NCBI GenBank assembly: GCA_947629755.1
Contig: CANREY010000007.1
Coordinates: 1-46,185, forward strand
Direction: 5' to 3'
DNA length: 46,185 bases
From: an uncultured Oscillospiraceae bacterium
Lineage (GTDB): Bacteria > Bacillota > Clostridia > Oscillospirales > Oscillospiraceae
Positions 1-46,185 of the stretch are shown here, in pieces. The stretch's first letter is position 1, and every line of letters begins with the position of its first letter. Position numbers and translations under genes: made by a program. The notes under the pieces were generated by a model, which saw nothing but the letters and a program-made list of their open reading frames with translations, did not search any database and was not told the origin of the DNA.

Positions 1-1037
1 TCACGGTTTTTGGATATGTAGCCGATGCCGGAGTTTATGGCCTCAAGGCAGGTCTTTATCTCCTTGCCCTCCCGGACAACGCTGCCGGAGGCGAGCTTCT
101 CAAGTCCGAAGGCCGCCCGGCCTATCTCGTGCATACCGCACCCGGAAAGGCCGCCGAAGCCCACGATCTCGCCCTTGTGGAGCGTCAGGGAGAAGTCGTT
201 TATGGGCCCGAAGGTGAGGTTTTTGAGCTCCAGCGCCACATCGGGCTGATGGGAGCTGTCGTAGTCCTCACGGTAGTAGGCCTCGCCGATCTCACGGCCC
301 ACCATCAGGTACCTTATGCGCTTCACGGCGTCTGGGGCGTCCATCTCCTCACGGGTGAGGTTGCCCTTTATCTCCCCGTCCCGAAGTACGGTGAGGTCGG
401 TACATTGCCACAATATCTCGTCCATGTCGTGGGAGATAAAGGTGACGCACTTATTATCGTTTTTAAGCTTCTCAATGAGCTTATAGAGGATATTGCGGCC
501 CTCCAGGGACAGCGCCGTTGTGGTCTCGTCCACCACGAAGACCTCTGTGTCGTCGTTGACGCACCGGACGATCTCCACGAGCTTGCGGTCCTCGAAGCCG
601 TAGCTGTTGATGGGGTCCGCGGCCTTTATGTGGGAAATGCCGAAGGAATCCAGAAGCTTCTGGGCGGCCTCGTTGACCTTTTTCATGCTGACTACGCCGA
701 GCTTTGAAAATTCGTCGAACCGTCCGGCAAATATGTTCTCAGCCACCGTGCAGTTCGGTATGGTGTTGGCCTCCTGGAGCACCATGCTTATGCCGTGGCG
801 CTGGGCGTCCACCATGGTTTTCGGCGCCCAGGGCTGTCCCTTGTAGAACATCTCGCCGCTGGTGGCCTTCTGCATCCCCGCAAGGATCGACGTGATGGTG
901 GACTTGCCCGAGCCGTTCTCCCCGACAAGACCTCTTATCTCGCCGCGGTAAAAGCTCACGTCCACATCACGAAGGGCACGGGTTGGACCGAAATTTTTGC
1001 ACATATGCCGGATCTCAATAATTTGTTCCTTGCTCAT
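1..1037 (-). CDS. Sugar ABC transporter ATP-binding protein (RbsA/MglA/XylG type), 3' end outside window
   Basis: This is the ATPase that powers uptake of a monosaccharide through an inner-membrane permease. It has the tandem two-domain layout of the RbsA/MglA/XylG family. About 345 residues are present, starting MSKEQIIEIRHMCK; the rest runs off position 1. NBD1 has a Walker A GENGSGKST near residue 38, an H-loop ISHDMDE, and a Walker B followed by DETTTALS where the family normally has DEPTSALT. The ABC signature reads YGFEDRKLVEI and lacks the LSGGQ-like core. A second domain starts near residue 262 with the degenerate loop GLSGCGMHE, as is usual in NBD2 of this family. The ATG at 1037 is preceded by GGGGAG. 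Permease and binding-protein genes would lie beyond the edge. The divergent AraC-GH39 gene suggests a xyloside or similar pentose-containing sugar, which is inference. Confidence 0.9.
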   Translation of the reverse strand, partial: MSKEQIIEIRHMCKNFGPTRALRDVDVSFYRGEIRGLVGENGSGKSTITSILAGMQKATSGEMFYKGQPWAPKTMVDAQRHGISMVLQEANTIPNCTVAENIFAGRFDEFSKLGVVSMKKVNEAAQKLLDSFGISHIKAADPINSYGFEDRKLVEIVRCVNDDTEVFVVDETTTALSLEGRNILYKLIEKLKNDNKCVTFISHDMDEILWQCTDLTVLRDGEIKGNLTREEMDAPDAVKRIRYLMVGREIGEAYYREDYDSSHQPDVALELKNLTFGPINDFSLTLHKGEIVGFGGLSGCGMHEIGRAAFGLEKLASGSVVREGKEIKTCLEAINSGIGYISKNR

Positions 1038-1124
1038 GACCTCTCCCCTCCGCTGAAATAATTGTGCTGTGAATTTTTGACTTTTTTGGTTATTCTGCCT
1101 GCTGCCGGTTTGTTCACACAAAAG

Positions 1125-1153
1125 ATTTTATCATTTTGCACGAACACGCTCAA
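1125..1153 (-). promoter_or_regulatory. Sigma-A promoter of the ABC transporter operon
   Basis: Read on the minus strand, TTGAGC (1148-1153) is followed after 17 bp by TAAAAT (1125-1130). This leaves a leader of roughly 80 nt before the ATG at 1037. Confidence 0.55.
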
Positions 1154-1231
1154 GGTCACGGATTTTTATTTTAATGAACAGTTTTTAAGGGCCCAAATGG
1201 CGGCCCGGTCAACAAAATGCACAATGAGCTT

Positions 1232-1265
1232 AAAAAATGTACATTACCAGTTGAAAAAATGTACA
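1232..1265 (+). promoter_or_regulatory. Direct repeat AAAAAATGTACA x2, candidate operator
   Basis: The 12-mer AAAAAATGTACA occurs at 1232-1243 and again at 1254-1265, exactly 22 bp (about two helical turns) apart. The second copy overlaps the -35 and spacer of the AraC-GH39 promoter. Same-face tandem half-sites are what an AraC-family dimer binds, so autoregulation is plausible (inference). Confidence 0.5.
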
Positions 1266-1279
1266 CGTCGTGGTAGAAT
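1251..1279 (+). promoter_or_regulatory. Sigma-A promoter of the AraC-GH39 gene
   Basis: TTGAAA (1251-1256), a 17-bp spacer, and TAGAAT (1274-1279) sit about 60 bp before the ATG at 1339. Confidence 0.65.
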
Positions 1280-1338
1280 AGGCCGTGATAAGGTGAATTT
1301 TTTATGCAAAAAAGCGAAAAAGAGGAGTGAATGGCCCA

Positions 1339-3846
1339 ATGGAGGAGCGCCACGAGATAATAACCTTCCCCCGCAATATGCGTATCCGCGTCTTTCTGCA
1401 CGCCATAGGCTCCGTCTCCCGCCACTGGCACGGGAGCTTAGAGCTGGTGTTCCTCATAAAGGGCTCCGCCCGCGTCACCGTGGACGAGCGGAGCTTCACC
1501 ATGGGCGAGGGGGACGTGACCCTCATAAACTCAAACTCCATACACGAGCTTCGCTCCGAGGACGGCGCGGCCCTTATCGCCGTCCAGATAAAGCCTGAGA
1601 TGTTCAGCATCTCCAACGAGGGGGAGGATCTGGAGTTTGACTGCGTCAGCGCCACTGACCCGGACAAGGGCCGCTTTGACGGCCTTCGCATGTGTATCTC
1701 CCGTATGCTTTTGGAGAACGTCCACCGGGACGTGTCCTCGGACTACCGCAACTACGGCATGGGCTACTGGCTCTTGGGGGAGCTTCTTGACCATTTCCGT
1801 GTCCCCGGCACGGGCAAGACGCTGGACAGGAAGAAATACACCCAGCGCCTCACGCAGATACTCGACTACATTGAGGCCCACTACGCGGAAAATTTTTCCC
1901 TCGCCGACCTCGCCGAGGCGCAGGGCCTCAGCGTGCCTTATCTTTCCAGCTTCTTTGCCAAATATACCGGCGTTAAATTCTCCCAGTACTACACCGACGT
2001 GAAGCTCTCCCACGCCAGGGGACAGCTGACGGGCTCCGACGACACGGTGGAGCGGGTGGCCACGGATAACGGCTTTACCGAGACCCACACATTTATAAGG
2101 GCCTTCAAGCAGAAGTTCGGCGAGACGCCCAGCGCCTACCGCAAGCGCAACAGGGAGCGGGGCCCTGAGTCCAGCATGGCCGCGGGCCTCAACTACCTCT
2201 CCCTTGAGCCCTCAAATTACCTGAGCCTTCTTGAGAAGTACACCAGCGGTATGGGCTTCGCCCCGGACCGCTCCGTCACACACGCGGCCCTTACCCGCGT
2301 GGCCAGCGTAAACGTCTCCGGCCCCGGCACGCCCCTTCGCCACACCTTCAGAAACGTCATCACCGTGGGCCGGGCCCACGACCTTCTGAGCCACGACATA
2401 CAGAACATGCTCCGGGACATACAGTCCGCCGTGGGCTTTAGGTACATAAAATTCCACGGCATACTGGCCGACGACATGATGGTCGTCTCCCGCGCGGAGG
2501 ACGGCAAGCTCCAGTTTCGCTTCCAGATGATAGACTCAGCTCTCGACTTTCTCCTCTCCATCGGCCTCAAGCCCCTTGTACAGCTGAGCTTCATGCCAAC
2601 GGCGCTGGCCTCGGACCCCGGCAAGACCATATTCTATAAGCCCTTCAACACCTCTCCCCCCAAGGACATGGCCGAGTGGAACACGCTCATAGAGCGCCTC
2701 ACCCGCCACCTCATCTCCCGATTCGGTCAGCGGGAGGTGTCAAGCTGGCCCTTCACCGTGTGGAGCGAGCCCGACACGCCCCCGGACATGTTTGGCTTCC
2801 ACAGTCAGGCGGACTTCATTGACCTATTTGAGAACACCTACCGCACCGTGAAGGCCGTCTGCCCTGACATACGCTTTGGCACGCCGGGGCTTCTCTACAT
2901 GCGCCACTTGGGGGAGCCTGAGTGGATAAAGGCCTTCTTCCGGGCCATAAGGGAGCGGGGCGCGGACCCGGATTTCATAAGTTTGCACTACTACGCGGAC
3001 ATACTTCCCACAGAGAGGACGGACATTCGCGTCATGCACCTGCCCGCCTCCCGCCTTCCGCGGGACACCGACGACTTCTCCGGCTTCATCACCGCCTCCC
3101 GTGAGCTTTTCGGGGAGCTGGGCTACGCCGACAGGCCCATTTACCTCACTGAGTGGAACCTGACCCTCTCCCACCGGAACCTTATCTCCGACACCTGCTA
3201 CAAGACCTGCTACATAATGAAAAACCTCCTTGAAAATTACGACAGGCTCGACAGCTTCGGCTACTGGAGCCTGACGGACCTTCTTGAGGAGAACCCCCTG
3301 CCCGACAGCGCCAATCTATTTCACGGCGGCCTTGGCATCTACACCATGTCCGGCGTGCGAAAGGGCGTATTTTACGTCTTCGACTTCGCCCGCCGCCTTG
3401 GCGACGAGCTCATAGCCCGTGGAGACGGCTACTTTGTGACGCGCGGCGGCGGGGGAGTGCAGATAATAACCTATAACTACGTCCACTACGGGGAGCTTTT
3501 CGCCTCCGGCGACGCCATAGGAGTCACGAACCTTGAGCGCTACGCCCCCTTCGACATGTCCCGGAGGCTTGCCCTGTCCATACCGCTTGCGGGCCTTGAG
3601 CCGGGTGAGTATATCCAGCGCGAGCGCATCGTGAACCGCGAGTACGGCTCGGCCTTCGACATCTGGGTGGCCGCCGGCGGGCTCACCATGTCTCCGGAGG
3701 ACGCCCGGCTCTACACCGGTACCTGCGTCCCCGCCCTCCGGGCCCGCCGTGTATCCGTGCCCACCTCCGGCGCCTACTCCTACGCCCCCGTCTTGGACCC
3801 CCTTGAGATCCGCGTCATGACCCTTACACCGGCGGACCTGCCCTGA
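1339..3846 (+). CDS. AraC-family regulator fused to a GH39 (beta-xylosidase-like) domain
   Basis: This 835-residue protein joins three modules. An N-terminal cupin sensor (about 1-100, MEERHEIITFPRN...) is followed by a double helix-turn-helix AraC DNA-binding domain (about 165-270, with FSLADLAEAQGLS and the FTETHTFIRAFKQKFGETPSAYR signature). The C-terminal half is a glycoside hydrolase family 39-like TIM barrel (about 285-830). Both GH39 catalytic glutamates look retained: the acid/base in VWSEPDTP (E477) and the nucleophile in YLTEWNLT (E605). The domain may therefore hydrolyse or sense xylosides. ATG 1339 is preferred because AGAGGAG (1321-1327) lies 11 nt upstream; the GTG at 1327 overlaps that site. 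It is divergent from a sugar ABC ATPase, its probable target. Whether the GH39 part is an active enzyme or only a sensor cannot be decided from sequence. Confidence 0.88.
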   Translation: MEERHEIITFPRNMRIRVFLHAIGSVSRHWHGSLELVFLIKGSARVTVDERSFTMGEGDVTLINSNSIHELRSEDGAALIAVQIKPEMFSISNEGEDLEFDCVSATDPDKGRFDGLRMCISRMLLENVHRDVSSDYRNYGMGYWLLGELLDHFRVPGTGKTLDRKKYTQRLTQILDYIEAHYAENFSLADLAEAQGLSVPYLSSFFAKYTGVKFSQYYTDVKLSHARGQLTGSDDTVERVATDNGFTETHTFIRAFKQKFGETPSAYRKRNRERGPESSMAAGLNYLSLEPSNYLSLLEKYTSGMGFAPDRSVTHAALTRVASVNVSGPGTPLRHTFRNVITVGRAHDLLSHDIQNMLRDIQSAVGFRYIKFHGILADDMMVVSRAEDGKLQFRFQMIDSALDFLLSIGLKPLVQLSFMPTALASDPGKTIFYKPFNTSPPKDMAEWNTLIERLTRHLISRFGQREVSSWPFTVWSEPDTPPDMFGFHSQADFIDLFENTYRTVKAVCPDIRFGTPGLLYMRHLGEPEWIKAFFRAIRERGADPDFISLHYYADILPTERTDIRVMHLPASRLPRDTDDFSGFITASRELFGELGYADRPIYLTEWNLTLSHRNLISDTCYKTCYIMKNLLENYDRLDSFGYWSLTDLLEENPLPDSANLFHGGLGIYTMSGVRKGVFYVFDFARRLGDELIARGDGYFVTRGGGGVQIITYNYVHYGELFASGDAIGVTNLERYAPFDMSRRLALSIPLAGLEPGEYIQRERIVNREYGSAFDIWVAAGGLTMSPEDARLYTGTCVPALRARRVSVPTSGAYSYAPVLDPLEIRVMTLTPADLP

Positions 3847-4004
3847 GAGCGGGCAGGGTGTGGGCCGTGCGTGGCAGCGAGCAATTTATTAGAGCCTTTC
3901 CCCGCGCGGATACCCCCTTTTTGGAAAAGGGGGCAGGGGGGATTAGAGCCCCATGTCCCCCGTAAAGGTTGCGCCCTGCGGGGCGCGTATTTAAAAAAGA
4001 AGCG

Positions 4005-4092
4005 GGCGGGTTTAGAACCCGCCCCTACGACATAACAGTAAAATCTCCCGTTCAACCCGTAGGGGCGGGTCCCAGACCCGCCTGCTCCCCGA
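4005..4092. repeat. Inverted pair of GTAGGGG-type palindromes
   Basis: Two hairpins, GGGCGGGT-TTAGA-ACCCGCCCC and GGGGCGGGT-CCCAG-ACCCGCC, face each other across an AT-rich ~30-bp spacer. Both carry the flank CCTAC or its complement GTAGG. The same pair recurs inside both long repeats downstream and at 14.2 kb. Confidence 0.65.
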
Positions 4093-4110
4093 CCCCGCCA
4101 CGCGGACACC

Positions 4111-4375
4111 CTTGGCTCCGCCTGAGCGGAGGAGCTGTCGCCCGCGGGCGACTGAGGAAGCGAGGGCATCGTGTCAGCACAAGCTTTCTATCGGAGGTAC
4201 CGGCAAGACCCTTCGGCCTCGCTTCCCCCTACCCCCTCCTACGAGGAGGGGGCATTTTATATGGTTGCGCCTTACGGCGCTTATTGAAAAACGGGAGGGT
4301 TTAGAACCCTCCCCTACGTCAATTATTGGAAAATTTACCATTCAACCCGTAGGGGCGGGTTCCAAACCCGCCCGC
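4111..4375. repeat. Long intergenic repeat, copy 1 (about 265 bp)
   Basis: The modules in order are: AGCTGTCGCC/GGCGACTGAGG hairpin, AAGCGAGGGCATCGT, a CCCCCTCCT-ACG-AGGAGGGGG hairpin followed by CATTTTATAT, GCGCCTTACGGCGC, then the inverted pair of GGGAGGGT/ACCCTCCC and GGGCGGGT/ACCCGCCC hairpins around an AT-rich spacer. It is nearly identical to 4465-4729. Confidence 0.8.
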
Positions 4376-4464
4376 ACCCTGTCCCCGCCGCACCTCCCAA
4401 AAAGCACCCGTAAGGGCCGATGCCCACATCGGCCCGCTCCCTCGTCCCGCCCGCAGGCGAAATC

Positions 4465-4729
4465 CTTGGCTCCGCATCAACGGAGGAGCTGTCGCCCGCT
4501 GGCGACTGAGGAAGCGAGGGCATCGTGTCAGCACAAGCTTTCTATCGGAGGTACCGGCAAGACCCTTCGGCCTCGCTTCCCCCTACCCCCTCCTACGAGG
4601 AGGGGGCATTTTATATGGTTGCGCCTTACGGCGCTTATTGAAAAACGGGAGGGTTTAGAACCCTCCCCTACGTCAATTATTGGAAAATTTACCATTCAAC
4701 CCGTAGGGGCGGGTTCCAAACCCGCCCGC
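4465..4729. repeat. Long intergenic repeat, copy 2 (about 265 bp)
   Basis: This is almost base-for-base the same as copy 1 at 4111-4375, apart from a few positions in the first hairpin region. Near identity between adjacent copies suggests recent duplication or gene conversion. Confidence 0.8.
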
Positions 4730-4786
4730 CCCACCGCTCCCTCGTCAGAGAGGAGGGGCAAAGCGGCATCAGCGATGACAATAAAA

Positions 4787-4814
4787 ACGGGGAGCCTACG
4801 CTCCCCGTAATTTT
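4787..4814. terminator. Bidirectional intrinsic terminator
   Basis: The stem ACGGGGAGC (4787-4795) and GCTCCCCGT (4800-4808) has a CTAC loop. A run of A precedes it and AATTTTTT follows, so it works in both directions. It ends the acn-icd transcript. Confidence 0.8.
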
Positions 4815-4850
4815 TTATACTTCCCTTATTGGGGGAAGGGCCGCCGCGCG

Positions 4851-6056
4851 TTATTCGGCAGCCTCGATCCTCGCCCTCACGGCCTTGATAAACTCACCGG
4901 TGGTGACCTTTTTCACGTCCGGGTCGGAGCAGAGGAGGGCCAGATCGCCTGTCATGACGCCTGAGTTTATGGTGTCGAGGACGGCTTTTTCAAGCCTTGC
5001 GGCGAAGTCCGAAAGCTCCCTGTTCCCGTCCAGCTCCCCCCGCTTATTGAGGGCCCCGGACCAGGCGAAGATGGTGGCCACGGGGTTTGTGGAGGTCTGC
5101 TCGCCCTTTAAATATCTGTAATAATGCCGTGTGACCGTGCCATGGGCGGCCTCGTACTCAAAATTCCCGTCGGGGGACACAAGGACGCTTGTCATCATTG
5201 CCAAAGAGCCGAAGGCCGTGGACACCATGTCGCTCATAACGTCCCCGTCGTAGTTTTTGCAGGCCCATATGAACCCGCCCTTACTGCGTATGACCCGCGC
5301 CACCGCGTCGTCAATCAGGGTGTAGAAGTACTCTATCCCCGCGCCCTTGAATTTCTCCGCGTACTCCTCCTCGAATATCCGCTGGAAGATGAATTTGAAG
5401 GTCTGGTCGTACTGCTTGGATATGGTGTCCTTGGTGGAGAACCACAGGTCCTGCCGGGTGGCCAGCGCGTACTCAAAGCAGCTTCTGGCGAAGGCCTCAA
5501 TGGAGCTATCCTTGTTGAACATGGACTGAAGTACGCCGGGGCACTCATAGTCATAGACCGTCTGGCGCCAGCTCTCGCCGTTTTCGCCGGTGAAGAGAAG
5601 CTCCGCCTTTCCGGGGCCGGGCACACGGTACTCCGTGGCCTTATATACGTCGCCGTAGGCGTGGCGGGCGATGGTTATGGGCGCCTGCCAAGTGCTGACC
5701 ACGGGCTTTATGCGGCTTGTCATGATGGGGGCCCTGAAGACCGTGCCGTCCAGCGCCGCCCTGATGGTGGCGTTGGGGCTTTTCCACATCTCGTGGAGCT
5801 TATATTCCTCCACTCTCTGGGCGTTTGGCGTGATGGTGGCGCACTTGACGGCCACGTGGAGCCTCTTTGTGGCCTCGGCGGAGGCCACGGTCACCTCATC
5901 GGCGGTGGCGTCCCGGTTGGGAAGGCCCAAGTCGTAATACTCGGTACTCAGCTCCACAAAGGGGCATATGAGCTCGTCCTTTATCTCCTTCCAGATTATT
6001 CTTGTCATCTCGTCCCCGTCCATCTCAACGATGGGATTCATTTTAATTTTGGACAT
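4851..6056 (-). CDS. icd: NADP-dependent isocitrate dehydrogenase
   Basis: It oxidatively decarboxylates isocitrate to 2-oxoglutarate, supplying carbon for glutamate. The 401-residue length and the sequence (MNPIVEMDGDEMTRIIW at the start, LDGTVFRAPI, KNYDGDVMSD and EAAHGTVTRHYYRY later) match the eukaryote-like short IDH subfamily rather than the E. coli type. The conserved substrate and Mg-binding stretches DGDEMTR and YDGDVMSD are present. It lies 3 bp after the aconitase gene. Its ribosome site AGAGG overlaps the aconitase stop codon, so the two genes are translationally coupled in one operon that ends at the 4787-4814 terminator. Confidence 0.95.
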   Translation of the reverse strand: MSKIKMNPIVEMDGDEMTRIIWKEIKDELICPFVELSTEYYDLGLPNRDATADEVTVASAEATKRLHVAVKCATITPNAQRVEEYKLHEMWKSPNATIRAALDGTVFRAPIMTSRIKPVVSTWQAPITIARHAYGDVYKATEYRVPGPGKAELLFTGENGESWRQTVYDYECPGVLQSMFNKDSSIEAFARSCFEYALATRQDLWFSTKDTISKQYDQTFKFIFQRIFEEEYAEKFKGAGIEYFYTLIDDAVARVIRSKGGFIWACKNYDGDVMSDMVSTAFGSLAMMTSVLVSPDGNFEYEAAHGTVTRHYYRYLKGEQTSTNPVATIFAWSGALNKRGELDGNRELSDFAARLEKAVLDTINSGVMTGDLALLCSDPDVKKVTTGEFIKAVRARIEAAE

Positions 6057-6059
6057 ATT

Positions 6060-8294
6060 TTAACCTCTTTTCCTGTTGGCGGAGTACCAATTCATCAGAC
6101 ACCCTTCGAGTATTATCTCTCTCTCCTTTTGTGTAAGCTCCGGGAGCTTCAGCGTTATATCGGTGACCTTCCCGCCGGAGAGGACCTTGGCATTGAGCTC
6201 CCTCGCGCCGGCCTCCACGGCCTTCCTCACGCCGGGGACGTAGATGAGGTCGCCGGCCTCATAGGGGAAGTCGGTATTTTCGTCGATGTTGAAGGGCAGC
6301 ATACCCCAGTTTACGCAGTTGGAGCGGTAGCGCTTTGTGGCGTACTCGTAGCATATGTTGGCCGCGCCGCCCAGCACCCGCTGGCAGGAGGCCGCCTGTT
6401 CCCTCGCCGAGCCGTCGCCGGGGCGGTTTGCGAAGATGGCGGAGGCGTATGCTGTGTTTTTGATGTCCGTGACGCCCAGCTTCTCATAGTTAGCCAGAAG
6501 CTCCCCGTCCGGCTCGCCCTTGCCCTTTTCCGCTATGGCGTTGGCTCTGCCCACATACATGGGGTCCCGCCGGGAGAGGGCGAAGGTGGCAAGCTTCAGG
6601 GGGTTTGACCGGTAGCTTGAGGTGTCGCCGGAGGGTATGAGCTCGTCGGTGGTTGTCACCGGGTCGCGAAGGACGCTGGCAAGCTCCAAAACAAGATTTT
6701 CCTTAAGCGCCGGTATCTCCGGCCACTCGGTTATGTTGGGCCCAAGCTTCAGCTCCTCCTCCGGGTGTGGGTCCCCGAAGCCCATATAGACCCGCCTGTC
6801 GTAGGCGCTCCTGTCGTATTTGCGCTCGATTTCCTCCGGGGACTCGTAATCTATCTCGTCCGCGCCGGTGAGTACCCCGCCGTTTCTCGCCGTGGCGGCG
6901 ATGGACCGCGCGTCCATAAGCGCCACGCAGGATAGCTGTCCCTCCGCGGGCTTGCTCCCCTCCCGGTTGGGGAAGTTGCGGGTGCAGTGGCGAATGGAGA
7001 GGCCGCCGTTTGCCGGCACGTCCCCGGCCCCGAAGCAGGGCCCGCAGAAGCAGGGCTTGAACACCGCCCCCATGGCCGTGAGGCGCTGTGTCACGCCGTT
7101 ATTCATAAGCTCCATGGCCACGGGCAGGCTGGGCGGGTAGACCGTGAGGCCGAAGTAACCCGCGCCGATGTCGCCGGAGGCCAATATGGCCGCGGCCTCG
7201 GCTATGTTGTCGTACATGCCCCCGGAGCACCCGGCGATTACGCCTTGGTCCACATGGAGCTTGCCGTTTTTCACCTTGCTTAAAAGGTCCAGCTTCACCT
7301 TGCCCTTGAATTTGCCCTCGGCGGACTTCTCCGTCTCACGGAGTATGTCCGAAAGGTTGGCCTTCAGCTCCCTTATGGTGTAGGCCTCGCTTGGGTGGAA
7401 GGGCAGGGCTATCATGGGCTCGACAGAGGACAGGTCTATCTCCACGCAGGCGTCGTAGTACGCTCCCTCCTCAGGCTCAAGCCTTTTGTAGTCCTCAGGC
7501 CTTCCGTGGACGCGGTAATATTCCTCCACCCTCTCGTCCGTCTGCCAGATGGAGCTTAAGCACGCGGTCTCCGTGGTCATCACGTCGATGCCGATGCGAA
7601 AATCCATGGGGAGATTGGCGACCCCCGGCCCCGCGAACTCAAGGACGGAGTTTAGAACGAAGTTATTTTTATATGTGGCGCCGCACAGCGCTATTGCCAC
7701 GTCCTGAGGGCCCACGCCCCGGCGGGGTTTTCCGGTGAGATAGACCAGCACCGTCCTTGGGTATGCCACGTCGTAGGTGGCCTCCAAAAGCTGCTTTACT
7801 ATCTCCGGGCCGCCCTCGCCCACGCCCATGGTGCCGAGGGCCCCGTAGCGGGTGTGGCTGTCGGAGCCCAAGATCATCTTCCCGCACCCGGCCAGCTCCT
7901 CACGGGCGTACTGGTGTATGACGGCGAAGGAGGGGGGCACAAATATGCCGCCGTATTTCCTCGCCGCCGAGAGCCCGAAGGCGTGGTCGTCGGCGTTTAT
8001 TGTCCCGCCCACGGCGCACAGGCTGTTGTGGCAGTTTGTCATGACGTAGGGCACGGGGAAGCGCTCAAGGCCGCTTGCCTTGGCCGTCTGGATTATGCCC
8101 ACGTAGGTTATGTCGTGGGATATGAGGCTGTCAAAGGAGATACGCAGATTTTTCCCATCATTTCCCCTGTCGTGCTTTGATAAAATGGAGTAGGCGACAG
8201 TCCTTTTCCGCCCCTCCTCCGGGCTCACGCCCCGGCCGTCAAAGCAGGGCGCGCCGCCGAAATAATATGTGCCTTTGTCGTGGAGAGCTGCCAT
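6060..8294 (-). CDS. acn: Aconitate hydratase (aconitase)
   Basis: This [4Fe-4S] enzyme converts citrate to isocitrate. The 744 residues include the cluster cysteines C356 (GCSGGMYDN) and C417/C420 in CFCGPCFGAGD, plus the aconitase stretch GSDSHTRYGALG (143-154) and a C-terminal swivel domain with YRSNCVNWGMLPF. It belongs to the clostridial branch often annotated only as 'hydratase'. The ATG at 8294 has AGGTGG five bases upstream. It is the first gene of the acn-icd operon and is divergent from citrate synthase, so all three steps from oxaloacetate to 2-oxoglutarate sit together. Confidence 0.9.
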   Translation of the reverse strand: MAALHDKGTYYFGGAPCFDGRGVSPEEGRKRTVAYSILSKHDRGNDGKNLRISFDSLISHDITYVGIIQTAKASGLERFPVPYVMTNCHNSLCAVGGTINADDHAFGLSAARKYGGIFVPPSFAVIHQYAREELAGCGKMILGSDSHTRYGALGTMGVGEGGPEIVKQLLEATYDVAYPRTVLVYLTGKPRRGVGPQDVAIALCGATYKNNFVLNSVLEFAGPGVANLPMDFRIGIDVMTTETACLSSIWQTDERVEEYYRVHGRPEDYKRLEPEEGAYYDACVEIDLSSVEPMIALPFHPSEAYTIRELKANLSDILRETEKSAEGKFKGKVKLDLLSKVKNGKLHVDQGVIAGCSGGMYDNIAEAAAILASGDIGAGYFGLTVYPPSLPVAMELMNNGVTQRLTAMGAVFKPCFCGPCFGAGDVPANGGLSIRHCTRNFPNREGSKPAEGQLSCVALMDARSIAATARNGGVLTGADEIDYESPEEIERKYDRSAYDRRVYMGFGDPHPEEELKLGPNITEWPEIPALKENLVLELASVLRDPVTTTDELIPSGDTSSYRSNPLKLATFALSRRDPMYVGRANAIAEKGKGEPDGELLANYEKLGVTDIKNTAYASAIFANRPGDGSAREQAASCQRVLGGAANICYEYATKRYRSNCVNWGMLPFNIDENTDFPYEAGDLIYVPGVRKAVEAGARELNAKVLSGGKVTDITLKLPELTQKEREIILEGCLMNWYSANRKRG

Positions 8295-8346
8295 ATTACC
8301 ACCTCATGAGCTTACAGGAATTTATTTATATAAAGTATACAGCTAA

Positions 8347-8375
8347 AGTATATCAGCTTTCCGCCGCTGTTTCAA
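8347..8375 (-). promoter_or_regulatory. Sigma-A promoter of acn-icd
   Basis: On the minus strand, TTGAAA (8370-8375), a 17-bp spacer and TATACT (8347-8352). Confidence 0.7.
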
Positions 8376-8459
8376 TACCCCCGCTTTGTTTGTTTGCATA
8401 AAAGTTATATACACTTTGCGCTCACCTTTTGGTCAAAGATGAATTTTTGCGTATAGAAC

Positions 8460-8488
8460 TTGCATTTTTGAGCGTGGGAGCTTATAAT
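8460..8488 (+). promoter_or_regulatory. Sigma-A promoter of citrate synthase
   Basis: TTGCAT (8460-8465), a 17-bp spacer and TATAAT (8483-8488), about 60 bp before the TTG start at 8551. Confidence 0.7.
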
Positions 8489-8550
8489 AAACCGTGAATA
8501 TAAGGGACATTTTCCCGATTGACCTTCGGAAAATGAAAGAAGGAATTTAA

Positions 8551-9912
8551 TTGACTTCAAATTTGACAGCTTCCCGCGAATACGCCGACCTCATAACCGA
8601 CAGGCTCAAGCGGGAGTACGGCATACCGGCCTCCGCCTACGACGACTCCGTAAAGCGGGGCCTTCGCAACGCCGACGGCTCCGGCGTGGTGGCCGGGGTA
8701 TCGAAGATAGGCTCCGTCCGGGGCTACTACATCGAGGACGGCCAGCGGGTGCCCCACGAGGGCAAGCTATACTACCGTGGCTACGACGTGGAGGACATAG
8801 TCAACGCCCACCGCAAGGCGGACACCTTCGGCTACGAGGAGGTGGCCTACCTTCTGCTGTGCGGAACTCTGCCCACAAGAGAGCAGGAGGAGCGCTTTAT
8901 CAGTATCCTCTCCGCCGCCAAGGCCCTGCCTGACGGATTTTTTGAAAACGAGCTCATGAAGCGCCCCAGCCGCAACATTATGAACGCCCTTGGCAGGGCT
9001 GTGCTGAGCATGTACGCCTACGACGACAACCCCGACGACACCTCCGTGGGCAACGTCCTGCGCCAGTCAATAGAGCTCATCGCCCGTATGCCCACAATTG
9101 TGGCCCAGACCTACGCCATGAAGCGCCACTACTACGACGGCGCGTCCCTCTACATACATAATCCCAAGACCGAGCTTACGCTGGCGGAGAACTTTCTGCG
9201 CCTCGCCCGCCGGGACAAGAGCTACACCGACAACGAGGCCAAGCTCTTAGATCAGCTCATGATGCTCCACGCCGAGCACTCCGGCGGTAATAACTCCACC
9301 TTCACCTGCCGCGTGGTCACCAGCACCGGGGCGGACACCTACGGTGCCATAGCCTCGGCCATAAGCTCCCTGAAGGGCCCCCTCCACGGCGGCGCCAACG
9401 AGGCCGTTATGGCCATGATAGGCAATATTCTTGATAACGTGAAGGACCCGAAGGACGACGAGGAGGTGGGGGCATACCTCGACAAGATTTTGGACGGCAA
9501 GGCTAACGACGGCTCCGGCAAGATATACGGACTTGGCCACGCGGTCTACACCGTCTCCGACCCCCGTGCCGCCATCTTAAAGGAGCGCATCTCCGAGATG
9601 GCCGCCGACCGGGGCTACTCCGAGGAGTACCTCATCGCCGAGAAGGTGGAGCGTCTTGGCATACCGAAGCTTATGGCGAGAAAAAATATGTCCATGCCCA
9701 TTCCCGCAAACGTGGACCTCTACTCCGGCATCGTCTACAAGATGCTGGGTATCCCACAGGACCTCTACACGCCCCTTTTCGTGGTCTCCCGCATCTCCGG
9801 CTGGTGCGCCCACCGCATAGAGGAGCTCATAACCTCCGGCCGGATCATGCGCCCCGCTTACCGCTCCGCCGCCAAGCGCCAGAAATACGTGCCGATCGAC
9901 CAGCGGAAATAA
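8551..9912 (+). CDS. gltA: Citrate synthase
   Basis: It condenses acetyl-CoA with oxaloacetate. The 453 residues contain the catalytic triad: H240 or H243 in MLHAEHSGGNNSTF, H279 in GPLHGGANE and D389 in NVDLYSGIVY. Compared with E. coli GltA the N-terminus is different and there is no obvious zinc-finger region. The start is TTG, supported by AAGGA six bases upstream and by a good promoter about 60 bp away. It is divergent from acn-icd, and a hairpin terminator follows. With acn and icd it forms the oxidative branch of an incomplete TCA cycle, probably for glutamate synthesis in an anaerobe (inference). Confidence 0.94.
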   Translation: MTSNLTASREYADLITDRLKREYGIPASAYDDSVKRGLRNADGSGVVAGVSKIGSVRGYYIEDGQRVPHEGKLYYRGYDVEDIVNAHRKADTFGYEEVAYLLLCGTLPTREQEERFISILSAAKALPDGFFENELMKRPSRNIMNALGRAVLSMYAYDDNPDDTSVGNVLRQSIELIARMPTIVAQTYAMKRHYYDGASLYIHNPKTELTLAENFLRLARRDKSYTDNEAKLLDQLMMLHAEHSGGNNSTFTCRVVTSTGADTYGAIASAISSLKGPLHGGANEAVMAMIGNILDNVKDPKDDEEVGAYLDKILDGKANDGSGKIYGLGHAVYTVSDPRAAILKERISEMAADRGYSEEYLIAEKVERLGIPKLMARKNMSMPIPANVDLYSGIVYKMLGIPQDLYTPLFVVSRISGWCAHRIEELITSGRIMRPAYRSAAKRQKYVPIDQRK

Positions 9913-9931
9913 ATTTATTGGGAAAATACCA

Positions 9932-9959
9932 AAACCCTCCCTGTTTTCGGGGAGGGTTT
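9932..9959. terminator. Intrinsic terminator between convergent genes
   Basis: Stem AAACCCTCCC (9932-9941) and GGGAGGGTTT (9950-9959). Moderate T-rich runs on both sides let it serve gltA and the convergent flavoprotein operon. Confidence 0.7.
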
Positions 9960-9994
9960 GATGTTTTATGGGGATTTGTGGCCAATACGGGGCT

Positions 9995-11557
9995 TTATTC
10001 AAGAGCCTCAATCACCGCCTCGGCGGTCATCATGCCGTCCACGGCGGCGGAGGTTATGCCCCCAGCGTAGCCCGCGCCCTCGCCACAGGGCCACAGGCCC
10101 GCGAGAGGGGAGCGGCGGTCAGATAAGCGCAGTACGCGCACCGGGGAGCTGGAGCGGCTCTCTATGGCCGTGAGCACCGCGCCCTTTGCGGCAAACCCCG
10201 GCATACGCCGGTCAAGCTCCGGCAGGGCAAGTCTCAGGGTCTCGGTTATTTTCTCCGGCAAAAAGCCGCCAAGGTCCGTATATCTGACCCCCGGCCTGTA
10301 CGTGGGCGTGACGGTGGGCTCGGCTTTTTGCCCAAGAAATTCCCCCACCGTCTGGGCCGGGGCGAAGTAGTCGCCGCCTCCGGCCTCAAAGGCGAGGCGC
10401 TCAAGCTCCCTTTGCCACCTCATGCCGCCGAGAGCTCCGGGGTAGGGGAAGTCCGCCGGGTCCAGCCCCACCAGCAGGGCCGAGTTGGCGTTCTCGCCGC
10501 TCCTTCCTGAGTAGCTCATGCCGTTTGTACACAGCATACCCGGCTCCGAGGCCGCGGCCACCACGTACCCGCCGGGGCACATGCAGAAGGTGTAGGCCGA
10601 GCCCGCTCCTGTATGGACGGCCAGCTTGTAGTCCGCCGGGCCAAGGGCGCGAAGATAAGCCAAGGGGCCGTACTGTGTGGAATTTATGTCCCGCTGGAGG
10701 TGCTCTATCCTGACCCCCATTGCGAAGGGCTTGGGCTCCATCGGCACGCCGGCCCTCTCCAGCATCTCCACGGTGTCGCGGGCGCTGTGCCCCACGGCCA
10801 AAATGAGCTCACGGCAGGGAATATCATACTCCCCGTTCACCGTGACGCTCCGTATCCGCCCGTCACGCATTTCTATATCCGTGAGCTTTGAGCAAAAGCG
10901 CACGTCCGCGCCAAGGGAAATAATATGCTCCCGGAGGGCCCGGACCACGACCCTCAGCTTGTCCGTCCCCACGTGGGGCTTGGCGTCATATGCCACGTTC
11001 GCGCTGGCCCCGAACCGGACGAAGGTGTCGAGGACGTACCGTATCCGGGGATTTTTTATGCCCGTATTGAGCTTTCCGTCGGAAAATGCCCCGGCGCCGC
11101 CCTCGCCAAATTGGACGTTGGCCTCAGGGTCGAGCTCCCCGCCGCTCCAAAAGCTCTCCACGGTCCTTGACCTTGTATCCACGTCCGGGCCCCGCTCCAA
11201 CACTGTGGGGCGAAGCCCCGCCTCGCTGAGGACAAGGGCCGCTAACATACCGGCGGGGCCGAAGCCCACCACGACCGGGGGAGTCTCCGGCGTTTTTCGG
11301 GGCAGGGGAGGGGTATATTCGTACTCCTCCGCCGGGGAAATATTGGCGCTCCGGGGGAGCTTACGGCCATTGACCTCCACGTCCACTGTGTATATTATCC
11401 GAATGTCGTTTTTCCTCCGGGCGTCTACGGACCGGCGGCGGATTTTAAGCTCGCCCAAATCGCCCTCCGACACATGTAAAAGCCCTGACACGGCCCGCCG
11501 GAGGCTGTGCTCCCCGTCCTCACGGGCGGGGAGGGAAATATCGCGCACCCTTATCAT
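9995..11557 (-). CDS. FAD-dependent oxidoreductase of the COG2509 family
   Basis: This 520-residue flavoprotein has unknown substrate. It begins with a ~90-residue N-terminal domain (MIRVRDISLPAREDG...) typical of this family. A Rossmann FAD motif VVVGFGPAGMLAALVLSEAG follows near residue 95, then ERGPDVDTR and the family stretch VQFGEGGAGAFSDGKL. The C-terminus has the second FAD contact WPCGEGAGYAGGI. Its start overlaps the previous gene by 4 bp (ATGA), so it is the third gene of an operon with the HI0933-like flavoprotein and the glycosyltransferase. Members are often annotated as uncharacterised FAD-dependent dehydrogenases, and nothing here narrows the substrate. Confidence 0.85.
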   Translation of the reverse strand: MIRVRDISLPAREDGEHSLRRAVSGLLHVSEGDLGELKIRRRSVDARRKNDIRIIYTVDVEVNGRKLPRSANISPAEEYEYTPPLPRKTPETPPVVVGFGPAGMLAALVLSEAGLRPTVLERGPDVDTRSRTVESFWSGGELDPEANVQFGEGGAGAFSDGKLNTGIKNPRIRYVLDTFVRFGASANVAYDAKPHVGTDKLRVVVRALREHIISLGADVRFCSKLTDIEMRDGRIRSVTVNGEYDIPCRELILAVGHSARDTVEMLERAGVPMEPKPFAMGVRIEHLQRDINSTQYGPLAYLRALGPADYKLAVHTGAGSAYTFCMCPGGYVVAAASEPGMLCTNGMSYSGRSGENANSALLVGLDPADFPYPGALGGMRWQRELERLAFEAGGGDYFAPAQTVGEFLGQKAEPTVTPTYRPGVRYTDLGGFLPEKITETLRLALPELDRRMPGFAAKGAVLTAIESRSSSPVRVLRLSDRRSPLAGLWPCGEGAGYAGGITSAAVDGMMTAEAVIEALE

Positions 11558-12753
11558 GCTTTCTCACCGAGCAGTCCGGCAACGCGCCCGCTGGACCAAG
11601 CCCACTGGAGGTTATACCCCCCGCAGTCCCCGTCCACGTCAAGGACCTCGCCGCAGAGGAAAAGCCCCGGAACTATGCGGCTCTCCATTGTCTCCGGGTC
11701 CGCCTCGCGCGTCCTGATGCCCCCGGCGGTGACCTGAGCGCCGTCCATGCCCATGTGGCCCAGAATATTTATCTCCGTCCTCTTTACCGCCACGATGACC
11801 CGCTCAAGGTCGCGCTCCGTGAGTTTCGATACCGGCATGGCCAGCGGGTAGCCGAGCCTCGTGACTATGGTCCGGCCCAGCTTGTTGTGCACCGTGCCGG
11901 TCAGAAGATTTTCCGCGGTCAGCGTGCTTTTTAGCCGCGGGCGCAGTATATCCGTAAGCTCCCCGCTTGTAAGAAAGCGGGCGAAATCCAGCCGCGCCGC
12001 ACACTCCCTCGCCGTGGCGGCGGTCCGGGACACCTCAAAGACCGCGGGGCCTGAGATGCCGTAGTCGGTGAACTGTATCTCCCCCTCGCTCGCCGCTATG
12101 ACCTGCCCGCGGCTCACTATCTCCACCCGCCCGTCGGCCCGGACGCCCTTCAGGGGCCGGGTGAAGGTGTTGTCCGCGCGGAGCTGTGACAGGGCCGGAT
12201 AGATGGCCGTTTTAGTGTGGCCTAAGCGGGCAAGGAGGATATATCCCGCCTCGCTCCCGCCAAACCTCGTCCCCGCGGCCCCTCCGGCGGCCACTATGAC
12301 CTTGTGGGCAAAGAGCTCCTCACTGTCGGAAAAGACCCGAAAACCCCCGTTTTCCGGCCTTATCTCGTGGGCGAAAAACTCACAGCGGAATTTGACGCCA
12401 AGGTCGGCGGCCCGGAGCCTCAGCACGTCCACCACGCTCCCGGCCTGATCGGAGAGGGGATAGACCCGCCCGGAGGGCTCGGTCACGGTCAGAAGCCCCA
12501 GTGAGCGGAAAAAGGACAGGGTTTTCTCAACATCGAAGGCCCTCAGCGCCGGGCGGACAAACTCAGGGTCCTCCCCGTGGTAGCAGGCAACGTCCATATT
12601 CATATTTGTGAGGTTGCACCGCCCGTTGCCGGTGACCGCCAGCTTGCGCCCCACTCTGGGGCCGCGCTCCAGAACCGTCACCTCGTTTTTCTCCGCCGCC
12701 GTGATGGCGGCCATGAGCCCCGCGGCCCCGCCGCCTATAACTATGACCTTCAT
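11554..12753 (-). CDS. HI0933-family (BaiN-like) flavoprotein, NAD(P)/FAD-dependent oxidoreductase
   Basis: This 399-residue protein has an N-terminal dinucleotide-binding motif VIVIGGGAAGLMAAITAAE and the family signature LERGPRVGRKLAVTGNGRCNLTN. Its C-terminus LFLCGEVLDVDGDCGGYNLQWAWSSG is the second FAD-binding hallmark of the HI0933/YhiN group. Some relatives reduce bile-acid intermediates (BaiN), but most are uncharacterised, so the substrate is unknown. It lies 4 bp after the glycosyltransferase stop and overlaps the next flavoprotein start by 4 bp. Confidence 0.87.
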   Translation of the reverse strand: MKVIVIGGGAAGLMAAITAAEKNEVTVLERGPRVGRKLAVTGNGRCNLTNMNMDVACYHGEDPEFVRPALRAFDVEKTLSFFRSLGLLTVTEPSGRVYPLSDQAGSVVDVLRLRAADLGVKFRCEFFAHEIRPENGGFRVFSDSEELFAHKVIVAAGGAAGTRFGGSEAGYILLARLGHTKTAIYPALSQLRADNTFTRPLKGVRADGRVEIVSRGQVIAASEGEIQFTDYGISGPAVFEVSRTAATARECAARLDFARFLTSGELTDILRPRLKSTLTAENLLTGTVHNKLGRTIVTRLGYPLAMPVSKLTERDLERVIVAVKRTEINILGHMGMDGAQVTAGGIRTREADPETMESRIVPGLFLCGEVLDVDGDCGGYNLQWAWSSGRVAGLLGEKA

Positions 12754-12757
12754 TTTA

Positions 12758-14056
12758 TCACCCTCCCGCCGGGTATGATCGCTTCCGCGCCGTGGCCTCC
12801 AGCTCGCCGATGGCTATGTCCTGATCGTGGCGTATGGGCTTCCACCGCACACGCATAAAGAGCGACGCCAGCGCGATAAAGGGTCCGATGAGGTCAAAAA
12901 AGGGCCACAGCAGCGCGTAAAAGATGAGCTTTCCCGTGGAGCACCTTATGTGGGGCCGCTCCCGGAGGGCCAAAATGAGCCCCAGCGCCGCCAAGGACAA
13001 CCAAGAGCCCGCAAGAGATGTCAACAGCCCCGGTATGGCCTCCGGCACGTCGGTGAGCAAAAACCCGGAGAGCCCGGAGGCCATAATGCCTGTCACCGCG
13101 AATACCGCCAGAGAGACGACCGAGCCTATCACCGAGATAACGGCGTTTGGCAGTATGTAAAAGAACATGTCGTAGCAGGAAAATTTCCGCTCCGGGCATC
13201 GGAACATGCCGCGAAGGAGCTTTGGAAATATGAGAAAGAAGCACGTAAGCCGCCCCTTCACCCACCGCAGCCGCTGTCTGACCATCACGGGCACAGTGTA
13301 GGGCTGCTCGTCGAAAAATTCCGCCGACTCGCAGTACTGGACCTTCCGCCCCTCGGCTATCTGCGTAAGGCAAAACTGAGTGTCCTCCGTAAGGCATGTC
13401 CAGTGCCAGCCGTCCTTTAAAATGCGCGAGGCCACGGCGTACCCCGTCCCTGCGATGTGGGTGCTGAGACCAAAGAAATTCCGGGGCCGGTGCATGTACA
13501 TGGTGCTCTGATAGAAGTGGAACCCGTAGGCGGCGGATATGAAATTCGTGTCGAAATTTTTCGTGTTCCGGTAGCCCACGGCTATGTCTCCGCACTGGTC
13601 AAAGGCCTTGTTTATCTCGGTTATGAAGTTTTTCGCAAGCAGGTTGTCCGCGTCAAAAAATAGATAGGCGTCAAAGCTTTCGATGCCGTAGTCCCTGTCT
13701 ATCTGCTCAAACAAATATTCAAGGGCCCAGCCCTTCCGCGCCTTCTCCGGCTCGTGCCGCTCATATACCGTGGCGCCCTTCTCCCGGCAAATCTCCGCCG
13801 TGCCGTCCGAGCAGTTGTCCGCCACCACGAATACCCGCAAAAGCGACTGGTCGTAGTCCTGAAGCTTAATGCTGTCCAGAAGATGCCCGATGACCTTCTC
13901 CTCGTTCCGGGCGGAGATTATAATGCCGTAGCTGTGGTTGCGCCCCGCCTCCGGCAGCGGCTTCGGCCTTGTAAAAAATCCCACCACGGCGTAGATAACG
14001 TGGTAGAAGTTAAGCACGGCGTATATGATCGCCACATATTTTATCACGCTGCCCAT
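12758..14056 (-). CDS. Membrane glycosyltransferase, family 2
   Basis: This is a 432-residue inverting GT-A enzyme anchored by an N-terminal membrane helix (about 3-27) and three or more C-terminal helices (about 295-395). The order resembles processive synthases such as BcsA or HasA. Visible motifs are SARNEEKVIGHLL, the nucleotide-Mg site FFDADN, the acceptor/base EDTQF and QRLRWVKG, the Q-x-x-R-W motif of processive GT2 enzymes. It probably builds a surface polysaccharide or glycolipid; the sugar is unknown. The ATG at 14056 has AAGGAG five bases upstream. It heads an operon with two flavoprotein genes, an odd pairing with no evident functional link. Confidence 0.88.
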   Translation of the reverse strand: MGSVIKYVAIIYAVLNFYHVIYAVVGFFTRPKPLPEAGRNHSYGIIISARNEEKVIGHLLDSIKLQDYDQSLLRVFVVADNCSDGTAEICREKGATVYERHEPEKARKGWALEYLFEQIDRDYGIESFDAYLFFDADNLLAKNFITEINKAFDQCGDIAVGYRNTKNFDTNFISAAYGFHFYQSTMYMHRPRNFFGLSTHIAGTGYAVASRILKDGWHWTCLTEDTQFCLTQIAEGRKVQYCESAEFFDEQPYTVPVMVRQRLRWVKGRLTCFFLIFPKLLRGMFRCPERKFSCYDMFFYILPNAVISVIGSVVSLAVFAVTGIMASGLSGFLLTDVPEAIPGLLTSLAGSWLSLAALGLILALRERPHIRCSTGKLIFYALLWPFFDLIGPFIALASLFMRVRWKPIRHDQDIAIGELEATARKRSYPAGG

Positions 14057-14088
14057 AGCTTCTCCTTCTGGGGTAGATATGATGTGAG

Positions 14089-14117
14089 ATTATAGCACAG
14101 GGGAAGGAGTGTGTCAA
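14089..14117 (-). promoter_or_regulatory. Perfect-consensus sigma-A promoter of the glycosyltransferase operon
   Basis: On the minus strand TTGACA (14112-14117), 17 bp, TATAAT (14089-14094). Both hexamers match consensus, implying strong constitutive transcription. Confidence 0.8.
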
Positions 14118-14165
14118 ACGTGGTTTGAAGGTCCTGCCACTCATACGCCGCTCAGGCTTTTTAAA

Positions 14166-14535
14166 GGTTGCGCCTTACGGCGCTTATTTAAAAACGGGAG
14201 GGTTTAGAACCCTCCCCTACGGCGACATTTGGGAAATCTCCCAATCACCCGTAGGGGCGGGTTCCAAACCCGCCCGTACCCACGTCCCCGCCGCGCGGAG
14301 ATCTTTGGCTCCTCCTCGTAGGAGGAGCTGTCGCCCGCAGGCGACTGAGGAAGCGAGGCCATCGTATCAGCACAAGCTTTCTTTTGTAGGTGTCAGCAAA
14401 CCCTTCGGCCTCGCTTCCCCCCTACCCCCCTCCTACGAGGAGGGGGCATTCTATATGGTTGCGCCTTACGGCGCTTATTTAAAAGCGGGAGGGTTTAGAA
14501 CCCTCCCCTACGGCGATATTTGGGAAATCTACCCT
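14166..14535. repeat. Dispersed palindromic repeat block, same family as 3.9-4.7 kb
   Basis: The modules of the 4.1-4.7 kb repeats recur here in a different order: GCGCCTTACGGCGC, inverted GGGAGGGT/GGGCGGGT hairpin pair, AGCTGTCGCC/GGCGACTGAGG hairpin, AAGCGAGGCCATCGT, CTCCT-ACG-AGGAGGGGG hairpin, then GCGCCTTACGGCGC and half of a hairpin pair again. Apart from the repeat the stretch is non-coding. Confidence 0.75.
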
Positions 14536-14961
14536 TCACCCCCACCTAACCTCTCTCCCCGCCACGAATTGCCGATGGGTGTAATACGAAAATACCACTT
14601 TGAAACTACACCCCTCCACCTCCTCACACGGCAACACTGCAACACTGTCGCACGTTTTGAACATATACCCGTAAAACTCCCGCCGCTCCCCCAGATACAG
14701 CCCGGTATCGTAAAACCGGAACACCACGCGCCCGTCGCCGCGCTCAATGTCCACGTTTAGCTCCAACTCCTCCGCCGCCACGACGGCCAGCTTAATAAAC
14801 GCCTCCGCCTTCTCCACCCGCTCCGGCACGGGGACATATTCGACTTTGGTATCAATATTGCCGAGAAGCTCCCCGCACTCGGCCTTCAGTTGCCTTATTT
14901 TCCCGTCCAACCCCTCAGCCGCCGGCTCAGAGTGCCGGATAGAATATAAAGTCTCCATCAT
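14536..14961 (-). CDS. Hypothetical protein, 141 aa
   Basis: I do not recognise the family. It is a soluble acidic protein (MMETLYSIRHSEPAAEG...) with a predicted alpha-helical first half and a beta-rich second half, without a signal peptide. It overlaps the upstream SLOG-like gene by 4 bp (ATGA), so the two are cotranscribed and probably work together. Its stop codon falls right at the edge of the palindromic repeat block, so its C-terminus may have been altered by the repeat. Confidence 0.6.
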   Translation of the reverse strand: MMETLYSIRHSEPAAEGLDGKIRQLKAECGELLGNIDTKVEYVPVPERVEKAEAFIKLAVVAAEELELNVDIERGDGRVVFRFYDTGLYLGERREFYGYMFKTCDSVAVLPCEEVEGCSFKVVFSYYTHRQFVAGREVRWG

Positions 14962-15395
14962 TTTGCCGCCTCCGATTTAAAATCTATTATTCGTTTGCCC
15001 CTGTTCCTTGCGTACCTTCTCATATCCGCCGCGCCGCCGCTACCGATGAGCACATACGCCACCAGCACGTCGCTGTTGTCCACTATCCAGCGATTTCTGT
15101 ATGTGATCGCGAATTTCATCGGTGCAAATTCAATGGGCGGATACACCGTCCTGTCGTACTTATCCGCGTTGACCTCCCGGCCCAGATAAGCCAGAACGAG
15201 GACAGAGTTTATGCGAGGGTACTTTTCCTTCAACCTCCACACCACCGAGGCGGCGATCCTGTCAAACTCCCCGTACCCGCCGAGGTAAAACCTGTCCGCC
15301 CCCTCCGCGATAAGCTCCTCAACGCGCTCTGTCAGCCACTTTCTCAACTCCGCGCTGTCGGGACATCGCCGGTGGCCGCAAAAGGTAACTGTCAT
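14958..15395 (-). CDS. SLOG-fold protein (YpsA/DUF1273-like)
   Basis: This 145-residue protein begins MTVTFCGHRRC, a typical opening of SLOG/DUF1273-like small Rossmann proteins, and contains FYLGGYGEFDRIAASVV and SVLVLAYLG. SLOG proteins bind nucleotide-derived ligands and often appear in stress or defence settings; the ligand here is unknown. The ATG at 15395 has an AAGGAA about 14 nt upstream, slightly distant. The gene overlaps the downstream hypothetical by 4 bp. Confidence 0.65.
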   Translation of the reverse strand: MTVTFCGHRRCPDSAELRKWLTERVEELIAEGADRFYLGGYGEFDRIAASVVWRLKEKYPRINSVLVLAYLGREVNADKYDRTVYPPIEFAPMKFAITYRNRWIVDNSDVLVAYVLIGSGGAADMRRYARNRGKRIIDFKSEAAK

Positions 15396-15514
15396 ACGCC
15401 ATTATCGCTTCCTTCATATAGCAAATGCCTATTTATTTAGCGTTTATTACTAATATAATACAACATGCTCTATGGATAAGTCAATAGTCTCATTTTTAGT
15501 GCTGTGCCTCAAAA

Positions 15515-15539
15515 CCGGAAATACTATAATAATTTCCGG
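15515..15539 (+). promoter_or_regulatory. Palindromic operator over the -10 box of the XRE gene
   Basis: CCGGAAAT (15515-15522) and ATTTCCGG (15532-15539) form a perfect 8-bp inverted repeat. The 9-bp spacer holds most of the TATAAT at 15525-15530. A dimeric XRE repressor bound here would block its own promoter (inference). No good -35 box is seen. Confidence 0.55.
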
Positions 15540-15553
15540 AAGGAGGTGGCGTG

Positions 15554-15862
15554 ATGGCAAAGAAGGAACCTATAAGCCTTGTCAACAGGGACAGGCTGAT
15601 TCAGATGGGGATCGCGATCTCCGCGCTTCGCAAAGTGCGCGGTATGTCGCAGGAGCAATTGGCTGAGAAAGCAAATATGAGCCGTTCCCATCTCAGCGCA
15701 ATCGAAGCGCCAAATATGATCCGGAGCATGTCTCTGGAGACTTTCTTCAACATCGCCGACGCCTTAGACGTAGACGCCGCAGCCCTCATCAACGCCGCCA
15801 TGTTCCCGGACAGTGTCATCAAAGGCGTGAAGTCTGACGGGAAGTCTCCCCGTAACCCCTGA
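15554..15862 (+). CDS. Small XRE-family transcriptional regulator
   Basis: This 102-residue protein is essentially one helix-turn-helix domain (about 15-80): IAISALRKVRGMSQEQLAEKANMSRSHLSAIE, then a short basic tail. ATG 15554 is preferred over GTG 15551 because AGGAGG (15541-15546) is then 7 bases away. The palindrome across its -10 box suggests negative autoregulation. It is monocistronic, closed by the 15885-15916 terminator. Its targets are not evident; the divergent SLOG operon is one candidate. Confidence 0.8.
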   Translation: MAKKEPISLVNRDRLIQMGIAISALRKVRGMSQEQLAEKANMSRSHLSAIEAPNMIRSMSLETFFNIADALDVDAAALINAAMFPDSVIKGVKSDGKSPRNP

Positions 15863-15884
15863 GGTCCCAAAATTTCCACCAAAA

Positions 15885-15916
15885 AACGGACGGGTCAATT
15901 CCCGTCCGTTTTCTCG
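15885..15916 (+). terminator. Intrinsic terminator of the XRE gene
   Basis: Stem AACGGACGGG (15885-15894) and CCCGTCCGTT (15901-15910), loop TCAATT, followed by TTCTCG; preceded by an A run. Confidence 0.75.
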
Positions 15917-15964
15917 TCCCCTCGTCCCCGCCCCCAAAACCGCGTCCTTTCACAGCTTTCGGGG

Positions 15965-15993
15965 TTGAAAGTACCGTTCCCATGTGTTATAAT
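15965..15993 (+). promoter_or_regulatory. Sigma-A promoter of the NYN-metallophosphoesterase operon
   Basis: TTGAAA (15965-15970), 17-bp spacer, TATAAT (15988-15993). It excludes any translation start before about 16,000. Confidence 0.8.
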
Positions 15994-16030
15994 TACCCTA
16001 ATTGACCATACTTTGAAAGGAGGCGGCGGA

Positions 16031-16810
16031 TTGCCGATAGTACCTGACTACACCATGAACAAGCGCCTGGCGGTGCTCATCGACGCGGACAACGTGCCGC
16101 GGGGGACACTGGGCGGCATCATGCAGGAGGTCGCCATTTACGGCACGCCCACAATAAAGCGCATCTACGGCGACTGGACCGGGCCCTACATAGCCGGGTG
16201 GAAAAATTCTCTGCTGGAAAACGCCGTGACGCCCATACAGCAGTACAGCTACACCACCGGAAAAAATTCCACGGATTCGGCTATGATAATCGACGCCATG
16301 GACATACTGTATACCGAGAAGGTGGAGGGCTTTGTCCTCGTGTCGTCCGACTCCGACTTTACGCGTCTTGCCATACGCTTAAGGGAGGCCGGCATGACCG
16401 TATTCGGCATTGGCGAGCGCAAGACGCCGGAGCCCTTCCGGGCGGCCTGCGATAAGTTCATCTACATCGAGAACATAAATAAGCCCGACGAGCCCTCCCA
16501 GCCCGACGAGGTCCACCAGTCGCGGGACAAGCGCGCCCGCAGCTCCGACAAGCCGGACAGCCGCATACCCCGGTCCCTCATACGCCTCATCGCCCAGTCG
16601 GTGGCGGATCTCAGCGAGGGCGAGGACGCGGTCTACATGGGGGAGCTGGGAAACCTCATAATGAAGAAGAAGCCGGACTTTGACTGCCGCGACTACGGCT
16701 TTAAGTCCCTGTCGGCCCTCATAAAATCCATCGACAGGTTCGAGGTGGACTTCCGCCAGACGGCGGACCCCAACGTGAAGCACCCCTACGTCCGGGACAA
16801 GGAAGCATAG
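16031..16810 (+). CDS. NYN (LabA/DUF88-like) domain protein with C-terminal OST-HTH/LOTUS domain
   Basis: This 259-residue protein is probably an RNA-directed nuclease. The N-terminal NYN/PIN-like fold (about 10-160) has the acidic residues D18 and D20 (LAVLIDADNVPRG), a central STDSAMIIDAMDI and the VSSDSDFTRLA motif that together make the metal site. After a charged linker, residues ~185-250 (SLIRLIAQSVADLS...FKSLSALIKSI) form an OST-HTH/LOTUS RNA-binding domain. The TTG at 16031 is chosen because AAAGGAGG lies 7 bases upstream and the promoter -10 is at 15988-15993. One base separates it from the metallophosphoesterase gene. Confidence 0.85.
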   Translation: MPIVPDYTMNKRLAVLIDADNVPRGTLGGIMQEVAIYGTPTIKRIYGDWTGPYIAGWKNSLLENAVTPIQQYSYTTGKNSTDSAMIIDAMDILYTEKVEGFVLVSSDSDFTRLAIRLREAGMTVFGIGERKTPEPFRAACDKFIYIENINKPDEPSQPDEVHQSRDKRARSSDKPDSRIPRSLIRLIAQSVADLSEGEDAVYMGELGNLIMKKKPDFDCRDYGFKSLSALIKSIDRFEVDFRQTADPNVKHPYVRDKEA

Positions 16811-16811
16811 C

Positions 16812-17672
16812 ATGAGCAAAATCACCCCAAAGCGCCGGAAATGGCCGTGGATACTGCTGACACTGGCACTTATAGCGTTTGTTATCATCATCGACAGCAA
16901 CACAAGGATAGTCACCGACGAGTATACCCTCGGCAACGCAAACCTCCCTGAGAGCATGGAGGGGCTTCGGATAGTCCACCTGTCCGACGTCCACGCCGCC
17001 ACTTTTGGGAAAAATAACGAAAAGCTCCTGTCCGCCGTCCGTGACATAAGCCCCGACATCATCTGCGTCACCGGGGATCTGGTGGACGGGGAGAGGTCGA
17101 AGCAGGAGCCCTGGGTAGGGAGCTTCATTCCGGAGCTTGTGAAGATAGCGCCGGTCTACTACGTCTCCGGCAACCACGAGTGGGCCGCCGGTTGGGCGAG
17201 AGACCTTTTCTCCATACTCCGGGAGTACGGCGTCACCGTACTGCGAAACGAGTTCGTCACCTTCGGCCGGGGGGACGACTACATCGTCATCGGCGGCGTC
17301 GACGACCCCAACGGCCTTCGCGACCAGAAATCCCCCGAAAAGGTGGTGGAGGAGATAAACGAGGCCCACCCCGGAAAGTACGTCCTCATGCTGGCCCACC
17401 GGGACACGGAGCTTGACATGTGGTCGGAGCTTGGCGTTGACGCGGTGCTCTGCGGCCACGCCCACGGGGGACTTGTACGCCTGCCGCTCACCGACGGCCT
17501 CGTGGCTCCGGGACAGGGCCTTTTCCCCACATGGACAGCCGGTATCTACGAGCAGGGCGGCACACAGATGCTGGTCTCCCGCGGCGTGGGCGGCACAAAG
17601 GTCGGCCCGGTACCACTTCCGAGGGTCTTCAACAACCCGGAGGTCGTCGCCATCACCCTCCAAAGGCCGTGA
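16812..17672 (+). CDS. Membrane-anchored metallophosphoesterase (YkuE-like)
   Basis: This 286-residue protein has one N-terminal membrane helix (about 11-28, after a basic MSKITPKRRK) and an extracytoplasmic calcineurin-like domain. All metal-binding motifs are visible: SDVHA, GDLVDGE, GNHEW, AHRDTE and GHAHGG. YkuE-type relatives act at the cell envelope, and UDP-sugar or lipid phosphate substrates have been proposed; the substrate here is unknown. It is the second gene of the operon with the NYN protein, one base downstream of its stop. Confidence 0.87.
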   Translation: MSKITPKRRKWPWILLTLALIAFVIIIDSNTRIVTDEYTLGNANLPESMEGLRIVHLSDVHAATFGKNNEKLLSAVRDISPDIICVTGDLVDGERSKQEPWVGSFIPELVKIAPVYYVSGNHEWAAGWARDLFSILREYGVTVLRNEFVTFGRGDDYIVIGGVDDPNGLRDQKSPEKVVEEINEAHPGKYVLMLAHRDTELDMWSELGVDAVLCGHAHGGLVRLPLTDGLVAPGQGLFPTWTAGIYEQGGTQMLVSRGVGGTKVGPVPLPRVFNNPEVVAITLQRP

Positions 17673-17706
17673 CTTATGCAAATTTTGAATGAATAACGAT
17701 CTCCCA

Positions 17707-17743
17707 CCCCTCATAAGATGATATGTATATCATTTTTGAGGGG
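17707..17743 (+). other. Nested hairpin upstream of a 29-codon ORF
   Basis: An outer stem CCCCTCA (17707-17713)/TGAGGGG (17737-17743) encloses a perfect inner stem ATGATAT-GT-ATATCAT (17718-17733). The right arm includes part of the G-rich ribosome-binding region of the ORF at 17752. No T-run follows, so it is not a simple terminator. Confidence 0.5.
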
Positions 17744-17751
17744 GTAAGGAT

Positions 17752-17841
17752 ATGGAAGATAAACGCGAAAGACCGGTCCCCAAGCCGGATATTGACGACC
17801 TCATATTCGGAGGCGAGGAGAGGGGCCATTCGGAGAGATAG
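17752..17841 (+). CDS. Small ORF, 29 aa, upstream of prfB
   Basis: The ATG at 17752 follows GGGGG-TAAGGA and encodes a highly charged peptide (MEDKRERPVPKPDIDDLIFGGEERGHSER, given here as two parts: MEDKRERPVPKPDID and DLIFGGEERGHSER). I recognise no family. It lies 52 bp before prfB on the same strand and could be a leader peptide or a real microprotein. The hairpin at 17707-17743 could modulate its translation. Confidence 0.45.
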   Translation: MEDKRERPVPKPDIDDLIFGGEERGHSER

Positions 17842-17893
17842 CTCCCTCCCGCCGGAGAGACGGGCGATACATACTTAAGAAGGAATGATTTAA

Positions 17894-19003
17894 ATGATAG
17901 TTGAATACGAGGACTATAAGACGAAAATAGGGGCCCTGAAGCCCCAGCTTGAGACAATAAGAAGGGCGCTGAAGCTTGACGAGGTGGCCGCGGAGATAGA
18001 CAGGCTCCAGAAGGAGAGCGAGGCCGACGGGTTCTGGAACGACCAGAAAAACTCCCAGAAGGTCCTCCAGCGCTTAAAGCAGCTCAAAAATAAGCGGGAC
18101 AGCTTCGCCAAAATGGAGGGCCGCTACGACGACCTTGCCACCCTTTGCGACATGGCCATAGAGGAGGACGACGTCTCCCTCTTACCTGAGCTTGAGGCGG
18201 AGTTTAACTCCTTCTCCACGGACCTTGAGACCACCCGCCTTGCCACCATGCTGTCCGGGGAGTACGACAGCTCCAACGCAATTTTGAGCTTCCACGCCGG
18301 GGCCGGCGGGACCGAGGCCCAGGACTGGACGGAGATGCTCTACCGCATGTACACCCGCTGGGCCGAGCGCCACGGCTTTAAGTACACTATATTGGACTAT
18401 CTTGACGGCGAGGAGGCGGGGATAAAATCCGCCACCATCAAGATAGACGGCGACAACGCCTACGGCTACCTCAAGAGCGAGAGCGGCATACACCGCCTTG
18501 TGCGCGTCAGCCCCTTCGACGCCTCCGGCCGCCGCCACACCAGCTTCGCCGCCGTGGAGGTCATGCCGGAGATAACCGACGATTCCGAGATAGAGATACG
18601 GGACGAGGACATCGAGATGCAGGTCTACCGCTCCTCCGGAGCCGGCGGCCAGAAGGTCAACAAGACAAGCTCCGCCGTCCGCCTTATCCACAAGCCCACG
18701 GGCATCGTGGTCTCCTGCCAGGTGGAGCGCAGCCAGTTCCAGAACAGGGACGCCTGCATGACCATGCTGAGGGCGCGCTTGGCCGAGATAAAGGAGCGGG
18801 AGCACCTTGAGAAGATCGAGGACATAAAGGGCGTCCAGATGAAGATAGAGTGGGGCAGCCAGATACGCTCCTACGTCTTCATGCCCTACACCCTTGCCAA
18901 GGACCACCGCACAGGCTTTGAGAACGGCAACATCACCGCCGTCATGGACGGCGACCTTGACGGCTTCATCAACGCCTACCTCGCCATGAAGGCCGAGGCG
19001 TAA
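17894..19003 (+). CDS. prfB: Peptide chain release factor 2, without programmed frameshift
   Basis: RF2 ends translation at UGA and UAA. The 369 residues contain the coiled N-terminal domain, the stop-codon-reading SPF motif ([15 protein letters not shown]) and the hydrolysis motif GGQ in [12 protein letters not shown]. Most bacteria need a +1 shift at CUU-UGA-C around codon 25. Here the frame is open and codons 28-29 read CTT GAC (17975-17980), exactly the product of the shift, so the extra base has been lost. ATG 17894 has AAGGA nine bases upstream. The HEPN/MNT toxin-antitoxin genes follow 29 bp downstream with no terminator between. Confidence 0.95.
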
Positions 19004-19032
19004 AAAGGATAAAAAAGAAAGGAGGACGGCTT

Positions 19033-19332
19033 ATGGACAGACCGTACACCATAGCGGAGCTTCAGCGCATTACCGAGCCCATATTCCGCGCCAACGGCGT
19101 CCGCCGCGCCGTTCTCTTTGGCTCCTACGCGAAGGGTTGCGCCACAACGCGCAGTGATGTGGACCTTTTCGTGGACAGCGGACTTCGTGGCCTTAAGTTT
19201 TTCGGCCTTCTGGAGGACCTGACAGACGCGCTGGACGCGGACGTGGACCTTATCGAGGCGTCCCAGCTCGCCACCGGCTCACCGGTAGCCGGGGAGATAG
19301 GCAGAAGCGGGGTGACGATCTACGGACAGTAG
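19033..19332 (+). CDS. mntA: MNT-type nucleotidyltransferase, antitoxin of a HEPN/MNT pair
   Basis: This is a minimal nucleotidyltransferase of 99 residues. The fold signature is complete: G30-S31 in LFGSYAKG and the metal-binding aspartates D42 and D44 in RSDVDLFVD. In characterised HepT/MntA systems MntA silences the HEPN RNase by AMPylating its conserved tyrosine. The ATG at 19033 has AAAGGAGG seven bases upstream. It sits 29 bp after prfB without a visible terminator, so it may share the prfB transcript. Confidence 0.85.
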   Translation: MDRPYTIAELQRITEPIFRANGVRRAVLFGSYAKGCATTRSDVDLFVDSGLRGLKFFGLLEDLTDALDADVDLIEASQLATGSPVAGEIGRSGVTIYGQ

Positions 19333-19345
19333 AGACCTGAAGGTA

Positions 19346-19669
19346 GTGAAAAAGCTCCTCTCGCACGTAAGGTCGATATTGGAATACACGGCTAAGTGCG
19401 ATAGCCTTGAGGATTTTCAGGGCAACAGAATGCTTGTGGAGGCCACGGTCTTCAACCTTATGCAAATCGGAGAGCTCGCCAAATTCTCTCTTAGCGACGA
19501 AGCGAAGGCCGGTATCCCCTCCGTTCCGTGGCGGCAGATATACGGTATGCGCAATCGCATCGTCCACGGGTACGATGGCGTGAACATGTCCATCGTATGG
19601 GACGTGGTAAGGTCCGACATACCCGCCCTTGAGATCGAGCTTACCCGCGCCCTTGGCGCGACTGATTGA
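19346..19669 (+). CDS. hepT: HEPN (DUF86/HepT) toxin
   Basis: This HEPN-domain RNase of about 107 residues has the active-site motif R69-x4-H74-x-Y76 (RNRIVHGY); the tyrosine is the AMPylation target in characterised MntA/HepT pairs. It follows mntA closely. The start is uncertain. The GTG at 19346 has only a GAAGG two bases away. In-frame upstream codons read ACG GAC AGT AGA GAC CTG AAG GTA, resembling the usual HepT N-terminus, with ACG at 19322 lying 7 bases after GGGGTG. A terminator at 19677-19712 closes the unit. Confidence 0.82.
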   Translation: MKKLLSHVRSILEYTAKCDSLEDFQGNRMLVEATVFNLMQIGELAKFSLSDEAKAGIPSVPWRQIYGMRNRIVHGYDGVNMSIVWDVVRSDIPALEIELTRALGATD

Positions 19670-19676
19670 AAACGAA

Positions 19677-19712
19677 AAAGGGACGTCCCGCCGGAGACGT
19701 CCCTTTATTTTT
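19677..19712. terminator. Bidirectional intrinsic terminator
   Basis: Stem AAAGGGACGTC (19677-19687) and GACGTCCCTTT (19696-19706), loop CCGCCGGA, then ATTTTTG. An A-rich run on the left allows use by the convergent guanylate kinase-like gene. Confidence 0.8.
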
Positions 19713-19727
19713 GCGTATTCGTCTATC

Positions 19728-20309
19728 TTACTTACCCTCAAATATCCTCTCCCACTCCTCCACCGACGCCGCCACGCTGTCTTCGGTGGAGATGGTCTGA
19801 AGTCCGGGTATGGCGGAGAGCTTATCTAAAGAAAAATCCGCCTCGTCGGCAAGGTACCGGCGGCACATCTCGGCGTAGTCGGGCCTTAGCTGGCCGTCCT
19901 CCCGGTCGAGGCACCGGTGGAGCCTCACCCCGTCGGGGAGCGTCAGATACACCGGCCGGACGGCGTCCTCGCCGAAGGCGGCGATGAAGGAGTGGACGCC
20001 CTCAAGGGTGGTAATTAAGATGTAGTCCCGCCCCGGCTCAAGCTCAAATTTCGGCGTGAAGTAGGTCCACAGGCCCTGTACCGTGTGGTACTCCCGCTTT
20101 TCGATTATCTTATTTTCGCGCTCAAGCCGCCGTAGCTCCGCGTCCGTGACGAAGAAGTAATTCTCCCCGCTGACCTCTCCCTCCCGCATGGGGCGGGTGG
20201 TGCAGGGGATTATGGGCGTGAGCCTGCCACGGTATTTTTCCATGACCGCCTTATAAAATGTGTCCTTTCCGGACCCGCTCTTGCCAACGATACAAAATAT
20301 CCTGCTCAT
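19728..20309 (-). CDS. Guanylate kinase-like protein
   Basis: This 193-residue P-loop kinase has Walker A GKSGSGKDTF (9-18) and the GMP-binding stretch TTRPMREGEVSGENYFFVT (37-55) of guanylate kinases. It diverges from housekeeping Gmk in the lid (YHTVQGLWTYFTPKFE), so it may be a paralogue with another nucleotide role. The ATG at 20309 has AAGGGTG about 8 bases upstream. It lies 59 bp downstream of the AraC gene on the same strand and may be cotranscribed with it. I cannot tell from this window whether another gmk exists. Confidence 0.75.
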   Translation of the reverse strand: MSRIFCIVGKSGSGKDTFYKAVMEKYRGRLTPIIPCTTRPMREGEVSGENYFFVTDAELRRLERENKIIEKREYHTVQGLWTYFTPKFELEPGRDYILITTLEGVHSFIAAFGEDAVRPVYLTLPDGVRLHRCLDREDGQLRPDYAEMCRRYLADEADFSLDKLSAIPGLQTISTEDSVAASVEEWERIFEGK

Positions 20310-20357
20310 ATTAACGCACCCTTACAAAAGCTTAAAATCACCGCAAAACGGCCTGCT

Positions 20358-20390
20358 TTGTCATCAACTTACGAAGCAAGTTGATGACAA
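20358..20390 (-). other. 13-bp perfect hairpin spanning the stop of the AraC gene
   Basis: TTGTCATCAACTT (20358-20370) and AAGTTGATGACAA (20378-20390) pair perfectly around ACGAAGC. The last codons and stop of the AraC gene are inside it. There is no T-run, so it is more likely an mRNA-stabilising or processing element than a terminator. Confidence 0.5.
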
Positions 20391-21235
20391 TATTCCCTCG
20401 GCGTCACTCCGTACTCCGCCTTGAACGCCCGGTAAAATCCCGTGTAGTCCCCAAAGCCCACGTCGGACCAGACGTGGCTGGGCTTCACGCCCTGAGCCAT
20501 GAGCTGGCGGGCGATGAGCAGGCGCTTTTTCATTATGTACCGGTGTACGCTTGTGCCGACGATCCGCGCAAACTCGTGGCTTAAGTGGTACTTGCTGACG
20601 TAAAAGCGGTCGGCCAGAGCCTCCAAGCTCAGCTCCTCGGTGTAGTGCTCACCGATGTACTCCACCACCTCGCTGACCACCTGCCCGCCCCGCGTCAGGT
20701 CCTCCTCACTCCCGGCGGCCTTCTCGGCTATGCGGTTTATCTCCACCAAAAGCTGTGTCAGCAGACACTCCGGCATGAGCTCCCCGCCGAAGCCCCCCTC
20801 CTGGAGCTCCCCGTAGAGCCGGCCAATAAGGTCGTAGACCCTTCTCTGGTCCTCCGGGGACATGTGGAGCTGGTTGCGGTACCGTGGGGACGCCGGGTCA
20901 AGACAGCTCATAAGGTCCGTGCGCCTTGTGCTCAGGCGCTTTACAGCCCTTGGGTCCACCCAGAGCACATACCGCTCGTATACCTCACGCTCCGTCTTTA
21001 TGTGGAGCTGGTGGAGCTCACGGGGGGAGATGAGCAGCACGTCCCCCGGCACCACCTTGTAGAGCTTGCTCTCGATGGTGTATGTCACGTCGCCCGTTAT
21101 GAGGAAGTATATCTCATAAAAATCGTGGTGGTGGAGCCTGACCTTTTTAAGGTAGGAGTCCCGCTTATACTGGAGCTCAAAGTCCGGACGCTTCATTTTC
21201 TGGCTGGGATCAAAGGCTCCCGGCTCAAAGGCCAT
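20369..21235 (-). CDS. AraC-family regulator of the hexuronate genes
   Basis: This 288-residue regulator has an N-terminal cupin sensor (about 15-130, with VRLHHHDFYEIYFLITG and LLISPRELHQLH). The C-terminal double helix-turn-helix is at about 185-285 (LSLEALADRFYVSKYHLSHEFAR and the FGDYTGFYRAFKAEYGVTPREYC signature). The ATG at 21235 is chosen because GGGAGGTG lies 7 bases upstream; an in-frame TTG farther up has no comparable site. It is divergent from uxaB, so it most likely senses a hexuronate-derived ligand and controls the operon (inference from position). Confidence 0.85.
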   Translation of the reverse strand: MAFEPGAFDPSQKMKRPDFELQYKRDSYLKKVRLHHHDFYEIYFLITGDVTYTIESKLYKVVPGDVLLISPRELHQLHIKTEREVYERYVLWVDPRAVKRLSTRRTDLMSCLDPASPRYRNQLHMSPEDQRRVYDLIGRLYGELQEGGFGGELMPECLLTQLLVEINRIAEKAAGSEEDLTRGGQVVSEVVEYIGEHYTEELSLEALADRFYVSKYHLSHEFARIVGTSVHRYIMKKRLLIARQLMAQGVKPSHVWSDVGFGDYTGFYRAFKAEYGVTPREYCHQLAS

Positions 21236-21278
21236 ATGACACACCTCCCCGCGCCGGCTGATTTTTATCCGCAATTAA

Positions 21279-21307
21279 ATCATAAGGCCGCCGACGAAAA
21301 ATGTCAA
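21279..21307 (-). promoter_or_regulatory. Sigma-A promoter of the AraC regulator
   Basis: On the minus strand, TTGACA (21302-21307), 17 bp, TATGAT (21279-21284). Confidence 0.7.
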
Positions 21308-21408
21308 TGAAAATCGCCGCAAGTTTTGCAATGTTATACCGCAAAAATTAATATATCCCACCAAAAGTAAAAATATATAATTAAGTTGTAGTTTTTTTCA
21401 AAATAGTA

Positions 21409-21437
21409 TGGCAATGCTTGTACAGTTCTGCTATAAT
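21409..21437 (+). promoter_or_regulatory. Promoter of uxaB
   Basis: TATAAT (21432-21437) has the weak -35 TGGCAA (21409-21414) at a 17-bp distance. A poor -35 fits a promoter needing an activator such as the divergent AraC protein. The 200-bp AT-rich region between the two promoters is the likely binding area. Confidence 0.6.
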
Positions 21438-21505
21438 AGGAACAGTATAATGTCCCATATTGGGCAAACAACATAAAAAATCATTTTTTTCAGGAGGAGA
21501 GGCTT

Positions 21506-23002
21506 ATGGAAAGGTTAAATTACGAGGTCCTGCAGAGATCCGGCTATGACGGATACATACTGAGGAACGCGCCTGAGAAGGTAATGCAGTTCGGCGAGGG
21601 CAACTTCCTTCGCGCCTTTGCCGACTACTGGTTCGACGTGGCCAACGAGAAGGCGGGCTGGAACGGCAAGTGCGTCCTTGTCCAGCCCATCGCCATGGGC
21701 CTTACCAAGCTCATGAACGACCAGGAGGGCCTTTACACCCTCTATCTTCGCGGCAATGAGAATGGCGAGAAGATCGACCGCAAGCGCGTCATCTCCTCCG
21801 TCTCCCGGTGCCTCAACCCCTACGAGAAGGAGGGCTTTGAGGCCATGATGGAGCTGGCCGCCAGCCCCGACCTTGAGTACGTTGTCTCCAACACCACCGA
21901 GGCCGGCATAGTCTACGACCCGGCCTGCGAGCTTAATGACGAGCCCTGCTCCTCCTTCCCCGGCAAGCTCACCCAGGTGCTCTACAAGCGCTATAAAGCC
22001 GGACAGGACGGACTTGTCATACTCTCCTGCGAGCTCATCGACAACAACGGCAAGGAGCTTTTAAAGTGCGTCAATCAGTATATCGACCAGTGGGGACTGG
22101 AGGAGGGCTTCAAGTCCTACGTCAATAACGACTGCACCTTCTGCTCCACTTTAGTTGACCGCATAGTGCCGGGCCGTATCCGGGACGCGGCCGAGGTGGC
22201 GAGGCTTGAGGAGATAAACGGCTACCACGACGAGCTTATCGACGTGGGCGAGGTCTTCGGCGTGTGGAACATCGAGGGCCCTGAGTGGCTGGAGGAGAAG
22301 CTCCCCTTCAAAAAGGCCGGCCTCAACTGCCCCGTGGTACCCGACGTGACCCCCTATAAAAAGCGCAAGGTCCGCATACTCAACGGCGCTCACACCGGCT
22401 TTGTCCTTGGCGCGTATCTGGCCGGCTTCGACATCGTCCGGGACTGCATGGAGAACGACACCGTCCGGGGCTTTATGAACAAGATGCTCTATGACGAGGT
22501 CATACCCACCCTGCCCCTTGACAAGAAGGACCTTACGGACTTCGCCGCCGCCGTGCAGGACAGGTTCAATAACCCCTTCGTAAATCACGAGCTCATGAGC
22601 ATAAGCCTCAACTCCACCTCCAAGTGGCGGGCCCGCAACATGCCCAGCTTCCTTGAGTATGTGGAGCTGAAGGGCGAGCTCCCCCGTTGCCTCACCGCCA
22701 GCTTCGCGGCCTACATCGCCTTCTACTCCACCGACATTCAGGAGCTCAACGATAAGGGCCTTGTGTGCAAGCGCCAGAAGGGCAACACCTACGTCTGCTC
22801 CGACGACCGCTGGGCGCTGGAGTTCTACTGGGACCACAGGAACGACGGTGACGCCGACCTCGTCCACGCCGTCATGACCAACGAGCAGATGTGGGGACAG
22901 GACCTGACGAAGGTCCCCGGCTTTGAGAAGGCCGTTGTGGAGCTCCTCGGCAAAATAAGGACCGAGGGCGTTTTGGCCGTCTATGCCGACGCCGTCAGGT
23001 GA
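21506..23002 (+). CDS. uxaB: Tagaturonate reductase (altronate oxidoreductase)
   Basis: This 498-residue NAD-dependent enzyme of the polyol-specific long-chain dehydrogenase/reductase family reduces tagaturonate to altronate in galacturonate breakdown. The opening VMQFGEGNFLRAFADYWFD is characteristic of UxaB, and VVSNTTEAGI and the catalytic-domain RILNGAHTGFVLGAYLAG fit. Fructuronate reductases (UxuB) are related and somewhat different at the N-terminus; with no uxuA in sight and uxaA next door, UxaB is preferred. The ATG has AGGAGGAG about 7 bases upstream. It is the first gene of the operon; uxaA follows after 9 bp. Confidence 0.9.
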   Translation: MERLNYEVLQRSGYDGYILRNAPEKVMQFGEGNFLRAFADYWFDVANEKAGWNGKCVLVQPIAMGLTKLMNDQEGLYTLYLRGNENGEKIDRKRVISSVSRCLNPYEKEGFEAMMELAASPDLEYVVSNTTEAGIVYDPACELNDEPCSSFPGKLTQVLYKRYKAGQDGLVILSCELIDNNGKELLKCVNQYIDQWGLEEGFKSYVNNDCTFCSTLVDRIVPGRIRDAAEVARLEEINGYHDELIDVGEVFGVWNIEGPEWLEEKLPFKKAGLNCPVVPDVTPYKKRKVRILNGAHTGFVLGAYLAGFDIVRDCMENDTVRGFMNKMLYDEVIPTLPLDKKDLTDFAAAVQDRFNNPFVNHELMSISLNSTSKWRARNMPSFLEYVELKGELPRCLTASFAAYIAFYSTDIQELNDKGLVCKRQKGNTYVCSDDRWALEFYWDHRNDGDADLVHAVMTNEQMWGQDLTKVPGFEKAVVELLGKIRTEGVLAVYADAVR

Positions 23003-23011
23003 GGTGACGCC

Positions 23012-24496
23012 ATGACTGACTTTATCCACATAAACCCAAAGGACAACGTGGTGGTGGCCCTCCACCCCATCTCCAAGGGCACGGTCTATGAGGGGGACGG
23101 ATACTCCGTCGCCGCCGCCACGGACATACCCCAAGGGCACAAGATGACGCTGACAGCCCTCTCCGAGGGGGATCAAGTCATAAAATACGGCTTCTCCATC
23201 GGCCACGCCACGGAAAGCGTGGGGGCGGGGGAGTGGATCCACACCCACAATATGCGCACGAACCTTGAGGGGGAGCTGGAGTACACCTACAACCCCAACG
23301 TCCACTTCCCGGAAAAGCTGGAGGCCCCCACCTTCATGGGCTACCGCCGCGCGGACGGCCGTGCCGCCATACGAAACGAGATATGGATAATCCCCACCGT
23401 GGGGTGCGTCAACGACGTGGCCAAGGCCCTTGTGCGGGAAAATCAGGACCTTGTCGCCGGCACCATCGACGGGCTTTACACCTTCACCCACCCCTTCGGC
23501 TGCTCCCAGACCGGCCACGACCACGCCCAGACGAGAAAGCTTTTAGCCGCCCTCACCCGCCACCCCAACGCCGGGGCCGTGCTGGTGCTCAGCCTGGGCT
23601 GTGAGAACCTCACCCACGAGCAGTTTTTGGCGGAGCTGGGCGACTACGACCCGGACAGGGTGAAATTTCTCACCTGTCAGGAGGTGGACGACGAGCTTGA
23701 GGCCGCGCGGCCCATTTTGGAGGAGCTCGCCGCCTACGCGGGTAAGTTCAAGCGCGAGCCCATACCCGCCAGCGACCTTGTTGTCGGCATGAAGTGCGGC
23801 GGCTCCGACGGCCTTTCCGGCATCACCGCCAACCCCACCGTGGGGCGCTTTTCCGACTTACTTGGCGCAATGGGCGGCTCCACGGTGCTCACCGAGGTCC
23901 CTGAGATGTTCGGCGCGGAGGGCTTTTTGCTCGACAGGTGCGTCAACGAGGAGGTATTCCACAAGGCCGTCAACATGATAAACGGCTTTAAGGACTACTT
24001 TATCCGCCATAACGAGGTGGTCTACGATAACCCCAGCCCCGGCAACAAGCAGGGCGGCATCACCACCCTTGAGGACAAATCCTGCGGCTGTGTCCAGAAG
24101 GGCGGCTCCGCCCCCATCATGGACGTTATCGGCTACGGCGAGCCTGTCACCACAAAGGGCCTCAACATGCTCTACGGCCCCGGCAACGACCTCGTGTCCG
24201 CCACGGCCCTCACCGCCGCGGGGGCCCACCTCATACTCTTTACCACCGGACGGGGCACGCCCTTCGGAGCTCCGGCTCCCACCATGAAGCTGGCCACCAA
24301 CACGCCTCTTGCCACGAAGAAGTCCACATGGATAGACTTCAACGCCGGCGTGGTGGCCGACGGGACCCGGACCATCGACGAGGCCGCCCACGACCTTATG
24401 GACCTTGTGCTTGAGGTGGCCTCCGGCAAAAAGACCTGGGCCGAGAAGAAGGGCTTCAGGGAGATCTCCATCTTCAAGGACGGCGTGGTCCTCTAA
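23012..24496 (+). CDS. uxaA: Altronate dehydratase
   Basis: It dehydrates altronate to 2-keto-3-deoxygluconate (KDG). The 494 residues show the N-terminal SAF domain (about 10-85: VVALHPISKGTVYE...) and the large C-terminal D-galactarate dehydratase/altronate hydrolase domain. That domain includes GYRRADGRAAIRNEI, HPFGCSQTGHDHAQT, VVGMKCGGSDGLSGITANP and DKSCGCVQKGG; its cysteines and histidines bind the metal of this iron-dependent family. The ribosome site GAGGTG overlaps the end of uxaB, which indicates coupling. Confidence 0.94.
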   Translation: MTDFIHINPKDNVVVALHPISKGTVYEGDGYSVAAATDIPQGHKMTLTALSEGDQVIKYGFSIGHATESVGAGEWIHTHNMRTNLEGELEYTYNPNVHFPEKLEAPTFMGYRRADGRAAIRNEIWIIPTVGCVNDVAKALVRENQDLVAGTIDGLYTFTHPFGCSQTGHDHAQTRKLLAALTRHPNAGAVLVLSLGCENLTHEQFLAELGDYDPDRVKFLTCQEVDDELEAARPILEELAAYAGKFKREPIPASDLVVGMKCGGSDGLSGITANPTVGRFSDLLGAMGGSTVLTEVPEMFGAEGFLLDRCVNEEVFHKAVNMINGFKDYFIRHNEVVYDNPSPGNKQGGITTLEDKSCGCVQKGGSAPIMDVIGYGEPVTTKGLNMLYGPGNDLVSATALTAAGAHLILFTTGRGTPFGAPAPTMKLATNTPLATKKSTWIDFNAGVVADGTRTIDEAAHDLMDLVLEVASGKKTWAEKKGFREISIFKDGVVL

Positions 24497-24573
24497 AGCA
24501 TATGCTTTCGGTCCGCCTCTGGGGAAGGCCCTCCGGATCATAAAAGCTTATAAAAAAGGAAGGGATAACCCCC

Positions 24574-26016
24574 GTGGCAGCTTTCGCCTCAAAAAAGGAC
24601 GAGGCCTTCAGGCAGTACGCCCTGACGGCCTCGCCCATGAAACTTCTGCTCACCATATGCACACCGCTGGCGCTCTATCAGTCTCTCCAGTCGGTATTCA
24701 AGATAATCGACTCCCTGATGGCCTCCCACATAAGCTCCAACGCCGCCTCGGCCATCTCCGCCATAGCCCAGATAACGGCGATGATCTCCGCCATCGGCAC
24801 GGGACTTGCCTCAGGGGGCAGTATAAAGATCTCCGAGGCCTACGGCAAGGGCGACTATGAGATGGTCCGCCGCCGCGTGGCCACCATCTACACCGTGTCC
24901 GTCATAGCCAGCGCCGCCGTGGCGCTTATTCTGGTGCCCTTCGCCGAGCAGTTCCTGCGGCTTTTGCGCACGCCGGAGGAGCTTATAGTCGAGGGCGCGG
25001 GCTACTTCCGGGTGGAGATAATAAGCCTCGTCGTGAGCTTCCTCGGCAACGTGTACATAGCCATCGAGAAAAGCCGCGGCCACACAAAGCGCATAATGTT
25101 CCTCAATTTCGCGGTCATAGCCCTGAAGCTTGCCCTCTCGGCCTACTTCGTCTACGTCCTTGAGGCCGACTCGGTCATGATAGCCGTGGCGACGCTCATA
25201 TCCCAGTCCGCCGTCATACTCTTCGCCGCGGTCACCATGCCCGGCGACGAGGGGGCCTTCCGGTTCTCCGTCAGGAGCGTTTCCTTTAAAAAGAAGGTCA
25301 TACTCCCGGTGCTGGACGTGTCCTACCCCCTTGCGGCGGAGAAGGTCTTCTTCAACTACGGCAAGGTGCAGGTCAACGCCATGTCCGGCGTCTACGGCGG
25401 ACACACCGTGGGGGCCTTAGGCATCTCCAACAACATCGGCGGCCTCACCACCTCCGCCCAGAACGGCATATCCGACGGGGCCACCGCACTCATAAGCCAG
25501 AACAGGGGAGCGGGCAAGTACTCCCGGACCGTGAGGCTTTTCTACTGCCTTCTTTTGGTGAACGTCATCATCGGCACTGTGGGCCTTGGGATAATCTGGC
25601 TCATACTCCCGTGGATGGCCAACATCTTCGCAAGCTCCCGTGACACCTTCGACACCGAATTTCGCGACATGATAATCGCCATACACCGCTACGAGATGCT
25701 GGGCTACATCGCTCTCGGCCTCAACTCCGCCGCAAACTCCCTCTTGTTGGGCTACGGCCACACGAAGATAGCCTTCATAATAAACGTGGTCCGTGTGTTC
25801 GTCTACCGCATACCCATTTTGTGGTTCCTCCAGCACTTCACGGACATGAAATACGAGGCCGTGGGCGTCACCATGTTCGCCTCCAACCTCCTAATCGGCA
25901 TCACCAGCATCGTCATCGTCATTCCTATATTGAGGAAGATACGCAAGCTCCCCGACGAGCCCGACCCGGCGCCGGAGACGGCCGCGGAGACCTCCGACGG
26001 GGGAGAGACAGCCTGA
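24574..26016 (+). CDS. MATE-family transporter
   Basis: This is a 480-residue polytopic protein of the multi-antimicrobial extrusion family with about 12 membrane helices. MATE features are SAIAQITAMISAIGTGLASGGSIKIS in the first half and GALGISNNIGGLTTSAQNGISDGATALISQNRGAG in the second. The GTG at 24574 follows GGAAGGG by about 9 bases. It sits in the uronate operon between uxaA and eda. It may export toxic sugar-acid intermediates, act as the uptake route by reversal, or be a bystander; no substrate can be read from the sequence. It uses many Ile-ATA codons, unlike the following genes. Confidence 0.88.
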   Translation: MAAFASKKDEAFRQYALTASPMKLLLTICTPLALYQSLQSVFKIIDSLMASHISSNAASAISAIAQITAMISAIGTGLASGGSIKISEAYGKGDYEMVRRRVATIYTVSVIASAAVALILVPFAEQFLRLLRTPEELIVEGAGYFRVEIISLVVSFLGNVYIAIEKSRGHTKRIMFLNFAVIALKLALSAYFVYVLEADSVMIAVATLISQSAVILFAAVTMPGDEGAFRFSVRSVSFKKKVILPVLDVSYPLAAEKVFFNYGKVQVNAMSGVYGGHTVGALGISNNIGGLTTSAQNGISDGATALISQNRGAGKYSRTVRLFYCLLLVNVIIGTVGLGIIWLILPWMANIFASSRDTFDTEFRDMIIAIHRYEMLGYIALGLNSAANSLLLGYGHTKIAFIINVVRVFVYRIPILWFLQHFTDMKYEAVGVTMFASNLLIGITSIVIVIPILRKIRKLPDEPDPAPETAAETSDGGETA

Positions 26017-26064
26017 AAAAGCTTTCCTTATCCGATGCTTTTAGCTTTTTTGACGGAAAATCCA

Positions 26065-26092
26065 TTGACTTATGGGACAAACATTATATAAT
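26065..26092 (+). promoter_or_regulatory. Internal promoter before eda
   Basis: TTGACT (26065-26070), 16-bp spacer, TATAAT (26087-26092), with an ~80-nt leader before the ATG at 26175. A weak AAAAAGCT/AGCTTTTT hairpin at 26016-26050 just upstream may partly terminate the uxaB-uxaA-MATE transcript. Confidence 0.6.
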
Positions 26093-26174
26093 ATTGATAT
26101 GGTAATTTTGCCTTATGGGGGAAGCACGCCCCAAAGGGCACAAACAAGTACATAAAATCAGGAGGGATACAACC

Positions 26175-27137
26175 ATGAATGAGATTTTGAAGACCATTTC
26201 CAACATCGGCATCGTCCCCGTCGTCGCTATCAACGACGCCAAGAAGGCCGTGCCCCTTGCAAAGGCCCTTGTGGCCGGCGGCCTTCCCACCGCCGAGGTG
26301 ACCTTCCGCACCGCCGCCGCCGAGGACGCCATGCGGGCCATCACCGCCGAGGTCCCTGAGATGCTGGTGGGAGCCGGCACCGTCCTGACCCCGGAGCAGC
26401 TCGACCGGGCACTGGACGCGGGCTCGAAGTTCATCGTCAGCCCCGGCTTCAACCCGGAAATGGTAAAATACGGCCTCTCCAAGGGCGCTCTCATGCTCCC
26501 CGGCACCGCCACCGGCGGCGAGATGGAGCAGGCCATGGCCCTTGGGCTTGACGTGGTGAAGTTCTTCCCCGCCGAGCAGAACGGCGGCATCGCCAAGATC
26601 AAGGCCCTCGCCGGACCCTACAAGAAGCTCAAGTGGATGCCCACCGGCGGCGTGACCACAAAGAACCTGATGGACTATCTCTCCTTTGACCAGATCGTGG
26701 CCTGCGGCGGCACCTGGATGGTAAAGCCGGAGCTCATCGACGGCGAGAGGTGGGACGAGATCACCGCCATCTGCAAGGACGCGGTCAAGACCATGCTGGG
26801 CCTTCAGCTCATGCACGTGGGCATAAACTGCGCCGACCCCGACGAGGCCGCCAGCGTGGCCAAGTCCTTCGAGGCCCTCTTTGGCTTCGCCTACAAGGCC
26901 GGCAACAGCTCCGACTTTGCCGGTACCGTCGTTGAGTGCATGAAGAAGCCCGGCCGCGGCACTCACGGTCACATCGCCATCGGCGCCAACAGCGTGGACC
27001 GCGCCATGTACCATCTGGGCCGTCAGGGCGTGGTGTTCGACGAGAGCTCCATCTCCTACAATGACAAGGGGCAGGCCAAGAACGTCTACCTCCAGGGCGA
27101 GATCGGCGGCTTCGCCGTCCATGTCATGAAAAAATAA
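26175..27137 (+). CDS. eda: KDPG aldolase with C-terminal VOC-like domain
   Basis: It cleaves 2-keto-3-deoxy-6-phosphogluconate to pyruvate and glyceraldehyde-3-phosphate. Residues 1-210 are a class I KDPG/KHG aldolase with AEVTFRT, LVGAGTVLT, the Schiff-base lysine K129 in DVVKFFPAEQNGG and MPTGGVTTKN. Residues ~211-320 add a domain resembling glyoxalase/VOC folds (HVGINCADPDEAASVAKSF, GRGTHGHIAIGANSVDRA, GEIGGFAVHVM). Bacterial Eda is normally ~210 residues. ATG 26175 follows AGGAGGGATACAACC; an in-frame ATG at 26115 lacks such a site. Isoleucine codons are nearly all ATC, suggesting high expression. Confidence 0.92.
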   Translation: MNEILKTISNIGIVPVVAINDAKKAVPLAKALVAGGLPTAEVTFRTAAAEDAMRAITAEVPEMLVGAGTVLTPEQLDRALDAGSKFIVSPGFNPEMVKYGLSKGALMLPGTATGGEMEQAMALGLDVVKFFPAEQNGGIAKIKALAGPYKKLKWMPTGGVTTKNLMDYLSFDQIVACGGTWMVKPELIDGERWDEITAICKDAVKTMLGLQLMHVGINCADPDEAASVAKSFEALFGFAYKAGNSSDFAGTVVECMKKPGRGTHGHIAIGANSVDRAMYHLGRQGVVFDESSISYNDKGQAKNVYLQGEIGGFAVHVMKK

Positions 27138-27196
27138 AAGCCCGGCGGCAAGCCCGGACGCTTTAACAAAAACTATTTGAAAAGGAGATAATTCCC

Positions 27197-28222
27197 ATGA
27201 AAGTCGTAACCTTCGGCGAGCTTATGATTCGCCTCCAGCCCTACAACTATGAGCGCTTCGTTCAGGCCGACCACCTGGAGTTCACCTTCGGCGGCGGCGA
27301 GGCCAACGTGGCCGTGTCCCTCGCCAACTACGGCGCGGACGCCGTCTTTGTCACCAAGCTCCCCGCCCACGCCATCGGCCAGGCGGCTGTGAACAGCCTC
27401 CGCCGTTACGGCGTTGACACCAGCAAGATCGTCCGCGGCGGCGACCGTGTGGGCATCTACTTCAACGAGAAGGGCGCCTCCCAGCGTCCCAGCGTGTGCA
27501 TCTATGACCGCGCCCACTCCGCCATCCAGGAGTCCGACCCCAGCGAGTTCAACTGGGACGAGATCTTTGAGGGCGCCGACTGGTTCCACTTCACCGGCAT
27601 CACCCCGGCCCTTGGCCCCAACATGGTCACCGCCTGCCTTGAGGCCTGCAAGGTCGCCCATGAGCACGGCGTGAAGATCTCCTGCGATCTTAACTACCGC
27701 GGCAAGCTGTGGACCCGCGATCAGGCCCGCGCCGCCATGACCGAGCTTTGCAAGTACGTGGACGTGTGCATCTCCAACGAGGAGGACGCCAAGGACGTGT
27801 TCGGCATCGAGGCCGAGGCCACCGACATCACCGCCGGCACCCTGAACAAAGAGGGCTACAAGTCCGTGGCCCGCCAGCTGGCGGACAGGTTCGGCTTTGA
27901 GAAGGTGGCCATCACCCTGCGCGAGTCCAAGTCCGCCTTCGACAACGACTGGAGCGCCATGCTCTACGACGTGAAGGCCGACGAGTACTGCTTCTCCAAG
28001 CTCTATCACCTGCACATCATCGACCGCATCGGCGGCGGCGACAGCTTCGGCGGCGGGCTCATCTACGCCCTCCTCACCGGCCACAACACCCAGAGCGCCG
28101 TGGAGTTTGCCGTTGCGGCCTCCGCTCTCAAGCACTCCATCGAGGGCGACTACAACTTCGCCACCGTCCCCGAGGTGGAGAAGTTAGCCGGCGGCGACGC
28201 CTCCGGACGCGTCCAGAGATAA
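27197..28222 (+). CDS. kdgK: 2-keto-3-deoxygluconate kinase (PfkB family)
   Basis: It phosphorylates KDG to KDPG for Eda. The 341 residues belong to the PfkB/ribokinase family: FGELMIRLQP at the start, FTFGGGEANVAVSLANYGADA (N-terminal PfkB signature) and DRIGGGDSFGGGLIYALL with the catalytic aspartate in GGGD. The exact substrate is inferred from the neighbours. The ribosome site AAAAGGAG lies 9 bases upstream. It lies between eda and a second PfkB kinase and is rich in optimal ATC, CTC and AAC codons. Confidence 0.88.
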   Translation: MKVVTFGELMIRLQPYNYERFVQADHLEFTFGGGEANVAVSLANYGADAVFVTKLPAHAIGQAAVNSLRRYGVDTSKIVRGGDRVGIYFNEKGASQRPSVCIYDRAHSAIQESDPSEFNWDEIFEGADWFHFTGITPALGPNMVTACLEACKVAHEHGVKISCDLNYRGKLWTRDQARAAMTELCKYVDVCISNEEDAKDVFGIEAEATDITAGTLNKEGYKSVARQLADRFGFEKVAITLRESKSAFDNDWSAMLYDVKADEYCFSKLYHLHIIDRIGGGDSFGGGLIYALLTGHNTQSAVEFAVAASALKHSIEGDYNFATVPEVEKLAGGDASGRVQR

Positions 28223-28238
28223 CATCCAAGGAGGAAAT

Positions 28239-29327
28239 ATGGAGCACTCAAATCCCCTTACGAAGGGCAACAAGGGCGGACAGAAGTTCATAACCTTTGG
28301 CGAGATAATGCTCCGCCTTACCCCTCCGAATTACGAAAAGATAAGGGCCGCCAACAACTTTGAGGCAAGCTACGGCGGAAGCGAGGCGAATATCGCCTTG
28401 GCCCTTGCAAATCTTGGCATCGACAGCACATTCTTCTCCGTAGTGCCAAATAACTCTCTGGGCAAGAGCGCCGTCAGAATGCTGCGGTCCAACGACGTCC
28501 ACTGCACCCCGGTGATACTCTCCTCGCCTGAGGAGACGCCCACCCACCGTCTGGGGACCTACTATCTGGAGACCGGCTACGGCATACGCCCCAGCAAGGT
28601 CACCTACGACAGGAAGCACTCCGCCATCTCGGAGTACGATTTCAGTAAGGTGGACGTAAACTACCTGCTGGACGGCTTCGACTGGCTCCACCTGTCGGGC
28701 ATCACCCCGGCACTGAGCCGGTCCTGCGGGGACTTCATCTTGAAGCTCATGGAGACCGCCAAGGAGAAGGGCATGACCGTGTCCTTCGACGGCAATTTCC
28801 GCTCGCTTCTGTGGTCATGGGAGGAGGCCCGCGACTACTGCACAAAGTGCCTTCCATACGTGGACGTGCTCTTTGGCGTGGAGCCCTACCACCTCTACAA
28901 GGACCCCGCTGACCCCTCGAAGGGCGACGTGAAGGACGGCAAGTCCCGCCAGCCCAGCTGGGAGGAGCAGGACGAGATAAATCAGGCCTTCGTGGAGGCG
29001 TACCCCAACATAAGGTGCATCGCCCGCCACGTCCGCTACGCCCACTCCGGCTCCGAGAACAGCCTGATGGCCTACATGTGGTATCAGGGACACACCTTTG
29101 AAAGTAAGCTCTTTACCTTCAATATCCTTGACCGTGTGGGCGGCGGCGACGCCTTTGCCAGCGGCCTCATCTACGCCATGATGAACAACTACAAGCCCAT
29201 GGATATGATCAACTTCGCCGTGGCCAGCTCCGTTATCAAGCACACCATCCACGGCGACGGCAACATCACCGACGATGTGGAGTCCATCCGCAACCTGATG
29301 AACATGAACTACGACATCAAACGATAA
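28239..29327 (+). CDS. Second PfkB-family sugar kinase
   Basis: This 362-residue paralogue of the preceding kinase has FGEIMLRLTP, YGGSEANIALALANLGI and the DRVGGGDAFASGLIYAM active-site signature. It differs by an N-terminal extension (MEHSNPLTKGNKGGQ) and a ~30-residue charged insertion (KDPADPSKGDVKDGKSR...) near residue 220. It is likely a KDG kinase isoenzyme or a kinase for another keto-sugar acid; the sequence alone does not say. AAGGAGG lies 5 bases before the ATG, 16 bp after kdgK. It uses Ile-ATA more freely than kdgK, so it is probably not a recent duplicate. Confidence 0.82.
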   Translation: MEHSNPLTKGNKGGQKFITFGEIMLRLTPPNYEKIRAANNFEASYGGSEANIALALANLGIDSTFFSVVPNNSLGKSAVRMLRSNDVHCTPVILSSPEETPTHRLGTYYLETGYGIRPSKVTYDRKHSAISEYDFSKVDVNYLLDGFDWLHLSGITPALSRSCGDFILKLMETAKEKGMTVSFDGNFRSLLWSWEEARDYCTKCLPYVDVLFGVEPYHLYKDPADPSKGDVKDGKSRQPSWEEQDEINQAFVEAYPNIRCIARHVRYAHSGSENSLMAYMWYQGHTFESKLFTFNILDRVGGGDAFASGLIYAMMNNYKPMDMINFAVASSVIKHTIHGDGNITDDVESIRNLMNMNYDIKR

Positions 29328-29328
29328 C

Positions 29329-29365
29329 TGTCGGCAAAAGGCCGCCTTGCGGCCTTTTGCCGACA
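29329..29365 (+). other. 17-bp perfect intergenic hairpin between the second kinase and uxaC
   Basis: TGTCGGCAAAAGGCCGC (29329-29345) and GCGGCCTTTTGCCGACA (29349-29365) pair perfectly with a CTT loop, starting right after the kinase stop codon. There is no T-run after it. It may stabilise the upstream mRNA 3' end or set uxaC apart. Confidence 0.65.
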
Positions 29366-29387
29366 ATAATGAATGGAGTTGATTCTT

Positions 29388-30821
29388 ATGAAAGCATTTA
29401 TGGATAAGGATTTCCTTCTGGAGACGGAGACCGCGAAGCACCTCTTCCACGACTACGCGGAGCATATGCCCCTGGTGGATTACCACTGCCATATCTCCCC
29501 CAGGGAGATCTATGAGAACCGCCGCTTCAACGACATCGTTGAGGTGTGGCTGGGCGGCGAGAATCCCGACGGCACCTACTTCGGCGACCACTACAAGTGG
29601 CGCGTCATGCGCTCCAACGGCGTGTCCGAGGAGTACATCACCGGCCACAAGCCCGGCTACGAGCGGTTTTTGAAGTTCGTGGAGAGCCTGGAGATGGCCA
29701 TCGGCAACCCCATGTACCACTGGTGCAATTTGGAGCTGCGGCAGTTCTTCGGCTACGATAAGCCCCTGACCGTGGAGAACGCCCGCGAGTGCTGGGATTT
29801 CGTCAACGACAAGCTTCAGAACGACCCGTCCCTCACCGTCCGCGGCATCATCGAGAAGGCCAACGTGGCCTTCATCGGCACCACCGACGACCCCATCGAC
29901 AGCCTGGAGTGGCATGAGAAGATCGCCGCCGACCCCACCATCAAGGTGAAGGTGGCCCCCTCCTACCGCCCCGACAAGGCCATCAACATCAACAAGCCCG
30001 GCTTTGCCGAGTATATCGGCAAGCTGGCCAAGAGCGTGGGCAAGGAATCCCTGGACACCGTGGAGGACGTCTGCGCCGCCCTCACCGAGAGGCTGGAGTT
30101 CTTCGCCAAGCTCGGCTGCCGCGCCAGCGACCACGGCCTTGACTACATCCCCTACCGTCCCGCCTGCCCCAAGTGCGTCAACGAGATCTATAAGAAGGTC
30201 ATGGCCGGGGAGGAGATCACGGTGGAGGAGGCCGAGAAGTACCAGACCGCCATCCTCATGCACTTAGGCAAGGAGTATCACCGCCTTGGTATCGCCATGC
30301 AGCTCCACTACAGCTGCAAGCGCAACGCCAACACCAGGCTCTATAAGAAGCTGGGCCCGGACACCGGCGTGGACATGATCGCCCAGAACACCTGCGGCGG
30401 CGCCATCGCCGACCTGCTGGCGGCGCTTGACGAGACGAACGAGTGCCCCAAGACCATCCTCTACAGCCTGAATCCCGCCGACAACGAGCAGATCGGCACC
30501 ATCCTGGGCTGCTTCCAGTCCGACGAGGTCCCCGGCAAGATCCAGCACGGCTCCGCCTGGTGGTTCAACGACACCAAGTCCGGCATGGAGGACCAGATGC
30601 GCTCCCTGGCAAACCTCGGCCTCCTGGGCAACTTCGTCGGTATGCTCACCGACTCCAGGAGCTTCTTAAGCTACGCCCGCCACGACTACTTCCGCCGCAT
30701 CTTCTGCAACCTCATCGGCAACTGGGTCGAAAACGGCGAGTACCCCAACATCGACTCCTCCCTCAAAAAGATCGTCGAAGGCGTCTGCTACAAAAACGCC
30801 GAGAGATATTTCAATATCTAA
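29388..30821 (+). CDS. uxaC: Glucuronate isomerase (uronate isomerase)
   Basis: It isomerises D-glucuronate to fructuronate and D-galacturonate to tagaturonate, the entry step of the pathway. The 477 residues are an amidohydrolase-fold UxaC: MKAFMDKDFLLETETAK, the metal-binding DYHCHISP, NVAFIGTTDDPIDSL, GLDYIPYRPACP, MQLHYSCKRNANTR and the C-terminal LTDSRSFLSYARHDYFRR. The ATG at 29388 is preferred because GGAG (29375-29378) lies 9 bases upstream; the ATG at 29373 overlaps that site. It is the last gene of the module, closed by a strong terminator. Confidence 0.95.
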   Translation: MKAFMDKDFLLETETAKHLFHDYAEHMPLVDYHCHISPREIYENRRFNDIVEVWLGGENPDGTYFGDHYKWRVMRSNGVSEEYITGHKPGYERFLKFVESLEMAIGNPMYHWCNLELRQFFGYDKPLTVENARECWDFVNDKLQNDPSLTVRGIIEKANVAFIGTTDDPIDSLEWHEKIAADPTIKVKVAPSYRPDKAININKPGFAEYIGKLAKSVGKESLDTVEDVCAALTERLEFFAKLGCRASDHGLDYIPYRPACPKCVNEIYKKVMAGEEITVEEAEKYQTAILMHLGKEYHRLGIAMQLHYSCKRNANTRLYKKLGPDTGVDMIAQNTCGGAIADLLAALDETNECPKTILYSLNPADNEQIGTILGCFQSDEVPGKIQHGSAWWFNDTKSGMEDQMRSLANLGLLGNFVGMLTDSRSFLSYARHDYFRRIFCNLIGNWVENGEYPNIDSSLKKIVEGVCYKNAERYFNI

Positions 30822-30836
30822 AAGACTACTCCAACC

Positions 30837-30867
30837 AAAAGGAGGCGCCCCGCGCCTCCTTTTTTTA
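30837..30867 (+). terminator. Intrinsic terminator of the uronate operon
   Basis: GGAGGCGC (30841-30848) and GCGCCTCC (30852-30859) with a CCC loop, followed by eight T. Confidence 0.9.
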
Positions 30868-31122
30868 TCCCTACACGCCCCGCCCGTGCCTCTTGCCCCT
30901 CCCTTGGGAGGGGGTAGGGTGTGGGGTGTTCCCCCATTTCAAAAAATTTCCGGGGCGACCTGCGCGTCGCGAAAATTACCTCTTGTTTTGCGGAGTGTGC
31001 CGCCTACGGCGGCGCGCGAAGCAAAACGGCAGAAAAATACCGCAAATAGGCCCGCAGGCCTTTTTGCGGTATTTTTCGCACGCACCCCCATCTCGAAAAA
31101 GGCAAAGCCTTTTTCGAGATAG
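30868..31122. other. Non-coding stretch with stacked hairpins at the host/element junction side
   Basis: It starts with a fragment of the CCCTCCC/GGGAGGG repeat family. Then come a GCCGCC-TAC-GGCGGC hairpin, a long hairpin AAAAATACCGCAAA (31033-31046)/TTTGCGGTATTTTT (31063-31076), and ATCTCGAAAAAGGC (31090-31103)/GCCTTTTTCGAGAT (31107-31120). The last begins 3 bp after the SpoVT-like stop. The pair at 31033-31120 is a good candidate for the original spoVT terminator region. Confidence 0.6.
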
Positions 31123-31575
31123 TCAGTTTTCCATCTGCTTTCCCAGAAACGACGCCACGGTCTGGGCCAGCTTGTATTCCACCTCGCCCACCGTTCCGTC
31201 GCCCTCGGTGAAAAAGAGCACACAGCCCATGACATCGCCCTCGGACAGTATGGGGGCGGCCACGGTGACGGTGTACTTGTCCGCCCCGTCGGCGGGGTTC
31301 ACCGCCCTGTCGGAGCTTGACCGGTGGTAGACCTGTCGGCCCTCCATAATGGCCTCCAGCTCCTGGCTCACCTGACGCCCGGTGAGCTCCCGCTTTTGTA
31401 TGCCGCACACAGCTATGACGCTGTCCCTGTCGGTGATGGCGGCGGGGAGGTTTGTGGTCTTGCTGAGCGTCTCGCACATCTGCCCCGCGAAATCGCTGAG
31501 CTCCCCCATGGGTGAGTACTTTTTGAAAATGACCTCGCCGTCCTTCTCCGTATAAATCTCCAGCGGGTCGCCGCC
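31123..31575 (-). pseudogene. spoVT: 3' part of spoVT, separated from its start by the element
   Basis: About 149 codons align without gaps of note to B. subtilis SpoVT from Gly31 (GDPLEI) to its C-terminus, as I recall that 178-residue sequence. The first ~30 codons of the AbrB DNA-binding domain are absent from this side. SpoVT is a forespore regulator under sigma-G. The missing 5' end is predicted at the far end of the element, beyond 46,185, so excision would restore the gene. Confidence 0.75.
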
Positions 31576-33273
31576 GCTGACAACATGGACATGGTAGACC
31601 TTGTCCCCGTGGTGAACGGAGGACTGAATAACGGCTGTTTGTGAGTTATCCGCCATGTCCGAATCAAAATTTGCGGCGTCCGGGAGCGTCCCGCATTTGA
31701 GAAGGCTGTCTATATCGGCCCGGAGCTCCACCTCGATGTGGTCCTCATAGACCTTGATTTTCTTTACAATGAGCTGGATGTCGTTCCGGTCCAGCTTTTC
31801 TTTGTTTAAGATGTCGTCAAAGACCTCCATGGCGGTTTTGGCCGCCCGGTTTACCCGAATGATGGTGTTGCGCTTGTTGGCGGCAAGGCGCATCTGGTTC
31901 TCGATGCCCTCTATTCGGCGCAGAAGGTCGTCCTCCAGCTCGTCGTAGGTCTCCTCCAGCGCCTCCTCCCGGTCCGGGTGCTTCATGATGTCCCGGATAC
32001 GCTGGCGCTTTGTGGCCCGGAGCTCCTCCCGCAGGTCCTCCAAGACCTCCTCCAAATTGGCCGCCGCCCGCTCCGCCTCGGCCACGTCCTCCCGTTCGCG
32101 CTCAAGCTCCTCGTTGAGCCGGTCCAGCATGGCGGAGGAGTTGTCCCTGACCTTTTGGATATATATTTTCAAAAGCTCGTCCAGCTTGTCCACTCTTATA
32201 TGGTGGCTGGTACAGCCCTTCAGCCCCCGGCGGTGGTAGAGCCCGCACCGGTAGGCGTCCTTCAGATCTGCCCGGCTCATGGCAAACATGGGGCTTCCGC
32301 AGTCACCGCACTCAAGAAAGCCGGAATAGGCGTTGTCGTACTTCTTCTGCCCCCGGTAGTGGGCGGTTGTCCGCTCGGCCAGCTGGGCACGGGCGACGGC
32401 GAAGGTGCGGTAGCTGATGATGGGCTGGTGGTGGTCCTCAATGACGATGTGGTCCTCCGCGTCCCGCCGCACGTCACGGCCGTTTATCTTCCCGCGGGTG
32501 GTCTTGCCCTGCCGGAGAGTGCCGATGTAGAAGTCATTTTTCAAAATGCCCTCCACGGTCATAATGGCCCACTCCCGGCGGGTTTCCCGGTTGGACTCTA
32601 AGCCCTCCGCCTCACGGCGTTGTTTTTCCGACATTCTCGGCGTGGGGACGCCCTCGTCGGTCAAATAATTTGCTATGCGCTTGTAGCCCCAACCGGAGAT
32701 GTAGAGCTCGAATATCTTTCGCACGATCTGGGCCTCGGTGGGGACCACCTCAAACTCCTGGCGCTGGTTGACGATGTACCCGTAAGGCGCGGCGCAGATC
32801 CACTTCCCGTCCTCCTGCCGCCGGCGGATCACGGACTTGACCTTTTTGCTGGCGTCGGTGACGGGCATCTCGTTGATGAGGAACTGGAACTGTATCTTCA
32901 GCCAGTCGTCGTCGTTGGGAAAGTCGATGTTGTCCCCGATGGAGATGATGCGCACCCCGGCGTCCCTGAGGTCCTCAAGCTCCACCAGCCCCCGGCTGTT
33001 CCGGCGGGAGAAGCGGGAGAAGTCCTTCACCACTAAGATGTCCAACCGGTGGCTCGTCAGCTCCCGCCGCATTTTCTGGTAGCCCTCCCGCTGGTCAAAG
33101 GTGTACCCCGACCGGTCCCGGTCCTCATAGAAGGTCAGCGCGCTCCCCGGAAACCGCCGCTTCACAAAATCCTCGATGATCGCCTTCTGGTTCTCAATGG
33201 ACGTATTGTCCCTGTCCAGCTCCTCGTCCACGGAGATGCGGCAGTACCCGGCGATGTCATATGTTTCTATCAA
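31123..33273 (-). CDS. Large serine recombinase fused in frame to the SpoVT C-terminal part
   Basis: This site-specific integrase has 716 codons. The resolvase-type catalytic domain (1-150) has the nucleophile S14 in YCRISVDEE and DFSRFSRRNSRG. A recombinase domain follows (about 165-300: GYKRIANYLTDEGVPTPR), then a zinc ribbon (CGDCGSPM ... YRCG ... KGCTSHHI) and a long coiled coil (~385-480). From G568 to the end the sequence stops resembling recombinases and matches SpoVT: GDPLEIYTEKDGEVIFKKYSP (the end of its AbrB domain) and a GAF-like domain ending VGEVEYKLAQTVASFLGKQME. This looks like a recombinase gene running through an att site into the host gene. TTG start, weak ribosome site. Confidence 0.88.
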   Translation of the reverse strand: MIETYDIAGYCRISVDEELDRDNTSIENQKAIIEDFVKRRFPGSALTFYEDRDRSGYTFDQREGYQKMRRELTSHRLDILVVKDFSRFSRRNSRGLVELEDLRDAGVRIISIGDNIDFPNDDDWLKIQFQFLINEMPVTDASKKVKSVIRRRQEDGKWICAAPYGYIVNQRQEFEVVPTEAQIVRKIFELYISGWGYKRIANYLTDEGVPTPRMSEKQRREAEGLESNRETRREWAIMTVEGILKNDFYIGTLRQGKTTRGKINGRDVRRDAEDHIVIEDHHQPIISYRTFAVARAQLAERTTAHYRGQKKYDNAYSGFLECGDCGSPMFAMSRADLKDAYRCGLYHRRGLKGCTSHHIRVDKLDELLKIYIQKVRDNSSAMLDRLNEELEREREDVAEAERAAANLEEVLEDLREELRATKRQRIRDIMKHPDREEALEETYDELEDDLLRRIEGIENQMRLAANKRNTIIRVNRAAKTAMEVFDDILNKEKLDRNDIQLIVKKIKVYEDHIEVELRADIDSLLKCGTLPDAANFDSDMADNSQTAVIQSSVHHGDKVYHVHVVSGGDPLEIYTEKDGEVIFKKYSPMGELSDFAGQMCETLSKTTNLPAAITDRDSVIAVCGIQKRELTGRQVSQELEAIMEGRQVYHRSSSDRAVNPADGADKYTVTVAAPILSEGDVMGCVLFFTEGDGTVGEVEYKLAQTVASFLGKQMEN
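31558..31582. other. Predicted attachment junction (attL-type) of the integrative element
   Basis: Homology to SpoVT begins at codons S566-G567-G568-D569 (around 31,567-31,578). The crossover dinucleotide should lie within or next to the GGCGGCGACCCG codons. The exact core cannot be fixed without the other junction. Confidence 0.55.
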
Positions 33274-33376
33274 CTTTAATCACCACACTTATGCAGCCTT
33301 GCAGATAATATTGTATCACAATCTCAGAGAAACAGCAAGAACAATCTGCGCCTTGAGTGGAGAATTTAATGCGATA

Positions 33377-33483
33377 GAAAACTGCAATAAATTGCATAAA
33401 TCTATTATAGGCTCTTGACCTTTGGCGTGTTATTTGCTATCATATGTATGAAAACTGTATCAAGTTGCAGTAATCTATTATAG
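33377..33483 (+). repeat. Two 34-bp imperfect direct repeats upstream of the ATPase gene
   Basis: 33377-33410 and 33450-33483 share GAAAACTG, TTGCA and TCTATTATAG and agree at about 28 of 34 positions, with a 73-bp period. They flank the promoter below, so they are candidate operator or recombinase accessory sites. Confidence 0.6.
33415..33443 (+). promoter_or_regulatory. Sigma-A promoter of the AAA/DUF4143 ATPase gene
   Basis: TTGACC (33415-33420), 17 bp, TATCAT (33438-33443), between the two 34-bp repeats. Confidence 0.65.
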
Positions 33484-33496
33484 CAAAGGTGATTTT

Positions 33497-34795
33497 ATGG
33501 AGATCAAGCGCGACTACTATCTGAACAAGCTGATCAGCCGAAAGGGAAACGGGCTTATAAAGATCATAACTGGCGTCCGCCGGTGCGGGAAGTCCTATTT
33601 GCTGAACACCATCTTTTACCGGCATCTGTTGGAGTGCGGTGTGCCGGAGGACCACATTATCCGGTTTGCCTTTGACTCCGCCGACGACCTTTATCTGATC
33701 GGCGAGAGCCTCATCGACATGCGCAAGGCGGGAAGAAGCGCCGATCCAGAGAAATTTATGGCGTATATCCGCACCAAAATCACGGGCAACGGGACCTACT
33801 ATCTCCTGCTGGACGAGGTGCAGATGTTGGACTCCTTCGAGGCGGTTTTAAACGGCTATCTGCGGCGTGACAACATGGACGTGTTCGTGACCGGGAGCAA
33901 CGCCAAATTCCTGTCCAGCGACATCATCACGGAGTTTGCCGGCCGGGGGGACGAGATCCATATGTACCCCCTGAGCTTTGCGGAGTTCATGACTGCCTAT
34001 CCCGGCGACAGGTATGAAGGGCTGTCACAGTACATGCTCTACGGGGGTATCCCTTTGGTGGTGTTACGGGAGAGCCCTCATGACAAGGCCGCCCTGCTGG
34101 AGAATCTGTTCAGTGAGATATATATCCGTGACATCGTGGACCGCCACGGGGTCCGGAACAGGGGAGAGCTGGAGGACCTTCTGAACATCGTGTCCTCAGC
34201 CGTGGGGTCACTGACCAACCCGGAGAAGCTGAAAAACACCTTCCACAGCGTCAAGCGTTCAAAAATCACCTCCGCCACCATCAAGAGGTATCTCGATTAT
34301 TTCCAGGACTCATTCCTGCTGGAGGCGGCACAGCGGTACGACATTAAAGGGAAGGCGTATATCGAGACGCCGAGGAAATACTACTTCTCCGATTTGGGCC
34401 TCCGCAACGCCCGTCTGAATTTCCGGCAGTTCGAGCCAAACCACGCCATGGAGAACGTGCTGTATACTGAGCTTCGGATGCGTGGGTACCGGGTGGACGT
34501 GGGCGTAGTCCCAGTGGCGGAGAGGGACCGGCTGGGCCGGGTGACCCGGCGGCAGCTGGAGGTGGACTTTGTCTGCAATCTGGGCTCCACCCGCGCATAC
34601 ATCCAGTCCGCATGGTCCCTGCCCGACGAGGACAAACGCGCTCAGGAGACGAGACCCTTTGCCAAAATCGACGACTCCTTTAAGAAGATCGTCGTCACCC
34701 GGGACATGATCCCCACCCAGTACGACGAACGGGGAATCCTGACGGTCAACGTGTACGATTTCCTCCTGGACCCCGACCTGCTGGCCGGGTCCTGA
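33497..34795 (+). CDS. AAA ATPase with DUF4143 C-terminal domain (COG1373)
   Basis: This 432-residue protein has Walker A GVRRCGKSYLL (about 27-37), Walker B YYLLLDEVQM (about 101-110) and the sensor stretch VFVTGSNAKFLSSDI. It then has a winged-helix segment and a C-terminal DUF4143 region related to restriction-endonuclease folds (TELRMRGYRVDVGV, QLEVDFVCN). Such ATPases are common in anaerobe genomes and on mobile elements, with no firm function; some are suspected in defence. The ATG has AAAGGTGA 6 bases upstream. It is divergent from the recombinase and convergent with a small gene 7 bp away. Confidence 0.85.
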   Translation: MEIKRDYYLNKLISRKGNGLIKIITGVRRCGKSYLLNTIFYRHLLECGVPEDHIIRFAFDSADDLYLIGESLIDMRKAGRSADPEKFMAYIRTKITGNGTYYLLLDEVQMLDSFEAVLNGYLRRDNMDVFVTGSNAKFLSSDIITEFAGRGDEIHMYPLSFAEFMTAYPGDRYEGLSQYMLYGGIPLVVLRESPHDKAALLENLFSEIYIRDIVDRHGVRNRGELEDLLNIVSSAVGSLTNPEKLKNTFHSVKRSKITSATIKRYLDYFQDSFLLEAAQRYDIKGKAYIETPRKYYFSDLGLRNARLNFRQFEPNHAMENVLYTELRMRGYRVDVGVVPVAERDRLGRVTRRQLEVDFVCNLGSTRAYIQSAWSLPDEDKRAQETRPFAKIDDSFKKIVVTRDMIPTQYDERGILTVNVYDFLLDPDLLAGS

Positions 34796-34802
34796 GGTAC
34801 CC

Positions 34803-35012
34803 CTACGGATCCCGTTCCGCCAGCGCCAGCCGGTTGTGGACCAAGAGGCCGGCGGTGAGGTCCGCCAGATCCTCGGCGCCGGAACGGTACACCGCCGCCA
34901 GATACCCCCGCTCCCGGTACCGGGCGTACAGCTCCCGGAGCCCCGCGCCTTCCTCTCCGCTCCGCAACCAGATCTCTACGATTTTTCTTTCCTCGCAAAC
35001 CGTGATCTCCAA
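34803..35012 (-). CDS. Small conserved protein, 69 aa, paralogue of 37408-37674
   Basis: The function is unknown. It shares a pattern with the 88-residue protein at 37408: MEI-I....KI-EIWL...E, then Y--R-Y-AAV-RSG-EDL-DLT-GLL--NR--LAER. Such small proteins accompany relaxase genes in clostridial elements. It starts with TTG at 35012, with GGGGGTGT 6 bases upstream, and that site lies in the arm of a hairpin (35019-35054). It is the last gene of the minus-strand mobilisation cluster. Confidence 0.7.
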   Translation of the reverse strand: MEITVCEERKIVEIWLRSGEEGAGLRELYARYRERGYLAAVYRSGAEDLADLTAGLLVHNRLALAERDP

Positions 35013-35018
35013 ATATCA

Positions 35019-35054
35019 CACCCCCACCGGTTATTTTTCCCACCGGCGGGGGTG
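35019..35054 (-). promoter_or_regulatory. Hairpin masking the ribosome site of the 69-aa gene
   Basis: CACCCCCACCGGT (35019-35031) pairs with ACCGGCGGGGGTG (35042-35054) with one mismatch. On the minus-strand mRNA one arm is GGGGGTG, the ribosome-binding site of the TTG start at 35012. Translation would need the helix opened, for instance by ribosomes finishing the relaxase gene at 35061. Confidence 0.5.
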
Positions 35055-35060
35055 ATTTAT

Positions 35061-36386
35061 TCACATGGACATGGTCTGCTGTCGGTTTGGTTGATTTTCT
35101 TCATCCTCATGGTCGTCGGACTTGTGGCCCATGGCGATGCGCTTGCGCTGACGCTCACGGTACGCCTTGGTGTCAATGTGCTGATGCATAGATGTGGCGT
35201 CGCGGACGGGGCCGGTGTCGGAGAGGGTGGCCACGGTCACAGCAGTCGAGATAAGAGCGTCAGCAATAGGGTCGAGAGTGAAGACACTATCGCGGTCAGG
35301 ATGATTGAGGCTTTCGCGGTATGCGTTAAGCTGCGCACGGACTTCCTCGAAGCTCTCTCCGTGTTTTCGATGCTCGTAGTATTGCTCTCGTGCATTTTCC
35401 CAACCTGTTCCGTCAGAGACAGGACGTGGTTGTTCAGATTCTCCGTTTGGTTTAGTATCCTCTCCGCGTCCTTGGTCGTCATCAGCGTCGTGAGCATCTC
35501 TTCTATTCTTGCTTGACGTTGGAGCAGACCACTGAGGAGCGAAAGCGTCTCCACTTGACCGGGTCTGTTCAGAGCCTTCAGCTCCTCGTTGGAAAGCCTC
35601 CTGTCGGATTGCGAATTCATGTTCCATGTTCTCCTTTAAATATTTAGTTTCGTGTAACTTGTTGTCTCGGCACCGTTGGTCTTCCGGTGTGGTGTAGGTA
35701 ATGTACTTCCGCTCGTCCGTCCACTTGACTTGGTAGCCCACGCTTTTCATGAGCTCAACGAATTCCTTCCGGCTCCCAGCGTAGGCCATGCATAGGTCGA
35801 TGGTGGACATCAGAGCGAACTTCCAGCTCTGACTTTTATACGCCGAACGATACTCGCGGGAAGACATAGGCTTCTCCTTCTTCTCCCGTGGCGGCTCGAA
35901 CACCGGCAGGCCCAGCTCGGCGCAGATTTGGTCGTTGACCATTTTCAGCTGCTGTATCGTGTCGCCATCCACGTGGAGCTTGCGGCCTGTCTCGAAGTTG
36001 ACGCTGTTGATGATGAGGTGGGAGTGGACGTGGTCCCGGTCGGTGTGAGTGCAGACCAGCACCTCGTGGTCCTTGAATTGCTCCGCCAACCTGAGAGCGG
36101 CGGTGTGAGCGGTCGCGGGATTCACTTCCGCGCCGCTGGGGAAGCTCTGGACCAGGTGGTAGAACATCCTGCCGCCGTCCTTGTGGTACAGGAGCTTGGT
36201 GTTGAGGAAGTCGTCGTAGGCAGAGGCGGCCTGACAGTTGACGCCGGTGACGAGCTGGTGACCTTGCCACTGGGTCTTGGCCTTCTGTGCCACGTACTTC
36301 ATCACCGACCTCATGCACCCACGGGACTGACTGCTCTTTGAGCGGCTGGAGTAGTTGACGAAGTTGACTATCGCCAAGAGCGTCAC
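35061..36386 (-). CDS. mobA: Mobilisation relaxase (MOBP type, MobA/VirD2-like)
   Basis: It nicks DNA at oriT and pilots the strand during transfer. The 441 residues have the relaxase HUH-type metal triad in HTDRDHVHSHLIINS (H114, H119, H121, H123 region) and an N-terminal region with MKYVAQKAKT and LVTGVNC. The last ~190 residues are charged and low in order (SSGDAFAPQWSAPTSSKNRRD...); this part overlaps a second reading frame. The start is GTG at 36386, overlapping the RepA-MobC stop by 4 bp (GTGA), so the two are coupled. No oriT was identified. Confidence 0.88.
   Translation of the reverse strand: MTLLAIVNFVNYSSRSKSSQSRGCMRSVMKYVAQKAKTQWQGHQLVTGVNCQAASAYDDFLNTKLLYHKDGGRMFYHLVQSFPSGAEVNPATAHTAALRLAEQFKDHEVLVCTHTDRDHVHSHLIINSVNFETGRKLHVDGDTIQQLKMVNDQICAELGLPVFEPPREKKEKPMSSREYRSAYKSQSWKFALMSTIDLCMAYAGSRKEFVELMKSVGYQVKWTDERKYITYTTPEDQRCRDNKLHETKYLKENMEHEFAIRQEAFQRGAEGSEQTRSSGDAFAPQWSAPTSSKNRRDAHDADDDQGRGEDTKPNGESEQPRPVSDGTGWENAREQYYEHRKHGESFEEVRAQLNAYRESLNHPDRDSVFTLDPIADALISTAVTVATLSDTGPVRDATSMHQHIDTKAYRERQRKRIAMGHKSDDHEDEENQPNRQQTMSM
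35237..35620 (-). CDS. MobB-like membrane protein nested out of frame inside the relaxase gene
   Basis: This is a 127-codon frame entirely inside the relaxase gene. AAAGGAG lies 10 bases before its ATG at 35620. The protein looks genuine: a polar N-terminus (MNSQSDRRLSNEELKALNRP), a coiled coil (about 30-90, QRQARIEEMLTTLM ... TENLNNHVLSLTEQVGK) and a C-terminal membrane helix (about 104-124, ASIILTAIVSSLSTLLLTLL). The matching stretch of the relaxase frame is disordered, as expected for overprinting. ColE1- and RSF1010-type plasmids also carry MobB genes overlapping mobA in another frame, with a membrane segment. The homology itself is inferred from layout. Confidence 0.65.
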   Translation of the reverse strand: MNSQSDRRLSNEELKALNRPGQVETLSLLSGLLQRQARIEEMLTTLMTTKDAERILNQTENLNNHVLSLTEQVGKMHESNTTSIENTERASRKSVRSLTHTAKASIILTAIVSSLSTLLLTLLSRLL

Positions 36387-37309
36387 CTGCCTTCCTGCAT
36401 CTCACGGAGCGTGCGGCCAATCTCGGAGAGTTCTTTCTGTACTCCGTCCAGGTTCACCGCGTTGAGCTTACCCATGTTGCAGAGCACCGCCAGCTGGTTG
36501 ACGTTGTTCCCGATGCGCTTCAGCTCCGTGAGCACTTCCTTGAGTCCGTCCATGACCACCACCTGCTGACCGAGGCAGCACTGGGAGACGTAGTCGCTTT
36601 GGGAGAGGTGAGCCTTCTTGGCTTCGGCTCGAATGACGTCCAGCTCAAGTTGGGAGAGGCGGATGCTGAGAGTTGTGTCCCGGTACTCGATGTCCCTACC
36701 GATACAGTAGAGTGTTGCCCGTCCGCTCCCGCGTCCTTCCTCCACCAGCGTGAAGCTGGAGTCCACCGCTCCGCTGATGGCGGTGGTGCCGGAGATCCGT
36801 TTGAACACATCATCGTCCGCGTTCTCTTTCCGCAGGTGGTGGATGAGCAGGATAGCGAGGCTGTGAGCGTCGGCGATCTTCTTCAGCGCCGACAGGTCCG
36901 AGTAGTCGTTGGCGTAGGTGTTGTCCCGCTTGGCGTTGCGGACCATCTGGAGAGTGTCGATAATGACCAGCGACGTATCCATGTGCTCGGTGAGGAATGT
37001 TTCAAGCTGTTCCTCCAGCCCCGCACCCACTACTCGGCTCTCCGTGCAGAAGTGGACGTTGGCTGGGGCGTCCTCGGCGATCTCGAAGAGCCTGTTCTGG
37101 ATTCGCAGGGTCGAATCCTCAAGACAGAGATAGAGCGTCGTTCCCTGCCTCACGCTCATCCCCCACACCGGCTCCCCCTTTGCCGCCGTTACGGCCAGCC
37201 ACAGCGCCAGCCAGGATTTCCCCACCATCGGCGCACCCGCCAGGATGTGCAGGCCCTGGGACAGCAGGGAGTCTACAACAAAGTTGGGCGGGCGGATGGG
37301 TTCGTTCAT
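36383..37309 (-). CDS. RepA-like ATPase fused to a MobC relaxosome domain
   Basis: Residues 1-210 form a RecA-like AAA_25/RepA ATPase: HILAGAPMVGKSWLALWLAV (Walker A, K31), LVIIDTLQMV (Walker B), ILLIHHLRK and YCIGRDIEYR, where RepA proteins near their end. Residues ~214-308 are MobC: LSIRLSQLELDVIRAEAKKA and the hallmark ELKRIGNNVNQLAVL. Plasmid MobC helps the relaxase open oriT. The ATG at 37309 has GAGGA only 4 bases away. The RepA-like reading frame extends upstream (KTTERLKTVTGEEL) to an ATA at 37354-37352, which sits 6 bases after a perfect AGGAGG. The true start may be that ATA or a lost ATG. Confidence 0.8.
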   Translation of the reverse strand: MNEPIRPPNFVVDSLLSQGLHILAGAPMVGKSWLALWLAVTAAKGEPVWGMSVRQGTTLYLCLEDSTLRIQNRLFEIAEDAPANVHFCTESRVVGAGLEEQLETFLTEHMDTSLVIIDTLQMVRNAKRDNTYANDYSDLSALKKIADAHSLAILLIHHLRKENADDDVFKRISGTTAISGAVDSSFTLVEEGRGSGRATLYCIGRDIEYRDTTLSIRLSQLELDVIRAEAKKAHLSQSDYVSQCCLGQQVVVMDGLKEVLTELKRIGNNVNQLAVLCNMGKLNAVNLDGVQKELSEIGRTLREMQEGR

Positions 37310-37407
37310 CAGTTCCTCGCCCGTGACGGTTTTTAATCGTTCTGTGGTTTTTATTTTTATCCTCCTCGTTAATTTGCTTTTAGTTTCAATTCACTACTAT
37401 ATAGCAG

Positions 37408-37674
37408 TTACATCCCCACTGTCATTGACGCTCCCGCCATACGCTCACTCTCCGTTTCCCGCTCCGCCAGCTTGCGCCGGTTGGAGAGCAGTAGTCCGGA
37501 GGTCAGATCGCAGAGGTCCTCCTCGCCGGACTTGAACACGGCGACGGTGTATTTGCGCGGACCGTACTCCACGCAGAGTTTCCGCAGGGTATTGCTCAGG
37601 CTTGGGTCGCCCCACTCAGCCTTGCTCAACCAAATCTCAATAATTTTCTGGTCATCTCGAATGTTGATTTCCAA
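37408..37674 (-). CDS. Small conserved protein, 88 aa, paralogue of 34803-35012
   Basis: The function is unknown. The first 70 residues (MEINIRDDQKIIEIWLSKAEWGD..., KYTVAVFKSGEEDLCDLTSGLLLSNRRKLAERE) match the 69-residue protein at 34803. It starts with TTG at 37674, as its paralogue does, with GGAGG about 9 bases upstream. It is the first gene of the minus-strand mobilisation cluster, behind a TTGACA promoter. Being encoded first and last in the cluster, the pair could be regulators or accessory relaxosome proteins (inference). Confidence 0.7.
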   Translation of the reverse strand: MEINIRDDQKIIEIWLSKAEWGDPSLSNTLRKLCVEYGPRKYTVAVFKSGEEDLCDLTSGLLLSNRRKLAERETESERMAGASMTVGM

Positions 37675-37729
37675 ACAGCCACGCCTCCGAATATCGATAA
37701 TTCATTCTCAATTCTAATTATCTATTATC

Positions 37730-37774
37730 ATTGTAACATACCCTCTTGACTTTTGTCAAACGATAATATACACT
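37730..37774. promoter_or_regulatory. Overlapping divergent promoters around a TTGAC-TTTT-GTCAA palindrome
   Basis: Leftward: TTGACA (37754-37759), 18 bp, TACAAT (37730-37735). Rightward: TTGACT (37746-37751), 17 bp, TACACT (37769-37774). The two -35 boxes are the arms of the palindrome 37746-37759. The polymerases would exclude each other, coupling mobilisation genes to the DUF6076 gene. Confidence 0.6.
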
Positions 37775-37823
37775 TAAAATACATACACTACCGCATTGAC
37801 CGCATTATCTATGGAGGTGCACC

Positions 37824-38909
37824 ATGGGTGTTTTGAGAAAAGACCTTCTTGACTTTCGGCGACCCTTTACTCACGTCAAGGTCCAGTTTGGTGAGGACGG
37901 GTATTGGATCGAGGACGAGCCGGGGGTCATACCATACGGAACGACGCTTCTCGCTGTTTTGATGCTTGATGCCCGAAAATACTGCGGCCTTGTGGAGCGC
38001 CTCGAGGACAGGATCGCGGCCCGTGACCGCGAGGGAACGCTGGAGGCTTTTTATCCGATGTTGGACGAGTTCGTGCGTCTGCCGCTGTACAATCTTTTCA
38101 TCAAGGAAGCCGGCCTTATGGAGGTTGAATTATTCCATAGGGCATTCGCCGGGGAGGCGAGGACTGCACTCGCGGACGATATAATAAATGACAACGGCGC
38201 GATTCTGAACAAGTACCTCCGGGCACGGGATGACCTTTTGCTCATCCAGCGGCGGTACGCCTGGTTTTTGGACGAGATGGCCAAGTCCCGGCGCAAAGAA
38301 AAAAAGCTCCAGAAGAAATTCTCTCTTCCGGAGCAGGTCTATTGGGGCAACGTGGATGCCTTTGTCAGCGGCGTAAGCCTGGGCGAGGACTCTGAAGTAG
38401 ACGCTCCGCAGGTCAACGTACAGTATGCCATCCGCACGACAGATGACAAGGAGACCGGCGAGGTCCACGCGGAGGTCGTGGAAAAGATGTACTTCGACCG
38501 GCTCCGGGATTTTGTCTATGTGGAGCTGATGAAGGGATTGCAGAAGGGTTATGTGCCGCGCCGGTGCCTCAACTGCGGCAAATGGTTTTTGCAGACACCG
38601 GGAGTGTCCTACTCTTACTGCGCCAACATCGCGCCAGGGGAGACGGAGCGGACCTGCCGGGACGTGGGTGCCCTCGCCAGTTTCCGGGAGAAGGTGCAGG
38701 AGAATAAGATCTGGACGATCCACCAGCGGGCCTACAAGAAATATTACGCCCGTGTGTTGAAAAAGAAAATGACCAAACCGGAGTTCGAGCAGTGGGCTCG
38801 TTCTGCCGAGCAGATTCGCGACGCCGCCCTCCCCCGCTACAACCGCGCCCACGGTGAGGCGCGGAACCAAATCGCAGAGGAGGTTCGGCGGGAGCTGAAT
38901 AAGCTGTGA
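37824..38909 (+). CDS. DUF6076-like protein with a zinc-ribbon motif
   Basis: This 361-residue protein is common in Firmicutes mobile elements, function unknown. A helical N-terminal half (RKDLLDFRRPFTHVKVQFGED...) leads to a cysteine cluster near residue 250: RRCLNCGKWFLQTPGVSYSYC then ERTCRDVGA, a zinc-ribbon-like CxxC...C...C. A basic helical tail follows (KYYARVLKKKMTKPEFEQW), reminiscent of phage/element accessory proteins. The ATG has GGAGGTG 5 bases upstream. It is transcribed away from the mobilisation cluster from overlapping promoters. Confidence 0.72.
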   Translation: MGVLRKDLLDFRRPFTHVKVQFGEDGYWIEDEPGVIPYGTTLLAVLMLDARKYCGLVERLEDRIAARDREGTLEAFYPMLDEFVRLPLYNLFIKEAGLMEVELFHRAFAGEARTALADDIINDNGAILNKYLRARDDLLLIQRRYAWFLDEMAKSRRKEKKLQKKFSLPEQVYWGNVDAFVSGVSLGEDSEVDAPQVNVQYAIRTTDDKETGEVHAEVVEKMYFDRLRDFVYVELMKGLQKGYVPRRCLNCGKWFLQTPGVSYSYCANIAPGETERTCRDVGALASFREKVQENKIWTIHQRAYKKYYARVLKKKMTKPEFEQWARSAEQIRDAALPRYNRAHGEARNQIAEEVRRELNKL

Positions 38910-38976
38910 GAGCGCCTGCACGGTGGTTTGATTAGGCCGTATAATGTAGACGAGTTAGCAAGGAAGGTGCTGTAAA

Positions 38977-40002
38977 ATGGAGAACCAGATGATACCGCAG
39001 GGCGAGATCGTCATTTACCAGTCCGAAAACGGAAAGACAAAAATCGATGTCCGCATGGAAAACGAAAACGTTTGGCTGACACAAGCGCAGCTTGTAGAGC
39101 TTTATCAAACCACCAAATCAAATGTAAGTGAGCATATCAAGCATATCTTTGAGGACGGCGAATTGGACGAAGGGTCAGTTGTTCGGAAGTTCCGAACAAC
39201 TGCTTCAGACGGAAAAATATATAATGTCAAATACTATAATTTGGATATGATCATATCACTGGGGTATCGTATCCGCAGTATCACAGCGACCCATTTTCGC
39301 ATCTGGGCGACCCAACGCCTGAAGGAGTACATGATTAAGGGCTTTACCATGGACGACGAGCGCTTGAAGGGCTACGGCGGCGGGCAGTATTGGAAAGAGC
39401 TGCTTGCGCGTATCCGTGATATTCGCTCTTCAGAAAAAGTGCTGTACCGTCAGGTCCTTGATCTTTACGCCACAAGCGTTGATTACGACCCGAAGAGTGA
39501 GCAGTCCGTTCAGTTTTTCAAAATCGTGCAGAACAAACTGCATTATGCCGCCCATGGGCATACCGCCGCGGAAGTGATCTATGAACGGGCCGACGCCGAC
39601 AAGCCCTTTATGGGAATGACAGCATTCAAGGGAGATTTCCCCACGTTGGCAGACGCGAAGATCGCCAAAAACTATCTCACCGAGGACGAATTGAAAGTGC
39701 TCGGAAACCTTGTTTCGGGATATTTTGACTTTGCAGAAGTGCAGGCCATGAGAAAGCGTCCGATGTATATGAGAGACTACATTGAACACCTGGATTCCAT
39801 CCTGTCTGCGACTGGCGAAAACCTTCTGCTTGACGCAGGAAAAGTCAGCCACAAAGAGGCTATGGAGAAGGCGGCTGCGGAATACAGAAAATATCAGGTG
39901 CAGACGCTGTCCCCTGTGGAAGAAGCATATCTTGAAACCATCAAAGAAACAGAAAAGACAGTCAAAACGATTGCACGGCAGAATAGCAAAGAAGAAGGGT
40001 GA
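38977..40002 (+). CDS. rhuM: RhuM-family protein
   Basis: This 341-residue RhuM protein shows GEIVIYQSENGKTKIDVRMENENVWLTQAQLVELYQTTKSNVSEHIKHIFEDGEL, that is, a short beta segment followed by a KilA/ANT-like DNA-binding helix pair, then SLGYRIRSITATHFRIWATQRLKEYMIKGF. Named after a Salmonella pathogenicity-island gene, the family is widespread on islands; its molecular role is not established. Some members carry a C-terminal Fic/DOC domain, and no HPFxxGN motif is seen here. AAGGAAGGTG precedes the ATG. Its base composition is lower in GC than the host genes. Confidence 0.88.
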   Translation: MENQMIPQGEIVIYQSENGKTKIDVRMENENVWLTQAQLVELYQTTKSNVSEHIKHIFEDGELDEGSVVRKFRTTASDGKIYNVKYYNLDMIISLGYRIRSITATHFRIWATQRLKEYMIKGFTMDDERLKGYGGGQYWKELLARIRDIRSSEKVLYRQVLDLYATSVDYDPKSEQSVQFFKIVQNKLHYAAHGHTAAEVIYERADADKPFMGMTAFKGDFPTLADAKIAKNYLTEDELKVLGNLVSGYFDFAEVQAMRKRPMYMRDYIEHLDSILSATGENLLLDAGKVSHKEAMEKAAAEYRKYQVQTLSPVEEAYLETIKETEKTVKTIARQNSKEEG

Positions 40003-40268
40003 TAATCAGTCACCAGAACGACTGCGGCGATGTCGATGATTCCTAAAACTGCCATAATTAGGCTTTTTAGAAACTATCTTTAGCTCAAAAGAAAGCACCG
40101 CAAAACAGGTCATTTGTCATTTTAGAGCGTATTCTTTCAATCGGACGCAATTCTTTCTTCGCGGTGAGGCAATCGTTCCTTACAACGGGGTGCCGAAGCG
40201 TTTTACACAACATTCAACATTAGTGACACTTAAGCATCAGACGATTTAGACCGAAAGGAGACGATAGC
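40003..40268. other. Non-coding stretch, 266 bp
   Basis: I see no gene or clear regulatory element here. GAAAGGAG just before 40269 is the ribosome site of the broken ndt gene. Confidence 0.6.
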
Positions 40269-40520
40269 ATGAACAAACTGTATTTTGCTGGGTCAATCCG
40301 GGGTGGCCGTGAAGATGCGGCGCTCTACAGAAGAATAATTCAAGAGTTGGGTAAATACGGAGACGTACTAACTGAACATGTTGGAGATGGCATTGTAAAA
40401 GAGCTGTTCTGCTGCCATCGGAAACGCGCTGCTGAATACGGGCAGTCCCTTTCCGCCGTCAGTGGTCGCAAAAGGTATAACACACTAGACTTTGCAGGGC
40501 GCCAAAGGCAGGCTTACTAG
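40269..40520 (+). pseudogene. Truncated nucleoside 2-deoxyribosyltransferase
   Basis: The first ~41 codons (MNKLYFAGSIRGGREDAAL..., DVLTEHVGDG) clearly match the N-terminus of nucleoside 2-deoxyribosyltransferases, which have about 150 residues. After 40391 the frame continues with unrelated sequence (IVKELFCCHRKRAAEYG...) and no remainder of the enzyme is found nearby. The GAAAGGAG ribosome site is intact, so this is a decayed cargo gene broken by deletion. Confidence 0.7.
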
Positions 40521-40645
40521 CCCTCCTTTGGATACCGGCAACATCATTTTCGCGCGTCGGACAGAAATGCTTTTTGCCGGTATTCATTTTCCCCGGCGTG
40601 CTGCAAAATTGAAAAGTGAGTTTGCAGCGGCAAGGGAAAATGAAA

Positions 40646-40683
40646 GATAGCAGCGCCCCGCCGAAGGTGGAAACGCTGCTATC
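40646..40683 (-). terminator. Hairpin after the DUF2188 gene
   Basis: GATAGCAGCG (40646-40655) and CGCTGCTATC (40674-40683) form a 10-bp stem with an 18-nt loop, 13 bp beyond the minus-strand stop. TTTCATTTT follows on that strand, so it is probably a weak intrinsic terminator. Confidence 0.5.
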
Positions 40684-40696
40684 TATGCGAGAGAAA

Positions 40697-40924
40697 TTAT
40701 CCCTTGGGCGGATACGGATCTCCGCCGTGACTGTCGGCATCCTGTATTTTACCGTTCATCCCGTGAATCACGAACTCAGTTCTCTGGTTTTGGCTGATCT
40801 TGCGTCCAGCATTAATAGCTTGTTTTTTCGTTTCGAAGTGACCGCTGGCGCGCTGCGCTCCGCCTTTCTTTACGTCCCAACCACCATTCGGGTTGTGAAC
40901 AACATGATGAGTATATCTTGCCAT
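40697..40924 (-). CDS. DUF2188-domain small protein, 75 aa
   Basis: It is MARYTHHVVHNPNGGWDVKKGG..., with QRASGHFETKKQAINAGRKISQNQRTEFVIHGMNGKIQDADSHGGDPYPP, the whole DUF2188 domain. The family is small, beta-rich and basic, common on plasmids and islands, with unknown function. The ATG at 40924 has AGGGGGT about 7 bases upstream. It starts 4 bp after the previous small gene, forming a two-gene unit. Confidence 0.82.
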   Translation of the reverse strand: MARYTHHVVHNPNGGWDVKKGGAQRASGHFETKKQAINAGRKISQNQRTEFVIHGMNGKIQDADSHGGDPYPPKG

Positions 40925-40928
40925 TGTT

Positions 40929-41144
40929 TTACCCCCTATGAGCTCTCGGGCAGCAGGTGGCGCAGCCATCCGCATCCCGGTAAATCGTCTTTGCTTTCGC
41001 GACGGCATCGATTTCGTTTGAGAAATAGCCGACATATGTCTTACTTCGGATTCCAAGTCTTTTCGCGTGCTCCTCGGTGTGCACCTCATGATGCAGACCG
41101 GGGTTGTGGGTCTGGTCATCGTTGACATAGTAGAATTGATACAT
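40929..41144 (-). CDS. Small hypothetical protein with C-terminal CxxCC, 71 aa
   Basis: It is MYQFYYVNDDQTHNPGLHHEVHTEEHAKRLGIR..., YVGYFSNEIDAVAKAKTIYRD..., ending CATCCP. The pattern of HEVHTE, a surface-exposed YVGYFSN and a terminal CxxCC resembles small uncharacterised bacterial proteins found next to DUF2188 genes. The histidines and cysteines could bind zinc (inference). The ATG at 41144 has GAAAGG about 8 bases upstream. It is the first of the pair, 4 bp before the DUF2188 gene. Confidence 0.72.
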   Translation of the reverse strand: MYQFYYVNDDQTHNPGLHHEVHTEEHAKRLGIRSKTYVGYFSNEIDAVAKAKTIYRDADGCATCCPRAHRG

Positions 41145-41183
41145 GGTAAAAACCTTTCCGCTTGACGAGGCAAGCATTTGATG

Positions 41184-41246
41184 TTATTTTTTTATAGGAA
41201 ATTCGTATTTGACGGTTGATTTGTCTGCACACAGGTTAGCCGTCAT
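41184..41246 (-). CDS. Leader-like small ORF, 20 aa
   Basis: ATG 41246 to TAA 41184 encodes MTANLCADKSTVKYEFPIKK. GAGGG lies 7 bases before it, and a further upstream AAGGAGGTG serves a 3-codon frame (ATG AGG GTA TAA). It ends 39 bp before the 71-aa gene. This may be a leader peptide with tandem starts; coding is not proven. Confidence 0.4.
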   Translation of the reverse strand: MTANLCADKSTVKYEFPIKK

Positions 41247-41638
41247 TTTTATACCCTCATAGGGCGCCACCTCCTTCGTAAATAGAGAAAAACGCTTCCT
41301 GCCTTAGCTATGTTTCTTCTAGATCGTATTGTTGCCTTTGAGAAGCTGTTATCTGCTCTGCGTTGACAATCGGTTACACTTATGGTAAAATAAGTAGCTT
41401 GGTAACAAGCTGATAGTGCATCCTCAAATGCAACAAACGATACGACGCTACAAATAACATGAGTATTCCTTAAAACATAGCTTCTACTTGTATTATATCG
41501 CAGCCGTACCCGATTGTCAACATGTTTTTGTATTTATTGTTTATAGGATACGGATTTCATTTATTCTGTGCAATATTCGCTTTTTTATATCGCCAAATGG
41601 CTACACTTGTGTTATAATGTGTGCCAAGGAGGTGCGCC
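41247..41638. other. AT-rich intergenic region upstream of the XRE/ImmA/RM genes
   Basis: No gene is seen in this ~390-bp stretch. It has runs resembling -10 boxes (TATTAT near 41497) and the extended -10 TGTTATAAT ending at about 41,619. An imperfect inverted repeat GGCTACAC...GTGTGCC around that promoter could be the XRE operator. Confidence 0.55.
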
Positions 41639-42040
41639 ATGAGCAAAGTGGGTGATTTTATTAGAGAACGGCGTCTGGCGAAGGGGCTGTCTAAGCGTCA
41701 GCTTGCTGAAAAAGCAGGTATCAGCCATTCTGAGGTTCACCGTATTGAGAACGGGGAGCGTCAGAACCCCTCCGTTCCGATGCTTATCGCGCTGGCGAAC
41801 GCTTTGGGGATTCCACAGGATGACATCCTTGTGCTGGCCGGGTACAAGACCGATGATGACAATATCCCTATGATAGAGCGGGTGTTCCCCGACCTTAAAA
41901 CGCCAAAGCAACAGGAAACCGCGCAGAAAATTGTCGATGGTCTATCCAGAAACAGTCAATTAAAGGATGCTCAGTACGACGAGCTTGTTCGACAGGTGGA
42001 GATGTATCTGGACTATGCCAAGAAAAACTCAGATTCCTGA
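41639..42040 (+). CDS. XRE-family repressor (ImmR-like)
   Basis: This 133-residue protein has an N-terminal helix-turn-helix (about 5-62: VGDFIRERRLAKGLSKRQLAEKAGISHSEVHRIENG) and a C-terminal acidic tail (KQQETAQKIVDGLSRNSQ). The ATG at 41639 has AAGGAGGTG 4 bases upstream. It overlaps the ImmA/IrrE-like gene by 26 bp and precedes hsdM/hsdS, so it likely represses the operon until ImmA cleaves or inactivates it, as in ICEBs1 (known logic; the link here is inferred). Confidence 0.82.
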   Translation: MSKVGDFIRERRLAKGLSKRQLAEKAGISHSEVHRIENGERQNPSVPMLIALANALGIPQDDILVLAGYKTDDDNIPMIERVFPDLKTPKQQETAQKIVDGLSRNSQLKDAQYDELVRQVEMYLDYAKKNSDS

Positions 42041-42968
42041 TAAACCACGGTATTCTTACGCACGGCAGCGGGCATATCGGCTACTTTGCGAATTGGAGAT
42101 AGACAGACTTCCTATCGATCCATGGGCCATTGCGAACTCGCTGCCAAATGTCCATGTTCTGAAATGGACGGAACTGCGGGATAACTGCCATCAGGCTGAC
42201 CCCTTGTCCATTGACGAGGAAGGCGCTGACGCCAAGACGCAGCATATCAGGGGAAGGGACGACTACCTGGTTGTTTATGATGACAGGGTTCTGAGTCCCA
42301 GCAGGATTCGGTGGACGGTCGCGCATGAGATCGGTCACATCGTATTGGGCCACTTAGTGTCCTTTGACGCTACGGCTCTTTGCAGGGGTAGCCTGACTGA
42401 AGCGGAGTACTATGTACTGGAAAGGGAGGCCGACTGCTTTGCAGTCAACCTCCTGGCGCCCATGACAATCATGAACAGGATTCCTTCCGTGAAGACTGCT
42501 TATGATTACATGGAGATGTGCGAGCTATCCGAAGAAGCGTCAAAGAACTGTTTGGAGGAATTGAGCCTGCTGAAAAGCGGGAAGAGGATTCCCTTCCCTA
42601 CAAAAGAGGAGGATACGCTGTTCCGTCACTTCTTCCGTTTCCTGAATGAGGTGAACGGCGTGACGGGTCCCCATCTGAACTACGACGAACTTGTGATTGA
42701 TGCGAAGTACGAAGACTACATCGAATGCGATTATTGGGATTTCATTGTAATGGTGATTCGGAAGTGGAAGTTTGAAACAGAACTTCATGCTGCCCTGGAG
42801 GGCAGCATCGCGTTATACGATTACGATGATATGGTGATTTTCATCACTGATACAGAACAGATTCCCTTCGTCAAAAGCTGTGAGGGAATCATCCTTGAGA
42901 GCCTGCAGAAGTACGCAGACTCCCGTGTCAAAAGAATAGAGGTCGCTGAAGCACGGCTACGGACATAG
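42015..42968 (+). CDS. ImmA/IrrE-family metallopeptidase with C-terminal extension
   Basis: This 317-residue protein has the HExxH zinc-peptidase motif VAHEIGHIVLGHL (H104, H108) and a downstream acidic ligand region LEREADCFAVNLLAP. ImmA/IrrE cores are ~150-170 residues; here about 140 further residues (FPTKEEDTLFRHFFRFL..., YEDYIECDYWDFIVMVI...) form an unidentified acidic domain. The ATG at 42015 lies within the XRE gene, so translation is probably coupled. Targets would be the XRE repressor just upstream. The next gene is hsdM after 38 bp. Confidence 0.85.
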   Translation: MPRKTQIPDKPRYSYARQRAYRLLCELEIDRLPIDPWAIANSLPNVHVLKWTELRDNCHQADPLSIDEEGADAKTQHIRGRDDYLVVYDDRVLSPSRIRWTVAHEIGHIVLGHLVSFDATALCRGSLTEAEYYVLEREADCFAVNLLAPMTIMNRIPSVKTAYDYMEMCELSEEASKNCLEELSLLKSGKRIPFPTKEEDTLFRHFFRFLNEVNGVTGPHLNYDELVIDAKYEDYIECDYWDFIVMVIRKWKFETELHAALEGSIALYDYDDMVIFITDTEQIPFVKSCEGIILESLQKYADSRVKRIEVAEARLRT

Positions 42969-43006
42969 TCAAAGGTCGCAGCGGCCGCAAGCGAGGAGAG
43001 TAAGCC

Positions 43007-45574
43007 ATGCCAAAGTTAACCATTTCCCAATTAGAAAGCCATCTGCTAAAAGCGGCAGACATTCTGCGCGGCAAGATGGATGCGTCAGAGTTTAAGGAAT
43101 ACATTTTTGGTATTCTGTTCTTGAAAAGGCTGTCGGACAACTTTGCCCAGAAACGCAGGGAACTGGAAGCCGAGTATAAAGGAGACCTCTCCCCGGAAGA
43201 TCTTGAGGACTTTTTGGAGGACAAGACTTCGTACGGTAGCACGTTCTTCGTTCCTCGCATCGCCCGCTGGGAATGCGAAGACAACGGGGATGGCTGGACA
43301 GGTCTGCTCCATGTGAAGGTCGATGTAGCGTCAAAGCTGAAGCGGGCGCTCATCGCCATTGAAAAGGAAAACATACAGCTGGATGGTGTGCTACGGAATA
43401 TCGACTTTGCCCGCAAGGTAAAGAATAAGCAGATCATTACCAACGAGCGCCTTGTGCAGCTGGTTTGGCATTTTAACAAGTACAGGCTGACGAACGATAA
43501 CTTTGTGTTCCCGGACCTGCTCGGTGCAGCCTACGAATACATGATTAAGAACTTCGCCGATTCTGCCGGGAAGAAGGGCGGAGAATTCTACACACCCTCA
43601 ACGGTCGTTCAACTGATGGTACGCCTCATCAAGCCGCAGGAGAACATGGAAGTGTATGATCCCACGGTCGGCAGCGGCGGTATGCTGATTCACAGCAAGC
43701 AGTTTGTTGAGGAACAAGGCGGTGATGGAAGCAAACTGTCGCTCTTCGGGCAAGATGACGCGGCCACGGTATGGTCCATCTGCAAGATGAACATGATCAT
43801 GCACGACATCCAAGACGCTGACATCCAGCACGGCGATACCATCATGGAACCTTACTGGCAGAAGGATGGCGTTGTTCGCCAGTTCGACAGGGTCATTGCC
43901 AATCCACCCTTCTCTCAGAACTACACGAAGAGTGACAAGATGAAATGCCAGAACCGCTTTGTGTACGGCTGGACTCCGCAGACTGGCAAGAAGGCCGATC
44001 TGATGTTTGTGCAACATATGATTGCCAGCACAAAGCCGAACGGGATGATGATTACTGTCATGCCACATGGAGTTCTGTTCCGCGGAGGAGCGGAAAAAAC
44101 CATCCGCAAGGGCATTCTTGAAGATAAGCGGGATATCGTACAGGCTATCATCAGCCTGCCGCCGGATTTGTTCTACGGAACCACCATTCCGACCTGCCTA
44201 CTCGTCATCAATAAGAAGAAGCCTGCTGCGCTCGCCGGAAAAATCCTGATTATCAACGCGGATGCCGAGTATGGCGAAGGGAAAAACCAGAACTTCCTCC
44301 GCCCGGAGGACACCGAGAAAATCGTCTGGGTGTTTGACCACGTGGTGGAAGTTCCCGGCTATTCGTCTATCGTTTCCATAACCGATATTCTGGATGAAAA
44401 GAAGAATGACACCAACCTGAATATCACAAGGTACGTCGATAATGCTCCTGCGCTTGAACCGCAGGATGTTCGTGCGCATATGCTCGGGGGCGTTCCAAAT
44501 GCAGAGATTGAGGCTCTTGGGGCGGCAATCTCCAAGTATAGTATTCCCGCACAGGACATTTTTACCGACCGTGGAACAGGCTATTCTGATTTCAATGCTT
44601 GCTGTACTACGAAGGGACTCATCAAGGATTTTGTCTCTTCCCACAGCGGAGTCGTAACCGCTCACGAAAAGATGATTTCCGCTTTTGAAGAGTTTTGGGC
44701 GGAAGCCGCGCCCGCAGTCAGTAGCGTTCATACGGATATGGGTATTGCAGAATTTGCCATGACCTTTACCACCTTGCTCGTGAAGAAACTGCAGCCGCTG
44801 GGTATTCTGGATCAGTTCCAGAGCCGCGGCGTGTTCGCCAACTGGTGGGAACACAGCTATACGGTCCGGGAATATACGGATATCGAACAGTCTGCCGAGG
44901 GTAAGGAAGTCAAAGTGGATGTGAAAGAAGTCATCCGCATCAAGAACGTCTTTAAGACGATCAATGCAGAGGGCTTTGTCTCCTCTCTGGTCAGCGATGA
45001 CAAGATTGCCGAGGTTCACTTTGCTGATGAGCTTGCTGCCCTGAAAAAGCTCCGCGAGGATGCAGAAAACGCTCAGGCTGATTTGCTGGCTTATGTGGCT
45101 TCTATCGAGATAGAAACCGATGACGACGATTCTTATGATGGCGATGAGGAGAAAGAGCCGAAGGAACCGTCCGTCAAGGAAGTGGAAACCTATCTTAAAA
45201 GCCTCGGAACAGACGAGGCGAAGGCTTCTCTGAAACAGATTGCCGCCCTTAAAAAAGAAAAGAATCGCCTGAAAAGGGTGGTCAAGAAAAAGGAATCCGA
45301 ACTGCAAGAAAAAATCGACGCTATTCGCGAGGAATTGACCGAGGAGCAGTGCGAAGACCTTGTAATGCAACTTCTTCATGACGGGTTCGTCGAGGAACTG
45401 GACGCCTACCTTTCCGCCGGGGTTCAGAAAACCATTCGTGCGGTCAACAAACTGTGGGAAAAATACCACGTTTCTGTCACCGCGCTGTTGGATGAGCGGA
45501 AGAAAGCCGAGGACAAGCTGAACGGATTTCTCGCACAGTTGGGATATATACCGAAAAAGGAGGTTGGCGCATGA
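43007..45574 (+). CDS. hsdM: Type I restriction-modification DNA methyltransferase subunit (HsdM)
   Basis: This N6-adenine methylase is the M subunit of a type I complex. The 855 residues have an HsdM N-terminal helical domain (about 1-150), the SAM motif [13 protein letters not shown] (D218-S223-G225) and the catalytic NPPF (N299-F302) in [12 protein letters not shown]. Standard HsdM has ~500 residues. The C-terminal ~350 form a long acidic coiled-coil region (about 690-830: [35 protein letters not shown]). GAGGAG lies about 7 bases before the ATG. It overlaps hsdS by 4 bp (ATGA). HsdR is presumably beyond the window. Confidence 0.93.
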
Positions 45575-46185
45575 CCTCCATGACAAAACATACTCTGATC
45601 GACTGTTTTTCCCTACGCGCCCGCATCGGCTGGCAGGGCTTGCGGTCGGATGAATTTAAGACTGAGGGACCATATCTTGTAACGGGTGTAGACTTCCATA
45701 ATGGCAAAGTCGATTGGGATGACTGTTATCATGTTTCCATTGACCGTTACGAACAGGATAAAGGCATCCAGCTTCGAGAAAACGACCTACTTGTAACAAA
45801 GGATGGTACTGTTGGTAAGACCGCCTTTGTAGTGGATTGCCCAGAGCAGGCTACTCTTAATAGCCATATATTCCTGGTCCGTTCCAAGGACGGCTCTGTC
45901 GAGCCGGAATATCTGTACTATGTTTTGAACTCGTATATCTTTGCGGATTTTATGAAGAACATACTCACAGGAACGACCATAAAAGGGTTGACTCAGGGGA
46001 ATTTTTATAAATTTGTATTTGAGGCTCCTGACGTGCCGACGCAGAAAAAAATCGTGGAGGTCTTGGAAGCTATTGATGCGGTTATCAATAAGACGAGGAA
46101 ATTCATTAAGAAGTACACAAATATAAAGGCAGGAATGCTACACGATCTTTTCGAGACACAACTCGAAAGTTATAAAAAAAGACCA
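45571..46185 (+). CDS. hsdS: Type I restriction specificity subunit (HsdS), 3' end outside window
   Basis: About 205 residues are present, from [14 protein letters not shown] target-recognition domain runs to ~150 ([61 protein letters not shown]). A conserved helix follows ([39 protein letters not shown]), typical of the HsdS spacer. A second target-recognition domain would follow beyond the edge. The start overlaps the hsdM stop by 4 bp. Confidence 0.9.

Follow-up and report, generated by a model that had tools for sequence, protein, structure and literature searches.

The window, the whole 46,185-nucleotide stretch of DNA analysed here, carries part of a sporulation gene, spoVT, that is interrupted by an element whose recombinase frame runs directly into the 3' part of the host gene. 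We consider it moderately probable that this is a spoVT-targeting, probably mobilizable integrative element that splits and fuses the gene, would rebuild it on excision, and departs from those cells that will form spores. A widespread element in a forespore-like gene would break the mother-cell pattern of gene-interrupting sporulation elements, as far as the available parts of the published accounts describe them, and it raises the question of how such an element could persist while disabling a gene required in the very cell through which the genome is inherited.

The fused frame and the split spoVT gene

A single minus-strand open frame of 716 amino acids (33273..31123, stop included; TTG start) joins a large serine recombinase (approximately residues 1-567) in frame to SpoVT residues 34-179, with the coding part at 31126..33273. 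Pfam places a Resolvase catalytic domain at residues 7-158, a Recombinase domain at 178-301, a zinc ribbon at 316-368 and SpoVT_C at 591-715 (E 8e-40). The first three are the domains that define a large serine recombinase (integrase), for which attP x attB catalysis is predicted from the att sites and the empty site described below. The NCBIfam model spore_V_T aligns residues 565-715 with its positions 27-180 of 180 and scores 150 bits against a cut-off of 236, a shortfall expected because only part of SpoVT is present. The read-through described in the initial annotation is therefore a real open frame with profile support for both parts, and the boundaries given there (1-567 and 568-716) agree with an 8-base core, GGCGACCC, at 31572..31565. 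Chance fusion can be discarded, since fusion at this very codon recurs: 11 of the genus's 34 genomes have it, as do 62 of the 67 public loci.

The 3' part of the host gene (31126..31568, minus strand; 146 codons including the SpoVT_C sensor domain) meets the element at this att core (attR, P-B'; 31565..31572, minus strand), which matches the end of a 5' fragment on another contig, C48 (L013:11432-11439). Because the window is the entire contig C7, nothing is readable beyond 46185; the missing first 33 spoVT codons lie on C48 and end at the same core, so the predicted 5' fragment exists and adjoins GGCGACCC. A second, complete spoVT was sought in the window genome and rejected, none being found. 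With both halves, the same core at each and one spoVT, the proposal that a recombinase-bearing element interrupts the gene is borne out.

The attachment stretch in spoVT consists of conserved codons for R-D/E-G-D-P-L-E. The core lies at an identical position in 14 of 14 aligned elements (with a one-base mismatch between the left and right copies in G037 and G082), and its central GA is the likely crossover dinucleotide. The P arm of the att site (31573..31620, minus strand) was assigned in the window copy by reading only; among relatives, the P' arm at the other end looks like the reverse complement of the P arm, and this imperfect dyad is present in all 14 elements, at 10-22 of 26 positions.

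Since attP is contained in the 3' end of the recombinase gene itself, the enzyme would join a site inside its own reading frame to attB in spoVT. In the integrated state, as the sequence shows, the first 33 spoVT codons keep the gene's own promoter, and the 3' piece continues the recombinase reading frame. In the excised state, as reconstructed from the junctions, spoVT would be exact again and the recombinase would end in a native tail of 24-30 residues, similar across elements, much as the initial annotation had anticipated for the circular form. Read in this way, integration is a swap of the C-terminus of the element's recombinase, and a conserved in-frame fusion that exchanges C-termini between states could be a form of directionality control not seen before.

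Joining the two halves from each of 10 split genomes yields proteins that match intact SpoVT (179 residues) with no gap in the alignment, and a sister species with intact spoVT shows the exact empty site (pair G033/G014, chosen because the left flank more than about 100 bases upstream of spoVT is unshared in most pairs). Taken together, these joins and this site indicate that precise excision would rebuild spoVT in frame, as had been suggested. The flanks of the window are mostly rearranged relative to intact relatives in the genus.

Element body and distribution

Element DNA occupies 31569..46185 of the window, from the core to the contig end, and the remainder lies on C48 (approximately 11435 to 17310), across an unsized gap between the two contigs. 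The element is probably mobilizable, as judged from a MobA/VirD2-like relaxase (35061..36386, minus strand), next to which lies an AAA_25 and NikA/MobC mobilization protein (36383..37309, minus strand). Cargo, all on the plus strand, comprises an AAA_14/DUF4143 ATPase (33497..34795), a DUF6076 protein (37824..38909), a RhuM-family protein (38977..40002), an ImmA/IrrE-like (M78) protein (41967..42968), the type I restriction methylase HsdM (43007..45574) and the start of an HsdS-like frame, identified by reading only and cut by the contig end (45571..46185). With hsdR at the end of C48, the hsdM and hsdS-like genes at the end of C7 fit a single operon spanning the gap. No phage structural genes were detected by Pfam among 11 of the larger proteins of the window element (one of them without any family), taken from the sequence on either side of the C7-C48 gap. 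In a viral scan, the window protein alone found nothing and an alignment used as query found 19 relatives; three IMG/VR contigs encode a recombinase fused to SpoVT, and one more ends at the core.

Cargo differs between elements; what recurs is the recombinase together with a small protein of no known function (88 amino acids; 37411..37674, minus strand, in the window), whose family is present in most elements and often lies directly upstream of the recombinase. This protein is the best candidate for the excision (directionality) factor that would switch integration to excision. Its window copy matches no NCBIfam or PHROG family, three relatives match no Pfam family and have very weak NCBIfam matches (E 0.02-0.1), and a profile search of solved structures returned no convincing relative (best E 0.14).

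Among the 34 genomes of the genus, spoVT is split in 11 and intact in 19. Recombinase matches (E 1e-60) occur in 10 of the 34, all of them split, and the eleventh split genome (G031) retains only a piece of the recombinase gene. The cross-genome comparison proposed in the initial annotation finds a recombinase fused in frame to SpoVT at 62 of 67 public loci from many Clostridia, nine of the 67 coming from the window's genus. In four of the other five (L114, L130, L137, L142) the contig ends by the junction at the latest, and L135, at an unrelated site, has no SpoVT tail. Wherever both halves lie on one contig (15 of 15 elements, about 7 to 56 kb), they are in direct order and orientation, one case being a complete chromosome (G070, Chakrabartyella piscis CP092441). 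Named isolates whose spoVT is split include Chakrabartyella piscis BP5G and Agathobaculum butyriciproducens DSM 100391. Both halves, a single gene copy and direct orientation around a recombinase-bearing element, the marks of a skin-like arrangement, were thus found, the orientation being established in those 15 cases and the window genome having its halves on two contigs. Across the class, SpoVT is matched (E 1e-24) in 199 of 291 genomes; most split rows rank below the best-scoring matches listed, so these figures give no class-wide frequency of splitting.

Most of the outcomes named beforehand as refuting failed to appear: the window genome has a 5' fragment and no separate spoVT, and the one recombinase at an unrelated site has no SpoVT tail. 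As exceptions, 10 of the 48 other genomes with a fused part have no 5' fragment among the matches listed, and G039, which is among the ten, carries in addition an intact spoVT whose sequence is clearly divergent.

Sporulation context and competing explanations

The recombinase has a sigma-A-like promoter (33310..33338, minus strand; TTGCTG, 17 bases, TACAAT), called against the sigma-A consensus, and it looks vegetative rather than sporulation-specific; its TTGC and TACAAT are kept in seven of eight aligned upstream regions, G019 being the one that differs. The spoVT promoter, on the C48 piece, has a motif resembling the sigma-G/F consensus; the motif is kept in 10 of 10 aligned split genomes, and 12 of the 19 intact genomes share it unchanged. 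This motif points to the forespore as the compartment of the target, and spoVT accordingly looks like a forespore gene. A vegetative-looking recombinase promoter combined with a forespore-like target means that a skin-like programme would have to solve the inheritance of the element by the spore, a problem that does not arise for mother-cell elements. Excision in the forespore would remove the element from the spore chromosome unless it is retained and reintegrated.

Departure of the element from cells that will sporulate is the most likely course, and it would make carriage and sporulation compatible. A plainer account, which we regard as possible and clearly less probable, is that of an ordinary integrative or mobilizable element for which spoVT is merely attB: carriers would be sporulation-defective until chance loss or transfer, with no developmental link, and the in-frame fusion would be a by-product of the position of attP. 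The sigma-A-like promoter and the encoded relaxase and MobC suit this account, as does the host tree, on which split and intact states alternate with five changes, at least three of them forced by well-supported branches, although we count this alternation in favour of the preferred reading as well. The close relatives G000, G024 and G030 have little element DNA in common beyond the recombinase stretch in the pieces compared, one off-target insertion occurs in a genome with intact spoVT, and in G019 the 5' piece is damaged, lacking the promoter and first codons. Mutants of C. difficile spoVT, according to the available part of PMC3789822, form no heat-resistant spores, which also fits. A dead-end insertion is nevertheless hard to square with 11 carriers, each with spoIVA, among 34 genomes, or with a fusion that is in frame at nearly all public loci across many Clostridia.

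Split alleles, moreover, show no sign of relaxed selection in tip-branch counts, with 61 silent and 2 amino-acid codon changes on six split branches compared with 32 and 5 on four intact branches. These branches were chosen where a near sister and an outgroup existed, and the insertions, possibly more recent than the branches themselves, may have occurred too lately for decay to be visible. The counts are a fairer test than dN/dS, which was calculated as pairwise means (22 and 39 of the 120 intact pairs were removed for saturation, and three distant intact genomes were left out) and partly reflects times when the gene was intact.

We count several observations against our preferred reading: the vegetative-looking promoter, the damage in G019, the broken recombinase frame of G024, the 10 of 48 genomes with no 5' piece among the matches listed, and the circle junction, which a degenerate attP pattern (up to two mismatches) found in none of 61 carrier genomes. 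Two contigs considered as whole circles, L130 (G076:C9, ending at the core) and L235 from IMG/VR (ending GGTGA), do not start at the core. On the favourable side, three of the 24 contigs that stop within 10.3 kb downstream of the core do so within the core, which would be expected if several junctions coexist; this pattern was recognized post hoc and could also arise from a single element shared by two hosts.

A stronger developmental version, in which the element is a reversible, built-in sporulation switch and the recombinase reports its own state, seems to us unlikely. The integrated recombinase, carrying the SpoVT sensor domain, would favour excision under sporulation cues, and the circle form, carrying the native tail, would favour integration. 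Since the forespore is where spoVT acts, the element would need to excise in the cell becoming the spore, and its circle would stay in the dormant spore and reintegrate after germination.

It is highly improbable that the fusion protein itself provides SpoVT function and makes excision unnecessary. Its frame is open at the 62 loci and is preceded by a promoter-like sequence of its own, but the fusion is missing the N-terminal half of the DNA-binding AbrB domain. Sequence ahead of the junction also differs from element to element, in contrast to the conserved SpoVT part, and the spoVT promoter is on the other piece; we reject this explanation. Inversion of a segment by a DNA invertase, or misjoined contigs, could be prompted by the halves lying on different contigs in the window genome, yet is rejected as barely credible given direct orientation with the element between the halves in every single-contig case, including the complete chromosome, the empty site in a sister species, and the recurrence of this structure in numerous separate assemblies.

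If sporulation in carriers has to await loss of the element, transmission would be affected in gut bacteria such as relatives of Agathobaculum and Dysosmobacter.

Relation to known integrative elements

The closest parallel is skin in sigK (B. subtilis SpoIVCA; C. difficile CD1231 with directionality factor CD1234), where a serine recombinase element likewise cuts a sporulation regulator gene that precise excision would rebuild. The C. difficile skin recombinase has a sigma-A-type promoter, according to the part of PMC5025042 available, similar to the sigma-A-like promoter here. The spoVT element differs in that its target has a forespore-type promoter, skin's being a mother-cell gene, in the in-frame fusion of its recombinase to the host gene, and in having no phage genes among the proteins scanned; its excision and the timing of it are predictions. 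SPbeta in spsM (SprA/SprB) is similar in that its target gene is rebuilt on excision and that SprA (YokA) is the nearest solved recombinase by sequence. The solved SPbeta construct is named as recombinase and YotN in one chain, which we take to be an engineered fusion comparable in kind to the one that changes the recombinase's C-terminus here. SPbeta is a phage that, according to the accessible portion of PMC4191935, excises during sporulation only in the mother cell, whereas the spoVT element carries relaxase and restriction genes.

The gin element in gerE of B. cereus is also a non-prophage gene-intervening element with a recombinase, GirC, and a small protein, GirX, used together in vitro (PMC5595907); gerE acts in the mother cell, and the available sections of that paper contain no recombinase-target fusion for gin. 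As described in the parts of these sources at hand, skin, SPbeta, gin, vfbin and vrin all have mother-cell targets, where excision costs the element nothing because the mother cell dies, whereas here the target looks like a forespore gene. No report of an interrupted spoVT was found among the matches listed in the literature searched, as represented by titles and abstract openings.

Staphylococcal cassette chromosomes carry varied cargo inserted in a host coding gene, and their Ccr enzymes are large serine recombinases. The CcrB model matches the fused protein (E 2e-33), but at 116 bits against a cut-off of 900 (CcrC, 97 against 900; CcrA, 83 against 700), so the recombinase is not a Ccr; the site also differs, and attP of the spoVT element is within the recombinase frame. 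An attP inside an element gene whose product is altered by integration is shared with SSV-type archaeal viruses, which have attP in the integrase gene, and with integration-dependent immunity phages, which have it in the repressor. In those systems the gene is broken or its product loses a tag, whereas the integrase gene of the spoVT element stays whole and gains a host sensor domain.

The divided spoVT gene and its distribution

A single frame on the minus strand (window 33273..31126) encodes an entire large serine recombinase and then, uninterrupted by a stop codon, SpoVT's final 146 residues. The window is the whole of contig C7 in a 2.2-Mb assembly of 130 contigs, and a search of this genome found one SpoVT C-terminal domain. 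A further search with the whole SpoVT model placed the start of the gene, absent from the window, on contig C48, where an upstream region and 33 SpoVT codons with a start codon end at GGCGACCC and then run into 24 other residues and a stop. On the window side the junction reads GGCGACCC-GCTGGAG, and because GGCGACCC occurs at both ends, joining the two copies of the core (the 8-base sequence common to both junctions) yields an unbroken SpoVT. C7 ends in hsdM and an hsdS-like frame and C48 in hsdR, in an order and strand that fit one operon spanning the gap, so the element would measure ~20.5 kb plus the gap between the contigs. No exact overlap of at least 15 bases was found between the two contig ends.

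Among the 34 genomes of the genus, spoVT is full-length in 19 (179 codons in each), split at the same codon in 11, and whole in neither form in 4. In all 11 split genomes recombinase sequence is joined in frame to SpoVT, and the 5' piece continues into a similar tail (e.g., SLTALTxWERFCLAMMALxERxG). The recombinase was detected (E 1e-60) in 10 of the 34 genomes, every one split. The remaining split genome, G031, has no more than a fragment of the gene; its contig, like that of G023, carries just part of it. Joined SpoVT halves from 10 split genomes align without gaps to intact SpoVT (9 of the 19 intact proteins were in the alignment), G019 having been excluded because its 5' piece has no start. 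This G019 piece (L064, G019:C34 ~2307-2375, minus strand) lacks the promoter and first codons, yet does not lie at a contig end, and is possibly a decayed split allele. In G024 (L056/L132), the recombinase frame is broken and the SpoVT part is still open.

The arrangement extends well beyond the genus. A scan of GTDB genome contigs returned 67 loci, 9 of them from the genus, with identities to the window of 52 to 92 percent over the best segment; carriers include Agathobaculum butyriciproducens DSM 100391 and Chakrabartyella piscis (complete chromosome). The recombinase reads in frame into SpoVT in all seven of loci L077-L083 and in 55 of the 60 loci L084-L143, several of which begin part-way at a contig end. 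L114, L130, L137 and L142 stop at or before the junction, and the fifth exception, L135, lies at another site. Whole-genome SpoVT searches, covering 50 of the 58 genomes outside the genus, found a SpoVT part starting at model position 18-27 in 48. In 38 of these 48 (counted from the listing) there is also an N-terminal piece, which stops at position 32-45, matches extending past position 45 being excluded as other AbrB-type genes; no such piece was found in the other ten (G034, G039, G044, G048, G053, G062, G067, G071, G072 and G073). G039 has an additional intact spoVT clearly unlike its fused copy, and G076 gave no SpoVT match in this search. Two fragments resembling the SpoVT N-terminus, 35-37 residues long, occur in Ruminococcaceae bacterium P7 (G045:C48:517-627 and G045:C75:4658-4762).

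Attachment sites and the empty site

Both spoVT halves lie on one contig in 13 non-genus and 2 genus genomes, ~7 to 56 kb apart, and all 15 pairs are in direct order and orientation, which excludes inversion for these elements. Attachment-site anatomy was read from 14 of the 15. The core is GGYGACCC, with one base unlike between the two ends in G037 and G082, and crossover would fall at its central GA. Around it, the P arm (fusion side) and P' arm (other end) form an imperfect dyad, with between 10 and 22 of the 26 positions matching (16.6 on average, where random bases at equal frequency would give 6.5; both arms are also coding); the host-side B arms agree at 7-10 of 20 positions (5 expected). 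The P' side codes for the similar tail, 25-30 residues long in these 14 elements and 24 in the window genome. Judged from sequence, in the circular form this tail would make up the native C-terminus of the recombinase.

The empty site is seen in the sister genomes G033 (split) and G014 (intact). The promoter and 5' part of spoVT align as far as the core, and from the core onward the 3' part and ~190 bases past the gene align, the two blocks overlapping by 16 bases with the element exactly between them. When recombined on paper, attL and attR of G033 reproduce G014's attB at every one of the 65 bases shown. On the left flank, alignment resumes beyond a 2.7-kb stretch found only in G014; farther right, none was found except repeats. 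A further comparison of near relatives, G031 (split) against G017 (intact), shows collinearity for >7 kb on the right and only ~200 shared bases on the left.

Some observations concern the flanks themselves. A 2.5-kb segment that G033 (L050) carries within the element is found in G014 (L035) directly upstream of the promoter of the undivided spoVT. In most of the closely related pairs, left flanks (L013:1-11240 on C48, and those of other split genomes) diverge abruptly at ~100 bases upstream from spoVT, and right flanks in the same comparison are still collinear in several. The point of divergence is perhaps a second hotspot.

On an rpoB tree of 30 loci, with one short locus removed (10 split, 17 intact, 2 without), the split or intact state has to change 5 times, and well-supported branches force 3 of these changes; the spoVT tree (30 rows) likewise needs 5, every one forced. 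Host order is not clearly mirrored in the recombinase tree (9 rows), where just one of six inner branches is well supported.

Expression, selection and the proposed timing of excision

Upstream of spoVT, the motif TGMATA, 17 bases, GATACTA is present in all 10 aligned split genomes and 12 of the 19 with an intact gene; the remaining 7, most of them distant, differ at this place. The common motif fits a promoter of the sigma-G type. In Clostridium difficile, spoVT mutants reportedly formed no heat-resistant spores (PMC3789822). The recombinase has a sigma-A-like promoter (TTGC.., 17 bases, TACAAT) in 7 of 8 cases, a feature also described for the skin recombinase of C. difficile (PMC5025042).

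Pairwise dN/dS for the two spoVT pieces is 0.035 (10 genomes) and 0.135 (11 genomes) where the gene is split, and 0.026 and 0.146 for the corresponding pieces of 16 intact genomes. Values are 0.29 for the tail and 0.11 for the recombinase (8 genomes), rising to 0.34 across its last 50 codons. Six split tip branches carry 61 silent and 2 amino-acid changes in spoVT, and four intact tip branches 32 and 5. The sporulation gene spoIVA is present in 30 of the 34 genus genomes, including all 11 split ones.

The sequences themselves establish the site, the core, the exact split, the empty site, the fusion and the alternative tail; catalysis by the recombinase, excision and its timing, the crossover point and the part played by the small protein are inferred. 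Carriers are numerous, retain spoIVA, show no relaxation of selection on spoVT, and without excision would forfeit a gene that a relative requires for mature spores; for these reasons we think it more likely than not that excision accompanies sporulation. The main alternative, a plain element whose carriers simply form no spores before its departure, seems less likely. Elements interrupting sporulation genes are already known, with skin, SPbeta, gin, vfbin and vrin as examples (PMC5595907, PMC4191935, PMC5025042). No report of an interrupted spoVT was found in the literature searched, judged by titles and abstract openings; as far as these searches go, what is new is a target of forespore type, an in-frame fusion by which the recombinase C-terminus would be swapped, and the wide range in Clostridia.

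Cargo and traces of mobility

Element cargo varies, as read from frames and, for the window element, from domain annotation. Beyond the recombinase, only two protein clusters occur in at least 3 of 14 elements: an ATPase family (4 of 14) and a small protein. A cluster over the spoVT 5' piece was set aside as an antisense artefact, and another as a flank gene. A more sensitive search detected the small protein in all 14 elements, in 7 of the 11 split genus genomes (in the pieces examined) and at 49 of the 60 public loci, 10 of which contain a query itself; 9 of the 11 loci without it have <200 bases upstream of the recombinase. Its gene (window 37411-37674) heads the mobilization genes. No family was assigned in Pfam, NCBIfam or PHROG, and no convincing relative was found among solved structures. 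We propose that it acts as a directionality factor. Upstream (window 37676-37760), a sigma-A-like promoter was read with an inverted repeat, TTGACaaaaGTCAA, across the -35, a possible operator.

In G078, an element of ~12.5 kb with its own P and P' ends (L135, G078:C9 ~35919-48408) lies near the 3' end of another gene. This is a secondary target of the recombinase; spoVT is intact in this genome, showing that the recombinase can miss its spoVT site.

Contig ends were placed by script for 66 of 71 recombinase-bearing contigs, with L236 and L237 added by reading. Within 10.3 kb downstream of the core, 24 contigs end (22 by script plus these two), three of them inside the 8-base core (L114, L130 and L235; ends read, distance hand-set) where uniform ends would give ~0.02, a pattern noticed post hoc. 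Database trimming could contribute to the L235 end. The core-ending contigs suggest that reads diverge at the core, with integrated and excised forms coexisting or one element present in several hosts. No circle junction turned up when 61 genomes were searched for it directly.

Near the 5' end of the element at L190 (G079:C4), frames 2923-4846 and 4838-5561 cluster with the recombinase, perhaps marking an additional, broken recombinase or else the stacking of elements. Four IMG/VR "viral" contigs (L234-L237) carry the same recombinase family, three reading into SpoVT and the fourth stopping at the core; these may be this element and not phages.
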